DNA from: Pseudomonas oryzihabitans
Lineage (GTDB): Bacteria > Pseudomonadota > Gammaproteobacteria > Pseudomonadales > Pseudomonadaceae
Direction of reading: 5' to 3'
Assembly: GCF_006384975.1 (NCBI RefSeq)
Contig: NZ_CP021645.1
Location: forward strand, 4,554,001 to 4,618,000
DNA: 64,000 nt
Part shown: one piece after another, positions 1-64,000 of the stretch
Layout: the number at the start of each line of letters is the position of its first letter
Numbering within the stretch: position 1 is the first letter of the stretch
Notes under the pieces: generated by a model
What the model was told of the DNA's origin: nothing
The model's database searches: none
The model's input: the letters and a program-made list of their open reading frames with translations, nothing else
Translations under genes and position numbers: made by a program

Positions 1-368
1 GATTTGTGGCCGCTGTCCCTAGGGTCGGGACGAAGCGTCCGTGCTTCGAAAGGTCAACCGTCCGGAAACCGTGACGGTACAACTTGAACAATGCGGACTG
101 ATTGCCAGTGGCCATTACAGCCTCCAGCAAGGACCAGACAAAGACAGAATCAAATAGAAGTGGTTCTCAGCGAAGTTTCCTTTTTCCGGAATAACGACGA
201 TTTTGAGAGATCCGACAAGTTTCTTGCCAGGAAAGCCGTCGCCGCGCTGCAACCTTTTTATTGGAGGGAGATGACAGTCTTTCATGGAAGTAGCCCAGGG
301 GTTGTGATCGCCTAGCCACTTCGGACGTACAGGACATAAGGCCTTCTGCCATCCGTCGATTTGCCAAT
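1..368. other. Left edge, no supported gene
   Basis: This stretch lies downstream of yaaA, which is on the minus strand. Short open frames exist on both strands, but none has a recognisable domain, a good ribosome site or a plausible composition. I see no RNA gene or repeat here. It may hold the regulatory region of a gene outside the window. Confidence 0.4.
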
Positions 369-1148
369 TTAGTCATGAGGGGCGTCGCGGAGGAAGACCA
401 GCTTATCGGCCGTCGAGCGATCATCTGCATAGGCATAGCCTTGGTCGGCAAAGTCCCGCAGGTCGTCCACCTGGGTGATGCGCTGCTTGATCACGTGCCG
501 GGCCATCAGGCCGCGCGCCTTCTTGGCGTAGAAGCTGATGATCTTGTACTCGCCGTTCTTGAGATCGCGGAATTCCACGTCGACCACCCGGGCCTGCAGG
601 TGGGAGCGGCGCACGGCAGTGAAGTATTCGTTCGAGGCCAGGTTGAGCAGGACGTCATCGCCCTGGGCCGCCAGGTCCGCATTGAGCCAGTCGCTGATGC
701 GTTCGCCCCAGAAGGCATAGAGGTCCTTGCCGCGCGGATTGGCGAACTTGGTGCCCATCTCCAGGCGATAGGGTTGCATCAGGTCCAGCGGGCGCAATAG
801 CCCATAGAGTCCCGACAGCATGCGCAGGTGGCGCTGGGCGAAGTCGAAATCGTCAGCCTGGAAATCGTCCGCGGCGAGTCCGGTGTAGACGTCGCCCTTG
901 AAGGCCAGGATGGCCTGCTTGGCATTGGCCGGGGTGAAATCTGGCGTCCAGCTGCCGAAGCGGGCGACGTTGAGCGCGGCGATCTTGTCGGAGACGCCCA
1001 TCAGCTTGGCGACATCCGCTGGTGTTAGGTGCTTGAGCCCGTCGATCAGCTCGCGGGAGTGATCCAGGTATTGCGGCAGTGTGTGGCGGGTGGTGCTGGG
1101 TGGCGTGTCGTAGTCCAGCGTCTTGGCGGGCGAAATCACCATCAGCAT
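369..1148 (-). CDS. yaaA: Peroxide stress protein YaaA
   Basis: This 259-residue protein is full length for the YaaA (DUF328) family and begins with the typical [14 protein letters not shown]. Family members such as E. coli YaaA limit DNA and protein damage under hydrogen peroxide by lowering free intracellular iron, and they bind DNA. Conserved blocks around [21 protein letters not shown] and the lysine-rich C-terminal AKKARG segment are all present, so it looks functional. An AGGAG ribosome site lies upstream of the ATG. It is monocistronic and divergent from the phoH-type gene. The exact biochemical activity of the family is not settled. Confidence 0.95.
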
Positions 1149-1503
1149 CGGGTTGGCTCCTCTTGGCGAGGCGCCATTCTAGAGGCCTGCGCTGCGCTAC
1201 TCCAGTGCTCGTTGCGCATGGGGTCGATAGGTATTGACCGCGCCACCAGGGCGACGTTGCCCGGGCAACCGACGATCGATACCGGTCTTGGAAAAAAACT
1301 CGGCGGCGCTAAAAAAAGCTTTTGTGCCCAAGGCCTTTTGCGTTATTACCGAACTGTCCGTCGCATCTCTCGGGTCCCGTGCCCTCATGTTGGCCGGTCC
1401 GTGAACCCGTTGCTGGAGCGACGGCACCTTTCGCTGCGGAGCGTCGTCCTGGCGCTCCGTCGACTGGCTTGCGAGTCAAGCGTTTCTGACGAGGTGAACG
1501 AGT
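1149..1503. promoter_or_regulatory. Divergent intergenic region yaaA / PIN-PhoH gene
   Basis: About 355 bases separate the divergent yaaA and PIN-PhoH genes, so promoters for both should lie here. An A-rich stretch ends in the palindrome AAAAGCTTTT at 1314-1323. A GAGG ribosome site precedes the PhoH-type start. I cannot assign -35/-10 boxes with confidence and I see no gene. Confidence 0.4.
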
Positions 1504-2895
1504 ATGGATGATCACGGACGCTCCCGCCCCACCCAGCCCACTCTCTATGTGCTCGACACCAACGTACTGATCCACGACCCCAACGCGCTGCTCAATTTCG
1601 AGGAGCATCACGTCGCCATTCCCATGACGGTCCTGGAGGAACTCGACAAGCTCAAGACGGGCAAGCACAACGTCGCCGCCGAGTGTCGGCAGGCGATCCG
1701 ACTGATCGACAGTGTCCTGGCCGAGTCCTCCCCCGAGGACGTCGAGCGGGGCGTACCCATTCCCCGCGGCAAGGGCGAGGCCAAGGGGCGCCTGTCCATC
1801 CTCATGGGCCGTCGTGCCGGGCCCATGGCCTGCCTGCCCGACGACATCAACGACAACCGCATCATCAACCAGCTCGTCGAATTGCGGAATCTGCATCCCC
1901 AGGAGCGGGTGGTGCTGGTCACCAAGGACATCAACATGCGCCTCAAGGCGCGTGGTTGCGGCATCGCCGCGGAGGACTACCAGACCGATCAGTTGCTCGA
2001 TGACGTCTCCCTGCTGTCCCAGGGCTATCACAACCTGCCGGGGTCCTTCTGGGACAATGTGAGCAAGGTGGAAAGTCGTCAGGAGCTGGGCCGGGTCTGG
2101 CATCGGGTACAGCTATCGGCCGAGTTGCCGCCTTTCAACGTCAACGACTTCGTGCTCGACGAGCAGGGCTTCGTCGGTTGGGTCAAGGCGGTGCGCGATG
2201 GCGAGGTGATCCTGCTCGACATGCACCAGGAACCCTTGATGCACCAGGAAGCCTGGGGTCTCAAGCCGCGTGACATCTATCAGGCGCTGGCGCTGTTCGC
2301 CCTGCTGGAGCCGGACATCCACCTGGTCAATCTCACCGGCGCCGCCGGTTCGGGCAAGACCATCCTGGCGTTGGCGGCGGCCATCGAGCAGACCATGGTC
2401 ACCAAGAGATACCGCCGGATCATCGCCACCCGCAGCGTCCAGGGGCTGGACGAGGACATCGGCTTCCTGCCCGGCACCGAGGCCGAGAAGATGGAGCCCT
2501 GGCTGGGCGCCATCACCGACAACCTCGAAGCCCTGCACATGGATGACCACAACCCCCACGGCAGCGTGGACTACATCCTGAGCAAGGTGCCGCTGCAGTT
2601 CAAATCCCTCAACTACATCCGCGGTCGTAGTTTCCAGCAGAGTCTGATCCTCATCGACGAATGCCAGAACCTCACCCCGCACCAGATGAAGACCATCATC
2701 ACTCGCGCCGGCAGCGGCTCCAAGGTGATCTGCCTGGGTAATCTGGCGCAGATCGATACCCCCTACCTCTCGGCCACCAGCTCGGGCCTCACTTACCTTT
2801 CCGAACGCTTCAAGGGCTTCAACCACGGGGTGCACATCACCCTGCAGGGCGTACCCCGTTCCGTCCTCGCCGAATACGCCGAGGCTCATCTGTAA
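1504..2895 (+). CDS. PIN-PhoH family ATPase/ribonuclease
   Basis: This 463-residue protein has an N-terminal PIN nuclease domain (residues 10-150, starting LYVLDTNVLIHD, with the expected acidic residues). A C-terminal PhoH ATPase domain follows (about 240-460), with Walker A GAAGSGKT and a Walker B-like LILIDECQN. This is the PhoH2 architecture. Mycobacterial PhoH2 is an ATP-driven RNA helicase and sequence-specific RNase, so an RNA-processing role in the cytoplasm is expected by homology. In some PhoH2 systems a small antitoxin-like gene lies upstream; I see none here. A strong hairpin at 2906-2929 follows the stop codon. Confidence 0.9.
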   Translation: MDDHGRSRPTQPTLYVLDTNVLIHDPNALLNFEEHHVAIPMTVLEELDKLKTGKHNVAAECRQAIRLIDSVLAESSPEDVERGVPIPRGKGEAKGRLSILMGRRAGPMACLPDDINDNRIINQLVELRNLHPQERVVLVTKDINMRLKARGCGIAAEDYQTDQLLDDVSLLSQGYHNLPGSFWDNVSKVESRQELGRVWHRVQLSAELPPFNVNDFVLDEQGFVGWVKAVRDGEVILLDMHQEPLMHQEAWGLKPRDIYQALALFALLEPDIHLVNLTGAAGSGKTILALAAAIEQTMVTKRYRRIIATRSVQGLDEDIGFLPGTEAEKMEPWLGAITDNLEALHMDDHNPHGSVDYILSKVPLQFKSLNYIRGRSFQQSLILIDECQNLTPHQMKTIITRAGSGSKVICLGNLAQIDTPYLSATSSGLTYLSERFKGFNHGVHITLQGVPRSVLAEYAEAHL

Positions 2896-2905
2896 TATCC
2901 CTCGG

Positions 2906-2929
2906 TCCCCGCCCAGCCTCGGGCGGGGA
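2906..2929 (+). terminator. Hairpin terminator after PIN-PhoH gene
   Basis: The arms TCCCCGCCC and GGGCGGGGA pair perfectly across a six-base loop. Only a weak T run follows (TCAAATC). The hairpin lies between the PIN-PhoH gene and moaC and probably ends transcription of the former. Confidence 0.7.
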
Positions 2930-2982
2930 TCAAATCCCCTGCGGCGGGTCTACAATGGCAGGTCCTTTCCAGGAGTCATGCC

Positions 2983-3462
2983 GTGCTGACCCATCTCGAT
3001 TCCCAAGGCCGTGCCAACATGGTCGATGTCACCGACAAGCAAGTGACCTTCCGTGAAGCCACGGCCGAAGCCCGGGTGCGCCTGCGTCCGGAAACCCTCG
3101 CGCTGATCCAGAGCGGTGGCCATCCCAAGGGCGATGTCTTCGCCGTGGCACGCATCGCCGGCATCCAGGCGGCGAAGAAGACCGCCGATCTCATCCCGCT
3201 GTGCCATCCGCTGATGCTGACCAGCGTCAAGGTCAACCTGACCGCCGAGGCGCCCGACGCGGTGCGCATCACCACCACCTGCAAACTGTCCGGCCAGACC
3301 GGAGTGGAGATGGAGGCCCTGACCGCCGCCAGCGTGGCGGCACTCACGCTCTATGACATGTGCAAGGCGGTCGACCGCGGCATGACCATCGAAGCCGTAC
3401 GCCTACTGGAAAAGAGCGGCGGCAAGAGCGGTCATTTCCGCGCCGAGGAGCAGCCGGCATGA
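2983..3462 (+). CDS. moaC: Cyclic pyranopterin monophosphate synthase MoaC
   Basis: MoaC converts the GTP-derived 3',8-cyclo intermediate made by MoaA into cPMP in molybdenum cofactor synthesis. The 159-residue protein shows the family's conserved MVDVTDK start, [12 protein letters not shown] and the active-site segment [11 protein letters not shown]...MCKAVD. The start is GTG, preceded by AGGAG at 2971-2975 with a 7-base spacer; the ATG at 2978 is out of frame. It begins a moaC-moaD-moaE operon whose next gene overlaps by four bases (ATGA). No moaA is seen in this window, so it must lie elsewhere. Confidence 0.97.
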
Positions 3463-3710
3463 TCCGCGTGCAATTCTTCGCCCGCTATCGCGAGGTGCTG
3501 GGCCGCGCCGAAGAAGCTCTGCCTTGGGCGCCGGATCTCGCCACCGTCGGCGACCTGCGCGAACACCTGGTCCAACGCGGCGGTCTTTGGAGCGAAATCC
3601 TGGGTGAGCGCGGCCTGATGTGTGCACGCAACGAAGAGCTCTGCGGCCTCGCCGAGCCCTTGCGTGATGGCGACGAGGTCGCTTTCTTTCCCACCGTGAC
3701 CGGAGGTTGA
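3459..3710 (+). CDS. moaD: Molybdopterin synthase small subunit MoaD
   Basis: MoaD is the ubiquitin-fold sulfur carrier that donates sulfur from its C-terminal thiocarboxylate to cPMP within molybdopterin synthase. This 83-residue protein begins [15 protein letters not shown] and ends in the required Gly-Gly (VTGG), the site adenylated by MoeB. The start overlaps the moaC stop as ATGA, which indicates translational coupling. An upstream in-frame extension inside moaC is not used, because the homologous part begins at this ATG. Confidence 0.95.
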
Positions 3711-3712
3711 CC

Positions 3713-4168
3713 ATGGCCATCCGTGTTCAGGCGGCAGCCTTCGATCCCGGCCAGGAACTCAATGCCCTGCATGCCGCCAATACCGGCATCGGAGCGGTAG
3801 TGGGGTTCGTGGGCTACGTACGCGACTTCAACGACGGGCGCGATGTCGGTGGCCTGTTCCTCGAGCACTTTCCCGGCATGACCGAGAAGGCCCTGGCGCG
3901 TATCGCCGAGGAAGCCCGTCAGCGCTGGCCGCTGCTGGGCGTCGACATCCTGCATCGCATCGGTCGCCTGGAGCCGGGCGAGCCCATCGTCTTCGTCGGC
4001 ACCGCCAGCGCCCATCGCCAGGCCGCCTTCGACGCCTGCAACTTCGTGATGGATTATCTCAAGACCCGTGCCCCCTTCTGGAAGAAGGAAGACACGTCCG
4101 AAGGCCCGCGCTGGGTGGAGGGACGGGCCAGCGACCAGGATGCCGCTGGGCGTTGGGCGAAGGGGTGA
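3713..4168 (+). CDS. moaE: Molybdopterin synthase catalytic subunit MoaE
   Basis: MoaE is the large subunit of molybdopterin synthase. With MoaD it inserts two sulfurs into cPMP. The 151-residue protein shows family motifs: GAVVGFVGYVRDFN, a glycine-rich segment near LFLEHFPGM, HRIGRLEPGE and the catalytic lysine region YLKTRAPFWKKE. The ATG at 3713 is chosen over an in-frame TTG at 3707 because GGAGG at 3702-3706 fits the ATG. It ends the moaCDE operon and is followed by an inverted REP pair. Confidence 0.96.
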   Translation: MAIRVQAAAFDPGQELNALHAANTGIGAVVGFVGYVRDFNDGRDVGGLFLEHFPGMTEKALARIAEEARQRWPLLGVDILHRIGRLEPGEPIVFVGTASAHRQAAFDACNFVMDYLKTRAPFWKKEDTSEGPRWVEGRASDQDAAGRWAKG

Positions 4169-4214
4169 TAGGAAAAGACGCGAGGCGAGGATTATCCTCC
4201 AGCCTGGAAACTAA

Positions 4215-4276
4215 TCGCGGCCATGGGCCGCTCCTACAGCGCCTGATGCAACTGTAGGAGCGGCCCATGGCCGCGA
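4215..4276. repeat. Inverted pair of REP elements
   Basis: Two 25-base arms (4215-4239 and 4252-4276) are perfect reverse complements around a 12-base spacer. Each holds the core GTAGGAGCGGCC seen in pseudomonad REP elements, which are dispersed by RAYT transposases and often sit between convergent genes. Here the pair sits between the convergent moaE and rhlB ends and may act as a bidirectional mRNA 3'-end structure. No RAYT gene is in the window. Confidence 0.85.
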
Positions 4277-4340
4277 AAGGTTCAGCCAGCGGAGCAATAG
4301 CTTCGACAGACCTCCAGGGTAGAGGCCGAACGAATATGCC

Positions 4341-5819
4341 TCAACGCTGCCGAGGCACCGGCTTGAGCAGCTCGGCCGGGGGCATCTCGCAGGCGATCTT
4401 GCGGCCCAGCAGGGTTTCGATGGGCGGCAGGGCGAAGGCGTCGTCTTCACCGGCGAAGCTGATAGACGTACCACTGGCCCCGGCGCGGCCGGTACGGCCG
4501 ATGCGGTGCACGTAGTCGTCCGGGTCTTCCGGCAGGGTGAAGTTGATCACGTGGCTGATGCCGTCGACGTGGATGCCGCGACCGGCCACATCGGTGGCCA
4601 CCAGCACGCGGATCTTGCCGGCGCGGAAGCCTTCCAAGGTTTTGATGCGCTTGTGCTGGGGCACGTCGCCGGACATCTGGGCGGCGCTGATGCCGTCCTT
4701 GGTCAGGCGTTCCTCGATGCGGCGCACCTCGTCGCGACGGTTGGCGAACACCATCACCCGCTCCCAGTTGTTCTGGGCGACCAGGTTGTAGAGCAGCCGG
4801 TACTTGTCGCTGGAGGAGACGGCGTAGACGTGCTGCTCGACGGTGTCGCTGGCAACGTTCTCCGGCTCGATCTCGACGATGGCCGGGTTGGTGGTCCATT
4901 GCCGCGCCAGGTTCATCACATCCTCGGTGAAGGTGGCGGAGAACAGCAAGGTCTGGCGTTCGCTCTTGGGCGGGGTCTGGCGGATGATCTGCCGTACCTG
5001 GGGGATGAAGCCCATGTCCAGCATGCGGTCGGCTTCGTCCAGCACCATGACCTCGACCATGTCCAGGTGGACCTCGCCACGCTGGTTGAAGTCCAGCAGA
5101 CGACCGGGAGTGGCCACCAGGATGTCGCAGTAGCGGGCTTCGAGCTGCTTGAGCTGCTTGTCGAAGTCCATGCCGCCGACGAAGCTCATGACGTTCAGCC
5201 CGGTGTACTTGGCCAGGTCCAGGGCGTCGTTGGCGATCTGCACCACCAGCTCGCGGGTCGGCGCGATGATCAGCGCCCGCGGCTCGCCCATGTAGCGCTC
5301 TTTGGGCGGCGGGGTGGTGAGCAACTGGGTGATGGTGGAAATCAGGAAGGCCGCGGTCTTGCCGGTGCCGGTCTGGGCGCGGCCTATGGCATCCTGGCCC
5401 TTGAGGGTGAAACCCAGCACCTGCGCCTGGATCGGCGTGCAATAGGGGAAGCCGAGATCATGGATGCCGTGCATCAGGCGCGGATCCAGGTTGAAGTCGT
5501 GGAAGCGTGTCTTGCCTTCCTGGGGCTCGACCACGAAGTCTTCCAGCTTCCAGGTATCGACCGGCTTGGGTTTGCGCGGACTGCGCTCACGGCGCGGCTT
5601 GGCAGGCTTGTCCGCCTGGGCACGCGGCTCCTGGGTACGGGCTTCGTTCGGCTGTCTGGGCTTGCGGGGCGACCGCTCTACCTGAGGCTCGGGCGTGGCG
5701 ACGGCGGTAGGCGAGGGGGCTTCGGAGGGAGCGCTGGGGATAACCTGGGGCGCAGAGGGGACGGTCGGCTGAGCGACGTCCTGGTCTTTGCCCAGAAATT
5801 TTTTGAGTGCCTTGAGCAC
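4341..5819 (-). CDS. rhlB: DEAD-box RNA helicase RhlB
   Basis: This ATP-dependent RNA helicase unwinds structured RNA, in many gammaproteobacteria as part of the RNase E degradosome. The 492-residue protein has a low-complexity Pro/Lys/Arg-rich N-terminal extension (about 15-90) before the core, an arrangement common in pseudomonads. Core motifs are a Q motif (CTPIQAQ), [26 protein letters not shown] and HRIGRTGR. The basic extension probably binds RNA and is not found in E. coli RhlB. It is convergent with moaE. Confidence 0.93.
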
Positions 5820-5914
5820 GGAGGGTCTCGATCATGGAAAGCGGAATGAGACCGCAGTGTAAAGCAACCGACGTGCCCGGCAACAACTACCTGCCGAACA
5901 TAGGCGAGATCGGC

Positions 5915-6868
5915 TCAGCCGCTGATCCGATTTCGCCCGGCGCCCTTGGCCTCGTACAGGGACTTGTCCGCCCGTCCGACCAACTCGTCCAGGCTATCGG
6001 CCTTGCGCATCTGTGCCAGCCCGATGGAGACGGTCACGCCCGGCAGCTTGCCGCAGGGTGAATAGAAGTCCTTGATGTCTGCCAAGCTCTGGCGCAGACG
6101 CTCCGCGATGGCTATGGCTTCGTCACGGTCGATTTCCGGCAGCAGGATGACGAATTCTTCGCCGCCATAGCGGGCCATGCTGTCCTTGGGACGCAACTGG
6201 TCCCTCAGGGTGTTGGCGACCAGGCAAAGGGCATAGTCGCCCGCCAGGTGGCCATGGGTGTCGTTGTAGCGCTTGAAGTGATCGACATCGAGCATCAGCA
6301 GGCTCAGGGGCTGCCGATTGAAGGCGCAACGGGTGCTCTCGCGTTCGAACAGTTGCTCGAGACGGCGACGATTGAACAGTCCGGTCAGGGTATCGACGTT
6401 GGCATTGCGTTCGGTGTCGACGATCAGTTGGTTACCCCGCCGCATCCGCTCGCACAGGATGCCGAGCAGGTTGTGCATGGCCTTGGCCGAGCGCTCGATC
6501 AAATCGAGGACCAGGTCGCGATGCAGGCAGAGGACCTGGGTATCGGCCTCGGCGATGACGTGGGCGCTGGGTCTTTCGCTGTCGAGAAAGCTGATTTCGC
6601 CGGAACATTCCCCCGCACCCAATAGATAGATGGGCGGATTTTCCGGAGAGCCCAGATGGACGCGCAGGCGCCCCTCCAGAATCAGGTACATGTACTGATT
6701 GATCTGCGCGGGCGAGAGCAGGCACTCGCCGGCCACCAGATTACGGGTGGTCGAGCGGGCGATCAGGGCCTCCAGTAGATGGATTTCCACGCCCTCGAAC
6801 AGGCGCAGATCTCTCAGGGAGGCAACTGGTACTTCGGCCAACCATAGCGACAATGGGGCAGCCATCAA
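5915..6868 (-). CDS. Cyclic-nucleotide-binding domain / GGDEF diguanylate cyclase
   Basis: This 317-residue protein has an N-terminal cNMP-binding (Crp-type) sensor fold (about 20-135, including GECSGEISFLDSERPSA, the phosphate-binding cassette region). A GGDEF domain follows (about 160-315). The catalytic signature is GGEEF, so it should make c-di-GMP from GTP. An inhibitory RxxD site (RPKD) lies exactly five residues before it, which predicts product inhibition. No membrane segment is evident, so it is probably cytosolic. Whether the sensor binds cAMP or another ligand cannot be told from sequence. Confidence 0.88.
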   Translation of the reverse strand: MMAAPLSLWLAEVPVASLRDLRLFEGVEIHLLEALIARSTTRNLVAGECLLSPAQINQYMYLILEGRLRVHLGSPENPPIYLLGAGECSGEISFLDSERPSAHVIAEADTQVLCLHRDLVLDLIERSAKAMHNLLGILCERMRRGNQLIVDTERNANVDTLTGLFNRRRLEQLFERESTRCAFNRQPLSLLMLDVDHFKRYNDTHGHLAGDYALCLVANTLRDQLRPKDSMARYGGEEFVILLPEIDRDEAIAIAERLRQSLADIKDFYSPCGKLPGVTVSIGLAQMRKADSLDELVGRADKSLYEAKGAGRNRISG

Positions 6869-7070
6869 GAGATCACCCCACGGGCTGAAAGGAAAACTCG
6901 GGCCATAGCTGCTCCATGCACATCACGACCTTCAGGCACCCACACTGGACCGGTCGAGGCTCGCAAAGTTCTTGGGTTTTTCCCTTCCATGGGCTCCGTT
7001 AGTGGCCAGATGTCGCAAAGTGTCGACCGGTTTCCAAAATCCCTCGATCGCACGGGACTGCCGTTCGTGG

Positions 7071-8090
<1,020 letters not shown>

Positions 8091-9119
8091 ATGAAGATGG
8101 TGAAGTCTACCCTGGCAATTCTGACCACCGCCGCTGCTCTGGGCCTGTCCGGCATGGCTCACGCGGGCGCTACTCTGGATGCGGTGAAGAAGAAAGGTTT
8201 CGTGCAATGCGGCGTCAGCGATGGTCTGCCGGGCTTCTCCTTCACCGACTCCAAGGGTGAATACAAGGGTATCGACGTCGACGTCTGCCGCGCCGTCGCT
8301 GCAGCGGTGTTCGGCGACGCCAGCAAGGTTCGCTTCACGCCCCTGACCGCCAAGGAGCGCTTCACCGCGCTGCAATCCGGCGAAATCGATGTGCTGTCGC
8401 GCAACACCACCTGGACCAGCTCCCGTGATGGCGGCATGGGCCTGATGTTCACCGGCGTCACCTACTACGACGGCCAAGGCTTCCTGGTGAACAAGAAGCT
8501 GGGCGTGACCAGTGCCAAGCAACTGGACGGCGCCACCGTGTGCATCCAGGCCGGTACCACTACCGAGCTCAACCTGGCCGACTACTTCCGTTCCAACGGC
8601 ATGAAGTTCACCCCCATCACCTACAGCACCTCCGACGAGAGCGCCAAGTCCATGGAAGCCGGCCGTTGCGACGTGCTGACCTCCGACCAGTCGCAGCTCT
8701 ATGCTCAGCGCATCAAGCTGGCCAAGCCCGACGACTACGTGGTACTGCCCGAAGTCATTTCCAAGGAACCCCTGGCTCCGGCCGTGCGCCGCGGCGACGA
8801 CGACTGGTTCACCATCGTCAAGTGGTCCCTGTTCGCCATGGTCAGCGCCGAAGAGCTGGGCCTGACGTCGGCCAACGTCGAAGCCCAGGCCAAGGACTCC
8901 AAGAACCCTGACGTCCGTCGTCTGCTGGGTACCGATGGCGAGTTCGGCAAGGACCTGAAGCTGCCGAACGAGTGGGCGCTCAACATCGTCAAGCAGGTCG
9001 GCAACTACGGCGAAGTCTTCGAACGTAACGTCGGCATGGGCTCCGATCTGAAGATCAAGCGTGGTCTGAACGCCCTGTGGAACGCAGGCGGCCTGCAGTA
9101 CTCCCCGCCGGTCCGTTGA
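8091..9119 (+). CDS. aapJ: General L-amino-acid ABC transporter, periplasmic binding protein AapJ
   Basis: AapJ captures a broad range of L-amino acids in the periplasm and delivers them to AapQM. The 342-residue protein starts with a cleavable signal peptide (MKMVKSTLAILTTAAALG, cleaved near MAHA). It then shows the AapJ-type hallmarks GVSDGLPGFSF and DVLSRNTTWTSSRDG, which separate it from ordinary polar amino-acid binding proteins. It is first in aapJQMP. A long GC-rich hairpin follows the stop, a common way to keep binding-protein mRNA more abundant than the permease mRNA. Confidence 0.93.
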   Translation: MKMVKSTLAILTTAAALGLSGMAHAGATLDAVKKKGFVQCGVSDGLPGFSFTDSKGEYKGIDVDVCRAVAAAVFGDASKVRFTPLTAKERFTALQSGEIDVLSRNTTWTSSRDGGMGLMFTGVTYYDGQGFLVNKKLGVTSAKQLDGATVCIQAGTTTELNLADYFRSNGMKFTPITYSTSDESAKSMEAGRCDVLTSDQSQLYAQRIKLAKPDDYVVLPEVISKEPLAPAVRRGDDDWFTIVKWSLFAMVSAEELGLTSANVEAQAKDSKNPDVRRLLGTDGEFGKDLKLPNEWALNIVKQVGNYGEVFERNVGMGSDLKIKRGLNALWNAGGLQYSPPVR

Positions 9120-9161
9120 TTTCGGCGCTGTCGTCGCCGACACCTTTCGGATGTGTAGATT

Positions 9162-9196
9162 CTCGCCCTGCAGCGCTCGCCGCGCTGCGGGGCGAG
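9162..9196 (+). terminator. Intercistronic hairpin aapJ-aapQ (partial terminator / stabiliser)
   Basis: CTCGCCC pairs with GGGCGAG, and the stem continues inward through TGCAGCGC against GCGCTGCG, giving about 15 base pairs around a five-base loop. No T run follows and the permease ribosome site is near, so it more likely attenuates read-through or protects the aapJ 3' end than fully terminates. Confidence 0.65.
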
Positions 9197-9215
9197 GGTT
9201 TAATGAGGCTTAGAG

Positions 9216-10403
9216 ATGCAAAACGTTAGTAAAACCTCGCCACCGGTCCGCGGTTCGCTGCTCACCGACCCGCAGGCGCGCTCCTGGCTGTTCCAGATCG
9301 TCGCCGTGGTCGCCGTGGTGGCCTTCGGCTGGTTCCTGTTCAACAACACCCAGACCAACCTGGCCCACCGGGGGATCACCTCTGGCTTCGGCTTCCTCAA
9401 CAATTCCGCGGGCTTTGGCATCCCCCAGCACCTGATCCCCTATACCGAGGGTGACACCTACGGTCGGGTATTCCTGGTCGGCCTGCTCAATACCCTGCTG
9501 GTCTCGGTGATCGGTATCGTCCTGGCGACCATCATCGGCTTCGCGGTGGGCGTGGCACGGCTGTCGAACAACTGGCTGCTGCGCAAGGTCGCCACGGTCT
9601 ACATCGAGATCTTCCGCAACATTCCACCCCTGCTGTTGATCTTCTTCGTCTACTTCGCCGTGCTGGCGCCCCTGCCGGGACCGCGCCAGAGCCTGAGCCT
9701 GGGCGAAGCCTTCTTCGTCAACAATCGCGGCCTGTACATGCCAGCGCCCATTGCCGACGTCGGCTTCGTGCCGGGGCTGATCGCCTTGCTGATCGCCATC
9801 GTCGCCAGCGTTATCGTGGTGCGCTGGGCTCGCAAGCGGCGGCACGCCACCGGTGAACGCTTCCCGGTGCTGTGGACGGTACTGGCGCTGCTGATCGCTC
9901 TGCCGCTGCTGGCCGCTCTGGCATTCGGCAAGCCGCTGCACTGGGAGTTGCCGGAACTGCAGGGCTTCAACCTGCGCGGTGGCTGGGTGATCATCCCGGA
10001 ACTGGTATCCCTCGCCGTGGCCCTGTCGGTCTACACCGCGGCCTTCATCGGCGAAACGGTGCGCGGCGGTATCCAGGCGGTCAGCCATGGCCAGACCGAG
10101 GCGGCCAGTTCCCTGGGTCTGCGCCCAGGCCTGACCCTGCGGCTGGTGATCATTCCCCAGGCCATGCGGGTGATCATTCCGCCGCTGACCAACCAGTACC
10201 TGAACCTGATGAAGAACTCCTCGCTCGGCGCTGCGGTGGGTTATCCGGAGATGGTGGCGCTGTTCGCCGGTACCACCTTGAACCAGACCGGCCAGGCCAT
10301 CGAGACCATGGCCATCACCATGAGCGTCTACCTGGCCATCAGCATCAGCATCAGCCTGTTGATGAACTGGTACAACAAGCGCATCGCGCTGATCGAGCGT
10401 TAA
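9216..10403 (+). CDS. aapQ: General L-amino-acid ABC transporter permease AapQ
   Basis: This inner-membrane subunit of the Aap transporter has 395 residues with about eight hydrophobic segments. The His/Glu/Gln-type permease domain (HisM family) is split by a long insertion between the first transmembrane helices, as is usual for AapQ. The EAA loop that contacts the ATPase is visible as GQTEAASSLGLRPG. The start has GAGG upstream. The gap to aapM is nine bases, so the genes are co-transcribed. Confidence 0.92.
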   Translation: MQNVSKTSPPVRGSLLTDPQARSWLFQIVAVVAVVAFGWFLFNNTQTNLAHRGITSGFGFLNNSAGFGIPQHLIPYTEGDTYGRVFLVGLLNTLLVSVIGIVLATIIGFAVGVARLSNNWLLRKVATVYIEIFRNIPPLLLIFFVYFAVLAPLPGPRQSLSLGEAFFVNNRGLYMPAPIADVGFVPGLIALLIAIVASVIVVRWARKRRHATGERFPVLWTVLALLIALPLLAALAFGKPLHWELPELQGFNLRGGWVIIPELVSLAVALSVYTAAFIGETVRGGIQAVSHGQTEAASSLGLRPGLTLRLVIIPQAMRVIIPPLTNQYLNLMKNSSLGAAVGYPEMVALFAGTTLNQTGQAIETMAITMSVYLAISISISLLMNWYNKRIALIER

Positions 10404-10412
10404 GGAGCGCGT

Positions 10413-11513
10413 ATGAGTAACCAGACCCATACCTTCAAACCGGACCTGCCGCCGCCGCCTTCCAGCGTCGGCGTCTGGGCCTGGATCCGCGGCAACCTGT
10501 TTTCCAGCGTCGGCAATACCATTCTGACGCTGGTCGGCCTCTACATCGTCTGGCTGATCGTACCGCCGGTGGTGAACTGGGCTTTCCTGCATGCCACCTG
10601 GAGTGGCACGACCCGGGCCGACTGCGCGCCGGGCGGTGCCTGCTGGGTGTTCATCAAGGAACGCTTCGGCCAGTTCATGTATGGCTTCTATCCGGATGAC
10701 CAGCGCTGGCGGGTCGATCTGACCGTGGTGCTGGCCGTGGTGGGCGCCATTCCGCTGTTCCTCGACAGCTTCAAGCACAAGGCCCGCTACGGGCTCACCC
10801 TGCTGGTGGTCTATCCGCTGGTGGCCTTCTGGCTGCTGTACGGCGGCCTGGGCCTGCGGGTGGTGCCCACCAGCGAGTGGGGTGGCCTGATGCTGACGGT
10901 GGTCATCGCCGCGGTCGGTATCGTCGGCGCCTTGCCGCTGGGCATCCTGCTGGCCCTGGGGCGGCGCTCCAAGCTGCCGGCGATCAAGGTCATCTGCGTG
11001 ACCATGATCGAATTCTGGCGCGGCATCCCGCTGATCACGGTGCTGTTCCTGTCCTCGGTGATGCTGCCGCTGTTCCTGCCCGATGGCATGAACCTCGACA
11101 AGCTGCTGCGCGCCATCGTCATGGTCATCATCTTCGAAGCGGCCTACATCGCCGAGGTGGTCCGTGGCGGTATGCAGGCCATTCCCAAGGGCCAGTACGA
11201 AGCCGCCGCCGCCATGGGGCTGGGCTACTGGCGCACCATGGGCCTGGTGATCCTGCCCCAGGCGCTGAAGCTGGTCATCCCCGGCATCGTCAACACCTTC
11301 ATCGCGCTGTTCAAGGATTCGAGCCTGGTGATCATCATCGGCCTGTTCGACCTGCTCAACAGCATCAAGCGCGCCACGTCCGACCCGGCCTGGCTGGGTA
11401 TGTCCACGGAAGGCTACGTGTTCGCCGCGCTGGTCTACTGGATTTTCTGTTTCGCCATGTCCAGCTACTCCGCCCGTCTGGAGCGCAAGCTGAACACCGG
11501 CCACAAGCGTTAG
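10413..11513 (+). CDS. aapM: General L-amino-acid ABC transporter permease AapM
   Basis: This is the second integral membrane subunit of the Aap system, 366 residues with several membrane segments. The C-terminal permease domain has the EAA loop GQYEAAAAMGLGYW. It pairs with AapQ to form the translocation path. An AAGGAG ribosome site lies before the ATG, and the stop is 10 bases from aapP. Confidence 0.92.
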   Translation: MSNQTHTFKPDLPPPPSSVGVWAWIRGNLFSSVGNTILTLVGLYIVWLIVPPVVNWAFLHATWSGTTRADCAPGGACWVFIKERFGQFMYGFYPDDQRWRVDLTVVLAVVGAIPLFLDSFKHKARYGLTLLVVYPLVAFWLLYGGLGLRVVPTSEWGGLMLTVVIAAVGIVGALPLGILLALGRRSKLPAIKVICVTMIEFWRGIPLITVLFLSSVMLPLFLPDGMNLDKLLRAIVMVIIFEAAYIAEVVRGGMQAIPKGQYEAAAAMGLGYWRTMGLVILPQALKLVIPGIVNTFIALFKDSSLVIIIGLFDLLNSIKRATSDPAWLGMSTEGYVFAALVYWIFCFAMSSYSARLERKLNTGHKR

Positions 11514-11523
11514 GAGTCATCAG

Positions 11524-12291
<768 letters not shown>

Positions 12292-12297
12292 GCGCAG

Positions 12298-12323
12298 CCG
12301 GGGCGGAGACCTGTCCGCCCCGG
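12298..12323 (+). terminator. Hairpin after aapP
   Basis: CCGGGGCGGA and TCCGCCCCGG pair over 10 bases around GACCTG. There is no clear T run, but the position directly after the last aap gene suggests transcription ends here. Confidence 0.6.
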
Positions 12324-12532
12324 TCGACCTGCGAACCCAATCACGGGCGTTCGGCGGGAAGGCGGGCAAAGGACGTCGAGGCGCGGTATCCTCGATATTT
12401 GGCGCCCGGTTTGCCGGGGTCGGCGGCTAAGGCTCGCCTTGCCGCTCACAGGTTTCGCTGTCGATTTCGCCTCTCGTATTCAGAACACGAGGTGCAACGA
12501 ATAGTCGAAGCCGTCATCATAGAGAGACGCCC

Positions 12533-13249
12533 GTGAACTCCATTTCCCATCCGCTCATGCTGACAAAAGCCAAGGCCTGGGGCGCCCATGCGGTGACCTC
12601 CAGCGGTGTGATCCTCGCGCTCCTGGCGCTGCTCGCCCTGGTCGACGGCCAGCCCAAGGGCTGTCTGATGTGGCTCGGCATCGCCCTGCTCGTCGATGGC
12701 CTCGACGGCACCCTGGCGCGCAAGTTCGAGGTCAAGCGGGTACTGCCGCACTTCGACGGCTCCGCGCTGGACCTGGTGGTCGACTACCTGACCTACGTGT
12801 TCATCCCGGCGATCTTCATCTATCGCTTCGTGCCCTTGCCGCCGCATTTCGAGCTGGTGGCGGTGGGCATCATCCTATTGTCGTCACTGTTCTGTTTCTG
12901 CAACGTGAACATGAAGAGCGCCGACAACTACTTCGTCGGCTTCCCCGCCGCCTGGAACGTGGTAGCCCTGTACTTCTACGTGCTGGATCTGGCGCCCTGG
13001 TTCAGCATGGCCGTGGTTCTGGTGCTGGCGGCCCTGACCCTGACCCGGGTCAAGTTCCTGCATCCGTTCCGCGTGCGTCAGCTGATGGCGGTGAACATCA
13101 CCGTCACCTCCATCTGGCTGCTCAGCAGCGCCCTGATGGTGTTCATGCATCCCGACAAGCCGCTGTGGTTGATGGTGCTCTGGTTCGCCAGCGGCATCTA
13201 CTTCGTCGGCGTGTGCGTCTGGCGCACCGCCCGGGAGTGGTTCGCCTGA
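12533..13249 (+). CDS. pcs: Phosphatidylcholine synthase
   Basis: This 238-residue polytopic membrane protein is of the CDP-alcohol phosphotransferase family. The catalytic motif runs DGLDGTLAR...[11 protein letters not shown] around residues 48-80, matching DGx2AR(x8)Gx3Dx3D. Length and sequence resemble bacterial Pcs, which condenses CDP-diacylglycerol with choline to make phosphatidylcholine in one step at the inner membrane. Choline would have to be imported. The GIY-YIG gene starts two bases after its stop, so the two may be co-transcribed. Confidence 0.88.
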
Positions 13250-13251
13250 CG

Positions 13252-13572
13252 GTGAGCGACAGTCTTCCGCCGCCCCCGCGCGCCTGGTACGTCTACCTGG
13301 TGCGCGCCGAGAACCAGGCGCTCTATTGCGGGATCAGCGATGATCCCGCACGACGTTTCGCTCAGCACCGCAGTGGTCGCGGCGCCCGCTTCTTCGCTTC
13401 CAGCCCGGCCCAGGCGCTGGTCTATGTGGAGGCCTGTGCTGACAAGTCAGCCGCTCTGCGACGGGAAATCCAGATCAAGAAACTACCCAAACGAGCCAAG
13501 GAAGCGCTGGTGCTGGCCAGCTCCTGCCCGCTGTCCGCGGCTGCCTCAGGAGTGCTGTCATGTCCGAGTTGA
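13252..13572 (+). CDS. GIY-YIG nuclease superfamily protein
   Basis: This 106-residue protein is of the YhbQ/UPF0213 type. The GIY-YIG core is visible as [18 protein letters not shown], followed by the conserved Arg in [10 protein letters not shown]. The start is a GTG only two bases after the pcs stop; no ATG fits. It overlaps the following GST gene by 13 bases, suggesting a small operon. Family members have weak nuclease activity or no known role, so the function is uncertain. Confidence 0.82.
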
Positions 13573-14498
13573 TTCTGCACCACTATTGGCAATCGCCCTT
13601 CGCCGAGAAGGCGCGCCTGTTGTTGGGCTTCAAGGGGCTTGCCTGGCGTTCGGTAATCATCCCGCGCATGTTGCCCAAGCCTGAGCTGACCGCCCTTACC
13701 GGTGGCTATCGCAAGACGCCGGTACTGCAGGTGGGTGCCGACGTCTATTGCGACACCGCTCTGATCGCCCGCCGTTTGGATGCGGAAAAAGCGGTGCCGG
13801 CGCTGTTTCCGCAAGGGCAGGAAGCGGTCGTTGCCGCCTTCGCCGGTTGGGCCGATTCGGTGGTGTTCCAGCACGCGGTGGCGCTGATTTTCCAGCCGGA
13901 GATCATGGGGCCGCGCCTGGCGACGCTGCCGCCGGAGCAAGCCCAGGCTTTCATGGATGATCGCAAGGCGCTGTTCAGTGGCGGTAGCCTGAGCCGACTA
14001 ACACCCGAACAGGCTCGCCAGCAGCTGCCGACCCTGCTGACGCGCTTGGAGACCCAACTGCAGCGTAGCGGAGGCGATTATCTGTTTGGCGCGCCGTCGG
14101 TAGCCGATATCGCCCTGGCGCATAACTTCTGGTTCCTCAAGAGCACGCCGCAACTGGCACCGCTGATCGACGAGCGACCGGAAATCGCCGCCTGGTATGC
14201 CCGGGTACTGGGCTTCGGCCATGGCACCTACGAAGAATTGAGTGCGGAGCAGGCGCTGGAGATCGCCCGGGAGGCCGAACCGGTAGCCTTGCCGCGCGAG
14301 CGTGCCTTACCTGTCGAGGGCATTGCCTGGGGCGCTCCGGTGACCGTGGCCGCAACCGACTATGGCGTCGACCCGGTTGCGGGCGAGCTGGTCTATGCCG
14401 ACAGCGAATCCCTGGTGGTGAAGCGCAGCGACGAGCGACTGGGAGCGATCCAGGTGCATTTCCCGCGGCTGAATTTCCGCGTCAGTGCCGCAAGCTAG
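13560..14498 (+). CDS. Glutathione S-transferase family protein
   Basis: Residues 1-80 form a thioredoxin-like GST N-domain ([17 protein letters not shown], with KTPVLQVG as the cis-Pro region). Residues 90-215 are an alpha-helical C-domain. At 312 residues it is about 90 longer than an ordinary GST. The extra C-terminal part (230-312) looks beta-rich and is not typical of GSTs. It overlaps the GIY-YIG gene upstream and ends at a strong terminator. Substrate unknown. Confidence 0.85.
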
Positions 14499-14513
14499 CT
14501 CCAGTGGTAGAGC

Positions 14514-14537
14514 AACGGCGCCCCAGGGCGCCGTTTT
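14514..14537. terminator. Bidirectional terminator between convergent genes
   Basis: AACGGCGCCC pairs with GGGCGCCGTT over 10 bases around CA, with a short T run (GTTTTG) on the plus side and an A pair on the other. It sits between the converging GST and flavin reductase genes. Confidence 0.8.
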
Positions 14538-14561
14538 GCATTCTGGAGCAAGGCGGGCCGA

Positions 14562-15182
14562 TCAGTCGGGACGGCGCATGCGAAACAGCGCGGACTCGGT
14601 GATCTCGAAGTAGTCGGCCGGTCCGCCACCGCGGACGATGGGGCGGGCGGCGGCGGTCTGGTAGATGCCGTCCTTGAGCAGACGCTTGTCGATATGGGCG
14701 GCCACCACCTCGCCCAGCACCAGCCATTGGTCCAGTTCGTCACCCGCGGCGGTCTTGAGGCGTACGACTTGGCTCAGCTTGCATTCGAAGGCCACCTGGG
14801 CGCGGGCGACCCTCGGCACCTTGACGATGCGGGAGGCGGCTGGTTCCAGACCGGCCAGGGCGAATTCGTCCACTTCCGGCGCCACCATGGCGCTGCTGGC
14901 GTTCATTTCCTCGGCCAGTTCGCGGGTGGCCAGGTTCCAGACGAATTCGCCGGTACGCTCGATGTTGGCCACGCTGTCCTTGTAGCCCTGGCTGGAAAAG
15001 CCGATCAGTGGCGGCTTGTAGTTGAAGGCATTGAAAAAGCTGTAGGGCGCCAGGTTGAGGATGCCGGCTTCGCTGTGGGAGGAGATCCAGCCGATGGGGC
15101 GCGGCGCGACGATGGCGTTGAAGGGATCGTGGGGCAGGCCGTGGCCCTGGCTGGGTTCGTAGTAGTGGTAGTCGATGGTCAT
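14562..15182 (-). CDS. Flavin reductase-like (FMN-binding split-barrel) protein
   Basis: This 206-residue protein has the flavin reductase-like fold. Typical parts are RPIGWISS, NLAPYSFFNAF (flavin binding) and NLATRELAEEMN. Proteins of this group bind FMN and often reduce it with NAD(P)H or use it on unknown substrates. It lies in a run of same-strand genes with the YfcE-type phosphoesterase (10-base gap) and the Rieske-FAD reductase. The physiological substrate cannot be told. Confidence 0.85.
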   Translation of the reverse strand: MTIDYHYYEPSQGHGLPHDPFNAIVAPRPIGWISSHSEAGILNLAPYSFFNAFNYKPPLIGFSSQGYKDSVANIERTGEFVWNLATRELAEEMNASSAMVAPEVDEFALAGLEPAASRIVKVPRVARAQVAFECKLSQVVRLKTAAGDELDQWLVLGEVVAAHIDKRLLKDGIYQTAAARPIVRGGGPADYFEITESALFRMRRPD

Positions 15183-15192
15183 CGCAATTCCT

Positions 15193-15663
15193 TCAGGAGG
15201 TGAGTTCCAGGATCTCGGCCTGGACCTGGCCGGCGTCGAGGGTCAGGCGGCCGACGCTGATCGGCAGGCGAAAGCGCCGCGGACCGGCGCTGCCGGGATT
15301 GACGAAGAGTACGCCATCGCGCTCTTCGATCAGCGGCTTGTGTGAATGCCCGCTGATCACCACGCGTACCGGGGCGTCCACGGCTGCCAGGTCCAGCTCC
15401 GGCAGGATGTGCAGCATATGGATGCCGACCTCGGCCAGGGTCAGGGTGACACGCTCGGGAATGTCGTCGGCCCAGGGCAGGTCGTCGTTGTTGCCGCGCA
15501 CCACGGCCAGCGGTGCTAGCTCACGCAGGGCAGCGAGGATCTCGGGTTTGCCGATGTCGCCGGCATGCAGGATGAAATCACTGCCGGCCAGGGCGGCCAC
15601 GGCCTCGGGTCTGAGCAGGCCATGGGTATCGGCGATCAGGCCGACGCGGTAGGGATGGGCCAT
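15193..15663 (-). CDS. YfcE/MJ0936-type metallophosphoesterase
   Basis: This 156-residue protein is a compact calcineurin-like phosphoesterase. Metal-binding motifs are all present: LIADTHG at the N-terminus, HAGDIG, RGNND and SGHSH. Relatives hydrolyse phosphodiesters such as bis-pNPP in vitro with Mn or Ni; in vivo substrates are unknown. It lies 10 bases from the genes on either side and is probably co-transcribed with them. Confidence 0.88.
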   Translation of the reverse strand: MAHPYRVGLIADTHGLLRPEAVAALAGSDFILHAGDIGKPEILAALRELAPLAVVRGNNDDLPWADDIPERVTLTLAEVGIHMLHILPELDLAAVDAPVRVVISGHSHKPLIEERDGVLFVNPGSAGPRRFRLPISVGRLTLDAGQVQAEILELTS

Positions 15664-15672
15664 GGCAACTCC

Positions 15673-17202
15673 TCAGTTGGCCTGGACGATGTCCAGCGCC
15701 TCGTCGCGCCCCAGGGGCTGGCGCAGGCGTTGGGCCAGGATGGCAGTGGCGCGCTCGCGTTGGCAGGCTACCACGCCCACCACCTGATCCTGCGCCAATA
15801 GCAGGGCGACGAAGGTCTGGTCGCCCAGGCTGCCGTCGAGGTGCATGGCGTCCCAGTGGCGCGGATGCCCCAGGTATTCGTATCTCTTGCCGTGGTGCAG
15901 CGTCCAGAAGAAGGGTACGTCGGCATAGGCTTCCGCGTAGCCAAATAGGTTACGGGCAGCCAGGCGACCGTGTTGCTGGGCCAGACGCCAGTGCTCGATC
16001 CGGGTCGGCTGGCCAGCGAAGGGAAAGGTAGCGAGATCGCCCACGGCATAGAGGCCCTCGGCGGCCCGGAGTTGGGCATCCACCGGGACGCTGCCGTCCT
16101 CGGCCAGCGGCAGATTGGCCAGGAAGCCGGTCTCCGGGGCGATACCGGTGCCGATCAGGACCAGGTCGGCGGGTAATAGTGTGCCGTCCTTGAGTCTGAC
16201 CCCGCGGACATGATCTTCACCTTCGAACGCTATTACCTCGTTGGGCGCGTGGAATGTCACGCCATTGGCCTCATGCAGGGTCTTGAAGTGCTGCCCCAGG
16301 GTCTCGCCCATCTGCTTGACGAAGGGCAGGGAGGTAGGGGAGACCACCTCCACCGCCAGCCCCTGTTTACGCAACGCCGACGCGGCTTCCAGGCCGATGA
16401 AGCTGGCGCCGACGATCACCGCCCGGCCTGCGTCGGGCAGGTCCGCAAGAATGGCGGCGGCATCGGCGCGGGTCCGCAGCAGGTGCACGCCCTTGAGCTC
16501 GGCGCCAGGCACGGCGAGGGGCTTGGGCTCACCGCCGGTGGCCAGTACGCAGCCGTCGTAGTTCAGGATTTGGCCATTGGCCAATTCCAGCTGCTGCCTG
16601 TCGGCATCCAGCCGAACCACCTCGGCGTGCAGGCGCTCGATGCGCTGTTGGCGGAAGAAGTCCGCGTCACGCAGTGCCGGTGCTTCCTCGGGGGCCTTGT
16701 CGCCCTGGAGGACGAATTTGGAGAGGGCGGTGCGATCATAGGGTTCGCCTGGTTCGCGACCGATCAGCAGGATGCGCCCGCCGAACCCGAATTCGCGCAA
16801 AGCGGCCGCCGCTGCCGTACCCGCGGCACCCGCACCTAGGAGGACGAACAGGCGCTCGTCGCGCTGGGTGTCAGGAGTTTGCCCCGGCAGAGGTGCGGTG
16901 CCGACCAGCACCTCACCGTCGCGAACCTCGACGGGATAGCGCTGTAGGGCGTCCAGCGCCGGAGGTTCGCAGAGGCTGCCGTCCGCCACGGCAAAGCTCG
17001 CCTTGTGCCAGGGGCAGACCAGCCGGCCCTGGCAGACGGCGCCATCCTTCAGCGGGGCGCCGGCATGGGGGCACTTGGCCTGGAAGGCACGCACCTCATC
17101 GCCGACGCGCAGTAGCAGGATTTCGGTATCTCCGATCTCGACGGCGGTACCGCGGTCTTCACGCAGGTCGGCGAGGCGCGCGATCGGGTGCAGGGTGGTC
17201 AT
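15673..17202 (-). CDS. Rieske [2Fe-2S] / FAD-dependent NAD(P)H oxidoreductase fusion
   Basis: This 509-residue fusion has an N-terminal Rieske domain (about 5-105, ligands CPH...CPWH). A pyridine nucleotide-disulfide oxidoreductase follows with FAD motif GAGAAGTAAA, NAD motif VIVGASFIGLEAA, the second FAD motif LYAVGD and a C-terminal reductase domain. This is the AIF/AIFM3-like architecture. It should move electrons from NAD(P)H through FAD to the cluster; the partner is unknown. The ATG at 17202 is chosen because homology begins there. Confidence 0.88.
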   Translation of the reverse strand: MTTLHPIARLADLREDRGTAVEIGDTEILLLRVGDEVRAFQAKCPHAGAPLKDGAVCQGRLVCPWHKASFAVADGSLCEPPALDALQRYPVEVRDGEVLVGTAPLPGQTPDTQRDERLFVLLGAGAAGTAAAAALREFGFGGRILLIGREPGEPYDRTALSKFVLQGDKAPEEAPALRDADFFRQQRIERLHAEVVRLDADRQQLELANGQILNYDGCVLATGGEPKPLAVPGAELKGVHLLRTRADAAAILADLPDAGRAVIVGASFIGLEAASALRKQGLAVEVVSPTSLPFVKQMGETLGQHFKTLHEANGVTFHAPNEVIAFEGEDHVRGVRLKDGTLLPADLVLIGTGIAPETGFLANLPLAEDGSVPVDAQLRAAEGLYAVGDLATFPFAGQPTRIEHWRLAQQHGRLAARNLFGYAEAYADVPFFWTLHHGKRYEYLGHPRHWDAMHLDGSLGDQTFVALLLAQDQVVGVVACQRERATAILAQRLRQPLGRDEALDIVQAN

Positions 17203-17279
17203 GGTGGTCTCCCGGCGCTCTCTGGGGCGCTCTCTCAGGCTTAGGAGATTCGAGAGAGCGCAGCGGCGCCGGGTTCCGC

Positions 17280-18194
17280 TCAGGTGGCGGGCGGCAGGGG
17301 ATGGCGGTGCGGGATGTCCGGGGCGTCCAGCGGATCGGCATGGACCAGTACCTCGGCGCGGGGATACTCGGCGCGGATGGCGGCTTCGGCTCTGTCGCAC
17401 AGGACATGGGCGCGGGACAGGCTGATCTCGCCCGGCAACTCAAGGTGCAGTTGCACGAACCAGTGGTTGCCGGAGATACGGGTGCGCAGGTCGTGGGCGC
17501 CTTCGACGCCGGGGACCTGGCAGGCCAGCTGCAGCATGTGCTCGCTGATGTCGGTGGGCAATTCCTGGTCCATCAGCACGCCGAAGGAATCGCGGGCGAT
17601 GCCGTAGGCGCTCCAGAGGATGTACAGGGCGATGGCCAGGCCGAACAGCGGGTCCAGCCAGTACCAGCCGAAGCCGGTCAGTGCCAGGGCGATGAGGATG
17701 CCCAGGTTGAGCAGCAGGTCGGAGCGGTAGTGCAGGGCATCGGCGCGGACCACGGTGGAGTCGGTCTGGCGGATGACGTGCTGCTGGTAGGCCACCAGCA
17801 GGCCGGTCAGGACCAGCGAGAAGAGGGTAACGGCGATGCCCAGGGCCTGGGCACCTAGGGGCTCGGGCTGTTGCAGGCGACCGACCGCCTGCCAGGCGAT
17901 GAGCACGGCGCTCACGCCAATGAACACCGCCTGGGCGATGCCGGCGAGGGACTCGGCCTTGCCGTGGCCGTAGCGATGGTCATCGTCCGCCGGCTTGAGG
18001 GCATAGCGCACCGCCAGCAGGTTGAACACCGAGGCGAGCCCATCCAGCAGCGAATCGGTCAGGCCGGCGAGCAGGCTGACCGAGCCACTGAACCACCAGG
18101 CCACGGCCTTGGCCAGGATCAGCGTCGTCGCCACCACCACCGACGCGGTGGTGGCACGACGCAGAAGCCGTTCGGTGCGGTGCGGGTCGCTCAT
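17280..18194 (-). CDS. Cation diffusion facilitator (FieF-like) metal efflux transporter
   Basis: This 304-residue CDF transporter exports divalent metals (Zn, Fe or similar) by proton antiport. About six transmembrane segments precede a cytoplasmic C-terminal domain. The metal sites of the FieF class are visible as TDSLLDG (Asp/Asp) in helix 2 and ADALHYRSD (His/Asp) in helix 5. The ATG overlaps the stop of the upstream lipoprotein gene as ATGA, implying coupling. Metal specificity cannot be read with certainty. Confidence 0.88.
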   Translation of the reverse strand: MSDPHRTERLLRRATTASVVVATTLILAKAVAWWFSGSVSLLAGLTDSLLDGLASVFNLLAVRYALKPADDDHRYGHGKAESLAGIAQAVFIGVSAVLIAWQAVGRLQQPEPLGAQALGIAVTLFSLVLTGLLVAYQQHVIRQTDSTVVRADALHYRSDLLLNLGILIALALTGFGWYWLDPLFGLAIALYILWSAYGIARDSFGVLMDQELPTDISEHMLQLACQVPGVEGAHDLRTRISGNHWFVQLHLELPGEISLSRAHVLCDRAEAAIRAEYPRAEVLVHADPLDAPDIPHRHPLPPAT

Positions 18195-18619
18195 CAGCCG
18201 CGCGGCGCGAGGCCCAGGCTGGCGAGTTGCTCGCTGCTGCCGCTGCGTTGCAGCAGGCGCGGATCGTCCAGCGGCAGGGTGCGGCCGGTGGCCTGCTGGA
18301 TGATGGCCTTCAGGCGCATGCGGTCGACGCTGCCGTCGGGATTCACCGCCTTGTTCAGCTCGGCCGGATCGACTTCGGCGCGCTTGTTGTCGGGCAGGTA
18401 GATGGCGCCGCTGGCGAAGTCCACGCCAAAGGCGATCAGGCCCGGAATGATGTAGAACAGCAGGCCGATGGCATCCAAGGCGACGATGCCCGGATCGATA
18501 CGACCGCTGCCGGTGATCTGGCCACGCCGGTCGGGATAGAACAGGGTGCCGCAGGCGGTCAGCTGGGTGAACAGGGCGGCGGCGAGGACGCCACACACCG
18601 CACGGGTACGCATCGACAT
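18194..18619 (-). CDS. Putative lipoprotein
   Basis: This 141-residue protein has a lipoprotein signal: a hydrophobic run followed by the lipobox LTAC, with acylation at Cys about residue 23. A further hydrophobic stretch (about 48-70) suggests a second membrane contact. The ATG at 18619 has AGGAGG six bases upstream and is preferred over the in-frame start at 18667. The mature part mentions no known enzyme motif. It is coupled to the CDF transporter, and an envelope role is likely. I do not recognise a function. Confidence 0.75.
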   Translation of the reverse strand: MSMRTRAVCGVLAAALFTQLTACGTLFYPDRRGQITGSGRIDPGIVALDAIGLLFYIIPGLIAFGVDFASGAIYLPDNKRAEVDPAELNKAVNPDGSVDRMRLKAIIQQATGRTLPLDDPRLLQRSGSSEQLASLGLAPRG

Positions 18620-18721
18620 AGACAACCTCCTGTTGGATGAGGCCGCCACTATAGCGGCCGGAATCATGGCGGGCGAGACGCTTTATACTGCCCGCCCCGT
18701 TGAGACCACCGGCCGCACCAA

Positions 18722-21226
18722 ATGACGCCCTTGCCCATCGATGTTGTCCTGCCCGATCTGCGCCAGGCCCTCGCCACCCGCGATGACTGCGTGCTGGAGG
18801 CGCCGCCCGGCGCGGGCAAGACCACCCGGGTGCCGCTGGCGCTGCTCGGCGAACCCTGGCTGGCCGGCCAGCGCATCTTGCTGCTCGAGCCCCGGCGGCT
18901 GGCGGCCCGCGCCGCCGCCGAGCGCCTGGCCGCGGAGCTGGGCGAAAGCGTCGGCGAGACCGTGGGCTATCGCATCCGGCTGGAAAGTAGGGTAGGGCCC
19001 CGAACCCGCATCGAGGTGGTCACCGAGGGCATCCTGACCCGGCGCTTGCAGGACGATCCGGCGCTGGACGGCGTCGGCCTGGTGATCTTTGACGAATTCC
19101 ACGAGCGCAGCCTGGATGCCGACCTGGCCCTGGCGCTGACCCTGAGCGGTCGCGAACTGCTGCGCGACACGCCGCTCAAGGTGCTGGTGATGTCCGCCAC
19201 CCTAGAGGGCGAACGCCTGGCGGCCTTGCTCGGCGGCGCCCCAGTGGTGCGCAGCGAGGGACGGATGTTTCCGGTCACCACCCGCTGGGGCCGGCCGCTT
19301 GGCCAGGACGAACGCTTGGAAGCGCGGGTGGCCGCCACGGTGCTCCAGGCGCTGGACGAAGAGACCGGCAGCCTGCTGGTGTTCCTGCCCGGCCAGGCGG
19401 AGATCCGCCGTACCGCTGAGCGCCTGGCCGACCAGCTCCCCGCCGGGGTGCTGCTCTGCCCACTGCATGGCGAGCTGGAACTGGCCGCCCAACGCGCCGC
19501 CATCGAGCCGGCACCGGCCGGCAGTCGCAAGGTGGTGCTGGCCACCAACATCGCTGAGACCAGCCTGACCATCGAAGGCGTACGGGTGGTGGTGGACGCG
19601 GGGCTGGTACGGGTGCCGGCCTTCGATCCCGGCAGCGGCATGACCCGGCTGACCACCCGACGCATCTCCCGCGCCTCTGCTACCCAGCGCCAGGGTCGTG
19701 CCGGGCGGCTGGAGCCGGGCGTCTGCTATCGACTCTGGTCGGAAGAGCTGCACCAGCAATTGCCGGCCTACGACAGCGCCGAGATCCTCCAGGCCGATCT
19801 GGCCGGGCTGGCGCTGCAACTGGCGCGCTGGGGCATGACCGCCGCGGAACTGGCCTGGCTCGATCCGCCGCCCGCGGCCGCCCTGGCCCAGGCGCGGGAC
19901 CTGTTGGTCCGCCTGGGCGCCCTGGACGAGCACGGCACGCTCACCGCCCACGGCCAGGCTATGAGTGGCCTGCCGGCGCATCCACGCTTGGCGCACCTGC
20001 TTCTGCGTGGGCAGAGTTGGGGCCTGGCCGAGCGCGCCGGCGAGATCGCGGCGCTGCTGGGCGAACGCGACCTGGCGCCGGGGCAGGGTGCCGATCTGCA
20101 CACCCGTTTGCTGCTCCTGGCCGGCGAAGGGCGCGGTCCGCGCGGTGGTGTGGCGCGCATCCGCCAACTGGTCCGCCAGTACCGCGGCCTGTTGAGAGGC
20201 AAGGCCACGGAGCCGGTGGCCGATCCCGAGCACCCGCGCTGGACCGGGGCGCTGCTGGCCTGTGCCTATCCGGATCGCATCGCTCAGCAGCGCAAGGCCG
20301 TTGGCCAGGACTATCGCCTGGCCAACGGGCGGGCCGCCAGTTTCGCCGAGCCGGATGCGCTGATGAAGTCCCCTTGGCTGGTGGTGGCCGACCTGGGCAG
20401 TCGCCAGGGGCAGCGCGAAGAGCGCATCTATCTGGCCGCCGAACTGGAGCCGGCACTGTTCGACGGTCCGCTGGCCGAGCAGGTCGCCAGTCACGACGAA
20501 CTGGACTGGGACGAGCGCGAAGGCGTGCTGCGTGCCGAGCGCCAGCGGCGGGTCGGCCAACTGGTGCTGAGTCGCGAGCCGCTGAAGCAACTGGACGCCG
20601 CCGCCCGCAGCCGCGCCTTGCTCGGCCTGGTGCGGCGCAAGGGCCTGGAGCTGCTGCCCTGGACCCCCGAGTTGCGCCAGTGGCAGGCGCGGGTCGGTTT
20701 GCTGCGCGAACTGGACCTGCTGCAGGGCGGGGCGAGCGATTGGCCGGACGTCAGCGATGCCGCCCTGCTCGACAGCCTGGAAGACTGGCTGCTGCCTTAC
20801 CTGGATCGCGTCACGCGCCTGGCCCATTTCGCCAACCTGGACCTGGCCGTCATGCTCCAGGGGTTGCTGCCCTGGCCGCTGCCGCGCCAGCTGGACGAAC
20901 TAGCGCCACGCAGCCTGGCGGTGCCCTCGGGTTCCAGCATCCGCCTGGACTACAGCGAGCAGCCCCCGGTGCTGGCGGTGCGGTTGCAGGAACTGTTCGG
21001 TCTGGCCGACACCCCACGTATCGCCGGTGGCCGCCTGGCGGTCAAGCTGCACCTGCTCTCGCCGGCGCGGCGTCCGGTGCAGGTCACCCAGGACCTGGCC
21101 AGCTTCTGGGCGAATACCTACGTCGAGGTGAAGAAGGACCTCAAGGGCCGCTATCCCAAGCACTACTGGCCGGACGACCCCTTGATCGCCGAACCGACCG
21201 CGCGGGCCAAGCCGCGTGGTCAGTGA
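18722..21226 (+). CDS. hrpB: ATP-dependent helicase HrpB
   Basis: This 834-residue DEAH-type helicase is of the HrpB family. Motifs are PPGAGKTT (Walker A), IFDEFHER in the DEAH position, SAT, and motif VI QRQGRAGR. The long C-terminal HrpB-specific region (about 500-830) ends in the typical YPKHYWPDDPL segment. HrpB is thought to act on RNA, but its cellular role is poorly defined; in Borrelia a homologue affects gene expression. It is monocistronic and convergent with the Nep1-like gene. Confidence 0.93.
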   Translation: MTPLPIDVVLPDLRQALATRDDCVLEAPPGAGKTTRVPLALLGEPWLAGQRILLLEPRRLAARAAAERLAAELGESVGETVGYRIRLESRVGPRTRIEVVTEGILTRRLQDDPALDGVGLVIFDEFHERSLDADLALALTLSGRELLRDTPLKVLVMSATLEGERLAALLGGAPVVRSEGRMFPVTTRWGRPLGQDERLEARVAATVLQALDEETGSLLVFLPGQAEIRRTAERLADQLPAGVLLCPLHGELELAAQRAAIEPAPAGSRKVVLATNIAETSLTIEGVRVVVDAGLVRVPAFDPGSGMTRLTTRRISRASATQRQGRAGRLEPGVCYRLWSEELHQQLPAYDSAEILQADLAGLALQLARWGMTAAELAWLDPPPAAALAQARDLLVRLGALDEHGTLTAHGQAMSGLPAHPRLAHLLLRGQSWGLAERAGEIAALLGERDLAPGQGADLHTRLLLLAGEGRGPRGGVARIRQLVRQYRGLLRGKATEPVADPEHPRWTGALLACAYPDRIAQQRKAVGQDYRLANGRAASFAEPDALMKSPWLVVADLGSRQGQREERIYLAAELEPALFDGPLAEQVASHDELDWDEREGVLRAERQRRVGQLVLSREPLKQLDAAARSRALLGLVRRKGLELLPWTPELRQWQARVGLLRELDLLQGGASDWPDVSDAALLDSLEDWLLPYLDRVTRLAHFANLDLAVMLQGLLPWPLPRQLDELAPRSLAVPSGSSIRLDYSEQPPVLAVRLQELFGLADTPRIAGGRLAVKLHLLSPARRPVQVTQDLASFWANTYVEVKKDLKGRYPKHYWPDDPLIAEPTARAKPRGQ

Positions 21227-21249
21227 GCCAGTGCCAAACAAGCGCAGCG

Positions 21250-21990
21250 CTAGTCAGTCTTCCAGGCCTTCTGCAGGTTGGACCAGAAGGCGCCGTTGTC
21301 CTTGAAGGGCACGCTCGCCTTGCCGAAGTCGTAGCTGTTCAGGGTGTTCTTGGCGGGGACCGGCATCCGGCTCCAACTGATCAGCGGCTGGCTGCGCCCG
21401 GTGTCGTTGGTCCAGTCGAGGGAATGGTCGGCGAAGCCATCGTAGGTCGCGTGGTAGGTGACCTTGGGATGCACCCCGTTGGCCAAGTAGCCGTCCCGGC
21501 CACGCCACAATGGCGGGTTGTAGTTGACCCGATATTTGCCATGGGTCGAATAGTCGATCTTCAGGATGGGCGAGCCGACCTTGCACTGACTGGTCCAGAC
21601 CACGATGTTTTCCCAGTCATGGCGATGACCGCCGGCGGCGCCCAGATAGTTCGGCGGTTGATCCTTGGGAAAGTAATAGGAATACATGATCGCGCAGTGA
21701 TCATAGTATTCGGCCATGCGCGAATAGACCTGGCCATTGGTGCCGCGACAATGACCATCCGGGGCGCCCGAGGGATGCAATCCACCGCTGACGTTGCCGG
21801 CCGAATCCACGGCCGGATAGTTATTGCAGGAGTCCGGGCCGTCGGAAATCATCGGCTGGTAATAGAACTCCACATCGGTGGCGTTGGCGGGGATAGGCTG
21901 CACCTGGTCATGGGCGATGACCGCCGCGAAGGCCGGGGTCGCCATGGACAAGGCGGAGGCGGCCATGCATAGCGAGATCTTACGGCTCAT
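21250..21990 (-). CDS. Secreted NPP1 / Nep1-like protein (NLP)
   Basis: This 246-residue protein has a Sec signal peptide (about 1-23, cleaved near AFA-AV). The hallmark NLP heptapeptide GHRHDWE is at about residues 121-127. NLPs are secreted proteins that bind plant sphingolipids and permeabilise eudicot plasma membranes, triggering necrosis and immune responses. Four cysteines occur in the mature part (about 55, 81, 99, 136), which would fit the two-disulfide type. The start MSRK is preferred because GGAGAGG lies just upstream. It is monocistronic. Cytotoxicity is family knowledge, not shown for this protein. Confidence 0.9.
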   Translation of the reverse strand: MSRKISLCMAASALSMATPAFAAVIAHDQVQPIPANATDVEFYYQPMISDGPDSCNNYPAVDSAGNVSGGLHPSGAPDGHCRGTNGQVYSRMAEYYDHCAIMYSYYFPKDQPPNYLGAAGGHRHDWENIVVWTSQCKVGSPILKIDYSTHGKYRVNYNPPLWRGRDGYLANGVHPKVTYHATYDGFADHSLDWTNDTGRSQPLISWSRMPVPAKNTLNSYDFGKASVPFKDNGAFWSNLQKAWKTD

Positions 21991-22353
21991 AAAGATCCTC
22001 TCCATGAAATAGTAAAATTTATGTTCGTTTGAATCCTCGTCGAGATGAAACCGGGTAAGGCCCGGTTCGGCCCTAACTCTAGGCGCGGTTCTTGTTGGTT
22101 ATATTTAATAAGGATGATGTTTGGGTGGCAGGTGTGGCCTGGACAGTATCTCCATCGCAGCGTTTGGCCCCGGCGGGGCTCGCCTGGGCGAAGCCGCGCG
22201 ACGCCTCACCTAGGGACGCGAGCCGAGTCGAGGGCTTTCGGGGCCCGGCATCGATGTTGAGAGGATTAGGCAAGACCCCCAGACGATCCGGCAGCGGGGA
22301 CAAGGCGCACCCGCGTTAGCCTGGCCGCTCCCTTGCAATGACAGGAGCAGGTC

Positions 22354-23184
22354 ATGAACGATCACCAGACCCTTTTCATCACTGGCGTGAGCAGCGGCTT
22401 CGGCCAGGCCTTGGCGCGCGAAGCCCTGGCGGCTGGTCATCGCGTCATCGGCACGGTGCGCCGGGAAGCCGATCGGCAGGCGTTCGCCGCCTTGTCGCCC
22501 AATGCCCATGGCGTCCTGCTGGATGTCACGGACTCCGCTCGCCTGGCGACGGTGGTGGCCGAGGTGCAGGCCGAACATGGCCCGGTGGATGTGCTGGTGA
22601 ACAACGCCGGCTACGGCCATGAGGGCATTCTCGAAGAGTCGCCGCTGGAGGAGCTGCGCCAGCAATTCGAGGTCAACGTCTTCGCGGCGGTGGCCATGAT
22701 CAAGGCCTTTTTGCCGGCGTTCCGCCAGCGCCGCCGTGGTCATATCATCAATATCACTTCCATGGGCGGCACCATCACCCTGCCGGGCATCTCCTACTAT
22801 TGCGGCAGCAAGTTCGCCCTCGAAGGCATCTCCGCGGCGCTGGGCCAGGAACTGGAACCTTTCGGGGTGCAGGTCACCGCCGTGGCGCCGGGTTCCTTCC
22901 GCACCGACTGGGCAGGCCGTTCGATGCGCCGCACCCCGCGCAGCATTCCCGACTACGATGAGAGCTTCGCGCCGATCCGCGCGGCGCGCGAGGCCAAGAG
23001 TGGCAAGCAGCTGGGCGATCCACGCAAGGCGGCCCAGGCACTGTTGCAACTCATCGCCATGCCGGCACCGCCCCGGCAGCTGTTGCTGGGTAGCGATGCC
23101 TTGCAACTGGTACGCGAGCGACTGGCCGCGGCCACGCGGGAGATCGAGCGCTGGGAGACCCTGACGCGTTCCACCGATGGCTGA
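22354..23184 (+). CDS. Short-chain dehydrogenase/reductase
   Basis: This 276-residue classical SDR shows TGVSSGFGQA (NADP-binding Gly motif), NNAG, catalytic Ser in NITSMGG and YCGSK (YxxxK). It belongs to the group often annotated as oxidoreductases of unknown substrate. Twelve bases separate it from a downstream AraC-type regulator in the same direction, so the pair is probably one operon. Confidence 0.9.
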   Translation: MNDHQTLFITGVSSGFGQALAREALAAGHRVIGTVRREADRQAFAALSPNAHGVLLDVTDSARLATVVAEVQAEHGPVDVLVNNAGYGHEGILEESPLEELRQQFEVNVFAAVAMIKAFLPAFRQRRRGHIINITSMGGTITLPGISYYCGSKFALEGISAALGQELEPFGVQVTAVAPGSFRTDWAGRSMRRTPRSIPDYDESFAPIRAAREAKSGKQLGDPRKAAQALLQLIAMPAPPRQLLLGSDALQLVRERLAAATREIERWETLTRSTDG

Positions 23185-23196
23185 AGAGGAGCCCCT

Positions 23197-24135
23197 ATGA
23201 GCCCGAGCGATCCCCTGACCCGGCGTCACGTGGCGTTGTTGCGGGCGTTGGCGCCGCAGGAAGGCTACAATCTCAGTGCCCTGGAAGACGTGCGCTTTTT
23301 GCGCTCGGATCGGCCGCTCCGCGGGGTTCCGGTGCTCTACGATCCCGGCATCGTCATCGTTTGCCAGGGCGGCAAGCGCGGCTATTTCGGGGAGCGTATC
23401 TATCGCTACGACGCCCAGCACTACCTGGTGGTCTCGGTGCCCGTGCCCTTCACCATGGAGACCGATGCCAGTCCGGAGGAGCCGCTCTTGGCCATCTACC
23501 TGCGGCTGGATTTTCGCTTGCTCGGCGAGCTGGTCCTGCAACTCGATAGCGAACTGGGGCCGGCGGTCGAGCCGCCCCGCGGACTCTATGCCTCGCCGCT
23601 CGACGAGCCGCTACGGGTCTCGACGCTGCGCTTCCTGGAGGTGCTGAGCGCACCCACGGACGCCCGGCTACTGGGGCCGGCGCTGCTACGCGAGCTCTAT
23701 TATCGAATCCTCACGGGGGCCCAGGGTGGTTCCTTGCGCGCCGCCCTGGATCGCCAGGGACATTTCGGCCGCATCGCCCGGTCCTTGCGCACCCTGCATG
23801 CCCGCTATGCCGAGCGCCTGGACGTGGCGGCGTTGGCGCAGGAGGCGCGCATGAGTCAGCCCAGCTTTCACCGGCATTTCCGCGAGGTGACGGGCACCAC
23901 GCCGATGCAGTACCTGAAGTCGACCCGCCTGCACCAGGCGCGGCTGCTGATGCTGCGCGACGCCTTGCCGGTGGCGAATGCGGCCTTCGCGGTGGGCTAC
24001 GAAAGCGCTTCGCAATTCAGCCGCGAATTCAAGCGGCTGTTCGGTCGCACACCCCTGGCGGAGATCGACTGGATGAAGGCCACCTATGCGCTGCCGGCAC
24101 CGCCTGCCTCGGCGTTCTACATCTCCTCGCATTGA
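23197..24135 (+). CDS. AraC-family transcriptional regulator
   Basis: This 312-residue protein has an AraC-type N-terminal sensor domain (about 15-170, including VLYDPGIVIVCQGGKR). Two helix-turn-helix units form the C-terminal DNA-binding domain (about 200-295: LAQEARMSQPSFHRHFREVTG and GYESASQFSREFKRLFG). It follows the SDR gene and probably regulates it or a linked aldehyde/alcohol response. The ligand is unknown. Confidence 0.9.
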   Translation: MSPSDPLTRRHVALLRALAPQEGYNLSALEDVRFLRSDRPLRGVPVLYDPGIVIVCQGGKRGYFGERIYRYDAQHYLVVSVPVPFTMETDASPEEPLLAIYLRLDFRLLGELVLQLDSELGPAVEPPRGLYASPLDEPLRVSTLRFLEVLSAPTDARLLGPALLRELYYRILTGAQGGSLRAALDRQGHFGRIARSLRTLHARYAERLDVAALAQEARMSQPSFHRHFREVTGTTPMQYLKSTRLHQARLLMLRDALPVANAAFAVGYESASQFSREFKRLFGRTPLAEIDWMKATYALPAPPASAFYISSH

Positions 24136-24244
24136 CGCTGTCCGTCTGAAAGGCCGAGTGCGCCAGCCCCATCCGGAACCAAGCGGCGTCAGCCCCGGGT
24201 CTGAATTCAGACTGGGCAAGCCTGCCCCCACCGGAGCGACCACC

Positions 24245-24673
24245 ATGGCCGACAAGACCCTGCACGACCTTTCCAAAGCGATGCGCGACCTGGATTTCTG
24301 CATGCTGACCACCGGCAGCGGGCGCTTGACCAGCCGCCCGATGAGCAACAACGGCGACGTCGAATACGACGGCGATTCCTGGTTCTATGCCTACGAGGAT
24401 TCGGCCAAGATCCGTGACATCGAGCAGGACCCTGCGGTGGGTCTGACCTTCACCGAGGGCAAGAGCCTGCTCGGCAAGCCGGGCCTCTTCGTCGCCATCG
24501 AGGGGCGCGCCGAGTTGATCCGCGATAAGGCGCAATTCGAGGCGCACTGGACCAAGAGCCTGCAGCTCTGGTTTCCCCAGGGCACCGATACGCCCGGCAT
24601 GATCCTCATCAAGGTGCGGGCCGAGCGTATCCGTTACTGGGATGGGGAGGAGCAGGGCGAGCTGCTTCCTTAG
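24245..24673 (+). CDS. Pyridoxamine 5'-phosphate oxidase-like general stress protein
   Basis: This 142-residue protein has the FMN-binding split-barrel fold typical of the general stress protein 26 group (LTTGSGRLTSRPMSNN, WFYAYEDSAKIRDIEQDP). Such proteins bind FMN or F420-like flavins; roles are loosely tied to stress. The ATG at 24245 is preferred because homology begins there. Its last bases overlap the end of the convergent DSD1-like gene by four bases. Confidence 0.85.
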   Translation: MADKTLHDLSKAMRDLDFCMLTTGSGRLTSRPMSNNGDVEYDGDSWFYAYEDSAKIRDIEQDPAVGLTFTEGKSLLGKPGLFVAIEGRAELIRDKAQFEAHWTKSLQLWFPQGTDTPGMILIKVRAERIRYWDGEEQGELLP

Positions 24674-25878
24674 AAGCAGGTCGAGAAGGTCTCCACCACC
24701 CGCAGCTCTTCATTCACCAGGCAGCCCTGGCGCCACTTGTCGAAGGTGAGACAGGGATGCGAGGTGCCCAGGGCGACGATATCGCCGATGGCCAGCTCGG
24801 TGCCCGGCGCCACGACCATGAAGGCGTGCTGGTCCATGATGGCGGTGACGGTGCAGCCGCTCATGTCGATGGCTCCGTTGCCCGCCTGGCCTGGCTGATA
24901 GCGGCGCAGCGGCAGCGGCAGGCCGGCATCATGGGCGATGTCGCGCTTGCCCAGGGCGAGGATGGCGAAACCGGGTTCGGGCATGGATTGCACATGAGCC
25001 CAGACTTCCAGCGCCGGTTGCAGGCCCTCGTTCAGACCGGTGCGGGCCAGCACGCCACGCTGGGCATCGCGATAGATCCCGTGGTCATGGACCACATAGC
25101 TGCCGGGCCGCATGACGGCGAGAAAGCGCTTGCGCACGTCCAACTGGTCGAAGGCGGCGGCGATCAGGTCGTACCAGGCCGAACCCGAGGCGGTGACGAT
25201 GGGGCGCTCCAGAGCGAAGGCGCCCTGGCCGCGCAGTTCTTCGGCCAGGCGTACCAGGGAATCGGCGAAGGCACGAATATCCGTCGCGGCTTCGGCGCCA
25301 TGGATGACTCCCTCATAGCCCTCGATACCGGTCAGGCGCAGGGCGGGCTGGGCGGCGATGGCCTTGGCCAGTTCCCGTACCTCGGATTCGCTGCGGCAAC
25401 CGCAACGACCACCGGGCACGCCGTATTCGATCATCACCTGCAGCGCCAGGCCGCGTTCGCCGAAGAAGGCGCCCAGGGCGGTGACCTGGGCAGGGTGGTC
25501 CACCAGGCAATGGAAGTCGAAATCCGGGTCGGCCCTGAGCAACTCGGCGATCAGCGCCATGTTCGGTGCGCCCACCAGCTGGTTGGCCATCAGCACCCGG
25601 CGCACGCCCTGGGCCTGGGCGGCGCGGGTCTGCACCGCGGTGGCCAGGGTCATGCCCCAGGCACCCGCGGCCAGCTGGCGCTGGAACAGCGCCGGGGCCA
25701 TGCTGGTCTTGCCATGGGGCGCGAGTTCGGCGCCGCGGTCGCTGGCGAAGGCCTGCATCCAGGCGATGTTGTGGTCGAGCGCAGCCTGGTGGATGACCAG
25801 GGCGGGCAGGGGCACGTCGCTGAGCAGGCTGGCGCCAGGCGTAGTGGCGCCTTTCTCGGGAGCTTTGAGGATGGTCAT
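24670..25878 (-). CDS. DSD1-family PLP enzyme (D-serine dehydratase / D-threonine aldolase-like)
   Basis: This 402-residue alanine-racemase-fold PLP enzyme has the Schiff-base lysine in PHGKTSMAP (about residue 57) and a C-terminal metal-binding pair in SHPCLTFDKW. The His-x-Cys form matches the zinc-dependent D-serine dehydratase type more than D-threonine aldolase. It would deaminate a D-hydroxy amino acid to an enamine and then a keto acid. It is last in the operon with an ABC transporter, RidA and IclR, and its ATG overlaps the IclR stop. The true substrate could also be another 3-hydroxy amino acid. Confidence 0.85.
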   Translation of the reverse strand: MTILKAPEKGATTPGASLLSDVPLPALVIHQAALDHNIAWMQAFASDRGAELAPHGKTSMAPALFQRQLAAGAWGMTLATAVQTRAAQAQGVRRVLMANQLVGAPNMALIAELLRADPDFDFHCLVDHPAQVTALGAFFGERGLALQVMIEYGVPGGRCGCRSESEVRELAKAIAAQPALRLTGIEGYEGVIHGAEAATDIRAFADSLVRLAEELRGQGAFALERPIVTASGSAWYDLIAAAFDQLDVRKRFLAVMRPGSYVVHDHGIYRDAQRGVLARTGLNEGLQPALEVWAHVQSMPEPGFAILALGKRDIAHDAGLPLPLRRYQPGQAGNGAIDMSGCTVTAIMDQHAFMVVAPGTELAIGDIVALGTSHPCLTFDKWRQGCLVNEELRVVETFSTCF

Positions 25879-26648
25879 GGATTCTCCTGGCCGCCCAGGC
25901 GCTGGGACAGGCGGCGGGCGCTGTCGACCAGCACCTGGCGGTACTCGGCATGGTGGGCCTGGGCGTCGGCGCGGGGCGCCACGATGCACAGGGTGGCGAT
26001 GCTCAGGCCGCTGGCGTCCTGCACCGGGGCGGCGAAGCAGTGGGTGTAGGTGTCGGCGATGCTGTCGAAGGAAAAGAAGCCTTCGGCGCAGGCGCTGCGG
26101 ATCTCGGCGATAAAGGTCGCCGGGGGCAGGCGGCTGCCGTCGGGCAGGATGAAGTCGTCCGGATCGATCAGGGCGAGGATCTCGGCATCGCTCAGATGAC
26201 CGAGCAGCAGTCGCCCGGACGCGGTCCAGGGAATGGGCGCGTCTTCGCCGACATTGGACGAGATGCGAAAGGCGCGGGCGCCTTCCTTCATCAGCGAGAC
26301 GGTGTACTTGCGACCATTGAGCTGGCACAGCTGGGCGGTCTCGCGGGTCTGGGCGACGATGTCGTCCAGCAGCAGCCCGGCCTCGCGGGCCAGATCGAAG
26401 TGGCGCAGGTGCGCCTGGCCGAGAAAGTACAGCTCGCGGCCCAGGTAGACCTGGCCGTCGCGGCCCACGGCATCGAGCATGTGCCGCTCCAGCAGCAGGC
26501 CGACCAGGTCGTAGACGGTGGACTTGGGAATGCCCAGGCCCGCGGCGATCTCGTTGGGGCGCAGCGGCCGACCCACCCGCTTGAGGTGATCGAGGATGTC
26601 GAAGGCGCGGTCCAGGCCGCGGGCTCGTTGGCGGGTAGGTTCGGTCAT
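25875..26648 (-). CDS. IclR-family transcriptional regulator
   Basis: This 257-residue IclR protein has a winged helix N-terminal domain (about 10-75, IPKSTVYDLVGLLLERHML) and a C-terminal effector domain (about 90-250, with GRLLLGHLSD and the late VAPRADAQAHHAEYR). It sits inside the operon between RidA and the DSD1-like enzyme and probably controls it through palindromes at 30086-30122. The effector may be the imported amino acid. That link is inference from position. Confidence 0.88.
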   Translation of the reverse strand: MTEPTRQRARGLDRAFDILDHLKRVGRPLRPNEIAAGLGIPKSTVYDLVGLLLERHMLDAVGRDGQVYLGRELYFLGQAHLRHFDLAREAGLLLDDIVAQTRETAQLCQLNGRKYTVSLMKEGARAFRISSNVGEDAPIPWTASGRLLLGHLSDAEILALIDPDDFILPDGSRLPPATFIAEIRSACAEGFFSFDSIADTYTHCFAAPVQDASGLSIATLCIVAPRADAQAHHAEYRQVLVDSARRLSQRLGGQENP

Positions 26649-26662
26649 CTGGGCGGTTTGTC

Positions 26663-27049
26663 TCAGGCCTTGGGTTTGTAGGCGATGCAGTCGATCTCGA
26701 CCTTGCAGTCCACCATCATGGAGGATTGCACGCAGGCGCGCGCTGGGGCATTGCCGGCGAAGTACTCGGCGAACACCTTGTTGAAGCTCCAGAAATCACG
26801 CGGATCGTCCAGCCAGACGCCGGCACGCACCACATGCTCCAGACCGTAGCCGGCTTCGTGCAGGATGGCGATCAGATTCTGCATGGTCTTGTGGGTCTGG
26901 GCGACGATGCCGCCGTCGATGATCTCGCCATTCTCCATGGCCACCTGGCCGGAGACGTGCAGCCAGCCATCGGCTTCCACCGCTCGGGCGAAGGGCAGGA
27001 TTTGGCCGCCTGCGCCGCGTTCGCCGGCGCCGTATCGGGTGATGCTCAT
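26663..27049 (-). CDS. RidA/YjgF-family enamine/imine deaminase
   Basis: This 128-residue protein is a normal-length Rid protein. RidA enzymes hydrolyse reactive enamine/imine intermediates, such as 2-aminoacrylate, released by PLP dehydratases. The conserved arginine that binds the substrate carboxylate is visible in ARACVQSS, and the C-terminal KVEIDCIAYK strand is typical. It lies directly upstream of the IclR and DSD1-like genes (14-base gap), a strong functional match. Its exact Rid subfamily is not assigned. Confidence 0.9.
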   Translation of the reverse strand: MSITRYGAGERGAGGQILPFARAVEADGWLHVSGQVAMENGEIIDGGIVAQTHKTMQNLIAILHEAGYGLEHVVRAGVWLDDPRDFWSFNKVFAEYFAGNAPARACVQSSMMVDCKVEIDCIAYKPKA

Positions 27050-27077
27050 AAGGGTGCTCCTGTAGCGGGGGAAGGAT

Positions 27078-27854
27078 TCAGAAGGAGGTCCGGCCGAGAA
27101 ATTCGGCGAGACGGGTGGAACGGGGGCGCTCGAAGAGTTCGCGGGGCGGGCCCTGCTCCTCGATGCGGCCCTGGCTCATGAAGACGATGCGATCGGACAC
27201 CTCGTAGGCGAATCTCATCTCGTGGGTCACCAGCAGCATGGTCATGCCGTCCTGGGCCAGGTCCTTGATCACCGCCAGCACCTCGCCGACCAGCTCCGGG
27301 TCCAGCGCCGAGGTGGGTTCGTCGAACAGCATCAGGCTGGGATTCATGGCGATGGCGCGGGCGATGGCCACCCGCTGCTGCTGACCGCCGGAGAGTTGGC
27401 CGGGATGATGGTCGCGTCTTTCGATCAGGCCGACCCGGCGCAGCCACTGTTCACCCAGGGCGATGGCTTCGTCCTTGCCCATCTTCTTGACCTTGCGCAG
27501 GCCGAGGGTGACGTTTTCCAGGGCGGTGAGGTGGGGAAACAGATTGAACTGCTGGAAGGCCATGCCGGTGAGCGAGCGCTGGCGGGCGATCTCGCGCTCC
27601 GGTAGGCGCTGGCGGCGACCGCCTTCCTCGCGGTAGCCGATGGCCTCGCCGGCCAGCTGGATGCTGCCGCCCTGGAAGTCTTCCAGCAGGTTGACGCAGC
27701 GCAGCAGGGTGGTCTTGCCCGAGCCGCTGGAGCCGATCAGGGTGACCACGTCACCGCGGTCCAGGGACAGGTCGATGCCCTTGAGCACCTCGGTGGCGCC
27801 GAAACTCTTGTGCAGGCCGTTGATGCTCAACAGCGGGGCGTTGGCGTCGGTCAT
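27078..27854 (-). CDS. Polar amino-acid ABC transporter ATPase
   Basis: This 258-residue ATPase is of the HisP/GlnQ group. Walker A is GSSGSGKT, the signature LSGGQQQR and Walker [15 protein letters not shown]; all intact. It starts at an ATG that overlaps the stop of the upstream permease (ATGA). With two permeases and a binding protein it forms a complete importer. Confidence 0.93.
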
Positions 27855-28513
27855 GGCAGGGTCACCCGTTTTTCCAGATAGCGGCCGAGCCGCTCGATGG
27901 CGAAGTTGATGAGAAAGAACAGCAGCCCGGCGAACAGATAGAACTGCAGGGTCATGAAGGTGCGGGCGATGACCTGCTGGCTGCTCAGCAGCAACTCGGC
28001 CACGCCGATCACCGAGAGCAGGGTGGAGGCCTTGACGATCTCGGTGGAGGCATTGACCCAGGTCGGCAGGATCTGGCGCAGCGCCTGGGGCAGCAGCACC
28101 TCCTTGAGACTCTGGGCGAAGGTCAGGCCGATGGCCTTGGCCGCCTCGTGCTGGCCGCGGGGGATGGCCTGCAGGGCGCCGCGGACGATCTCCGCCACGT
28201 GGGAGCCGCAGAACAGCAGCAGCGCCGCGGTGCCGGCCTGGAAGGGCGTGGGCCGCAGACCCAGCGCCGGCGCCATGTAGTAGCAGGCCAGCACCAGCAC
28301 GAACACCGGGGTGCCGCGGATCAGGTCGGCATAGAGGCGAAAGGGCAGGCGCAGCGGCCAGCGGCCATAGGTCAGCGCCAGGCCGCCGAGGGTGCCGAGC
28401 AGGGTGCCGCCGAGCACCGCCAGTACCGAGCAGGCCAGGGTGGTGGCGAACCCGGCGGCCAGGGTCTGGCGTGCGTTCCACAATTCCAGGAACCAGGAGG
28501 GGGCTTCGTACAC
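27851..28513 (-). CDS. Polar amino-acid ABC transporter permease
   Basis: This 220-residue HisM-type permease has about five transmembrane segments and the EAA loop [15 protein letters not shown]. It pairs with the permease upstream, ten bases away, and overlaps the ATPase gene downstream. The substrate is inferred to be an amino acid handled by the DSD1-like enzyme. Confidence 0.92.
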
Positions 28514-28523
28514 GATCGGGCTC

Positions 28524-29186
28524 CTAGCGGGTCAGGCTCAGGCGTCGCTCCAGCTGGCGCAGCAGCAGGGCGATGACGTAGCAGGTGAGGATGTAGAGGG
28601 CGCTGGTCACCAGCCAGGTCTCGATGACCCGGTAGCTTTCCAGGTTGATCTTGCGCGCCTGGTAGGTCAGCTCCGGCACGGCGATGGCCGCCGCCAGGGA
28701 GGTGTCCTTGAACAGCGAGATGAAGCTGTTGGAAAGCGACGGCAGCACGTTGCGCAGCATCACCGGAATGATGACGTAGGCCTTGATCTGCCACTCGCGC
28801 AGGCCGATTGCCAGGCCCGCCTCGCGCTGGCCCTTGGGAATGGCCATGAGCCCGCCGCGAAACACCTCGGCCAGGTAGGCCCCGGCATAGAGCGCCAGGG
28901 TGATGAGAAAGGAGCTGAGCTTGTCCAGGCGGATGCCGACGCTGGGCAGGGCGAAGTACAGCAGCAGGATCAGCACCAGGATCGGGGTGTTGCGCACCAG
29001 GGTGACATAGCCCCCCGCCAGCCAGCGCAGCGCCCGCACTGGCGAGAGCAGGGCGAAGGCGGTGGCCAGGCCGATCAGGCAGCCGATGGCGATGCCCACC
29101 AGCGCCAGCTGCAAGCCGAGGGCGAGCCCGGCCAGCAAATGGTCCAGGTTCTGCCACACGGGGGCGAAGTTGAGGGTGTAGTTCAT
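28524..29186 (-). CDS. Polar amino-acid ABC transporter permease
   Basis: This 220-residue inner-membrane permease is of the HisM/GltJ type with about five membrane segments. The EAA loop reads GQREAGLAIGLREWQ. It is the first permease after the binding-protein gene, which ends 48 bases upstream. Confidence 0.92.
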   Translation of the reverse strand: MNYTLNFAPVWQNLDHLLAGLALGLQLALVGIAIGCLIGLATAFALLSPVRALRWLAGGYVTLVRNTPILVLILLLYFALPSVGIRLDKLSSFLITLALYAGAYLAEVFRGGLMAIPKGQREAGLAIGLREWQIKAYVIIPVMLRNVLPSLSNSFISLFKDTSLAAAIAVPELTYQARKINLESYRVIETWLVTSALYILTCYVIALLLRQLERRLSLTR

Positions 29187-29234
29187 GCTCGACGTCTACC
29201 TAGAGGGCGCGGACGAGCCGCGCCGGGGCCAGGA

Positions 29235-30071
29235 TCACTTGAACTCGACGGGGAAGCCGATCGCCGGGGAGGGCAGCTCGACGCCGAACCACTTCTTGAA
29301 GGACGCCTGATAGGTGGGGAATTCCACACCGGTCATGGCCTCGTGCAGGGCGGTATTGACGAAGTTCAGCCAGTCCTGGTCGCCGCGCTTGACCGCGCAG
29401 GCGTAGGTCTGGGGGCTCCAGGCATAGTCGGGCGAGCGGTAGCGGCCGGGATTCTGGGTCATCAGGTACTTGACCGAGGACTGGTCGGTGGCCACGGCGT
29501 CGGCGCGGCCGGTGCCCAGGGCTTGGTAGAGCAGGTCGACGCTGTCGTACTGGTCGACCTTGGCCTGGGGCAGCGCCTGGTGCACCAGTTCCTCGGCATA
29601 GACATTCTGCAGCACGGCCACGGTCAGGTCGCCCTTGGCCGCCTTGAGATCCTCGAGCTGCTGGTAGCGGCTGTTGGCCGGCAACAGCAGGGCCACGCCT
29701 TCGCGGTAGTAGGGCAGGGTGAAGGCCACCTGCTGGGCGCGGCTGGCGGTCACGGTGATGAACTGGCAGCTGATGTCGACCTTGTCGGTGAGCAGGTTGG
29801 GGATGCGCGCATCCGAGCCCTGGACGACGAACTCGACCTTTTCCGGATCGTTGAACAGACCCTTGGCGATGACCTTGGAGATATCAATATCGAAGCCCTG
29901 CAACTTGCCGTCGGCGCCCTGGAAGTGCCAGGGGGCGTTGGTGCTGCCGGTGCCCACCACCAGATGGCCGCGCTTGAGCACGTCGTCCAGCTTGGCGGCC
30001 TGGGCGCCAGCCATCGCCACCAGACCAGCCAGTAGCGCCAGTGCCTTCCACCCCTTCGTCTTGCTCATCAT
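29235..30071 (-). CDS. Amino-acid ABC transporter periplasmic binding protein
   Basis: This 278-residue binding protein of the solute-binding family 3 has a signal peptide (about 1-25, cleaved near AQA-AK). The mature part has the fold's typical GFDIDISKVIAKGL and DARIPNLLTDKVDISC segments. It opens the seven-gene operon: binding protein, two permeases, ATPase, RidA, IclR, DSD1-like enzyme. AAGGAG precedes the ATG by seven bases, and tandem palindromes lie just upstream of that. Confidence 0.92.
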   Translation of the reverse strand: MMSKTKGWKALALLAGLVAMAGAQAAKLDDVLKRGHLVVGTGSTNAPWHFQGADGKLQGFDIDISKVIAKGLFNDPEKVEFVVQGSDARIPNLLTDKVDISCQFITVTASRAQQVAFTLPYYREGVALLLPANSRYQQLEDLKAAKGDLTVAVLQNVYAEELVHQALPQAKVDQYDSVDLLYQALGTGRADAVATDQSSVKYLMTQNPGRYRSPDYAWSPQTYACAVKRGDQDWLNFVNTALHEAMTGVEFPTYQASFKKWFGVELPSPAIGFPVEFK

Positions 30072-30402
30072 CTCGTTGCTCCTTTTTCCGTTATAGCGGA
30101 ATTATGTTCGTAACAACGGAATAGGTTGCAGTGACTGTGCCATCTCTTCGCATGGCGTTGCAAATCAAGGGCTTGGCTTGGGCGTGCAGGCGCAGGGGCG
30201 GCCATCGCTCAGGGGGATGGCACCGAGAGGTGGCGGAAGGTAACGAAGGTGCACCAGGCCGAGGCGTTACCGGGGCGCGAGTTCAGGCGGCGGGAAAAGG
30301 CTAAGGTCGCGGCCGAGCATCCGTGGGAGGTGCCCAACTGTGGATAGGAAGGGAGTCTTCGGGTAGGCCGTCCAGAATCAGGGTGCCGCGAGTAGACAGG
30401 CC
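30072..30402. other. Upstream region of the ABC-RidA-DSD1 operon
   Basis: This 331-base intergenic segment should hold the promoter of the minus-strand operon. Near the operon end it has two related palindromes (30086-30122). I see no gene in the rest; it lies before the decayed chemoreceptor gene on the plus strand. Confidence 0.5.
30086..30122. promoter_or_regulatory. Tandem palindromes, candidate IclR operator
   Basis: TTCCGTTATAGCGGAAT (from 30086) and GTTCGTAACAACGGAAT (from 30106) are related near-palindromes whose starts are 20 bases apart, about two helical turns. The first keeps TTCCG and CGGAA half-sites. They lie directly upstream of the ribosome site of the binding-protein gene. 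Assignment to the operon's IclR regulator is inferred from position and symmetry. Confidence 0.55.
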
Positions 30403-30957
30403 ATGCAGGGGAGCACCTTCGGGGCGTGGAGCGAGCAACTGATCCAAACGCTCAACTTCTTCTATTACGTTTCGGCCACCTCCGGCCTGGCGCTGGATTC
30501 CGACTACGCCAGCCTGTTTCTCATCGACATCACCTCCGTGCGCCTGCCACGGGAGCTGAACTTCATCGGTCAGTTGCGCGGGCTGGCGTTCGGGCTGAAT
30601 GCGACCGATAGCCTGGACCCAGCCAGCCAGCCAGCCAGCCAGCCAGCCGGCCTGAACCTGACGCGCAGCGTCGTGCGCGAGGAGTGCCAGGCCGCCGAGG
30701 AGCTGGAGAAGGGGCTCGGACTGCTGGCGCGACAGGCCGAGACCGATCAGGTGGCCATCGCCATCACCGAGATGACCGCCAGCGTGGCGGACGTCGCCAG
30801 CAACACCGAGGACATCAACCGCAACACCACGGGCATCCGCTCCAGTACCGTGCAGGTGCTGAGTAGGATCGAGTCCGACGCCAGCACTGCCGAGCGCCTG
30901 GCCGGCCTGTCGCAGAATCTGCGTAGCGTGGTCTCACGCTTCCGCCTCAGCGCCTGA
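30403..30957 (+). pseudogene. Decayed methyl-accepting chemotaxis protein
   Basis: This 184-codon open frame joins pieces of a chemoreceptor. Residues 20-65 (SGLALDSDYASLFLID...LPRELNFIGQLRGL) resemble the periplasmic sensor of pseudomonad MCPs. Residues 118-140 (AIAITEMTASVADVASN) match the signalling domain, and the end (LSQNLRSVVSRFRL) matches the C-terminus. The transmembrane segments, HAMP domain and the signalling hairpin tip are missing, so it cannot be a working receptor. A (CCAG)7 repeat lies at the junction. It may still be translated as a small fragment. Confidence 0.75.
30619..30646 (+). repeat. Tetranucleotide repeat (CCAG)7
   Basis: Seven perfect CCAG units lie inside the decayed chemoreceptor frame and encode an alternating Ala-Ser-Gln-Pro run. 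A tract of this kind can slip and change frame. Because the host gene is already broken, this is probably a by-product of decay and not a phase switch. Confidence 0.9.
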
Positions 30958-31016
30958 TCGCGCCGCTCATCGGCCGGTCCCGAGCGGCGCTTTACAGGCT
31001 TGGCTTCTGTGCATAA

Positions 31017-31032
31017 CTGTATATATAGACAG
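31017..31032. promoter_or_regulatory. LexA box upstream of umuDC
   Basis: CTGTATATATAGACAG matches the E. coli-type LexA consensus (CTGTATATATATACAG) at 15 of 16 positions. It lies 22 bases before the umuD start, so it should overlap the promoter and place umuDC in the SOS regulon. Confidence 0.9.
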
Positions 31033-31054
31033 TTATTTGCAGGAGCACCTTGTC

Positions 31055-31486
31055 ATGCCCGTTACCGTCCTGGGTCCGCTGGCGTCCTCGGCGACCCAGT
31101 TGCCGCTCTATGAGTTTCGTCTGCCGTGCGGCTTCCCTTCGCCGGCCCAGGATCATCTGGAACGCCAGGTCTCGCTGGACGAATTGGTCGACCTGCGCGC
31201 GCCCCACACCTATGTCATCCAGGTCAGCGGCGACAGCATGACCGGTGTGGGCATCTTTCCCGGTGACCTGGTCATCGTCGACCGGGCGCGTCCGGCGCGG
31301 GTAGGGGACATCGTGGTAGCGGTGCGCGACCGCGAGCCCACCCTCAAGCGCCTGGGTCGGCGCGGCGCGCATTTCGTCTTGCTGGCGGAGAATCCGGCCT
31401 ATGCGCCCCTGATCATCGGCGAGCGCGACGACTTCGAGGTCTGGGGCGTGGCGACCCATGGCCTGCGGCGCTTCGGCCATGGCTGA
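31055..31486 (+). CDS. umuD: DNA polymerase V subunit UmuD
   Basis: UmuD self-cleaves on RecA filaments to UmuD', which joins UmuC to form the translesion polymerase Pol V. The 143-residue protein has the cleavage site Cys25-Gly26 (LPCGFPS), the catalytic Ser61 (GDSMTG) and Lys98 (TLKRLG), all in the expected spacing. The ATG at 31055 has AGGAG upstream. The LexA box lies before it, and it overlaps umuC. Confidence 0.95.
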   Translation: MPVTVLGPLASSATQLPLYEFRLPCGFPSPAQDHLERQVSLDELVDLRAPHTYVIQVSGDSMTGVGIFPGDLVIVDRARPARVGDIVVAVRDREPTLKRLGRRGAHFVLLAENPAYAPLIIGERDDFEVWGVATHGLRRFGHG

Positions 31487-32750
31487 GTCGATGCTGGCGC
31501 TGATCGACTGCAACGCCTTCTATTGCAGCTGCGAACGGGTCTTCCGCCCCGATCTCGCCGAACGGGCGGTGGTGGTGCTCTCCAACAACGACGGTTGCGT
31601 GATCGCCCGTTCGCCCGAGGCCAAGTGCCTGGGCATCGCCATGGCCGCGCCCTGGTTCCAGGTGCGGGAATTGGCGCAACAGGGCCAGGTGACGGCCTTC
31701 AGCTCCAACTATGCCCTCTATGGCGACCTCAGCGACCGGGTGATGCGCACCCTGGCCACCCTGGTGCCACGGCTGGAGCGCTACAGCATCGACGAGGTGT
31801 TCGCCGATCTGAGCGGCTTGCGCGAACCGCTGGACGCCCTCGCTCATCGTTTGCAGGCGCGGGTGCAGAAGTGGACGGGCATCCCGGTCAGCGTCGGCAT
31901 CGCCGGGACCAAGACCCTGGCCAAGCTGGCCAATGCCGCGGCCAAGCGCTGGCCCGAGCGGACCGGCGGGGTGCTCGATCTGCGCGAGCCGGCGGTGCGG
32001 GACTGGGTGCTCAAGCATTCGCCCATCGAAGACGTCTGGGGGGTTGGCCGGCGCCTGGCGGCGCGACTGCGGGTGGATGGCGTGACCACGGCCTGGGAGC
32101 TGGCGCAGCAGGATGCCTGGTCGCTCCGCCAGCGCTACAGCGTGGTGCTGGAAAAGACCGCCCGGGAGCTGCGCGGCCTGGCTTGCCTGAGTCTGGAAGA
32201 GACGGAAGCGCCGCGCCAGACGATCTGCAGCAGCCGCATGTTCGGCCGGCGGCAATACCAGTTCGGTGCCCTGGCCGAGGCGGTGGCCAGCTACACCGCC
32301 CGCGCCGCGGAAAAGCTGCGCGCCCAGGGGTCGCTGTGCCGGGCGCTGAGGGTCAGCATCCAGACCGGCATGCACGGCGCCGACGAGGGGCGTTACGCCA
32401 ACGCCGCCTTGCTCAATCTGCCCGCGCCCAGCGATGACACCCGGGTGCTCAACGATTACGCCCAGTCCGGCTTGCGCGAGATCTTTCGCGATGGCTTCGG
32501 CTATGCCAAGGCGGAAGTCCTGCTGCTCGATCTCTGCCCGCGCCAGGCGCTGGCGGCGGATCTCTTCACCGCCATCCCGGACCCCGCCGCGACCCGGCTG
32601 ATGGCGACCCTGGACGCCATCAACGGCAAGTTCGGCCGCGAGACCCTGAGACCCGCGCGCATCCCTCGCGACCCCGCCTGGCAGATGCGCCGCGATCTGC
32701 TCAGCCCGCGCTATACCACCCGGCTGGACGAACTCTGGACGGTGCGGTGA
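31479..32750 (+). CDS. umuC: DNA polymerase V catalytic subunit UmuC
   Basis: UmuC is the Y-family error-prone polymerase of Pol V. The 423-residue protein shows the palm acidic motifs: ALIDCNAFYCSCE near the start and YSIDEVFADL about residue 100. The helix-hairpin-helix part and little finger follow, with a DUF4113 C-terminus. The start at 31479 overlaps the umuD stop; an ATG 21 bases earlier is also in frame. SOS control comes from the umuD box. Confidence 0.94.
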   Translation: MAESMLALIDCNAFYCSCERVFRPDLAERAVVVLSNNDGCVIARSPEAKCLGIAMAAPWFQVRELAQQGQVTAFSSNYALYGDLSDRVMRTLATLVPRLERYSIDEVFADLSGLREPLDALAHRLQARVQKWTGIPVSVGIAGTKTLAKLANAAAKRWPERTGGVLDLREPAVRDWVLKHSPIEDVWGVGRRLAARLRVDGVTTAWELAQQDAWSLRQRYSVVLEKTARELRGLACLSLEETEAPRQTICSSRMFGRRQYQFGALAEAVASYTARAAEKLRAQGSLCRALRVSIQTGMHGADEGRYANAALLNLPAPSDDTRVLNDYAQSGLREIFRDGFGYAKAEVLLLDLCPRQALAADLFTAIPDPAATRLMATLDAINGKFGRETLRPARIPRDPAWQMRRDLLSPRYTTRLDELWTVR

Positions 32751-32768
32751 GCCTTATCTGTCGGGTGG

Positions 32769-34142
32769 TCAGGCCGCCCGCCGCCGCTGCCAGGCATAGC
32801 CCACGCCCAGCAGCAGGAACCACAGCGGACTGGCCAGTAGCGCCTGGCGGGTGTCCTCCTGCAGGGTCAGCAGCACCAGCACCGCGGCAAAGAAGGCCAG
32901 CACGGCGTAGCACACCCAGCGCCCACCGGGCAGGCGGAAGGTCGAGGCGGCATGGCGCTCCGGACGGTTACGGCGGTAGGCCAGCCAAGCCAGCAGGATC
33001 AGTGACCAGACGAACATGAACAGCACCGCTGCCAGGGTGGTGACCAGGGTGAAGGCGGTGACCAGGTTGGGGATCAGATAGATCAGCAGCGTACCCAGCA
33101 GCAGGCACAGGCAGGACAGCAGCAGTCCGCGCGCCGGCACCGCTGCCCGCGACAGGCGGGTGAGGCCGCGCGGCGCATGGCCTTCGCGGGCCAGGCCATA
33201 AAGCATCCGGCTGGTCGAGAAGATGCCGCTGTTGGCCGAGGAGGTGGCCGAGGTCAGCACCACGAAATTGATCAGGCTGGCCGCCATGGGTACGCCGGCC
33301 AGCACGAAGAGTTCGACGAAGGGACTCTTGTCCGGCACCACCTGGCGCCAAGGCGTGACCGCCATGATCACCACCAGCGCCAGTACGTAGAACACCAGGA
33401 TGCGCAGCGGAATGGAGTTGATGGCACGCGGCAGGTTGCGCTGTGGATCGGCGGTTTCGGCGGCGGTGGTACCGACCAGCTCGATACCGACGAAGGCGAA
33501 CACCGCGATCTGGAAGCCGGCGAAGAAACCGCCCAGGCCCATGGGAAAGAAGCCGCCGTCGTTCCACAGATTGGCCAGGCTCGCGACGTTGCCGGAGGGC
33601 GATTGGAAACCCCAGAGCATCAGGCCGAAGCCGGTGACGATCAGGGCGCAGATGGCGACGATCTTGATCAGCGCGAACCAGAATTCCAGTTCGCCGAACA
33701 GGCGTACCGTCACCAGGTTGAGCCCCAGCAGGAGCAGCACGCAGAGCAGCGCCGGTATCCAGGGCGCCAGGCCCGGCAGCCAGAACTGGGCATAGGCGGC
33801 GATGGCGATGACATCGGCGATGGCGGTGACGATCCAGCAGAACCAGTAGGTCCAGCCGCAGAAGAAACCGGCCCAGGGTCCGAGCAGGTCGCTGCAGAAA
33901 TCGATGAAGGACTTGTATTCCAGATTCGACAGCAGCAGCTCGCCCAGGGCGCGCATGACGAAGAACAGCGCGCTGCCGATGATCAGGTAGACCAGCAGGA
34001 TCGAGGGCCCGGCCAGGGCGATGGTCTTGCCCGAGCCCATGAACAGACCGGTGCCGATGGCGCCGCCGATGGCGATCAGTTGCAGGTGACGGTTGGACAG
34101 GCTGCGTTGCAGCCCCTCGGGCGGAGTGGGTGACGCGGACAT
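32769..34142 (-). CDS. cycA: D-serine/D-alanine/glycine:proton symporter CycA
   Basis: This 457-residue APC-superfamily permease has about 12 transmembrane segments. It matches E. coli CycA in long stretches (QLIAIGGAIGTGLFMGSGKT, LLLSNLEYKSF, GIELVGTTAAET, SFVVLTSA-type core). It imports glycine, D-alanine and D-serine with protons. It lies only 5 kb from the DSD1-like D-amino-acid enzyme, though in a separate unit. A longer in-frame upstream reading has no homology. Confidence 0.92.
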   Translation of the reverse strand: MSASPTPPEGLQRSLSNRHLQLIAIGGAIGTGLFMGSGKTIALAGPSILLVYLIIGSALFFVMRALGELLLSNLEYKSFIDFCSDLLGPWAGFFCGWTYWFCWIVTAIADVIAIAAYAQFWLPGLAPWIPALLCVLLLLGLNLVTVRLFGELEFWFALIKIVAICALIVTGFGLMLWGFQSPSGNVASLANLWNDGGFFPMGLGGFFAGFQIAVFAFVGIELVGTTAAETADPQRNLPRAINSIPLRILVFYVLALVVIMAVTPWRQVVPDKSPFVELFVLAGVPMAASLINFVVLTSATSSANSGIFSTSRMLYGLAREGHAPRGLTRLSRAAVPARGLLLSCLCLLLGTLLIYLIPNLVTAFTLVTTLAAVLFMFVWSLILLAWLAYRRNRPERHAASTFRLPGGRWVCYAVLAFFAAVLVLLTLQEDTRQALLASPLWFLLLGVGYAWQRRRAA

Positions 34143-34373
34143 GACGAGCGGATACCTGGCAGAAACAGCGGGCGCCCACGGTAAGAGATGTACGCTCGGG
34201 GTGCCAGCCGTTTTGCCCGGACAGCATGCCGCAGGCCCGGCCGCCCCTCGTGAGCGAGTCGGCACCGTCGGTCGCGTGCAGGTCTGGTGGGTGGCCCCGT
34301 GCCTGTCTATCATGGGTGTCCGGTCCATTGCTGAGGATCCGGGCAGCCATGCGGTCCAGCAGCGCCTCTGCCA

Positions 34374-36563
34374 GTGAGTCCTCCCTTGTCCTACTTCGAA
34401 ACCTTCGCCTGGGAAATCACCCCGCTGGGCGCTCGCGACACCTGGTCTGCGGCGCTGGCAACCACCTACGAGTTGCTGATGGCGTCGCCCTTCGCCATGT
34501 GCGCCACCTGGGGGCCCGAGCAAACGCTGATCTACAACGCCGCCTATGCACCCTTTCTCGGCGCACGGCATCCCCAGGCGCTGGGCCAGCCGATCCACGA
34601 AGTCTGGGCCGAACTGTGGGACGAGATCGCCCCCCTCATCGAGCGGGCCCGCGCCGGCGAAGCGCTGCAGTTCGTCGACAAGCACTTCGTCATGACCCGC
34701 CATGGCTATGCGGAAGACACCTACTGGAGCTTTTCCTACAGCCCCCTGCGTGACGGCACTAACGCCGTCGGCATGCTCAACATCTCCACCGAGACCACCG
34801 CCAGTGTCCTCGCCCATCGCCAGCGCGACGTGGCGGAGGCCGCCTTGCGGCGGCACAACCTCAGCCTCGAACAGGAACTTTCCGCACGCATCGACGAACG
34901 CGACAGCGCCCGCGCCGCCGAGAGCAGCGTGCTAGCGGCTGCCGAGCGGGTGCAACTGGCCCTGGCCGCGGGTGCCATCATCGGCACCTGGTACTGGGAT
35001 TTGCCCACCGACAGATTCACCGTCGACGACGCCTTCGCCGTCAATTTCGGCCTCGATCCGGCGCTCGGGCGCGATGGCCTGAGCCTGGCGCAGGTGGTGG
35101 CCACCGTCCATCCGGACGACCAGACGGGGCTGGCCGCCGCCATCGCCGAGGTGATCGGCCGCGGCGGGCGCTATGCCCACCAGTACCGCGTGCGCCGTCG
35201 CGACGGCCGCTACTACTGGCTGGAAGCCAACGGCCACGTCGAGCTGGCGCCGGATGGCACCCCGTTGCGCTTTCCCGGCGTGCTGCTGGACGTGGATGCC
35301 CGGCGTGCCCTGACCGACGAGCGCGACCGCGCCCTGGCCGATCTGCGCGAACTCACCGCGACCCTGGAACAGCGCGTGGTGGAGCGCACCGAGGAACTCC
35401 GGCGTTCGGAAGAGGCGTTGCGCCAGGCGCAGAAAATGGAGGCCGTGGGCCAGCTCACCGGTGGCCTGGCCCACGATTTCAACAACCTGCTGGCGGGGAT
35501 CGCCGGCAGTCTCGACCTCATGAGCCTGCGCATCGGCCAGGGGCGTTTCACCGAACTGGAGAAATACCTGCTGGCCGCCCAGGGCAGTGCCAAGCGGGCG
35601 GCGGCCCTGACCCATCGGCTGCTGGCCTTCGCCCGCCGCCAGACCCTGGCGCCGGAGCCTACCGACGTCAACCAACTGGTGGGCGGCATGCTCGATCTGG
35701 TGCAGCGCACCGCGGGGCCGGCCATCCAGGTGCAGTTCATCAGCCTGCCGGATAACCAGCCGCTGCTGGTGGACCAGTCCCAGCTGGAGAATGCGCTGCT
35801 CAATCTGTGCATCAACGCGCGTGATGCCATGCCCACGGGCGGTCGCATCCTGATCGAGGCCAGCTATCACCAGGTGGATACCCAGAACGTACCCAGGTAC
35901 GAATTGGCGCCGGGCCGCTACCTGCACCTGAAGGTGACCGACACCGGCAGTGGCATGACCCCGGAGGTGGCTGCCAAGGCCTGCGAGCCCTTCTTCACCA
36001 CCAAGCCGATGGGGCAGGGCACGGGGCTGGGACTGTCGATGATCTACGGCTTCGCCCGCCAGTCTGGCGGCCAGCTGCGGTTGCGCTCGGTCCCCGGCGA
36101 AGGCACCACGGTCTGCCTCTACCTGCCGATCCGCCTGGCGGAAGGGTTGCAGCCGGTGCCCGTGCCGGGGGGCGTCATCGGCGCCCTGGAGGGCACTAAC
36201 GCCACCATCCTCGTGGTCGACGACGAACCCACGGTACGCATGCTGGTGACCGACCTGCTGCGCGAACTGGGCTACGTCATCATCGAGGCCGCCGACGGCG
36301 CCGCTGGCCTGGAAGTGCTGCAGTCCGATGCCCGCATCGACCTGCTGGTCACCGACGTCGGCCTACCCGGCGGCATGAACGGCCGCCAACTCGCCGATGC
36401 CGCCCGCGTCCACCGCCCGGCGCTCAAGGTGCTCTTCATTACCGGCTTCGCCGAAACCTCGCTGCTCAGCGACGACCACCTGGAGACCGGCATGGCCGTG
36501 CTGACCAAGCCCTTCGCGGTGGAGGCGCTGGCAACGCGGGTGAAGGGGTTGGTGGAGGGGTAG
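34374..36563 (+). CDS. PAS-containing hybrid sensor histidine kinase
   Basis: This 729-residue cytosolic hybrid kinase has an N-terminal GAF/PAS-like sensor (about 1-150), a PAS/PAC module (about 195-310), and a coiled linker. A HisKA domain follows with the phospho-His in [11 protein letters not shown] (about 365). A HATPase domain has N and G boxes ([24 protein letters not shown]), and a C-terminal receiver domain has phospho-Asp in VTDVGLPG. No membrane segments are visible. The likely start is GTG; the nearby ATG at 34349 is out of frame. No separate response regulator is adjacent. The signal is unknown. Confidence 0.9.
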
Positions 36564-36657
36564 GACGAGTCTGGCCGCGGATCGGCACGCTAGCCACAGG
36601 CAGTCGACCGTGAGGCCAGCCCCGCGCCGCCAGGTGATTCGGCGGCTGCACCGAGCA

Positions 36658-37374
36658 TCACTCGCCGATCTGCTCAACGAAGCGGCGCAGAATGCCGGTT
36701 GCCTCAGGCGTGGGGCCAAGCTCCAGACAGAGGCGCTCCAAGTCAAAGCCTTCTTCGATGAACAGCGTTCGCCGCCGCAGCAGGCAGGCTTTCATCAGGG
36801 CGGGAGTGAACTCGGGGTGAAATTGCACGGACAGGGCCGTGGGACTGTAGCGGATTATCTGGTGGGGATCGTGGTCGGTACCACCGAGTACCGTCGCGCC
36901 GGCGGGAGGAAGCAGCACGCTCTGCTCATGCGTCAGATAGGCGGGGAAACGGGACGCCGCTCGTGCAAGCAGCGGATCCTCGGCAGCATCAGCATTCAAG
37001 CAAACCAGACGCTGCCCGATTTCGCGGCCATCCGGATGGTAGTCCACCACGCCACCCAGGGCATCCGCCATCAATTGATGGCCGTAGCAGATACCCAGCA
37101 GAGGTAGTTCCAGCGCCATCGCCAGCCTGATCCAGGCGCCGATCCGTTCGCTCCAGGGCTCACGCTCGGTCACCATGCTCCAGGAGCCCGTGATCACCGC
37201 AGCTGCTATAGACGAAGGTAACGGCGGCGGCTGCTCCTCGACGTTGTAGACCGCGACCGGTCGCTGCAACTCGCCCAGGGCGGCCAGGATCCAGTCGGAC
37301 TGCTCCTGATGGACCTGCCGGATATCGGCAGGTGGTTTACCCATCTGGAAGATGGCAAGAGGTTTGGGTGGCAT
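36658..37374 (-). CDS. Class I glutamine amidotransferase-like protein
   Basis: This 238-residue stand-alone amidotransferase is of the GMP-synthase-like family. The nucleophile Cys lies in GICYGHQ (about residue 95) and the His-Glu pair in VQFHPEF. It would hydrolyse glutamine or a gamma-glutamyl compound. It lies 19 bases downstream of a nitrilase in the same direction, so the two probably act in one nitrile or amide pathway. Exact substrate unknown. Confidence 0.88.
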   Translation of the reverse strand: MPPKPLAIFQMGKPPADIRQVHQEQSDWILAALGELQRPVAVYNVEEQPPPLPSSIAAAVITGSWSMVTEREPWSERIGAWIRLAMALELPLLGICYGHQLMADALGGVVDYHPDGREIGQRLVCLNADAAEDPLLARAASRFPAYLTHEQSVLLPPAGATVLGGTDHDPHQIIRYSPTALSVQFHPEFTPALMKACLLRRRTLFIEEGFDLERLCLELGPTPEATGILRRFVEQIGE

Positions 37375-37393
37375 GAGGCTCAGAACCCTGGAT

Positions 37394-38317
37394 TCAACTG
37401 CTGAAAGCGACGGTCAGCTTGGCACGCTCGTCCACCGCCAGTGAAAAGACATCAGGCCGAGCATAATGCCCCACCACATCGAAGTCATAACGCGCACGAA
37501 TCAACTCGCTGGTATCGATTTGCGCCACCAGCAGGCCTTCCTGATCCCTTAGCGGACCGGCCAGCACCTCGCCCAGTGGGCCCACGATGAGGCTGTTGCC
37601 GCGAATCAGCGGGCGGTCTGCCTCCCAATGGGGCACCTCGATACCCAGGGCCTGGGGCGAGGGCTGGACCTGACAGGCGCTCACCAGAAACATCCGACCT
37701 TCATGGGCGATATGGCGCATGGACGCCTGCCAGACATCGCGCTCATCGACCGTGGGCGCACACCACACCTCGACGCCCTTGGCATACATGGCCGTGCGCA
37801 ACAGCGGCATGTGATTTTCCCAGCAGATTGCCGCGCCCAGCTTGCCGACCGGAGAGTCGACCACTGGCAGGGTCGAGCCGTCACCCTGCCCCCAGATCAG
37901 GCGTTCGCTACCGGTAGGCATCAGTTTGCGATGCTTGGCCGTCAGGCCTGCGTCGGGAGAAAAGAACAGGGCAGTGCAGAAAAGACTGCTGCCCGCGCGT
38001 TCTATTACACCTATCACCAGATGAGCGCCGGTGCGTTGAGCGAGTTCGGCGAGGGCGTCGGTTTCCGGACCGGGCACGTCGATGGCGTTGGCATGATAGC
38101 GCTCATAGGTCTCACGCCCTTCGGGGAGGCGATAACCCAGGTAGGTCCCGAAGTTCTCGCCTTTTGGATAGCCTCCCAGAATCGCCTCGGGCATCACCAC
38201 CAACTGGGCGTTCGCCGCCTTGATCTCCGCTTCGTAGGCCAGAATCGCGGCGAGAGTCTGGGCTTTGCCTTCGGGGCGGGAACCGATTTGTAGGGCTGCG
38301 ACGATGGACAGGGTCAT
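37394..38317 (-). CDS. Nitrilase-family carbon-nitrogen hydrolase
   Basis: This 307-residue nitrilase has the Glu (about 44, [11 protein letters not shown]), Lys (KHRKLMPT) and Cys (AICWENHMP) triad in order. True aliphatic/aromatic nitrilases have this CWEN context. It would convert a nitrile to a carboxylate and ammonia. The ATG at 38317 is preferred over a longer frame because homology begins there. A LysR-type regulator is divergent from it across 85 bases. Confidence 0.9.
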
Positions 38318-38402
38318 GGAAGGTATCTCTTCGGCAAGGACTTGTGAGGCCGATGCTCGCAGCGCTAGTGTTATCAATCAAATAGCCTGGATTCCATCTG
38401 AT

Positions 38403-39344
38403 ATGAGCAGGATTGATGTCGTAGAGCTGGATCTCAATCTGTTCAAGGTATTCGAGGCGCTGTATGAGGAGGGCGGTGCAGGACGGGCTGCCCTTCGGCT
38501 AGGGGTCACCCAGTCGGCAATCAGCGCCTCTCTGGCACGCCTGCGCAGAGTCTATGGGGATCACCTGTTCGAGCGAACCGGGCGTGGACTACGACCAACT
38601 GCCAAGAGTCAGGAGCTGCGACCGGTGATCGCCGCTGCCCTCGAAAAATGTCGCCAGAGCCTGCAGCTGATCAGTGATCAGCATGCCACCTTCAGTGGGC
38701 GAACTCTGACCCTCGGTTTGTCGGACGACTATGAGATCGCTCTGGGCCGATCGCTCATCGACATCGCCAGGACGCAGGCACCCGGCCTGCGGCTCATCTT
38801 CAAACAGACGAACAGCCTGCTCTCCGGTGACGCCCTGCTGGGCCGACAGATCGACGTGGCTCTGACCGCCGGAACCGGTACCTCCAGAATTTTGGGCAGG
38901 AAGGTGTTGGCGTCAGGCGGCTACTCCTGTTTGACGGCGCGGATGGACGCTGGCCAGACCCTACCCCTGACCTTGGAGGATTACCTGCAGCGCCGGCATC
39001 TGCTGGTCTCCTCCAGCGGTTTTGTCGGTGTCGTCGACGAGGCTCTGGCTGAGCTGGGCGCATCGCGCGTGGTAGAAGCCGCCACCACACATTTTGCGGC
39101 CTTGCCTCATCTATTGTCGGGCAGCGACTGCATCGCGACGCTACCGACCCACGCCGCTCTGGCACTGGCCCGCGTTGCCCCGGTCCACTGCCAGCCTTGT
39201 CCCCTGGTGCTGCCTCGCTACTCCGTCGAGCTCGGCTGGCGTATGGACGGCGCCCGAGATCCGGTCATCCAGAGGATGCTCGCCTTGATCGAACAGGTCG
39301 TGGCGAAGGGCCAAGAGTCGGGACTGGTATCGTACGGAACCTGA
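38403..39344 (+). CDS. LysR-family transcriptional regulator
   Basis: This 313-residue LysR protein has a winged helix N-terminal domain (about 8-66, LNLFKVFEALYEEGGAGRAALRLGVTQ...SLARLR). A periplasmic-binding-like effector domain follows (about 95-300). It is divergent from the nitrilase gene with a short shared promoter region, the classic arrangement for control of the neighbour. The start at 38403 is the first ATG with homology. Confidence 0.92.
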   Translation: MSRIDVVELDLNLFKVFEALYEEGGAGRAALRLGVTQSAISASLARLRRVYGDHLFERTGRGLRPTAKSQELRPVIAAALEKCRQSLQLISDQHATFSGRTLTLGLSDDYEIALGRSLIDIARTQAPGLRLIFKQTNSLLSGDALLGRQIDVALTAGTGTSRILGRKVLASGGYSCLTARMDAGQTLPLTLEDYLQRRHLLVSSSGFVGVVDEALAELGASRVVEAATTHFAALPHLLSGSDCIATLPTHAALALARVAPVHCQPCPLVLPRYSVELGWRMDGARDPVIQRMLALIEQVVAKGQESGLVSYGT

Positions 39345-39595
39345 ACGGCCTGAGAGGGTGTTGACAGAAGGGCTGGCAGTCAACGCTGAGGCCATCTCGC
39401 AAGAGAGACGGCAAGGTGGCGGTCTGAAGCGCCGCCTTGGTCTTTCGGCCGCTGCGATGGGGGCGCATGAGAGCTGGATTGCGCAGGACGAGCAAGAATT
39501 CGCCCCAGGCACTATCGTCACCTACGCGAGCCCAACATCAATCAGGCGATTTACGGCCTACCTGATTGGCTCGCGGCCATGCAGTCTGTAGTGGT

Positions 39596-39766
39596 CAAGT
39601 TTTGGCTGATCGCCTGCGGACCCGTGAAACTCAATTCGTGATCGAACCCTACGTACGCTTTAAGGGGCAGGTCGGCGAGCAGGCCACCATGTTCCTCTTC
39701 GACCCGTGCGGCAACGCACTGGAGTTTAAGGCGTTCAAGGACATGAGTCTGCTGTTCGCCAAGTGA
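39596..39766 (+). pseudogene. C-terminal fragment of a VOC (glyoxalase-like) protein
   Basis: The frame shows the end of a vicinal-oxygen-chelate domain, with the metal-binding region [18 protein letters not shown] at the C-terminus. No N-terminal half can be found in any frame upstream. It lies at the edge of the accessory block (39.3-52 kb) and is probably a remnant from insertion or deletion. Confidence 0.75.
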
Positions 39767-40474
39767 AACTTAACGCTTATTTTCCTGATAGGTCAGTTGA
39801 AGGCTGAATCGGATATGCTGCTGAGTGGACGTATTGCAATGGGCTTACCAGCAGCCAGTTTACAGCGCTGGTTTGCGGAGCAATGTTTGCTGACTTGAAC
39901 TGGGCTTGATCCTTCTCGCGCTCACTGTAGCGCTGTGTTGAAACCCTCAGTTAAACACTGCCACTCACCTGTGGCGCTCTGCGCCATGCAGGCTTTCCTT
40001 CTCTCCCGCCCGCCCTCTACTCGCCTGTTTTACCTCGCGCTCTAGCCCATTGCTGTTCCGCTGCTATGTGGCTGTCACACCATGGCGGCTCGTGCCTCCG
40101 CAGTCCTGCCAAGGGACACATCTCGGTCTTTACAACTAAGTCCCTCCATCACCAATTGGCTTGGGCGAATGCCGTGTGATTGGCTGCTAAACCATGAGTC
40201 GAGGGGCGTGGCAGGTCAATTAATATGAAAAAAAGAGATGTAAAGGTATAAATAAATATCGCTAAAACTCCATTTTTATTGCCATTACCATCGGCTCAAA
40301 CAAGAGTGACTGGATGGGCAAGTTCAAGTACCACCCTAATCCCGAGCGGTCGTTGGTATCGTGAGTCTTAGCGGCATCATGGTTCACAGCGTCCTCGGAA
40401 AATCTTGTGATTTCTCTGCCAAAAATGGCTTTGTTACTGAAGCTGCCCCTACAACAGCACACAAGAGAAAGAGC
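39767..40474. other. Long leader region before the MFS transporter gene
   Basis: About 700 bases of composition unlike the core have no supported gene. A short minus-strand frame covers the end of it but has no recognisable domain. The last 270 bases are AT-rich and hold one copy of ATCGCTAAAA (40258-40267). I see no transposase fragment or terminal repeat. Confidence 0.45.
40258..40267 (+). promoter_or_regulatory. ATCGCTAAAA motif, copy upstream of MFS gene
   Basis: The 10-base motif lies in an AT-rich context about 207 bases before the MFS transporter start. The same motif occurs before the RraA-aminotransferase and accB-accC units. A role as an operator for the block's LysR regulator is inferred from this recurrence. 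Confidence 0.45.
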
Positions 40475-41839
40475 ATGACTCATCAATCGAGCATTGCTAG
40501 TCGCCATACCGAGGCCAGTATCGCCAATCGGCTGGATCGGCTTCCCGTAGGTCGTTTTCATTACCGGCTTATCTTCATGATCGGTGCCGGTCTGTTTCTG
40601 GATTCGTTCGAACTCGCCCTGGCAGGCAGTGTTCTAGGCGCGCTGCTGGCGGAGCAGTGGAGCACGTCGCAGCTCAATGCATGGTTCATCTCGGCTACTT
40701 TCATGGGATTCATCGTCGGAGCATGGGCTTCAGGTGTGCTTGGTGATCGAATTGGCCGTCGATACTGCTATCAGATCAACCTGGCCATCTTTGGTCTGGC
40801 CTCCATCGCTGCAGTTTTCGCCCCCAACATGTATGTGCTGATTGCCCTGCGCTTCATCATGGGGATCGGTCTGGGTGGTGAGTTGGTGCTGGGCTTTGCC
40901 ACGTTGAGCGAATTCGTGCCGCCTCACAAACGAGGCCGTTTGGTCGCCTTCCTCTCGTTCATCGCCCAGTCGGCGCTGTTCGTTGCTGGTGTATGCGCCC
41001 TGTGGGTGATTCCGAACCTGGGTTGGCGTTGGATGTTTGGCATTGCCGGTGTGGCTGCCATCATCATTTGGGCGATGCGTAAGAGCATGCCAGAGTCGCC
41101 TCGCTGGCTGGCGTCCAAAGGTCGCTACGAGGAGGCAGATGCCATCGTTTCGGCTGCAGAAAAGGCAATGAATGTCGAACCCCCGGTCGAGCAAGTACAG
41201 CCGCAGAAAACCGAGACGCCGCCATTGCAGGCCACCATTGGTGATCTATTCCAGAAAGGCCAGCGTTCCAAGATGGTTGTCGGCATCGCCATCATGATCA
41301 CCATTCAGGTCTGTCTGTACGGCCTGGTCAGTTGGTTGCCCTCGTTCTTTGTTCAGCAGGGGCTGGGAATCGTGAAGTCGCTGCAGTGGAACATGATCAT
41401 GAGCTTCGGTGGCCCGGTTGGTGGTTTGATCGCGCTAGCACTGGTCGACCGTGTAGGGCGCAAACCCTTGCTAGTCTGCGCAGCGTTGTGTGCGGCCTTG
41501 CTCGCCGGTATCTACGTCACCCTAGCCGAGGAGACTGCGCTGATCGCGGTTGGCTTCTTGCTGATCAGTTCGATCTACACCATTGTCGTGGTTGGTCAGG
41601 CTATCTATGTCTCTGAGCTGTTCCCGACCCGGTTGCGCATGCGTGGCACCGGTACCTGCAGCGCCATCGCACGTCTGTTCGCAACCATGATTCCCTTTGC
41701 CATTCCGGCGCTGTTCGCGTTGGGCGGGATCAAGCTGGTCATCGGCATCGTCGGTGTAGTGCTGCTGGTGTTCTCCCTGATCATTCTGTTCCTCGGTCAA
41801 GAAACCCGAAAGCAGTCGCTCGAAACCATCAGCAACTAA
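40475..41839 (+). CDS. MFS (sugar/acid:proton symporter-type) transporter
   Basis: This 454-residue protein has 12 transmembrane segments and the MFS loop motif GDRIGRRYC between helices 2 and 3. The PESPRWL motif between the halves and GRK-type loop in the second half are those of the sugar porter/AAHS-like families. It would import an organic solute. It opens an operon-like run with OprD, pxpB, pxpC, a carrier protein and pxpA. The ATG at 40475 is chosen over an upstream in-frame start that lacks homology. Confidence 0.88.
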   Translation: MTHQSSIASRHTEASIANRLDRLPVGRFHYRLIFMIGAGLFLDSFELALAGSVLGALLAEQWSTSQLNAWFISATFMGFIVGAWASGVLGDRIGRRYCYQINLAIFGLASIAAVFAPNMYVLIALRFIMGIGLGGELVLGFATLSEFVPPHKRGRLVAFLSFIAQSALFVAGVCALWVIPNLGWRWMFGIAGVAAIIIWAMRKSMPESPRWLASKGRYEEADAIVSAAEKAMNVEPPVEQVQPQKTETPPLQATIGDLFQKGQRSKMVVGIAIMITIQVCLYGLVSWLPSFFVQQGLGIVKSLQWNMIMSFGGPVGGLIALALVDRVGRKPLLVCAALCAALLAGIYVTLAEETALIAVGFLLISSIYTIVVVGQAIYVSELFPTRLRMRGTGTCSAIARLFATMIPFAIPALFALGGIKLVIGIVGVVLLVFSLIILFLGQETRKQSLETISN

Positions 41840-41855
41840 ATCTCCATAAGAACGA

Positions 41856-41876
41856 GCGCAAGCCAATGGCTTGCGC
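41856..41876 (+). terminator. Intercistronic hairpin MFS-OprD
   Basis: GCGCAAGCC and GGCTTGCGC pair perfectly around AAT, 17 bases after the MFS stop. No T run follows, so read-through into the porin gene is likely. Confidence 0.55.
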
Positions 41877-41952
41877 CTTGGACAGGCTCGGCCTGGACAA
41901 AACCTATTGACTCTCTGCCTAGATCAATAAAAGACGTTCGGGGATCGCATCT

Positions 41953-43206
41953 ATGCACAAGTTCAACTCATACAGAGCGGTTGCAACGCTCTCCGCATTG
42001 ACCGCTGCGGCACTGGGCACGCCTTCCTGGGCCTTTGCTGATTTCCTCGCTGACAGCAAGGCCAGTCTCGAAGCTCGCAATCTGTATTTCAACCGCGACT
42101 TTCGCCAGCCGGGCGGCAGCTCCGCCAGTGGGCAAAGCAAGGCCGAAGAATGGGGCCAGGGGTTCATCCTGCGCAGCGAGTCCGGCTATACCGAAGGCTC
42201 CATCGGTGTCGGCGTCGATGCCATCGGCATGTTTGGCATGAAACTGGACTCCAGCCATGACCGTGCAGGAACTGCGCTGTTTCCCACTGGCAGCGATGGC
42301 AACTCTCAGGACAATTATTCCAAGCTGGGCGTAACGGCCAAGGCCAAGGCGTCCAACACAACGCTGAAAGTCGGCGCGCTGATCTTCCGCAATCAGATGC
42401 TGTTGTCGCCTGACGGTCGCTTGCTGCCGCAGATGTTTCGCGGTGCGATGATCGAGTCCAATGAAATTCAGGGTTTGAGTCTGCAGGCGGCACGAATCAA
42501 GGACGCCATGCCGGCGCAGTCCGGGCATTGGGACAAGATGAGCGCCAACCGAATTGGCGGTCAGGGCGATGCCTACAGCTTTTATGGCGGCGACTACGCG
42601 CTCGACAAACAGAGCACTCTCGGCTTGCACTATGGTGAGCTTGAGGATGTATTTCAGCAGGTCGTAGTCAATGCCAGCAGAACCTTTATGCTGGGCGACG
42701 CCAGCTCGTTGAAGGCCGATGTGCGTTATGCGCAGAGTCAGGAAGACGGCAACTTCCGTGATATCGACAACAAGGCATTCGGGGCGATGCTGACTTATCG
42801 TCTGGGCGCGCAGGCATTTGGGTTGGGCTACCAGAAGATGCGTGGCGACGATCCTTATCCATACGTGGCCAATAGCGATCCTTATCTGGTCAACTTCATT
42901 CAGATCAGTGACTTCGCCAACGTCAATGAGCGCTCCTGGCAGGCCCGTTATGATCTGGACTTCGCCACTCTTGGCGTTCCAGGGCTGAGTTTCATGACCC
43001 GCTACGTGAGCGGTGATCAGGTACAGCTGGCCGCTGGCGGTACAGGCAAGGAGTGGGAGCGTAACACCGACATCACCTACGCCTTCCAGAGTGGCCCACT
43101 GAAGAACCTTTCGCTGCGCTGGAGGAATGCCACCGTGCGTTCGTCTTTCGGCAACGATCTGGATGAGAATCGCCTGATCGTTCAGTACATGATTCCGCTG
43201 CTCTGA
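41953..43206 (+). CDS. OprD-family outer membrane porin
   Basis: This 417-residue protein has a signal peptide (about 1-29, cleaved near AFA-DF). The OprD-type start FLADSKASLEARNLYFNRDF follows, and the remainder is beta-strand-rich, ending in an aromatic-poor IPLL. OprD/OpdK porins let specific small carboxylates or amino acids through the outer membrane. With the MFS transporter it would form a full uptake route for the block's substrate. Substrate not predictable from sequence. Confidence 0.9.
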   Translation: MHKFNSYRAVATLSALTAAALGTPSWAFADFLADSKASLEARNLYFNRDFRQPGGSSASGQSKAEEWGQGFILRSESGYTEGSIGVGVDAIGMFGMKLDSSHDRAGTALFPTGSDGNSQDNYSKLGVTAKAKASNTTLKVGALIFRNQMLLSPDGRLLPQMFRGAMIESNEIQGLSLQAARIKDAMPAQSGHWDKMSANRIGGQGDAYSFYGGDYALDKQSTLGLHYGELEDVFQQVVVNASRTFMLGDASSLKADVRYAQSQEDGNFRDIDNKAFGAMLTYRLGAQAFGLGYQKMRGDDPYPYVANSDPYLVNFIQISDFANVNERSWQARYDLDFATLGVPGLSFMTRYVSGDQVQLAAGGTGKEWERNTDITYAFQSGPLKNLSLRWRNATVRSSFGNDLDENRLIVQYMIPLL

Positions 43207-43366
43207 CAGTACCGGCTCCAGGCCTAACGCAGGGCTGGAGCTTCGGCGGCTTGCGGGCGGCGCTTAGAACAGCCCTGCTGTTCATCGAACCATACCGCCT
43301 GGCAGCATCCATTCAAGGTAACAAGGTGTTCGACCAGGCTCTTTCTGGCGGGCAACGAGAAGAAAC

Positions 43367-44026
43367 ATGAATACTCCGCAGTTTCATCGCATGGGCACTC
43401 GGGCGATTCTCGTCGAGTCACAACAGCCGCAGGCCGACGTACGAACCCAGCAGGTCTATTGGGCCTTCGATCAGCTAGCTGCAGGTCTGTTTGGCCTGGT
43501 CGAATCGGTACCCGGCATGAACAACCTGCTGTTGATCTTTGAGGCCATGGAATACCGTGAAAACGCATTGGCAGATTTGCACCACTATTGGGGCCTGAGC
43601 ATTGAGCAGAGCAGCGCCCGCGATGCTCGGCAGGTCACTGTCGGCGTCCTATATGGCGGCGCGCACGGGAAGGATCTGCCGACCCTCGCCGAACGCGCGC
43701 AGTTGTCAGTCGATGAGTTTGTTATGCGTCACGCCGCTGCCGAGTACACGGTGTTCTGCCTGGGGGCTCACCCAGGCTTTGCATATTTGGGCGGCTTGCA
43801 TGAATCCCTGTATGCGCCTCGACAGAGCGCTCCACGGCCTCAAGTCTCGGCTGGCAGCGTCGCAATCGGTGGCAGTCAGACTGGGGTCATTGCTGCCAAC
43901 ATGCCCAGCGGCTGGAACCTGATCGGCGCAACGGACACGGTATTTTTCGACCACCGCAACGAACCGCCTGCGTTGCTTGCACCAGGTGACAGGGTTTGCT
44001 TCGAAGTACGAGGGATCGAAGCATGA
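43367..44026 (+). CDS. pxpB: PxpB / KipI-like (allophanate hydrolase subunit 1) protein
   Basis: This 219-residue protein of the AHS1/CT_C_D family includes FCLGAHPGFAYLGGL and the IGGSQTGVIAANMPSGWNLIG segment typical of PxpB. In PxpABC it helps cleave 5-oxoproline with ATP; the same fold is one half of the urea carboxylase carboxyltransferase domain. Its stop overlaps pxpC (ATGA). The neighbouring biotin genes suggest it may be part of a biotin-dependent enzyme and not a plain 5-oxoprolinase. Confidence 0.88.
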   Translation: MNTPQFHRMGTRAILVESQQPQADVRTQQVYWAFDQLAAGLFGLVESVPGMNNLLLIFEAMEYRENALADLHHYWGLSIEQSSARDARQVTVGVLYGGAHGKDLPTLAERAQLSVDEFVMRHAAAEYTVFCLGAHPGFAYLGGLHESLYAPRQSAPRPQVSAGSVAIGGSQTGVIAANMPSGWNLIGATDTVFFDHRNEPPALLAPGDRVCFEVRGIEA

Positions 44027-44961
44027 TCGAAATCATCAAATGCATGCCGGGCTGTACCGTGCAGGATGCCGGACGTTTTGGCTACCGCCGTCTCGGGGTT
44101 GGCAGTGCAGGGGCGATGGATGGGCTGGCACTGGCCGCCGGCAATATTCTGTTGGGTAACGACGCGCACGCTGCCGCGCTTGAGATCATCTTCTTCCCCC
44201 TGGAAATCCGCTTTCAGGAGGATTGCACATTTTCCGTTACCGGTGCCGGTCAGGCTGTGCTCGATGGCCAGGCGCTTCCAAGCTGGTGGAAAGGCACAGC
44301 CAGAGGTGGGCAGCTCCTGCGCCTGGAAAGCGCCGGCGGTGGTGGCATCGGCTACCTGTGTCTGGCAGGTGGTATAGCGGTCGAGAGCGTACTCAAATCT
44401 GCCAGTACCGACCTCAAGGGGGTGTTCGGTGGTCTGCAAGGACGCATGCTGAAAGTGGGCGATGTACTCGCCGTGCATCCTCGGACTGTTTCTGTCTATG
44501 CCGGCGATTTTGGTGCTGTGCCCTACGAGAGTGGGCAAGGTGCCTTGCGGGTGTTGCCTGGTTTCGAGTTCGCCGCGTTGCCTGAGGCGATGCAGGAACA
44601 GATGTTCAGCAGCAACTGGCAGATATCGCGACAAAGCAACCGCATAGGCTTTCAACTGGAAGGGCCACGAATGAAATTCGACGTGCCGGTCGAGCTGCTT
44701 TCCTACGGGGTTCTGCCGGGGCTCATCCAGCTTCCACCCAGCGGTCAGCCGGTAGTCATGCTTGCCGATGCCCAGACCTGTGGTGGCTATCCACGACTTG
44801 GCACGCTGATCGACAGCGATCTGCGGTGGCTCGCGCAGTCGGCGCCGGGCTCAAGTATCCAGTTACGAATATGCACCCTGGAAGAGGCCGCTGAAGCCGA
44901 GGCCAGTGAGCGCCAATACTTGGCCCGCCTGAGCCGCATGCGTGAGGTCGTCTGCCCATGA
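44023..44961 (+). CDS. pxpC: PxpC / KipA-like (biotin-dependent carboxyltransferase family) protein
   Basis: This 312-residue AHS2/CT_A_B family protein has the family blocks QDAGRFGYRRLGVGSAGAMD, GGIGYLCLAGGI and LADAQTCGGYPRLG. It is the partner of PxpB, and its fold forms the other half of the urea carboxylase carboxyltransferase domain. Its start overlaps pxpB and its end overlaps the carrier-like gene, so all three are translationally coupled. Confidence 0.88.
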   Translation: MIEIIKCMPGCTVQDAGRFGYRRLGVGSAGAMDGLALAAGNILLGNDAHAAALEIIFFPLEIRFQEDCTFSVTGAGQAVLDGQALPSWWKGTARGGQLLRLESAGGGGIGYLCLAGGIAVESVLKSASTDLKGVFGGLQGRMLKVGDVLAVHPRTVSVYAGDFGAVPYESGQGALRVLPGFEFAALPEAMQEQMFSSNWQISRQSNRIGFQLEGPRMKFDVPVELLSYGVLPGLIQLPPSGQPVVMLADAQTCGGYPRLGTLIDSDLRWLAQSAPGSSIQLRICTLEEAAEAEASERQYLARLSRMREVVCP

Positions 44962-45383
44962 ACTTCAGTGAAATACGCGAGATCTGCCAGTGCTTTGCCA
45001 AGAGTCAACTGAGTGAGATCGAGTACCGCGATAGCCATTCGAGCCTGCGCCTGCTACAGGACGCAGCGGCCAAGCCGGTAGCGAGCTCACCGGTTTCCGT
45101 GACGCCAGTTATGGCTTTGCCGACAGTGTCGACGGCGATGCTGATCAAGAGTCCGCAAGTGGGCCATTTCCTGGTCGCTCACCCGAGCAAGGCTACGGCC
45201 TGTGCCGGGGCTGGCAGCTTGGTGCGTAAGGGCGACATCGTTGCCTTTCTTCAAGTTGGGCCGCTACTTTTTCCGGTCAGATCGGATGTCGACGGCACCA
45301 TCGATAGCATTCTCGTAGAGCCCCAGACGCTCGTTGAATACGCGACGCCTCTGTTTAGCCTTTCACCAGTTCGGAGTCTTTAA
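44958..45383 (+). CDS. AccB-like biotin carrier protein lacking the biotinylation lysine
   Basis: This 141-residue protein aligns gap-free over its C-terminal domain with the AccB homologue at 49648. It keeps VGHF, RKGDI, GTI and TPLFSL, but EAMKM has become QVGPL (residues 99-103), so the biotin-accepting lysine is a proline. The AccB-type N-terminal helix is also recognisable. It overlaps pxpC and adjoins pxpA. It may be a structural subunit or hold another role; by sequence it cannot be biotinylated at the normal site. Confidence 0.85.
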   Translation: MNFSEIREICQCFAKSQLSEIEYRDSHSSLRLLQDAAAKPVASSPVSVTPVMALPTVSTAMLIKSPQVGHFLVAHPSKATACAGAGSLVRKGDIVAFLQVGPLLFPVRSDVDGTIDSILVEPQTLVEYATPLFSLSPVRSL

Positions 45384-46163
45384 ATGAAAACCATCGATCT
45401 TAACTCCGACATGGGCGAAAGCTTCGGCCCATACACCATGGGTGACGACGCTGCTCTGCTGGAGATCGTAACCTCGGCCAACGTCGCCTGCGGTTTTCAT
45501 GCCGGTGATCCCCTGGTTATGCGCGACACCGTCACCAAGGCAATCAGCGAGCAGGTGGATATCGGCGCGCATCCGGGTTTCATGGACTTATGGGGGTTCG
45601 GGCGTCGGCAGATTCCTGGCCAGCGCCCCGAGGACGTCGAGCAGATCATCGCCTACCAGATCGGCGCGCTACAGGCCGTGGCCAGGATGCACGGCGCACG
45701 GGTCACCCACTTCAAGGCCCATGGTGCATTGGGCAACATGGCGGCGGTCGATGAGGATCTTTCCATGGCCATCGTCAATGCCGTAAAGGGCGTCGCGCCC
45801 GAACTGATCTTCGTGATTCCCCCCTACAGTCTGACCGAGCGAGTCGCTGAGCGGGCAGGACTCAAGGTAGCCAGGGAGATCTTCGCCGACCGCGCTTACG
45901 ATGACAGCGGCTACCTTCTTTCCCGAAAGCTGCCTGGTGCGGTGATCCATGATCCAGATATCGCAGCGCAGCGGGTTGTGGATATGGTTGAGAGCAACAC
46001 TATCACCACGGTCAGCGGCAAGAAGCTACCTGTGCTAATCGACAGCATCTGCGTGCATGGCGATTCTGCCGAGTCGGTTGCGATGGCTGCTAGGGTCAAG
46101 GCTGAGCTGCAAAGCAACGGCTGGCAGTTAGAGCCCCTGAGCCGCCGTCAGGCATTCGCCTAA
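45384..46163 (+). CDS. pxpA: PxpA / LamB-YcsF family protein
   Basis: This 259-residue protein has the family's N-terminal IDLNSDMGESFGP, SANVACGFHAGDP, IGAHPGFMD and FKAHGAL segments, whose His and Asp residues form the active site. PxpA opens or hydrolyses the phosphorylated 5-oxoproline lactam in PxpABC. It starts right after the carrier-like gene and closes the operon at a good terminator. Confidence 0.92.
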   Translation: MKTIDLNSDMGESFGPYTMGDDAALLEIVTSANVACGFHAGDPLVMRDTVTKAISEQVDIGAHPGFMDLWGFGRRQIPGQRPEDVEQIIAYQIGALQAVARMHGARVTHFKAHGALGNMAAVDEDLSMAIVNAVKGVAPELIFVIPPYSLTERVAERAGLKVAREIFADRAYDDSGYLLSRKLPGAVIHDPDIAAQRVVDMVESNTITTVSGKKLPVLIDSICVHGDSAESVAMAARVKAELQSNGWQLEPLSRRQAFA

Positions 46164-46229
46164 GGGCGCCATAAGGCCCGTTAATCAGTGGCGGTTTAGT
46201 TGCTGGTCGTACTGCATGTCTTTCTCGCC

Positions 46230-46253
46230 AAGCCCGGTCTTTCCGGGCTTTTT
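46230..46253 (+). terminator. Terminator after pxpA
   Basis: AAGCCCGG and CCGGGCTT pair perfectly around a five-base loop and are followed by TTTCG. It lies 67 bases after the pxpA stop. Confidence 0.85.
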
Positions 46254-46355
46254 CGTTATTGATCGCTTCTACGCCAGTAGTGCGAGCGGGCCATTCGTCC
46301 CTATTAGGTGGCTTGCCGCAAGGCGCTGATGAGGCACTGGATAGACAATTGAAGC

Positions 46356-46398
46356 ATCGCTAAAAGTGTTCTTTTAACTTAATTAAATATCGCTAAAA
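46356..46398 (+). promoter_or_regulatory. Two ATCGCTAAAA motifs, direct repeat 33 bases apart
   Basis: Perfect copies lie at 46356-46365 and 46389-46398, spaced 33 bases start to start (about three helical turns), in an AT-rich promoter region 67 bases before the RraA-like gene. Same-face repeated half-sites fit a LysR-type tetramer. Assignment to the LysR gene at 48572 is inference. Confidence 0.55.
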
Positions 46399-46464
46399 AA
46401 GATTTATATCTCTTCCTATGATTGCGGCAAGTCCCACAATAAAACTGACCCCATAGGTATCCAA

Positions 46465-47109
46465 ATGAGCTTGCCAGGCCAACGTATTTTCCCCGCAGCG
46501 CAACCGGCATCAAACGACGTGATCCAGGCACTGCAGAGCGTCGTGACTCCCCACCTTAGCGACAACATGGCTCGCCACATCGGCATCAAGGGCCTGAAGC
46601 GCTACAACACCACCGGAAAGCTGGTCGGTACGGCACTGACAGTTAAGACTCGTCCAGGTGACAACCTGTTCATCTATAAGGCGCTGCCCCTGATTCAGCC
46701 TGGCCATGTGCTGGTGATCGACGCTCAGGGCGACACCAACAACGCAGTGATTGGCGAGCTGATCAAGCTGTATGCGCAAAGTCGTGGCTGTGTAGGTTTC
46801 ATCGTCGACGGTGCTATTCGTGACGTTGCCAGTTTTACGGATGTGCCTTGCTACGCGCGTGATGTGATCCATTGCGGCCCTTACAAATCGGGCCCTGGCG
46901 AAATCAACGTGCCGGTCAGCATTGGCGGTCAGATCATTGAGCCTGGTGACATCATCGTTGCCGATGAAGACGGCGTGGTGAGTTTTCCCCAGGCTCATGC
47001 CGAGGAGTTGTTGCGCCTTGCTACACGCCATGCCGCCATCGAAGAGGACGTCAAGGCGGAAATCGCCAGTGGCGCCAAATCTCAAAGCTGGCTCGACAAG
47101 TATCTCTAA
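46465..47109 (+). CDS. RraA-family (DlpA-like aldolase / decarboxylase) protein
   Basis: This 214-residue RraA-fold protein is longer than E. coli RraA. It keeps the substrate-site motifs PGDNLFIYKAL and VDGAIRD (Arg-Asp), which in HMG/CHA aldolases and oxaloacetate decarboxylases bind the divalent metal and keto acid. It probably cleaves or decarboxylates a keto acid. The aminotransferase gene follows 37 bases later. Confidence 0.85.
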   Translation: MSLPGQRIFPAAQPASNDVIQALQSVVTPHLSDNMARHIGIKGLKRYNTTGKLVGTALTVKTRPGDNLFIYKALPLIQPGHVLVIDAQGDTNNAVIGELIKLYAQSRGCVGFIVDGAIRDVASFTDVPCYARDVIHCGPYKSGPGEINVPVSIGGQIIEPGDIIVADEDGVVSFPQAHAEELLRLATRHAAIEEDVKAEIASGAKSQSWLDKYL

Positions 47110-47146
47110 CGCCCCGATAGCTGACTTTCAGCGGACAGGAAATCTC

Positions 47147-48346
47147 ATGCTTCTCTCGCATCGCCTGAATCAGATCAAACCTTCGCCAAGCATTGCCGCC
47201 AATGCCTTGGTGACCGAGCTGCGCAAACAGGGCCGGGATATCGTCAACTTCACCATCGGCGAACCCGACCTAGATACTCCAGCGCATATCGTCGAGGCGG
47301 CGATCGTTGCCCTGCGTGCCGGTGATACTCATTACACTGCCGCTGCTGGGACGCTGGAAGTGCGTCAGGCCGTTGCCGAGAAGCTTCAGCGTGACAATCA
47401 CCTCGATTACGGCCTTGATGAAATCGTGGTAGGTGTTGGTGGCAAGCACATCATCTATCATGCGTTCGCCGCCACGCTCAATGCCGGTGACGAAGTCATC
47501 GTGCACGCCCCGTACTGGGTGTCCTACCCAGACATCGCCGTGCTCAACGAAGGCGTGCCAGTACTCATCGAGGGTAATGAAGCCAACGGCTTCAAACTGA
47601 GTCCAGAAGATCTGGCCAAGGCGATTACCGATCGCACCAAGTGGGTAGTGCTCAATTCGCCGAATAACCCCAGTGGCGCGGTCTACAGTGAGGAAGAACT
47701 GCTCGGTTTGGCCGAGGTTCTGCGCCAGAACCCTCACGTGCTGGTTCTCTCTGACGAGATCTACGAGCACTTCGTTTTCGGTAAGAAGCGCCACCTGTCG
47801 CTGCTCAACGTTGCCCCTGATCTCAGGGCTCAGACTCTGGTGCTCAATGGTGCGTCCAAAGGCTATGCGATGACCGGTTGGCGCATTGGCTTCGCGGCTG
47901 GCCCCAAGACGCTGATCGCGGGTATCACCAAGCTGCTGTCGCAGACGACCACCTGCCCGGCCTCGGTAAGCCAAGCCGCTGCAGTCGCGGCTTTCGCGGG
48001 CGATCAGATGCCCGTAATGAAGATGCGCGACATCTATGATACGCGCCGCCAAGTGATGCTCGGCTGGTTGAGTGAGATTACTGAACTGACCTGCGTTGCG
48101 CCGGATGGCGCGTTCTATGTTTTCCCCAACGTCTCGGGGCTGCTTGGCAAGCGCACTCCGGATGGCCAGAAGATCGCTTCGGACAATGATGTGGTGACGT
48201 ACCTGCTCAATGAGGGCGGTGTCGCTACCGTCAGTGGCAGTGCCTACGGCATGTCGCCGTACATTCGCCTGTCGTTCGCCACTAGTTCGGACACGATCAA
48301 CGAGGGTATGCGCCGTCTCAAGCAGGCCATTGAGCAGTTGCGCTGA
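47147..48346 (+). CDS. Class I/II pyridoxal-phosphate aminotransferase (AspC-like)
   Basis: This 399-residue fold-type I aminotransferase resembles AspC-1b aspartate/prephenate aminotransferases. The PLP lysine is about residue 238 (NGASKGYAMTGWRIGF); SPNNPSG and the C-terminal SGSAYG..YIRLSFA arginine are present. It would make or use a keto acid for the RraA-like partner upstream. It ends at a strong terminator. The substrate is not certain. Confidence 0.92.
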   Translation: MLLSHRLNQIKPSPSIAANALVTELRKQGRDIVNFTIGEPDLDTPAHIVEAAIVALRAGDTHYTAAAGTLEVRQAVAEKLQRDNHLDYGLDEIVVGVGGKHIIYHAFAATLNAGDEVIVHAPYWVSYPDIAVLNEGVPVLIEGNEANGFKLSPEDLAKAITDRTKWVVLNSPNNPSGAVYSEEELLGLAEVLRQNPHVLVLSDEIYEHFVFGKKRHLSLLNVAPDLRAQTLVLNGASKGYAMTGWRIGFAAGPKTLIAGITKLLSQTTTCPASVSQAAAVAAFAGDQMPVMKMRDIYDTRRQVMLGWLSEITELTCVAPDGAFYVFPNVSGLLGKRTPDGQKIASDNDVVTYLLNEGGVATVSGSAYGMSPYIRLSFATSSDTINEGMRRLKQAIEQLR

Positions 48347-48438
48347 TCAAACCAGTGTAATGCTCCCCTGATTGCTATGAGCTGCCGGGCTAATTGGCCC
48401 GCAGCTCACGCAATGTCTTTCGCAACCTCCTTTCTCTA

Positions 48439-48459
48439 CCGGCCTCAGGCCGGTTTTTT
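48439..48459 (+). terminator. Terminator after aminotransferase gene
   Basis: CCGGCCT and AGGCCGG pair around a single C, followed by six T. A classic intrinsic terminator, about 93 bases after the aminotransferase stop. Confidence 0.9.
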
Positions 48460-48571
48460 ATGCGCCGAAACCACGCCAACCTGCAGGCAGGCATCTCAAA
48501 GGCTTGTCGGCCTTGTGTGAGAGGATTAGCGTGCTTGGAATCTTCGCTTTTCTTCATTTAAGGCTGTGCAA

Positions 48572-49474
48572 ATGATCACTTTCAAGCAACTCGAAGCGCT
48601 CCATTGGATCGTCGAGCTGGGCAGCTTCGAGGCTGCCTCGATCAAACTGAACATGTCGCAATCGGCGATTTCTAAGCGTGTTCATGAAATGGAAGAAGCC
48701 TTTGACATCCAGATCTTCGACCGTACCAAGCGTAGTGCCCGTCTGACCGAGAAGGGCGCGGAGCTCCTAGAGTATTCGGCTGACCTGTTGCGCCAACGAG
48801 ATTTCCTCCTTGAGCGGATCAGCTCTCAACATGTGCTGGTGCGCCGCTTTCGTCTGGGGGTGACTGAGTTGACGGCGCTTACATGGCTACCGGCACTAGC
48901 CGAGAGCATCCGTGAGGCGTATCCGCGTCTGGTTCTGGAGCCGTCGGTGGAGTTGAGTACCGAGCTGTTCAAGAAGCTGGAGGCGGATCAGCTTGATCTG
49001 ATTATCGTGCCTGACATCTTCGAAGATGCGCGCTTCGTTTCCACTCCGTTGAAAAGTGTAGAGAACGCCTGGATGTGCGCCCCCCATCTGCATCAGGGCG
49101 ACACCGTGGTGCCACTTGCCGACCTTTCTGAGTTCACTGTGCTCACTCAAGGGGGCAGCTCGGGAACTGGTCTGATCTATGAACGCTGGTTTGCTCAGCA
49201 CAGCGTCTCGATCACGCGCACGTTGATCAGTAATTCGCTGGTTGCCCAGCTTGGCTTCACCCTGTCAGGGTTAGGCGTGAGTTACCTGCCTAAGGCCTGT
49301 ATGGCTCCCTTGTTAAATCAGAATCAACTTAGGGTCATCGAAACTAGGCCGCGACTTCCTCATGTTCGTTACGCGGCGGTGTATCGCAACGACCGCGTTC
49401 TTGGTTTAACGATCGAGATCGCCAAGCTGGCCACTGAGTGCTGCGATTTCAATCGCATGCTGTTGCAAGGTTGA
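48572..49474 (+). CDS. LysR-family transcriptional regulator
   Basis: This 300-residue LysR protein has a winged helix N-terminal domain (about 1-60, FKQLEALHWIVELGSFEAASIKLNMSQSAIS). A CysB-like effector domain follows. It sits inside the block between the aminotransferase and accB-accC units and is the likely regulator of the ATCGCTAAAA sites. ATG at 48572 is chosen over an in-frame GTG six bases upstream. Confidence 0.9.
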   Translation: MITFKQLEALHWIVELGSFEAASIKLNMSQSAISKRVHEMEEAFDIQIFDRTKRSARLTEKGAELLEYSADLLRQRDFLLERISSQHVLVRRFRLGVTELTALTWLPALAESIREAYPRLVLEPSVELSTELFKKLEADQLDLIIVPDIFEDARFVSTPLKSVENAWMCAPHLHQGDTVVPLADLSEFTVLTQGGSSGTGLIYERWFAQHSVSITRTLISNSLVAQLGFTLSGLGVSYLPKACMAPLLNQNQLRVIETRPRLPHVRYAAVYRNDRVLGLTIEIAKLATECCDFNRMLLQG

Positions 49475-49540
49475 TCGGGGAGCCGCGATGTAGGCAGCCT
49501 GAATTGGTGCCTTAACTCATGAATAAAACTATTGATTTAG

Positions 49541-49561
49541 ATGCTAAAAATATCGCTAAAA
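49541..49561 (+). promoter_or_regulatory. ATGCTAAAAA + ATCGCTAAAA motif before accB
   Basis: A perfect ATCGCTAAAA (49552-49561) is preceded 11 bases earlier by the near-copy ATGCTAAAAA (49541-49550). The pair lies about 87 bases before the accB start in an AT-rich stretch and matches the motif before the other two units of the block. Confidence 0.5.
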
Positions 49562-49647
49562 ATACTGTTCAGGGCTTCTAGAATGGCTCCACTACCACGC
49601 CTCGCAAAGGCGTCAGCCATCTAATCAATGCACAAGAGGCCCGTGCG

Positions 49648-50097
49648 GTGGATATTCGCAAAGTCAAAAAACTGATCGAGCTGCTGGAAGAGTCGAGCAT
49701 CGACGAATTGGAAATCCGTGAAGGTGAAGAGTCCGTGCGTCTGCGTCGCAGAGGCGTAAAACTGCAGCCGCTACCGGCCCCTATCGATCACTCTCTACCT
49801 GCTACCGCCCGCGACATCGTCGCCGCGTCGCTGCCAGTGGAGGCGCCAGTCAATGCGCCAGTTGGCAACCTGGTACTTTCACCAATGGTCGGCACCTTCT
49901 ACCGTTCCTCATCGCCTTCTGCAGCGTCGTTCGTCGCAGAGGGGCAAAGCGTCAAGAAAGGCGACATCCTTTGCATCGTTGAAGCGATGAAGATGATGAA
50001 CCACATTGAGGCCGAAGCCAGTGGAGTGATCAGCAAGGTACTGGTCGCCGACGGCGAGCCCGTCGAGCACGGTCAGCCGTTGTTTGCACTGGCTTGA
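49648..50097 (+). CDS. accB: Biotin carboxyl carrier protein AccB homologue
   Basis: This 149-residue carrier has a helical AccB N-terminus, a Pro/Ala linker (about 40-75) and a biotinyl domain with the biotin-accepting Lys115 in VEAMKMMNH. It is functional by sequence. The start is GTG, preceded by AGAGG; the ATG at 49628 is out of frame. In this setting it is probably a second, specialised carrier and not the housekeeping AccB. Confidence 0.92.
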   Translation: MDIRKVKKLIELLEESSIDELEIREGEESVRLRRRGVKLQPLPAPIDHSLPATARDIVAASLPVEAPVNAPVGNLVLSPMVGTFYRSSSPSAASFVAEGQSVKKGDILCIVEAMKMMNHIEAEASGVISKVLVADGEPVEHGQPLFALA

Positions 50098-50113
50098 GTA
50101 GGGAGTCGCCGAC

Positions 50114-51463
50114 ATGTTGAAAAAAGTCCTTATCGCCAACCGTGGCGAAATCGCCCTGCGCATCCTGCGGGCCTGTAAAGAGCTGGGCATCAAGACCGTC
50201 GCCGTGCACTCCACTGCCGACCGTGAACTGATGCACCTGGCCCTAGCCGACGAATCCGTGTGCATCGGCCCGGCGCCGGGCAACCTGTCGTACCTGAACA
50301 TCCCGGCGATCATCAGTGCCGCGGAAGTCACCGGTGCCACCGCCATCCACCCTGGCTACGGCTTCCTCGCGGAAAACGCCGACTTCGCCGAGCAGGTGGA
50401 AAACTCCGGGTTCGCCTTTATCGGCCCGAAAGCCGACACCATCCGCCTGATGGGCGACAAGGTGTCGGCCAAGGACGCCATGATCAAGGCCGGCGTACCG
50501 GTGGTTCCAGGCTCCGAAGGCCCGCTGCCGGGAGATGAAGCACAAGCCCTGCGCATCGCCCGTGCAGTTGGCTACCCGGTGATCATCAAGGCCGCTGGCG
50601 GCGGCGGTGGTCGCGGCATGCGCGTGGTGTGGAAGGAAGAAGACCTGATCAAGTCGGCCAAGCTGACCCGCACCGAAGCCGGTGCCGCGTTCGGCAACCC
50701 GATGGTCTATCTGGAGAAATTCCTCGGCAACCCGCGTCACGTGGAAGTCCAGGTACTGTCCGACGGCCAGGGCAACGCCATCCACCTGTACGACCGCGAC
50801 TGCTCGCTGCAGCGCCGTCACCAGAAGGTGCTGGAAGAAGCCCCGGCTCCGCTGATCGACGAGAAGGCCCGCGCCGAAGTGCTGCAGCGCTGCGTCGATG
50901 CCTGCATCGAGATCGGCTACCGTGGCGCCGGCACTTTCGAGTTCCTCTATGAAGACGGTCGTTTCTACTTCATCGAGATGAACACCCGCGTGCAGGTCGA
51001 GCACCCGGTCACCGAAATGGTCACCGGCGTGGACATCGTCAAGGAGATGCTGAGCATCGCCGCTGGCAACAAGCTGTCGTACAAGCAGTCCGACATCAAG
51101 CTCATGGGCCATGCCCTGGAGTGCCGCATCAACGCCGAAGACCCGGATAACTTCATGCCGTGCCCCGGCAAGGTGAAGCACTTCCACGCCCCGGGCGGCT
51201 TCGGTGTGCGGGTCGACTCGCACCTGTACAGCGGCTACTCGGTACCGCCGAACTATGACTCGCTGATCGGCAAGCTGATCACCTACGGCGTGACCCGCGA
51301 TGAGGCCATGGCCCGGATGTGCAACGCCCTGGACGAGATCGTCGTCGACGGCATCAAGACCAACGTGCCGCTGCACCGCGATCTGGTGCGTGACAAGGGC
51401 TTCTGCGCGGGCGGCATCAATATCCATTACCTGGAAAAGAAACTGGGTATTGATAAGCACTGA
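50114..51463 (+). CDS. accC: Biotin carboxylase AccC homologue
   Basis: This 449-residue ATP-grasp enzyme carboxylates biotin with ATP and bicarbonate. Conserved parts are [17 protein letters not shown], the glycine-rich GGGGRGMR loop, and the metal/catalytic [14 protein letters not shown]. It is full length. It follows accB by 16 bases. Its GC-rich codon use looks closer to the core genome than its neighbours do, so it may have a different history from the rest of the block. It would charge the carrier for the PxpBC-type carboxyltransferase. Confidence 0.94.
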
Positions 51464-51499
51464 ATCGCCTGGAAGTGCGAAAGTAGCGCTGAAAGGTTT

Positions 51500-51677
51500 T
51501 TCTGATCGCCAAGTTGCATGTAACTAATTGCGTTTGTGTGTGCACTGGCTTGAACACGACGCTCTCGAAGCAGGCATATCGTGCTTCCTCAAGCACGATT
51601 GCCACCTCCATACCAGCGCTGACCAGCGACAGAATGGCGTGGGTCTGACCCAAGAATTGAACGTAGCGTGGTTTCAA
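51500..51677 (-). pseudogene. Fragment of a LysR-type regulator
   Basis: The frame RYVQFLGQTHAILSLVSAG, followed by EVAIVLEEARYACFESVVFKPV, resembles the effector-domain end of pseudomonad LysR proteins. No helix-turn-helix or first half is seen, and the frame runs on without homology toward the accC stop. It lies on the strand opposite to accC. A remnant at the right edge of the block. Confidence 0.65.
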
Positions 51678-51759
51678 TCCAGTGATACAGGGAGGTAAAT
51701 AGCAGCCACTCGGGGATACCGAGGCGTGGGAGGCTGCTAGATACCAAGGTTGTGTGCGT

Positions 51760-52080
51760 TTAGCGCACGCTGGCCCGTACCTTTACTCGGAAGCTGTTTT
51801 CATAGCCATCTTGTGCGTGAACCTTCTCTGCGAGAGTTGGTAGCGAGCTACGAGCGATGACGATGATGCCGTCCCGGTCTCCAATGATGGCATCGCCTGG
51901 GTAGCAGACTACGTTGCCACAAGCGACAGGAATTCCGACCTGGCCAGGGCCCCACTTCGATGGGCCAGCAGGGTTCACTGCACGGGCATAAACCGGAAGC
52001 CCCATGATGTTCAGCTCTTCAACATCACGAACTGCACCGTCAATGACCACTGCTGCAACCTGCTTGGCTTGTAGAGCGTC
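51760..52080 (-). pseudogene. Fragment of an RraA-family protein
   Basis: Coding from 52080 to the stop at 51760 gives the C-terminal half of an RraA-fold protein: VVIDGAVRDVEELNIMGLPV and PGDAIIGDRDGIIVI. The N-terminal half is replaced by unrelated sequence. It is a diverged relative of the intact gene at 46465, not a recent copy. It is truncated and probably inactive. Confidence 0.7.
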
Positions 52081-52541
52081 TGGCGGAGAGGTGCAGAGCC
52101 GAGGGGGCGAGTTAACCACCGGTTGATTTATGGAAAAGTCCTGCCGGACGGATCGAGAAGCGTGTGGAAAGCACGAACCAACCGACGCCGGAGCCGCGCT
52201 ATCGCTTGGGTTCAATACCTGTGATTTCGATCCCAGTGGTGGTTGAGCCGTTCAGTCCACGCCCCTGTCCATGACCCTCTGATGTCGAAATACGGCTTGC
52301 ACGCTGGTGAGATCTGGGGCGATTCATACTCTGCAGTCGGGACAACCTGATGAGCCTAAATGACTTATCGATTGCCCACGGAAGGAAAGACTGCATTGCC
52401 GAGTGCCCTACGAGCCCAACGGTTGGTGCACCAAAAATCTGGAGCTTTGCGGACTGGCATTAAAGGTTATGAAGTAGGGATGGCAGGTCTTGAAGCGAGG
52501 GAGATAAATCTTCTGGAGAGCCCGGATTTACTGGGCTTAAG
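52081..52541. other. Degenerate region between RraA fragment and tRNA-Gly
   Basis: About 460 bases with no recognisable gene. Short frames on both strands lack domains. It probably holds remnants from earlier insertions at this tRNA locus; I cannot identify a transposase or an integrase piece in it. Confidence 0.4.
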
Positions 52542-52615
52542 TGGCGCGGGTAGAGGGAATCGAACCCTCAACTAAAGCTTGGGAAGCTTTCGTTTTACCA
52601 TTAAGCTATACCCGC
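52542..52615 (-). tRNA. tRNA-Gly (CCC anticodon)
   Basis: Reading the minus strand gives a 74-base cloverleaf with acceptor GCGGGTA/TACCCGC. The anticodon stem AAAGC/GCTTT surrounds loop TTCCCAA (anticodon CCC), and the T-arm is GAGGGTTCGATTCCCTC. Discriminator G and an encoded CCA end the gene at 52542. It sits between the accessory block and the prophage, and its 5' end faces the integrase. Confidence 0.95.
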
Positions 52616-52657
52616 AATTCCGGTCTCAGCGGTGCATTAAACGAGGTTGTCCAATAA

Positions 52658-52686
52658 GAACCCTCGTCATGAGCTTGGGAAACTCT
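52658..52686 (-). repeat. Partial, degenerate copy of the tRNA-Gly core
   Basis: Without gaps and at a constant 96-base offset, this segment repeats GAACCCTC and AGCTTGGGAA from the neighbouring tRNA (T-arm and anticodon arm, 52562-52590), with mismatches between and after. It lies between the tRNA and the integrase. It could be part of an old attachment site; chance and a small hairpin (ACGAGG/CCTCGT) are alternatives. Confidence 0.4.
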
Positions 52687-52835
52687 GCCGCCTGCTATCT
52701 CAATCCATCTCTCCAGATTCCAGCCTGGCTCCAAACCCTTGTAGAATGCGGTGTTCATGCAAGGTTGCGGGTCCGGGGTCGTCTCAGCGGGTCTCACCTT
52801 GTTTCAGGCCAACTGTCACCGGGAACTGTCACCAG

Positions 52836-54032
52836 ATGCTCACCGAACGGCAGATCCGCGCGCTCAAGCCGCGGGAGAAGGACTATGTCACCTCCGATGG
52901 ACGCGGCGCGCGGGGGGAGGGGGTGTTGGTGCTCAAGGTGCGGCCCAGTGGCACCAAGGAGTTCTATTTCCAGCGCCATGTGGCTGGGGCGAAGAAGCTG
53001 ACCAAACTGGGCAACTGGCCGGCGTTGTCCCTGACCCAGGCGCGGGACAGGTGCCGGGCCGAGGCCGAGGTGGTGGTGAGCGCCGGCACCTTCCAGGAAT
53101 TGCTGTCGGCCTATGTGGCCAAGCTGGAGGGGGAGGGCGCGGCTTCGGCGGCTAACGTGGCCTGGTCGTTTCGCCATTATGTCAGCGAGCCCTTTCCGGA
53201 GTTGGTGCGGCGGCCGGCGGCGTTGGTGGGGCCGGCGCAGATCCGCGACATCCTCAGCCGCATGATCGACCAGGGCGTGACCACCTATTGCAACCGGCTG
53301 AGATCCCAGTTGCATGCGGCCTTCCAGGTGGGCCTGGAGCAGGAGTACAACCCGCGCAGCTATCTGCAGGTGAAGGTGCGCTTCGGCCTGCAGAGCAATC
53401 CGGTGGCGAGCATTCCGGTGCAGGAGGATTGGGAGCAGCCGGGCGACCGGGCCCTGTCGAAGGCGGAGTTGCGCACCCTGTGGCAGCTGTTGCCGGAGCA
53501 ACTGTCCCTGACCACCGCCGAGCTGATCCGCTTTCTGATCGCCGCCGGCGGGCAGCGGCCGGAGCAGTTACTGGCGTCGGAGCGGGCGCTGTACCAAGAC
53601 GACCACCTGGTGATCCGCAGCACCAAGGGCCGGGTGCAGGGCGAGCGGCAATTGCATGTGGTGCCCTTCAATGCGCCGATGCGCCAGGTGTTGCAGACCA
53701 TGGCGGAGATCGATGCCAACGGCGCCTATCCGTTCCAGGGCCGCGTGCCGGGGCAGCCGCTGAATGTGCAGTCGTTGTCGCGGGCGGTGACCAACCTCTA
53801 TCGCCGCCATGCCGCGGAGTTCACCGCGCCCTTCACCCTGCGCGACCTGCGGCGGACCTGCAAGACGCTGATGGCCAGCGCGGGCCTCAGCAAGGAATTG
53901 CGCGATCGCATCCAGGGCCATGCCTTCAACGATGTCTCTTCCAAGCACTATGACCGCTACGATTATTTCGCCGAGAAGCGCGCCGGCCTGGAGACCTGGG
54001 CGGACTGGCTAGAGAAACACATCATCCACTGA
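52836..54032 (+). CDS. int: Prophage tyrosine integrase
   Basis: This 398-residue tyrosine recombinase of the P4-type has an N-terminal arm-binding part (TERQIRALKPREKDY...). The catalytic domain shows Arg in GGQRPEQL, the RDLRRTCKT box and the C-terminal HAFNDVSSKHYDRY tyrosine. It inserts and excises the prophage, probably at or near the tRNA-Gly. The start at 52836 is used because homology begins there. Confidence 0.9.
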   Translation: MLTERQIRALKPREKDYVTSDGRGARGEGVLVLKVRPSGTKEFYFQRHVAGAKKLTKLGNWPALSLTQARDRCRAEAEVVVSAGTFQELLSAYVAKLEGEGAASAANVAWSFRHYVSEPFPELVRRPAALVGPAQIRDILSRMIDQGVTTYCNRLRSQLHAAFQVGLEQEYNPRSYLQVKVRFGLQSNPVASIPVQEDWEQPGDRALSKAELRTLWQLLPEQLSLTTAELIRFLIAAGGQRPEQLLASERALYQDDHLVIRSTKGRVQGERQLHVVPFNAPMRQVLQTMAEIDANGAYPFQGRVPGQPLNVQSLSRAVTNLYRRHAAEFTAPFTLRDLRRTCKTLMASAGLSKELRDRIQGHAFNDVSSKHYDRYDYFAEKRAGLETWADWLEKHIIH

Positions 54033-54041
54033 ACGCGCGCT

Positions 54042-54245
54042 TCAGGCCGCACCGTCGGCGCTCCAGCGCATGGGGTCGACCTGCCAGGCGGCGATCGCCG
54101 ATTCGCGCCAGCCGACGCGGCCGGCGCTGAGGTTCACCGGGCTGGGGAACTGCTTGGCCTTGATCGCCCGCCAAAGGGTGGCGCGCGACAGGGAGGTGAC
54201 CCGCAGCACCTCGTCCTCGCGCAGGAATCTATCCAGTTGGGCCAT
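54042..54245 (-). CDS. AlpA-family phage regulator
   Basis: This 67-residue protein has an AlpA/MerR-like helix-turn-helix (FLREDEVLRVTSLSRATLWRAIKAKQFPSP). Such proteins regulate integrase expression or act as excisionases in P4-like elements. It is convergent with int and lies downstream of the primase on the minus strand. Confidence 0.85.
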   Translation of the reverse strand: MAQLDRFLREDEVLRVTSLSRATLWRAIKAKQFPSPVNLSAGRVGWRESAIAAWQVDPMRWSADGAA

Positions 54246-54331
54246 GGTGCTCTATCTCCTCGGGTGGCCGGTACGGCCGGCGGCGGTCGGGGTACGCGAC
54301 GGCTGCCGCGGGGTGCGTGGGATGGCGTGCT

Positions 54332-57169
54332 TCATGCCGGACTCCGGCTGGCCGGGCGGCCATGCTCGGCGGGGCTGTAGTGGGGATTGGCGAACACCCA
54401 GCAGCGCACCTTGTCCGGGCGGTCTTCCAGCGGATTGCGCTGCCGCTGCAGGGCGCGGATGCGGCTGGTGACCACCTTGTTGTCGATGAATCTGAACTGG
54501 CGGCTGTCCTTGAGCAGTTCGCGCAGGGTGCCGAGGTCGGCCAGGCGCTGGCGGTGCTCGGCGGCGCGCTCGACGAATTCGTTGAGGTTGATGGCGATCT
54601 CCCAGCCGTGGAGGCTGTGGTTGACCACCGGATCGCCGCTGAGCGACTGCAGGTAGTCGTAGACCTGCCAGAACTCGACGACCGCCGGGTGATCGGCGCT
54701 GATGGCGGCCTGGCGCTCCAGGGCGATGCGCACCAGGGCGCGCTGGGTCTCGGCCAGCATGCCCGGCGGCAGCTCCACCACCAGGCCCAGGCCGTCGAGC
54801 AGGGCCAGCAGCATGGCGTGGTTCTTGACGATACGTTCGATGCGCAGATGGCCGACCAGCTCGTTCTGGCAGCTGCGGCAGCGGTGGTCGTTGGCCGCGA
54901 GCGGGGCGCCGCAGCAGAAGCAGTTGTCGCCCAGGCGGCGCAGCTTGGTCTCGTAGCGGGGAAAGGCCTCGTGGAACAGTGCCAGGACCTCGGCTTCCCG
55001 GCGGGTGGCCAGCAGCAGGAAGTGGCTGAGGGCGGCGCCATCCATGCGGCTCAGGCTGTCGGCGGCGGCGCGGCTGGCGTCGGTCAGTACCGGGCGGGTG
55101 AAGTGCAGCTTGACGATCCGCGTGAGGATGGCCTCGGAGGCGCTCACCGGGGCGTTCTGGCTGATGGCGATGGTGCCGCGGAAGGGCGGTTCGTAGGTCT
55201 CGTTGCCGGCGGTCTTCATGCCGCGGGTACGCAGGGTGCCGCCGCCGAAGAAGTCCTTCAGCTCGTCCCAGTCGAAGCTCTTGGCATGGGCCTTCTCCGG
55301 GTCGTTGCGGTCGCCCTCGATGAGCACGATGGGCATGCCGGCGACCTGGCCCATGGCCCGGCTACGGCCGGCGGTGGAGGACTTGGACGGATCGAAGCCC
55401 TCGTAGCCGGCACGGCCGAACAGTTTCCAGAGGAAGGTCAGCAGGGTGGTCTTGCCGGCGCCGGCCTCGCCGGTGGCTTCCAGGAAGGGGAAGGACTGGT
55501 AGCGGGCGCGCAGCTGCTCGGCGAACAGCGAGCCGAACCAGAAGGTGAGGGCGGTCAGGCCATTGCTGCCGAAGCAGGTCCACAGCAGCGGCAGCCAGTC
55601 GTGGCGGTAGTCGCCGGCGGCCGGATTGGGCTTGAGGCCGATGGTCTTCTGCAGGGTCTTGAGGCGCAGCCGGCCGAAGTCAAAGTAGTCCTCGTCGTTG
55701 ACCCGGTGCAGCTGGCCATCGCGCACCGCCAGGTCGCCGAAGACGTAGCAGCCGTGCTCGCGGCTGTAGCCGACGTAGTCGATGGTCTCCACGGTCTTCA
55801 GGCCGAACAGCTGGTCCTTCATGATCTTGTCCAGCTGGGTACCGCTGCCGGTGAAGACGGCGCCGGCGGCCATGCCCAGCAGGCGCTTCTTGAATTCGCT
55901 GGCGGCGGCGACCTGGGCGCCGGTGAAGGTGTTCTTCACCGCCGGGCCGTCGTGGGGGAAGTCGACGCGGAAGTAGTACCAGGATTCGTCGGTGATCTCG
56001 TTGCGCTGGAAGTAGAGGGCCTGGGGCGCGCAGTTGGCGATCTCCACCACGTTGCCGGCCAGGCGCATGGCCTTGTCGCGCTGCTGCTGGCTGGTCAGCT
56101 GGCGATCCTCGTCGCGCTCGGACTCCTCGATGTGGGTGAGGGCCTTGTTGTACTTGTCCAGGTCGAGCTTGAACCAGTAGAGGCGATTGTCGAAGGTGAA
56201 GTGGAATTCGTGGCGCTCGCGCCATTCGTAGAGCAGCACGGCCTTTTCGCTGGCGGTCTCGGCCAGCAGCAGGGCGCCGTGATGGCGGGCTTCGGCCAGG
56301 TCGCGTTCACGCTGTTCGGCCCGCGTTGCCACCTCGGGCTCGAAGGCCCAGCGCTGGTGCAGGTCGTTCCAGTCGACCTTGCGCCCCGGCTGGGGGATCT
56401 GCGCGGCGGTGCAGGGGTAGCCCAGCGCCCGGGCCTGGCGTACCCAGCGACGGGTATAGCGCTGGGCACCGGGTTCGTTGTCCAGCGCCCAGACCAGCCG
56501 AGGCAGGCGACCGCCGCGTAGCCGCGCCAGCTCCTGCAGCGATTCTTCCGGATAGGCGTTGCTGCTCATGGCCGAGACCGCGGCGAGGTCGTGGTGGCGC
56601 AGGGCGATGGCGTCGAAGATGCCCTCGACGATCCACAATTCCTCGACCTGTAAGAGGTCCAGGTCCGGTGGACACCACCAGACGCCCTTGTAGCTGGCGC
56701 CGGGCTGGAAGCGGGCCTTCTGCTTGCCGAAGCGCGCCGGCCGGTCGATCAGCCGTTCCCAGTAGCCGCCCTTGGCCAACGGGAAGCGCACCGTGGCCGA
56801 GCCGATGCCCTGGGCGCGGTCCCAGTAGGTTTCCTGGCTGTACCAGCCCTTGATCAGGCCCAGGTCGAAGCCGCGGGCGAATTGCAGGTAGCCGTCGGCG
56901 CTGGCGGCTGGGGCCGCCGCGCTCGGCTTGAAACGCTCCGACCAGTCGTCGAAGAGGTCGGCGAACAGCTCCTTGACGTGCCAGCTCTGACCGCACTTGG
57001 CCTCGCGGCCGCATTTCACCACCCAGGGGGCGTCGTAGTCGGTGAACAGTTCGCGCTGGTGGCAGGCCGGGCATTCGCCCTTGCGCAGGTAGTGGGTACC
57101 GGGGCTGAGCTTGAGGCCGAGTTCGCGTTCGAGGCGCGGCAGCAGGTCGGCGCGCAGTTGCGGATCCAT
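54332..57169 (-). CDS. Phage primase-helicase (P4 alpha-like) replication protein
   Basis: This 945-residue protein combines a zinc-finger primase head (CPACHQRE...CGREAKCGQSWH), a Toprim-type segment (WIVEGIFDAIAL, ALDNEPG) and a helicase-like ATPase. The ATPase has Walker A GEAGAGKTTLL (about 620) and a Walker B-like VLIEGD. A second Cys4 knuckle occurs near CFCCGAPLAANDHRCRSC. It probably starts replication of the prophage DNA. It differs from P2 gpA, so the replication module is not that of P2 itself. The ATG at 57169 is chosen because homology begins there. Confidence 0.82.
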   Translation of the reverse strand: MDPQLRADLLPRLERELGLKLSPGTHYLRKGECPACHQRELFTDYDAPWVVKCGREAKCGQSWHVKELFADLFDDWSERFKPSAAAPAASADGYLQFARGFDLGLIKGWYSQETYWDRAQGIGSATVRFPLAKGGYWERLIDRPARFGKQKARFQPGASYKGVWWCPPDLDLLQVEELWIVEGIFDAIALRHHDLAAVSAMSSNAYPEESLQELARLRGGRLPRLVWALDNEPGAQRYTRRWVRQARALGYPCTAAQIPQPGRKVDWNDLHQRWAFEPEVATRAEQRERDLAEARHHGALLLAETASEKAVLLYEWRERHEFHFTFDNRLYWFKLDLDKYNKALTHIEESERDEDRQLTSQQQRDKAMRLAGNVVEIANCAPQALYFQRNEITDESWYYFRVDFPHDGPAVKNTFTGAQVAAASEFKKRLLGMAAGAVFTGSGTQLDKIMKDQLFGLKTVETIDYVGYSREHGCYVFGDLAVRDGQLHRVNDEDYFDFGRLRLKTLQKTIGLKPNPAAGDYRHDWLPLLWTCFGSNGLTALTFWFGSLFAEQLRARYQSFPFLEATGEAGAGKTTLLTFLWKLFGRAGYEGFDPSKSSTAGRSRAMGQVAGMPIVLIEGDRNDPEKAHAKSFDWDELKDFFGGGTLRTRGMKTAGNETYEPPFRGTIAISQNAPVSASEAILTRIVKLHFTRPVLTDASRAAADSLSRMDGAALSHFLLLATRREAEVLALFHEAFPRYETKLRRLGDNCFCCGAPLAANDHRCRSCQNELVGHLRIERIVKNHAMLLALLDGLGLVVELPPGMLAETQRALVRIALERQAAISADHPAVVEFWQVYDYLQSLSGDPVVNHSLHGWEIAINLNEFVERAAEHRQRLADLGTLRELLKDSRQFRFIDNKVVTSRIRALQRQRNPLEDRPDKVRCWVFANPHYSPAEHGRPASRSPA

Positions 57170-57180
57170 GGGGTAGCGGG

Positions 57181-57402
57181 TCAAGGGTTCACCTGTGCAT
57201 CCGCGGTGAGCTCCCGTACCAGGCGCAGGGCACCCTGGGGCTGACGCTCGGCGTCGTGGGCGAGGATCTGGAAGCTGCGGGCGATTTCGCGCAACTGGGC
57301 GCAGCTGTAGGCCTGCTGCACCTGCAAGAGCGGCAGGTTGAAGACGATCCGCGGTGGCTGCTGGGGCTCGCGGGACAGGGTGACATCGAGGCACAGCTTC
57401 AC
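57181..57402 (-). CDS. Small phage protein of unknown function
   Basis: This 73-residue protein starts at a GTG whose first bases overlap the stop of the gene upstream (GTGA). It ends 11 bases before the primase start. A longer frame upstream has arginine-rich, non-coding-like composition and is not used. No domain recognised; the overlaps support its reality. Confidence 0.7.
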   Translation of the reverse strand: MKLCLDVTLSREPQQPPRIVFNLPLLQVQQAYSCAQLREIARSFQILAHDAERQPQGALRLVRELTADAQVNP

Positions 57403-57644
57403 GGGCGCTGCTCCAGAGTGCGTAATTCGGCGCGCAGGGCGCGGGCGGTATCGGCCACGGCGGCCAGCGCCGGGTGGTCCTGGTGGATGCGCCAGCGGCG
57501 CAGGGGACCTGCCGGGACCGTGCGATAGCGGTCGTCCCACCAGTGCTCCTGCAGACCGGCGCGATACTGGGCGGCCAGCCAGCGCAGATAGGCGCGGGCT
57601 TGCGCGGGGGTGAGCTGGAGCGGGATGCAGAGCTCGGCAGGCAT
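57399..57644 (-). CDS. Small phage protein of unknown function
   Basis: This 81-residue protein begins MPAELCIPLQLTPAQAR with a GAGGGG ribosome site. It has a possible helix-rich fold. It overlaps the following gene and belongs to the early operon ahead of the primase. No function recognised. Confidence 0.72.
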   Translation of the reverse strand: MPAELCIPLQLTPAQARAYLRWLAAQYRAGLQEHWWDDRYRTVPAGPLRRWRIHQDHPALAAVADTARALRAELRTLEQRP

Positions 57645-57720
57645 GGTCTTTCCCCTCTTCAGGGCGCAACTCGCCCCTACCCACGCAAGGCGGGCATGGC
57701 GCGGCGTCAAGGTGGGTGGT

Positions 57721-57918
57721 TTAGCGGCGGGAAGGGCGCGCGGGCGCTTCGATCAGGGCGGCAGAGATGTCCGCCACCGGGATGCGATAGCGCTGGCCGT
57801 ACGGGTCGACCAGTACCAGGTGGTCGGCGCTGCTGGCGGCCAGGTCGAGCCAGGGGCCCTGCGCTTGGGTGTCGCGCCGGCGACGGAAGCCGGCCGGGAC
57901 CAGGTCGTGGTGGGTCAT
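57721..57918 (-). CDS. Small phage protein of unknown function
   Basis: This 65-residue protein starts MTHHDLVPAGFRRR. Its ATG overlaps the stop of the Ogr-like gene (ATGA), which supports translation. No domain recognised. Confidence 0.7.
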   Translation of the reverse strand: MTHHDLVPAGFRRRRDTQAQGPWLDLAASSADHLVLVDPYGQRYRIPVADISAALIEAPARPSRR

Positions 57919-58211
57919 GGCGTGGGCTCCTCGAGCGGGTCCAGCAGGTCCTTCTGGTTGCTGGTCATGCGGCTGGCCTGGGTGGCGGCGCGCTTGATCT
58001 TCGAGGGCGCCAGCGGCAACACCAGGCGCGGTGTTGCCAGTCCCGAGGGGCTGAGCTGGTAGTCGATGGTCTGGGTACCGCCGAAGGTGGCACCACAGGC
58101 CAGGTTCTTGCACTGGTACCAGAGCGAGCGGAAGCAGGGGGTCTCGCCCTTGCTGCAACGGATCACCAAGGGACCGTTGCAGGCGGGGCAGACCAGGCGG
58201 AATTCACTCAT
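57915..58211 (-). CDS. Ogr/Delta-family zinc-finger activator
   Basis: This 98-residue protein has the Cys4 zinc motif of P2 Ogr and P4 Delta (CPACNG...CKNLACG). Ogr activates late promoters by contacting RNA polymerase alpha. It is longer than Ogr, with a C-terminal extension. It lies in the early operon and not next to gene D, unlike in P2. Confidence 0.85.
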   Translation of the reverse strand: MSEFRLVCPACNGPLVIRCSKGETPCFRSLWYQCKNLACGATFGGTQTIDYQLSPSGLATPRLVLPLAPSKIKRAATQASRMTSNQKDLLDPLEEPTP

Positions 58212-58262
58212 GATGGGCGGGCCTCCGGAAGGCAGGGCTGACGGGGTGGTTCAGGGCGACGC

Positions 58263-58493
58263 TCACGTTTGGGGAGCACCGGTGGCCGTGGCTGGCGCCG
58301 GCTTGATGCCAAGCAGCACGGCGCTGCGGTGGGCCTCGCCGCGCAGGCATTTCTTCTGGCCGTTGAGCACCGCATAGACGGTGCTGGGGTTGAGTTGATG
58401 GCGCAGAGCGAACTCCTTTACGGAAATACCCTGGAGTTCCAGGCGCGTTCGGGCCTCTTTGCAGGCTTGCTCGGTGGCATAGGTGTCGGCCAT
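58263..58493 (-). CDS. Small HTH protein at start of the early operon (Cox/apl-like position)
   Basis: This 76-residue protein has a helix-turn-helix (VKEFALRHQLNPSTVYAVLNGQK). It is the first gene of the leftward early operon, facing the repressor across a short operator region. In P2-like phages this place is held by Cox/Apl, which repress the lysogenic promoter and aid excision. The assignment by position is inference. Confidence 0.78.
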   Translation of the reverse strand: MADTYATEQACKEARTRLELQGISVKEFALRHQLNPSTVYAVLNGQKKCLRGEAHRSAVLLGIKPAPATATGAPQT

Positions 58494-58533
58494 AGTTAAC
58501 ATTCGTGTGATTTGAAGTGATTGAGGTGAACGA

Positions 58534-58553
58534 TATTCAACAAATGTTGAATA
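58534..58553. promoter_or_regulatory. Lysogeny operator, 20-base palindrome
   Basis: TATTCAAC and GTTGAATA are perfect inverted half-sites around AAAT. The palindrome lies between the divergent early-operon gene and the repressor gene, where a repressor dimer should bind. Confidence 0.75.
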
Positions 58554-58577
58554 GTCAATCGCCGAGGGAGACTTTTG

Positions 58578-58919
58578 TTGAAAATTGGCGACCGGTTGCG
58601 TTTGGAGCGTCTGCGGCTGGGCATGAACCAGGCCGATTTCGCGGCCCTGGCGGGAGTGACCAAGACCAGCCAGTTCAATTACGAGAAGGGCGACCGCAGC
58701 CCCGATGCCAACTACCTGGCGGCGCTGCGTCCGCACGGCGTGGACATTCACTTCGTGGTGACCGGCGAGGCACTGCCGGTCACCGAGTCGGCACTGTCCA
58801 GCCTGGAGGCGGAGCTGCTCGGCTATTTCCGCGGGATGTCGGACGCCAGCCGGGATGCGGTGCGGCGCATGGCCTTCGCCATGGCGGTGGCCGACGGCGC
58901 CCTGGATGCGGGGCAGTGA
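58578..58919 (+). CDS. Phage repressor (CI/C-like HTH protein)
   Basis: This 113-residue repressor has an Xre-type HTH at the N-terminus (GDRLRLERLRLGMNQADFAALAGVTKTSQFNYE). The C-terminal helix (residues about 80-110, EAELLGYFRGMSDASRD) probably serves dimerisation. The start is TTG with GGGAG seven bases upstream; another TTG one codon earlier is possible. There is no LexA-type peptidase domain, so RecA-mediated self-cleavage cannot inactivate it; another route to induction is needed. Confidence 0.85.
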   Translation: MKIGDRLRLERLRLGMNQADFAALAGVTKTSQFNYEKGDRSPDANYLAALRPHGVDIHFVVTGEALPVTESALSSLEAELLGYFRGMSDASRDAVRRMAFAMAVADGALDAGQ

Positions 58920-59010
58920 GCTACAGGGCCTAGATCGGGGGTTCCGCACGCCTGGCAAGCTTTTGCGCAACTACGACGAGAAGCACTTGGCGATCCGTAT
59001 CACAAAAATG

Positions 59011-59030
59011 TACTGTATTGGCATACAGTA
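59011..59030. promoter_or_regulatory. LexA box in prophage
   Basis: TACTGTAT and ATACAGTA are perfect inverted 8-base arms around TGGC. The outer part is the extended LexA consensus. It lies 19 bases before the small gene at 59050, which should be SOS-controlled. Confidence 0.85.
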
Positions 59031-59049
59031 TTTTTGGAGGCGGTGACCG

Positions 59050-59271
59050 ATGGATCAGGCGCGTTTGACACCCCTATGGCACGAGCGACAACCGGTGCTG
59101 CTCCCCACTCGTTTCGAGTTAGAGCTGGTACAGGCCTTTCGTCAGCTGTCCTGCAGCGATCAAATGACCCTCTGTCGCCTGGCGCACAGCCTGCTGCAGG
59201 TACAGGGACCGTTGCCGCCCCGGGCCGACCAGCCGGCCGTCGCCCCACGCTTTTTGCCCCGCCCGCACTGA
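59050..59271 (+). CDS. SOS-controlled small prophage protein, candidate antirepressor
   Basis: This 73-residue protein has GGAGG upstream and a LexA box before its start. Residues 23-53 align without gaps to the C-terminal helix of the neighbouring repressor (9 identities in 31, with many conservative pairs), while it has no DNA-binding helix. This suggests it joins repressor subunits and blocks them. Its position beside the switch recalls Tum of coliphage 186. Function is inferred, not shown. Confidence 0.7.
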   Translation: MDQARLTPLWHERQPVLLPTRFELELVQAFRQLSCSDQMTLCRLAHSLLQVQGPLPPRADQPAVAPRFLPRPH

Positions 59272-59362
59272 GTCCGCCCCGGACTCGCCAGGCCATCCCT
59301 AAGGGGGATCGGCCTCTAGCCAACGGCTCCAGTGGGTCCGAATCCCGCTGCCACGCCTGACC

Positions 59363-60646
59363 TCAGGTCGACTTCTTGGCTGACCCCTGGCGCTCCTCAA
59401 TCTTCTTGGCTTCGCGCTCCACGGCCTTGAGCGCCGCTTCCTTGCTGGAATAGAGAAAGCGCAGATGGTAGGGATTGCCCTGGTCGCCCCGGGTGAGGCT
59501 GACCTGCTTGCCGGTCGCGGGGTCCCGGTAATAGGCCAGCACACCGCTGTATTTGGGCGGTACCTCGGTGACCAGGTCCGCGACCAGATCCCCCGGCTGC
59601 ATGGCCTGCAAGCCGCTGAGCTCGGTGACGAAGCCGCCATCTACGTTGAGGGTGTGCTTAATATCGCCGCCGTACCAGATGATGTCGTCGATCTCCGGCT
59701 TGATGCCCGTCAGGGTGTAGCTGAGTTCCGGGATGAGGTCGGCGCAGCCGAGGGCCAGATGGTAGGAGAGGGTGGCGGCGCCGCGCTGCAGGCTCTGCCA
59801 TTCCGTCTCGGCCGCCTGGTGCGCCTGGGTCTTGTTGGCGTAGGTGTGGCGCAGGTCGCGCGGGTTCTTGCCATCGCCGACCACCTCTTCCAGGCGCTTG
59901 CCCTGGTCCACGTCGTAGTAATAGGCGCGTACACCATCGTTGGGAACGGTGAGCAGGTACTGGTGCTGATCGCCGTCCTGGCGGCTGAGGATGATATGGG
60001 GCAGGTCCTTGCCGCTGGCCGTCTTGCCCTGGCCCTTGAGCATGAACAGCAGGCGCCCGGCCTTGACCGTGGCGACGGCATCATATTCTTCACCGAGGCG
60101 GGTCAGCAGGTTGGCGTCGGATTCCCGCGCCTGGTCCAGCTGGAGAATCGGTTTCGCCTCCAGGTTGGCGTCCACGGCGGCGGTAAGGCCCTGGCGAGCG
60201 GCCAGGATGCGTAGCACCTCGCCCAGGGTGGTGTTGCTGTAGCTCTGGTCGCGCTGGGTCTTGAAACTCTTGCTCAGGTCGGCGCTGCGGGCGCGCAGCT
60301 TGAGCAGATCCGGCGCGCCGTTGTGGTTGATCTCGGCGATCAGATAGGTGCCCTTGTCGACCAGGCCGGTGTTGCTCCAGCCCAGTTCCAGCCGCAGGGT
60401 TCCCCCGAGCGGCGGCAGGGGTAGGCGGCCATCGTGGTCGGACAGGGTCAGGGTCAACTCGTCCACCTCCAGGCCGCGCTTGTCGGTCAGCTCCAGGCTG
60501 ACCAGGCGCGGCGCCAGGCGATCGCTGATGTCCTTGCCATCGAGCCGCAGGCGATAGATCGGTTGGGGATAGTCACCGTGGTTGGGCCCGCGCAGGGAGG
60601 TGCGGCGCAGTTGGCCGGTGGTAGGGTCCAGGACTTCGCTGATCAT
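59363..60646 (-). CDS. Late control / baseplate-hub protein D
   Basis: This 427-residue protein is of the P2 gpD family (YRLRLDGKDISDRLAPRLVSLELTDKRG), a tail hub protein related to T4 gp27. The C-terminal region carries an extra LysM-like segment around PGDLVADL. Its start overlaps the stop of gene U (ATGA). It lies at the leftmost end of the tail operon. Confidence 0.9.
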   Translation of the reverse strand: MISEVLDPTTGQLRRTSLRGPNHGDYPQPIYRLRLDGKDISDRLAPRLVSLELTDKRGLEVDELTLTLSDHDGRLPLPPLGGTLRLELGWSNTGLVDKGTYLIAEINHNGAPDLLKLRARSADLSKSFKTQRDQSYSNTTLGEVLRILAARQGLTAAVDANLEAKPILQLDQARESDANLLTRLGEEYDAVATVKAGRLLFMLKGQGKTASGKDLPHIILSRQDGDQHQYLLTVPNDGVRAYYYDVDQGKRLEEVVGDGKNPRDLRHTYANKTQAHQAAETEWQSLQRGAATLSYHLALGCADLIPELSYTLTGIKPEIDDIIWYGGDIKHTLNVDGGFVTELSGLQAMQPGDLVADLVTEVPPKYSGVLAYYRDPATGKQVSLTRGDQGNPYHLRFLYSSKEAALKAVEREAKKIEERQGSAKKST

Positions 60647-61086
60647 AGGAGCTTCCGCAGCAGGCCATTGGTGGCGGCCAGCGCGGTCCCGAGGAATTCG
60701 GCGGCCTGGTTGTCATCGATGCGCTTGAGGGTGAGGGTGAAGCCAATGCGCCGCGGGGTGCCGTCGGAGAAGAAGATCGTCTTGGTCTCGTTGAGGCTTT
60801 CGATCACCCAGAGACCGTAGATGCGGCCGGAGCCCTCGATCAACGGCCAGGCGCTGCCGGTACTGGCCATGAGGCGCAGCACATCGAGGCTGGTGGGCGA
60901 GCCGGCCAGCTCGGGGGCGAGCCAGCCGGGCAGGGTGATGGAGTCTTCGCCCTTGCCGACGAACTGGCGGGCCGGCTGGGCGCCGACGCGCTTGGTCACG
61001 GCGTGGCTGTAGGCTGTACTACGGTTGAGCTCGCTGTAGGCCAGGGTGTGCAGGCTGAAAACGAAGGTGCCGAGGGCCATCATCAT
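60643..61086 (-). CDS. Phage tail protein U
   Basis: This 147-residue protein is of the P2 gpU family (ALGTFVFSLHTLAYSEL, with the LPGWLAPELAG segment). It acts at the tail terminus. Three in-frame ATG codons begin it; the first follows GGAATTG. It overlaps gene T upstream and D downstream. Confidence 0.88.
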   Translation of the reverse strand: MMMALGTFVFSLHTLAYSELNRSTAYSHAVTKRVGAQPARQFVGKGEDSITLPGWLAPELAGSPTSLDVLRLMASTGSAWPLIEGSGRIYGLWVIESLNETKTIFFSDGTPRRIGFTLTLKRIDDNQAAEFLGTALAATNGLLRKLL

Positions 61087-61091
61087 GGTGG

Positions 61092-63371
61092 TCAATTCCA
61101 ATCTCGGAGGCTGCTGCGGTTACGCGCGGCCTGGTCGGCCTTCTCGCGGGCGATCTCGTTGCGCACCAGGGTGGCGATCTCCTGGGGATTCGCGTTGGCC
61201 GGGGCGTTTATGGTGATGTTGAAGAGATCGTTGCCGGCCGGTGCCGTGGCAGCGGGGCTGGTCAGGGGTGGACTGCTGTCGATGGTCAGGGGCGCGCCGA
61301 TCCCGGGTAGCGGGGCGGTGGCCGTGGTCGTGGTCAGGATGTTGCTGCCGGCGAGACGTTGCGCGCTGGCCAGTTGTGGCAGGGTCGTGTCGACGCCGCT
61401 GACCAGTTTCGCCGGGGCAAGACTGGTCAGCGGTGGTCGCTCGCTGATGGGCAGCGGTGCGGCGATCCCGGGCAACGAGGCCGCGGCCGTACCCATGGCC
61501 ACCGCCGCGGTGAAGCCCTTGCCAGTCTTGAGCTTTGTCAAAAGAGTATTGTTATCCGCCCCGCCACTGGCCCGATCGGCGAGTAGGCTAATAGGGGAGG
61601 TTTTGGTGTCCGCTTGTGGACCTACGGCGTTCTTGAGCTTCTCCCAGCCACTAGAGGCGGATTTCTTCAGTTCGCCCCAGATCCCGACGACTTTGTCCCA
61701 GTTGGTATAGACCAGGGCGCCGACTCCGGCCACAGCAGCGGCCCCGGCTACCACCGGACCCAGTGGCAGTGCGAGGAGAAAACGCAGCCCAGTGGCTACA
61801 ATCGATAGGGCGCCGCTACCTATGCTACCCAGAGCTTCCAGGCTGCCAGTAAGCAGGGGAAGCGCTCGAACGCCCAGATTGCTCAGTCCTTGCAAGCCCG
61901 TGCTGACCACGCCGAGCGCGCCGCTGCCCAGGCTGCTCAAGGCGCCGAGCGTCCCGGATAGGGCCGCACCGGCCATGCCGAGCACGCCCCTGACCATCAG
62001 GAAGGGCGTAATGATACCGACCAGGCCCGTGGCCAGCGCTCCAAAGGTAGCGGACAACAGGCTCGCGCCCGTTGCGAGAGTGATCAGGAAGCCGCCTGCA
62101 GTGGGGTTGTCCTGTAGCCACCCGTTAACCTTCTCCAGGACCTGGGCGACGATTTCCAGTGCCTTGACGTAAGTGGGCAGGATGGTATCGCCCATTTGCC
62201 GGTACAGATCGGCCTTGCGTGCTTGCAGGTTGAGCTCTGCCCCTTCGGGGGATTGCTGTGCCTGGGTAAATAGGCCATCGATACCCGCGGTTCCCCGCGT
62301 CTTGGCAGCGCTCTTGTCGAGTTGATCGTGCTGTTGGTAGAGCTGGGTGAACAGTTCGGCACCGGCCTGATCGGGCAGTATGCTGCGGATGGCGTCGAGG
62401 GTCTGGCGATCACCGGTGATGCCCTTGGCCTTGAGCGCGGGCAGCAAGACCTGTTGCAGCCAGGCGGCCTGGTCCTGGGCGAACAGGTCGCTGCCTTTGA
62501 GCGCGCCAGCGTCTAGGGTGGCGTGGGTGCCATTGGTCTTGACCCGACCCGGATCGACCAGGCCCAGGCTCTGCAGCTTGCTCGCCGCCGCCGCGGTGGT
62601 AGTGCCTTGGTAAAGGTTGCGATAGCTGGCCGATAGGCCATCGCCCACCTTTTCGCCACCCAGTTGTTGCACCAGCGGCTCAAGGCGGTTGAAGAAGGCG
62701 TCGGCGTTCAGGCCGCGTGCGGCTTGCCCGCCTTTATCCAGCACCTTGAGCCATTCCGGCGCGGCGACCCGACCCTGGGTGTTGGCCAGAATCTTCTGTA
62801 TGGCGTCAGCCTGCTCATTGAAGCCGGCCTCGTCCTTCAGGCCACCGCGGGCGGCGATGACCGGCAGCATGGCGGTGAATTGGGCGGATTTCGCTGCCCC
62901 TTCGTCCTTGCCATAAAGAGCCTGGTTGGCGACCTGGAGTTTGGCCATGGTGGGCGCTGCCAGTTTGGCTTGGCTGATGTCGCCGAAGGCGGCCAGGGCT
63001 TGACGCACGGCGCGCAGGTTATCAGTGGTGCTGGCGCCATAGACCTGCATAGTCTTGGCTTGCGCGACGGTCTCATTGGGAACTTGGTCGCCGAGGTTGA
63101 GGACCGCGATGCGGTTGGCTTCCTGGTTGAAGCGTTTGGCTTCTTCCAAAGCGGGAGTCAGCAGGCCGAGACTCTGCTCAAGGGTATTGGAGCCCATCTC
63201 GCGCAAGGCGGACAGTCGCTCCACGCGTTTGTCGAAATCCTCGCGGCGTTTCTCAGCGGCTGTCTGAGTAGTCGCCTGGGAAGTTCCCAGGCGCTGTTCG
63301 ATGCGCTTGATGGAGGCCAGGATCTCTCTCAAGTCGGATGGCATGTTGCGGAGCTGAAGGTCATTCGCCAT
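61092..63371 (-). CDS. Tail tape measure protein T
   Basis: This 759-residue protein is of the P2 gpT type. It has N-terminal coiled-coil-forming sequence (about 1-60), a large helical region, hydrophobic segments around residues 430-560 and a C-terminal helix. It fixes tail length and assists DNA entry. It follows E' with a short overlap. Confidence 0.88.
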   Translation of the reverse strand: MANDLQLRNMPSDLREILASIKRIEQRLGTSQATTQTAAEKRREDFDKRVERLSALREMGSNTLEQSLGLLTPALEEAKRFNQEANRIAVLNLGDQVPNETVAQAKTMQVYGASTTDNLRAVRQALAAFGDISQAKLAAPTMAKLQVANQALYGKDEGAAKSAQFTAMLPVIAARGGLKDEAGFNEQADAIQKILANTQGRVAAPEWLKVLDKGGQAARGLNADAFFNRLEPLVQQLGGEKVGDGLSASYRNLYQGTTTAAAASKLQSLGLVDPGRVKTNGTHATLDAGALKGSDLFAQDQAAWLQQVLLPALKAKGITGDRQTLDAIRSILPDQAGAELFTQLYQQHDQLDKSAAKTRGTAGIDGLFTQAQQSPEGAELNLQARKADLYRQMGDTILPTYVKALEIVAQVLEKVNGWLQDNPTAGGFLITLATGASLLSATFGALATGLVGIITPFLMVRGVLGMAGAALSGTLGALSSLGSGALGVVSTGLQGLSNLGVRALPLLTGSLEALGSIGSGALSIVATGLRFLLALPLGPVVAGAAAVAGVGALVYTNWDKVVGIWGELKKSASSGWEKLKNAVGPQADTKTSPISLLADRASGGADNNTLLTKLKTGKGFTAAVAMGTAAASLPGIAAPLPISERPPLTSLAPAKLVSGVDTTLPQLASAQRLAGSNILTTTTATAPLPGIGAPLTIDSSPPLTSPAATAPAGNDLFNITINAPANANPQEIATLVRNEIAREKADQAARNRSSLRDWN

Positions 63372-63480
63372 CGGGAGCGGCTCTCATACGGGCGCGTTCG
63401 CGCCAGTCCATCAATTCGGCCAGGCCCATGGCATCGAGCTGGTCCAGTGGCCAGTGGAAGGTGATGGCGAGATCCGCCAT
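63361..63480 (-). CDS. GpE'-family short tail protein
   Basis: This 39-residue protein matches the P2 gpE' family (FHWPLDQLDAMGLAELMDWRERA). In P2 it is made mainly as the C-terminal part of an E+E' fusion by -1 frameshifting. The frameshift site is in gene E (63531-63537). An ATG at 63480 might also allow separate translation. Confidence 0.85.
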   Translation of the reverse strand: MADLAITFHWPLDQLDAMGLAELMDWRERARMRAAPDGE

Positions 63481-63488
63481 CGCATCCT

Positions 63489-63794
63489 CTACGTGGCGGG
63501 GAAGAGCGCCGCCTTGTCGGACTTCTTCAGCAAAAAACCGACGATCTTCCCGCCCAGGTCGACCAGGTCGGCCGGGTCCAGGGCGCGCACCTCGGCTTCG
63601 CTCAGGCTGGGCTGGCTGATGCGCGGGACGATGCGGACGATGGCGTCGACGTTGAGGTTGAGCAGTTCGGAGAGCGACACGCCGCGCAGTTCGCCGGCAG
63701 TGGGCTTGCGCAGGGTGAGCTCTTCGATACGGGTCTCGCCGCGCTGTACGGGCTGGTCGAGGACCACGATGTTGTCTTGGGTGGTAGCGGTCAT
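63489..63794 (-). CDS. Phage tail assembly protein E
   Basis: This 101-residue protein is of the P2 gpE family (tail assembly chaperone). It holds T-TTT-TTG in frame near its 3' end (codons GGT TTT TTG). Slipping back one base there enters the E' frame without a stop. The fusion is the tail chaperone equivalent of lambda G/GT. Confidence 0.88.
   Translation of the reverse strand: MTATTQDNIVVLDQPVQRGETRIEELTLRKPTAGELRGVSLSELLNLNVDAIVRIVPRISQPSLSEAEVRALDPADLVDLGGKIVGFLLKKSDKAALFPAT
63531..63537 (-). promoter_or_regulatory. Programmed -1 frameshift slippery site
   Basis: The minus strand reads TTTTTTG with codon boundary T-TTT-TTG in the gene E frame. After a -1 shift the frame continues through PRHVEDAMADLA and into E' to its stop at 63361. 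This matches the known P2 E/E+E' mechanism. Confidence 0.85.
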
Positions 63795-63818
63795 GGGGGA
63801 ATTCCTTGCAGGCTGGAT

Positions 63819-63840
63819 CGGGCCCGCCGCAGCGGGCCCG
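63819..63840 (-). terminator. Hairpin between tail tube gene and gene E
   Basis: GGGCCCGC and GCGGGCCC pair perfectly around CGCA (plus one C-G closing pair). No T run follows on either strand, so it probably attenuates or stabilises rather than fully terminates. Confidence 0.5.
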
Positions 63841-63847
63841 GGAAGGG

Positions 63848-64000
63848 TCAGATGCCGAGGGCGGCGCGTTGCTGGGCCAGACGATCCTTGCCGTCGACCT
63901 TCTCGACGAAGGCCAGCAGATCGATCTCGATGACGGTGACGCCATCCACCGTCAGCTTGTAGTAGCTGCAGGTGGTGGTGATCTTGTGCTCGGTGGTGCC
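63848..64000 (-). CDS. Major tail tube protein FII (C-terminal part)
   Basis: The last 50 residues of a P2 gpFII-like tube protein are in frame to the window edge, with the typical end DRLAQQRAALGI. The start lies beyond the right edge. It precedes E in P2 gene order. Confidence 0.8.
   Translation of the reverse strand, partial: GTTEHKITTTCSYYKLTVDGVTVIEIDLLAFVEKVDGKDRLAQQRAALGI

Follow-up and report, generated by a model that had tools for sequence, protein, structure and literature searches.

The window, the whole stretch of DNA analysed, comprises 64,000 nucleotides of Pseudomonas oryzihabitans (NZ_CP021645.1, 4,554,001-4,618,000, forward strand), and the block described here was reported at 43367..51463 of it. 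Based on Pfam and NCBIfam profile matches, every gene named in the original prediction (pxpB, pxpC, pxpA, accB, accC and the genes for an RraA-like protein, an aminotransferase, an MFS transporter and an OprD porin) was found, all on the + strand. The MFS transporter (40475..41839 from its first ATG, with a GTG start at 40361 in the ORF list; PF00083 at 174.3 bits and PF07690, run on 40481-41839) and the OprD-family porin (41953..43206; PF03573, 480.8 bits) lie directly upstream of the reported interval and outside it, ending at 43206.

The interval itself starts with the two carboxyltransferase (CT) proteins, PxpB (43367..44026; CT subdomains C/D; PF02682, TIGR00370 above cut-off) and PxpC (44023..44961; CT subdomains A/B; PF02626). 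They are followed by an AccB-derived carrier paralogue of 141 aa without the biotinyl lysine, here called dBCCP (44958..45383; PF00364, 26.2 bits against a cut-off of 22.1), and by a PxpA variant of the LamB/YcsF type (45384..46163; PF03746, 317.4 bits), so that PxpA, PxpB and PxpC stand in one run with dBCCP inserted. Stop and start codons overlap as ATGA at pxpB/pxpC and pxpC/dBCCP, and the TAA of dBCCP abuts the ATG of pxpA, which makes pxpB-pxpC-dBCCP-pxpA a compact unit. A terminator-like stem 3' of pxpA (46230..46250, + strand) is weak, since the region holds 11 such sites and its shuffles 10.8.

Next come the RraA-like aldolase/decarboxylase-type protein (46465..47109; PF03737), a class I aminotransferase (47147..48346; PF00155, run on 47144-48346) and a LysR-type regulator (48566..49474; PF00126, PF03466), which separate the compact unit from accB-accC. 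The regulator and the MFS transporter each have a counterpart with 84% identity in the syntenic locus L098. AccB2 (49648..50097) is a biotinylatable carrier with EAMKM (TIGR00531, 161.6 bits, cut-off 115.2), and AccC2 (50114..51463) is a biotin carboxylase of the acetyl-CoA carboxylase (ACC) type (TIGR00514, 741.3 bits, cut-off 626.5). The complete set of parts announced for this block is thus there as far as biotin carboxylase (BC), biotin carboxyl carrier protein (BCCP), CT and PxpA are concerned, but dBCCP, between pxpC and pxpA, had been overlooked.

Subunits of the block

AccC2 has the biotin carboxylase domains PF00289, PF02786 and PF02785 and contains the catalytic motif strings of this enzyme. 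Judged by their domains, AccC2 and AccB2 are equipped to carboxylate biotin, and PxpB and PxpC have CT domains. That the accB/accC of the window are the housekeeping pair, an outcome considered in the original prediction, was rejected because the genome's other accB-accC pair adjoins prmA (C1:4.34 Mb); AccB2 and AccC2 are 62% and 85% identical to the proteins encoded there. In an AccC tree of 52 rows, 15 AccC of dBCCP loci form a clade of their own (100/100) and the AccC of the window and of L098 fall within the ACC-type clade, which indicates that an AccC of another origin occupies the same locus type. The window AccC, by this grouping, looks secondarily recruited. Since it shares 98% identity with the ACC-type AccC of L117, from a different genome, it could still serve fatty-acid synthesis.

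The window PxpB passes the NCBIfam PxpB equivalog TIGR00370 (169.8 vs 145.55 bits). Counted on an alignment with urea carboxylase, it has Arg at the position of Lys1605 (KlUA numbering), given as the general base of the KlUA CT domain in passages of PMC5770610. The same Arg occurs in all 20 PxpB of dBCCP loci having pxpB and in 25/25 aligned control PxpB, and both YbgJ of E. coli and the AHS1 chain of PDB 9yx5 have it. Its presence is therefore uninformative about a biotin partner, and gives no indication of urea-carboxylase chemistry. The window PxpB also has PSGWN in place of the PGGW of most PxpB; P(S/N)GW is found in 20/20 dBCCP loci having pxpB vs 1/25 controls, and this one control (L060) led us to reject the motif as diagnostic of dBCCP loci.

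PxpC of the window is 42-59% identical to that of the 20 other dBCCP loci, and in the PxpC tree a single branch (support 100/99, one change) separates all PxpC of dBCCP loci from the rest. Against the 5-oxoprolinase equivalog NF045499 it scores 282.5 bits with a cut-off of 500, a weak result as control PxpC were left out of the scoring. PxpA passes two PxpA subfamily models and reads KAHGALGN where controls have KPHGAL(Y/F); the Pro and the Tyr/Phe of this segment are lost in PxpA of 21/21 dBCCP loci vs 0/28 controls. This loss makes it unlikely that the window locus encodes a plain 5-oxoprolinase.

dBCCP scores 60.2 bits against TIGR00531, under the cut-off of 115.2, and shares 22.8% identity over 149 columns with the AccB of the block (E 5.8e-12). 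Its A3 profile matches 4hr7_B over positions 1-135 (E 1.6e-18), the likeness to AccB extending to the N-terminal part, and a BCCP fold is predicted from such matches to solved BCCP chains. Residue 102, the biotinyl-Lys position of ExMK, is Pro in the window, and 0 of the 149 aligned family rows have Lys there. The adjoining G is kept in 146/149 rows and HP in 143/149; together with VGxLLxP, HP forms a signature of its own, and some residues are invariant across 31 sequences. Among 17 pairs of relatives, dN/dS is 0.15-0.24, which indicates purifying selection (the pxpA rates of that comparison come from stop-to-stop frames, some with additional N-terminal residues). A decaying pseudogene was rejected on this ratio, on the invariant residues and on the uniform lack of Lys next to a conserved G and HP. 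From its sequence, dBCCP is a conserved AccB paralogue lacking the usual biotin lysine. Several dBCCP carry the database name acetyl-CoA carboxylase biotin carboxyl carrier protein, a naming that is misleading on present evidence.

Distribution of the locus type

A survey yielded 21 dBCCP loci from 21 genomes, with pxpC, pxpA and dBCCP in 21 and pxpB in 20; 19 have accC, and 19 a biotinylatable BCCP (EAMKM in the accB of L096). Most of these loci are from related Pseudomonas, so the counts are not independent events. Fourteen loci (L097, L099-L107, L138-L141) show the run accB-accC-pxpB-pxpC-dBCCP-pxpA. A PxpC search not using dBCCP found the window PxpC type (at least 230 bits, the next score being 184.9) in 19/398 family genomes; dBCCP was found in 19/19 of these. 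Co-occurrence of the pxp genes with accB and accC across genomes, proposed as a check of the original prediction, was thus borne out: the window pxp type is accompanied by accC and a biotinylatable BCCP in 19/21 loci, where BC, biotinylatable BCCP and dBCCP are all three present. One of the others stops at a contig edge. The remaining one, L146, has the pxp genes and dBCCP, with accB and accC absent within its 18 kb; its genome (G778) gives only two biotin carboxylase matches, in frames of 461 aa and 1207 aa. L146 and the ACC-type grouping of the window AccC modify the original prediction.

Control pxp loci without dBCCP were drawn from PxpC or A3-profile searches, not at random, and four genomes (G000, G006, G011, G340) are in both lists; locus-content matches, at E 1e-5, are family-level. 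An OprD match is found in 16/21 dBCCP loci vs 1/31 controls and an aminotransferase match in 18/21 vs 0/31. The RraA-like gene is also present in the dBCCP loci L145 and L146 (in L146 by Pfam). LysR (18/31) and ABC ATPase (12/31) matches are frequent in control loci too. Since accC is present in 12/31 controls, it does not need dBCCP there; the other 19/31 have no accC match.

Interpretation and rival explanations

We give about an even chance to the reading that the block encodes a multi-subunit PxpABC variant that depends on biotin and in which a BADC-like, non-catalytic paralogue of the carrier serves for docking. Against it weigh L146, an AccC that could serve fatty-acid synthesis, the position of accBC away from the pxp unit in the window, and the control loci that have accC but no dBCCP. 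AccB2 would hand carboxybiotin to PxpBC, where it would serve to activate a lactam- or amide-type compound by carboxylation followed by hydrolysis, the route that urea takes through urea carboxylase and allophanate hydrolase. The variant PxpA would open the activated compound, and the aminotransferase and the RraA-like enzyme would process the product further. dBCCP would have no catalytic role but would help AccC/AccB and PxpBC/PxpA to dock or assemble, as BADC does in plant acetyl-CoA carboxylase. As it is kept both with an ACC-type AccC (window, L098) and without neighbouring accBC (L146), it may be an adaptor letting PxpBC/PxpA use whatever AccBC is at hand. The wider proposal of a bacterial BADC, in which a long-kept AccB paralogue would be the obligate adaptor of a biotin-dependent PxpABC-type lactam/amide enzyme, usable with dedicated, borrowed ACC-type or housekeeping AccBC, is tentative and we lean somewhat against it.

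Unlikely, but deserving serious weight, is a PxpABC that uses ATP only, needs no biotin and has its own substrate, with accB-accC as an extra ACC pair and dBCCP as a non-biotin subunit of PxpBC/PxpA borrowed from AccB. It would agree with the Arg that PxpB shares with E. coli YbgJ at the urea-carboxylase Lys position, with L146 keeping dBCCP and the pxp genes without accBC, with an ACC-type AccC close to that of L117, with the separation of accBC from the pxp unit in the window and with the control pxp loci free of accC. It sits badly with accC being present in 19/21 dBCCP loci, 14 of them with the run given above, with the separate clade formed by AccC of dBCCP loci and with the precedent of PDB 9yx5. 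It is improbable that dBCCP is a decoy regulator competing with AccB for AccC and coupling fatty-acid synthesis to the pxp pathway: the gene overlaps pxpC and abuts pxpA, and dBCCP follows the PxpC lineage, not the AccC type, even if its resemblance to AccB up to the N-terminal part, and an inhibitory model put forward for plant BADC in passages of PMC11926652, would suit such a role.

A plain 5-oxoprolinase locus with chance neighbours and a decaying BCCP duplicate is disfavoured and quite improbable. The equivalog and subfamily models passed by PxpB and PxpA speak for it; against it stand the PxpA motif altered in 21/21 loci, purifying selection and invariant residues in dBCCP, the single PxpC lineage and, as a weak point, a PxpC under its equivalog cut-off. 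The original prediction is supported in part, but not in the urea-carboxylase sense of its title. Although the domain set (BC, BCCP, CT) is the same, PxpB has Arg at the general-base Lys position, as YbgJ does, which points to no urea carboxylase of known type, and the genome already encodes a 1227-aa urea-carboxylase-like protein that keeps the Lys1605 equivalent. A true split urea carboxylase was rejected on this position and is hardly credible; the model for full-length urea carboxylase gave a low score, which was set aside because a single subunit cannot reach the cut-off.

Comparison with known systems

PxpBC together with biotin parts is not new in itself, and the view of this combination as unusual had to be dropped, since the same genome encodes a complete urea carboxylase and has two further clusters of this kind. 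Clusters of the type pxpA-sBCCP-accC-pxpB-pxpC (same genome, L053; L040, L046, L047, L048) share with the window PxpABC homologues, BC and BCCP, the sBCCP being small and keeping MK (VMKQ; VMKT in L048). Unlike the window, they have a PxpB with the urea-carboxylase Lys, a PxpA with KPHGAL and no dBCCP. PA0492-PA0496 is presumably their P. aeruginosa counterpart. A 2011 paper (PMC3199775, section 8) mentioned split UCT genes, for which it gave no functional data. Among the literature matches listed, no title or abstract opening describes a bacterial biotin-less BCCP or the present gene set.

E. coli PxpABC (YbgJ/YbgK/YbgL) resembles the window in having homologous subunits in one run; YbgJ/YbgK (5dud) are the best solved-structure matches of the window PxpB/PxpC, and YbgJ and the window PxpB both have Arg at the Lys1605 position. 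The window differs from it by the additional dBCCP, AccB2 and AccC2, and its PxpA is without the KPHGAL(Y/F) segment that 28/28 control PxpA share. Urea carboxylase (Kluyveromyces lactis 3va7/5i8i and the genome's 1227-aa copy) likewise combines BC, BCCP and CT (PF02626 + PF02682), but the window has separate proteins, no Lys1605 equivalent, and PxpA and dBCCP in addition. In the mycobacterial AHS1/AHS2 with AccA3 (PDB 9yx5, known from its chain lists), PxpB/PxpC homologues and a biotin-carboxylase/carrier subunit are present in one entry, with BC and BCCP, unlike in the window, in one chain (AccA3, 598 aa), and the AHS1 chain has Arg at the Lys1605 position like the window PxpB. By analogy with this chain composition, a physical link between PxpBC and a biotin carboxylase/carrier is plausible, and the locus allows the question whether CT proteins of the PxpBC type use carboxybiotin to be tested within narrow bounds.

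BADC proteins, BCCP-like subunits of the plastid acetyl-CoA carboxylase that carry no biotin, are called unique to the plant enzyme in passages of PMC11926652. If the docking role proposed here is true, bacterial enzymes would gain a non-catalytic, biotin-free carrier subunit, the very feature described there as unique. dBCCP differs from plant BADC in being bacterial, tied to PxpABC genes and marked by its own signature (HP, VGxLLxP); like BADC, it resembles BCCP, has lost the biotinylation motif and persists alongside a genuine BCCP and a BC.

Gene block and its lysine-less carrier

The genome holding the window is closed (5.36 Mb), and every gene of the block from MFS to accC lies on the + strand. 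MFS (40475-41839) and OprD (41953-43206) are followed by pxpB (43367-44026), pxpC (44023-44961), dBCCP (44958-45383), pxpA (45384-46163), an RraA-like gene (46465-47109), an aminotransferase (47147-48346), LysR (48566-49474), accB (49648-50097) and accC (50114-51463). ATGA overlaps join pxpB to pxpC and pxpC to dBCCP, which directly abuts pxpA. In 2-kb steps, the GC content is 0.55-0.61 at 40-52 kb versus 0.60-0.71 elsewhere in the window. All the genes named in the original prediction are present, but it overlooked dBCCP, an AccB homologue without the biotinyl lysine.

Beside the block lie a shortened second RraA-like ORF (51760-52215, - strand) and, near it, a tRNA-Gly(ccc) (52542-52615, - strand). 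The region 52542-57394 contains an integrase-like ORF (Arm-DNA-bind_3; Phage_integrase weak) and a 1020-aa ORF with Toprim. Because these features occur together, a mobile element appears to have inserted at the tRNA-Gly.

The likeness to AccB spans the entire dBCCP, with profile positions 1-135 matching E. coli BCCP chain 4hr7_B (E 1.6e-18). All 31 members of the dBCCP alignment hit TIGR00531 with an E-value of at most 0.001, and the window's dBCCP scores under the cut-off of that model. The AccB segment CIVEAMKMMNHIE aligns to the dBCCP segment AFLQVGPLLFPVR. Across 149 dBCCP rows, the place of the lysine is taken by D (66), E (23), L (12), N (9), A (7), H (6), G (5) or one of eight other residues, with lysine in 0/149, while the neighbouring G is kept in 146/149 and an HP pair in 143/149. 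Since these rows (the 31 aligned members and 118 further proteins) were collected by dBCCP similarity, one source being 120 of 316 matches listed, the absence of lysine speaks for consistency and not for a rate of loss. For comparison, 20 true BCCPs retrieved by a search (P0016-P0035) have MK in 19 cases and MR in one. The dN/dS of dBCCP is 0.15-0.24 (17 pairs), with 0.10-0.23 for accB and 0.05-0.16 for pxpA at the same loci (13 pairs each). Among the 120 of 316 matches listed, the named organisms are Pseudomonas or Phytopseudomonas, except for P0152 from Rhodoferax koreense.

Conservation of dBCCP in one PxpC lineage

Twenty-one dBCCP loci from 21 genomes (the window, L064, L065, L096-L107, L138-L141, L145 and L146) were compared with 31 control PxpC loci without dBCCP. 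The dBCCP loci contain pxpC (21), pxpA (21), pxpB (20), accC (19) and a biotinylatable BCCP (19), with as neighbours an aminotransferase (18), LysR (18), SDR (17), a family-3 solute-binding protein (17), an ABC ATPase (17), OprD (16), MFS (9) and RraA (3); L064 reaches a contig edge. The respective control counts are pxpC 31, pxpA 28, pxpB 26, accC 12 and biotinylatable BCCP 11, next to LysR (18), ABC ATPase (12), SDR (3), MFS (3) and OprD (1), with aminotransferase, solute-binding protein and RraA each in 0/31. The co-occurrence of pxpB, pxpC, AccB, AccC and pxpA put forward originally is thus borne out in 19/21 dBCCP loci for accC and for the biotinylatable BCCP, and 14 loci (L097, L099-L107, L138-L141) carry the contiguous run accB-accC-pxpB-pxpC-dBCCP-pxpA.

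Among complete loci, L098 is closest to the window, with identities of 84% (LysR and MFS), 81% (pxpA), 80% (accC), 77% (OprD), 63% (pxpB), 62% (accB), 58% (pxpC) and 37% (dBCCP); neither RraA nor an aminotransferase occurs in its 18 kb. Beyond the family, dBCCP is found in L145, from another class of the same phylum, and in L146, from within the class. At a strict threshold (E 1e-26 or better), four of 398 genomes sampled phylum-wide match, namely those of L145 and L146, G000 (which holds the window) and G006. L146 (G778:C1:457500-475500) holds RraA, a solute-binding protein, pxpB, pxpC, pxpA, an aminotransferase, LysR, dBCCP, SDR and an ABC transporter, with no accBC within its 18 kb; its dBCCP may work with housekeeping AccBC, or without any.

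A dBCCP-independent search of 398 family genomes, made with PxpC of L105, turned up 19 whose match reaches at least 230 bits (the next has 184.9 bits), and dBCCP is known in 19/19. Conversely, the dBCCP profile has a second match at E 1e-13 in at least 24 of 398 family genomes, the 19 with dBCCP plus five (G024, G112, G254, G377, G405) in which MK is retained in the extra match; at most 10 candidates were scored per genome, and weak dBCCPs elsewhere are possible. In a 52-row tree with midpoint root, a single branch (100/99) separates PxpC of 21/21 dBCCP loci (1 change versus 16.6 in shuffles). Based on this branch and the 19/19 genomes, dBCCP is a constant component of a single PxpC lineage within this sample.

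The AccC partner varies within that lineage. Fifteen AccCs of dBCCP loci form their own clade (100/100) in the 52-row AccC tree, and those of the window and L098 fall with the prmA-side AccC. Therefore, AccC was probably replaced or recruited anew in these two loci. The window's AccC is 98% identical to one of G405. ACC-type accBC also adjoins dBCCP-free pxp clusters (L036, L108-L110, L142, L143).

Biotin parts elsewhere and a candidate route

The genome has seven matches to the biotin carboxylase C-domain and 14 to the biotinyl/lipoyl domain. The original concern that accB and accC of the block might be the sole, housekeeping copies is removed by a second AccB-AccC pair, adjoining PrmA at C1:4.34 Mb (85% identity for AccC, 62% for AccB); this is the genome's usual pair, and the window's accBC is not housekeeping. 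Further biotin-carboxylase matches include a 1227-aa urea-carboxylase-like protein. L053 (G000:C1:1942000-1959000) is a pxpA-sBCCP-accC-pxpB-pxpC cluster, in which the small BCCP (sBCCP; 85-aa frame) keeps the motif VMKQ (EVMKQF) and PxpB retains the urea-carboxylase Lys. Judged by its genes, it is a putative second split system, more urea-carboxylase-like. In L054 (G000:C1:4114000-4131000), a fused AccC-BCCP (587 aa) adjoins a pxpA and a PxpBC fusion (537 aa), a third architecture in one genome tying PxpBC to biotin parts. As 4/4 CT_A_B matches of the genome are accompanied by biotin-carboxylase parts, the combination of PxpBC with such parts does not set the window apart.

Control PxpA proteins carry K-P-H-G-A-L-(Y/F) in 28/28 cases. 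In PxpA of 21/21 dBCCP loci, Pro is replaced by A (4) or F (17) and Tyr by G, the L146 segment being SFHAAMGN. In PxpB, P(S/N)GW occurs in 20/20 dBCCP loci versus 1/25 controls. These deviations argue for a substrate or chemistry other than plain 5-oxoproline opening.

As the most likely mechanism, we give an even chance to a route from AccC2/AccB2 (the products of accB and accC at the 3' end of the block) over PxpBC to the variant PxpA, of which the parts and their co-inheritance are what we observe. AccC2 would load CO2 onto AccB2, PxpBC would use carboxylated AccB2 on an amide or lactam, and the variant PxpA would open the activated compound, with dBCCP docking the AccBC module onto PxpBC/PxpA. 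Since a family-3 solute-binding protein, an aminotransferase and OprD are found in 17, 18 and 16 dBCCP loci, the substrate is probably amino-acid-like and imported from outside. Judging by its family, the RraA-like protein (window, L145, L146) might, at a guess, handle a 4-hydroxy-2-oxo acid formed by transamination, such as one derived from a 4-hydroxy-substituted pyroglutamate.

Comparison with known systems

Split UCT genes were already remarked in 2011, with functional data absent from the section concerned (PMC3199775, section 8). Corynebacterium glutamicum grows on 5-oxoproline via pxpTABC; in that paper, "biotin" occurs twice, once in a strain description and once in a reference (PMC13274462). 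Among the literature matches listed, which mostly do not cover subscription papers, neither this gene set nor a bacterial counterpart of BADC, the plant non-biotinylated BCCP-like subunits, was found. In plants, BADC has been cast either as a glue or as an inhibitor (PMC11926652), whereas dBCCP is bacterial and lies in pxp loci.

Lys1605 of the Kluyveromyces urea amidolyase, the Lys of TKYNPSR (position counted on an alignment), is described as most likely the general base of CT (PMC5770610). The lysine is shared by the urea-carboxylase-like protein of the genome and five sBCCP-type PxpBs. In contrast, the window's PxpB has Arg here, as do 20/20 dBCCP-locus PxpBs, and the block is therefore not of urea-carboxylase type. 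In this Arg the window's PxpB resembles 25/25 other control PxpBs aligned (including L054), E. coli YbgJ and the AHS1 of PDB 9yx5. The latter is one solved entry whose chain list names subunits 1 and 2 of allophanate hydrolase as well as AccA3, so that Arg is compatible with a biotin partner.
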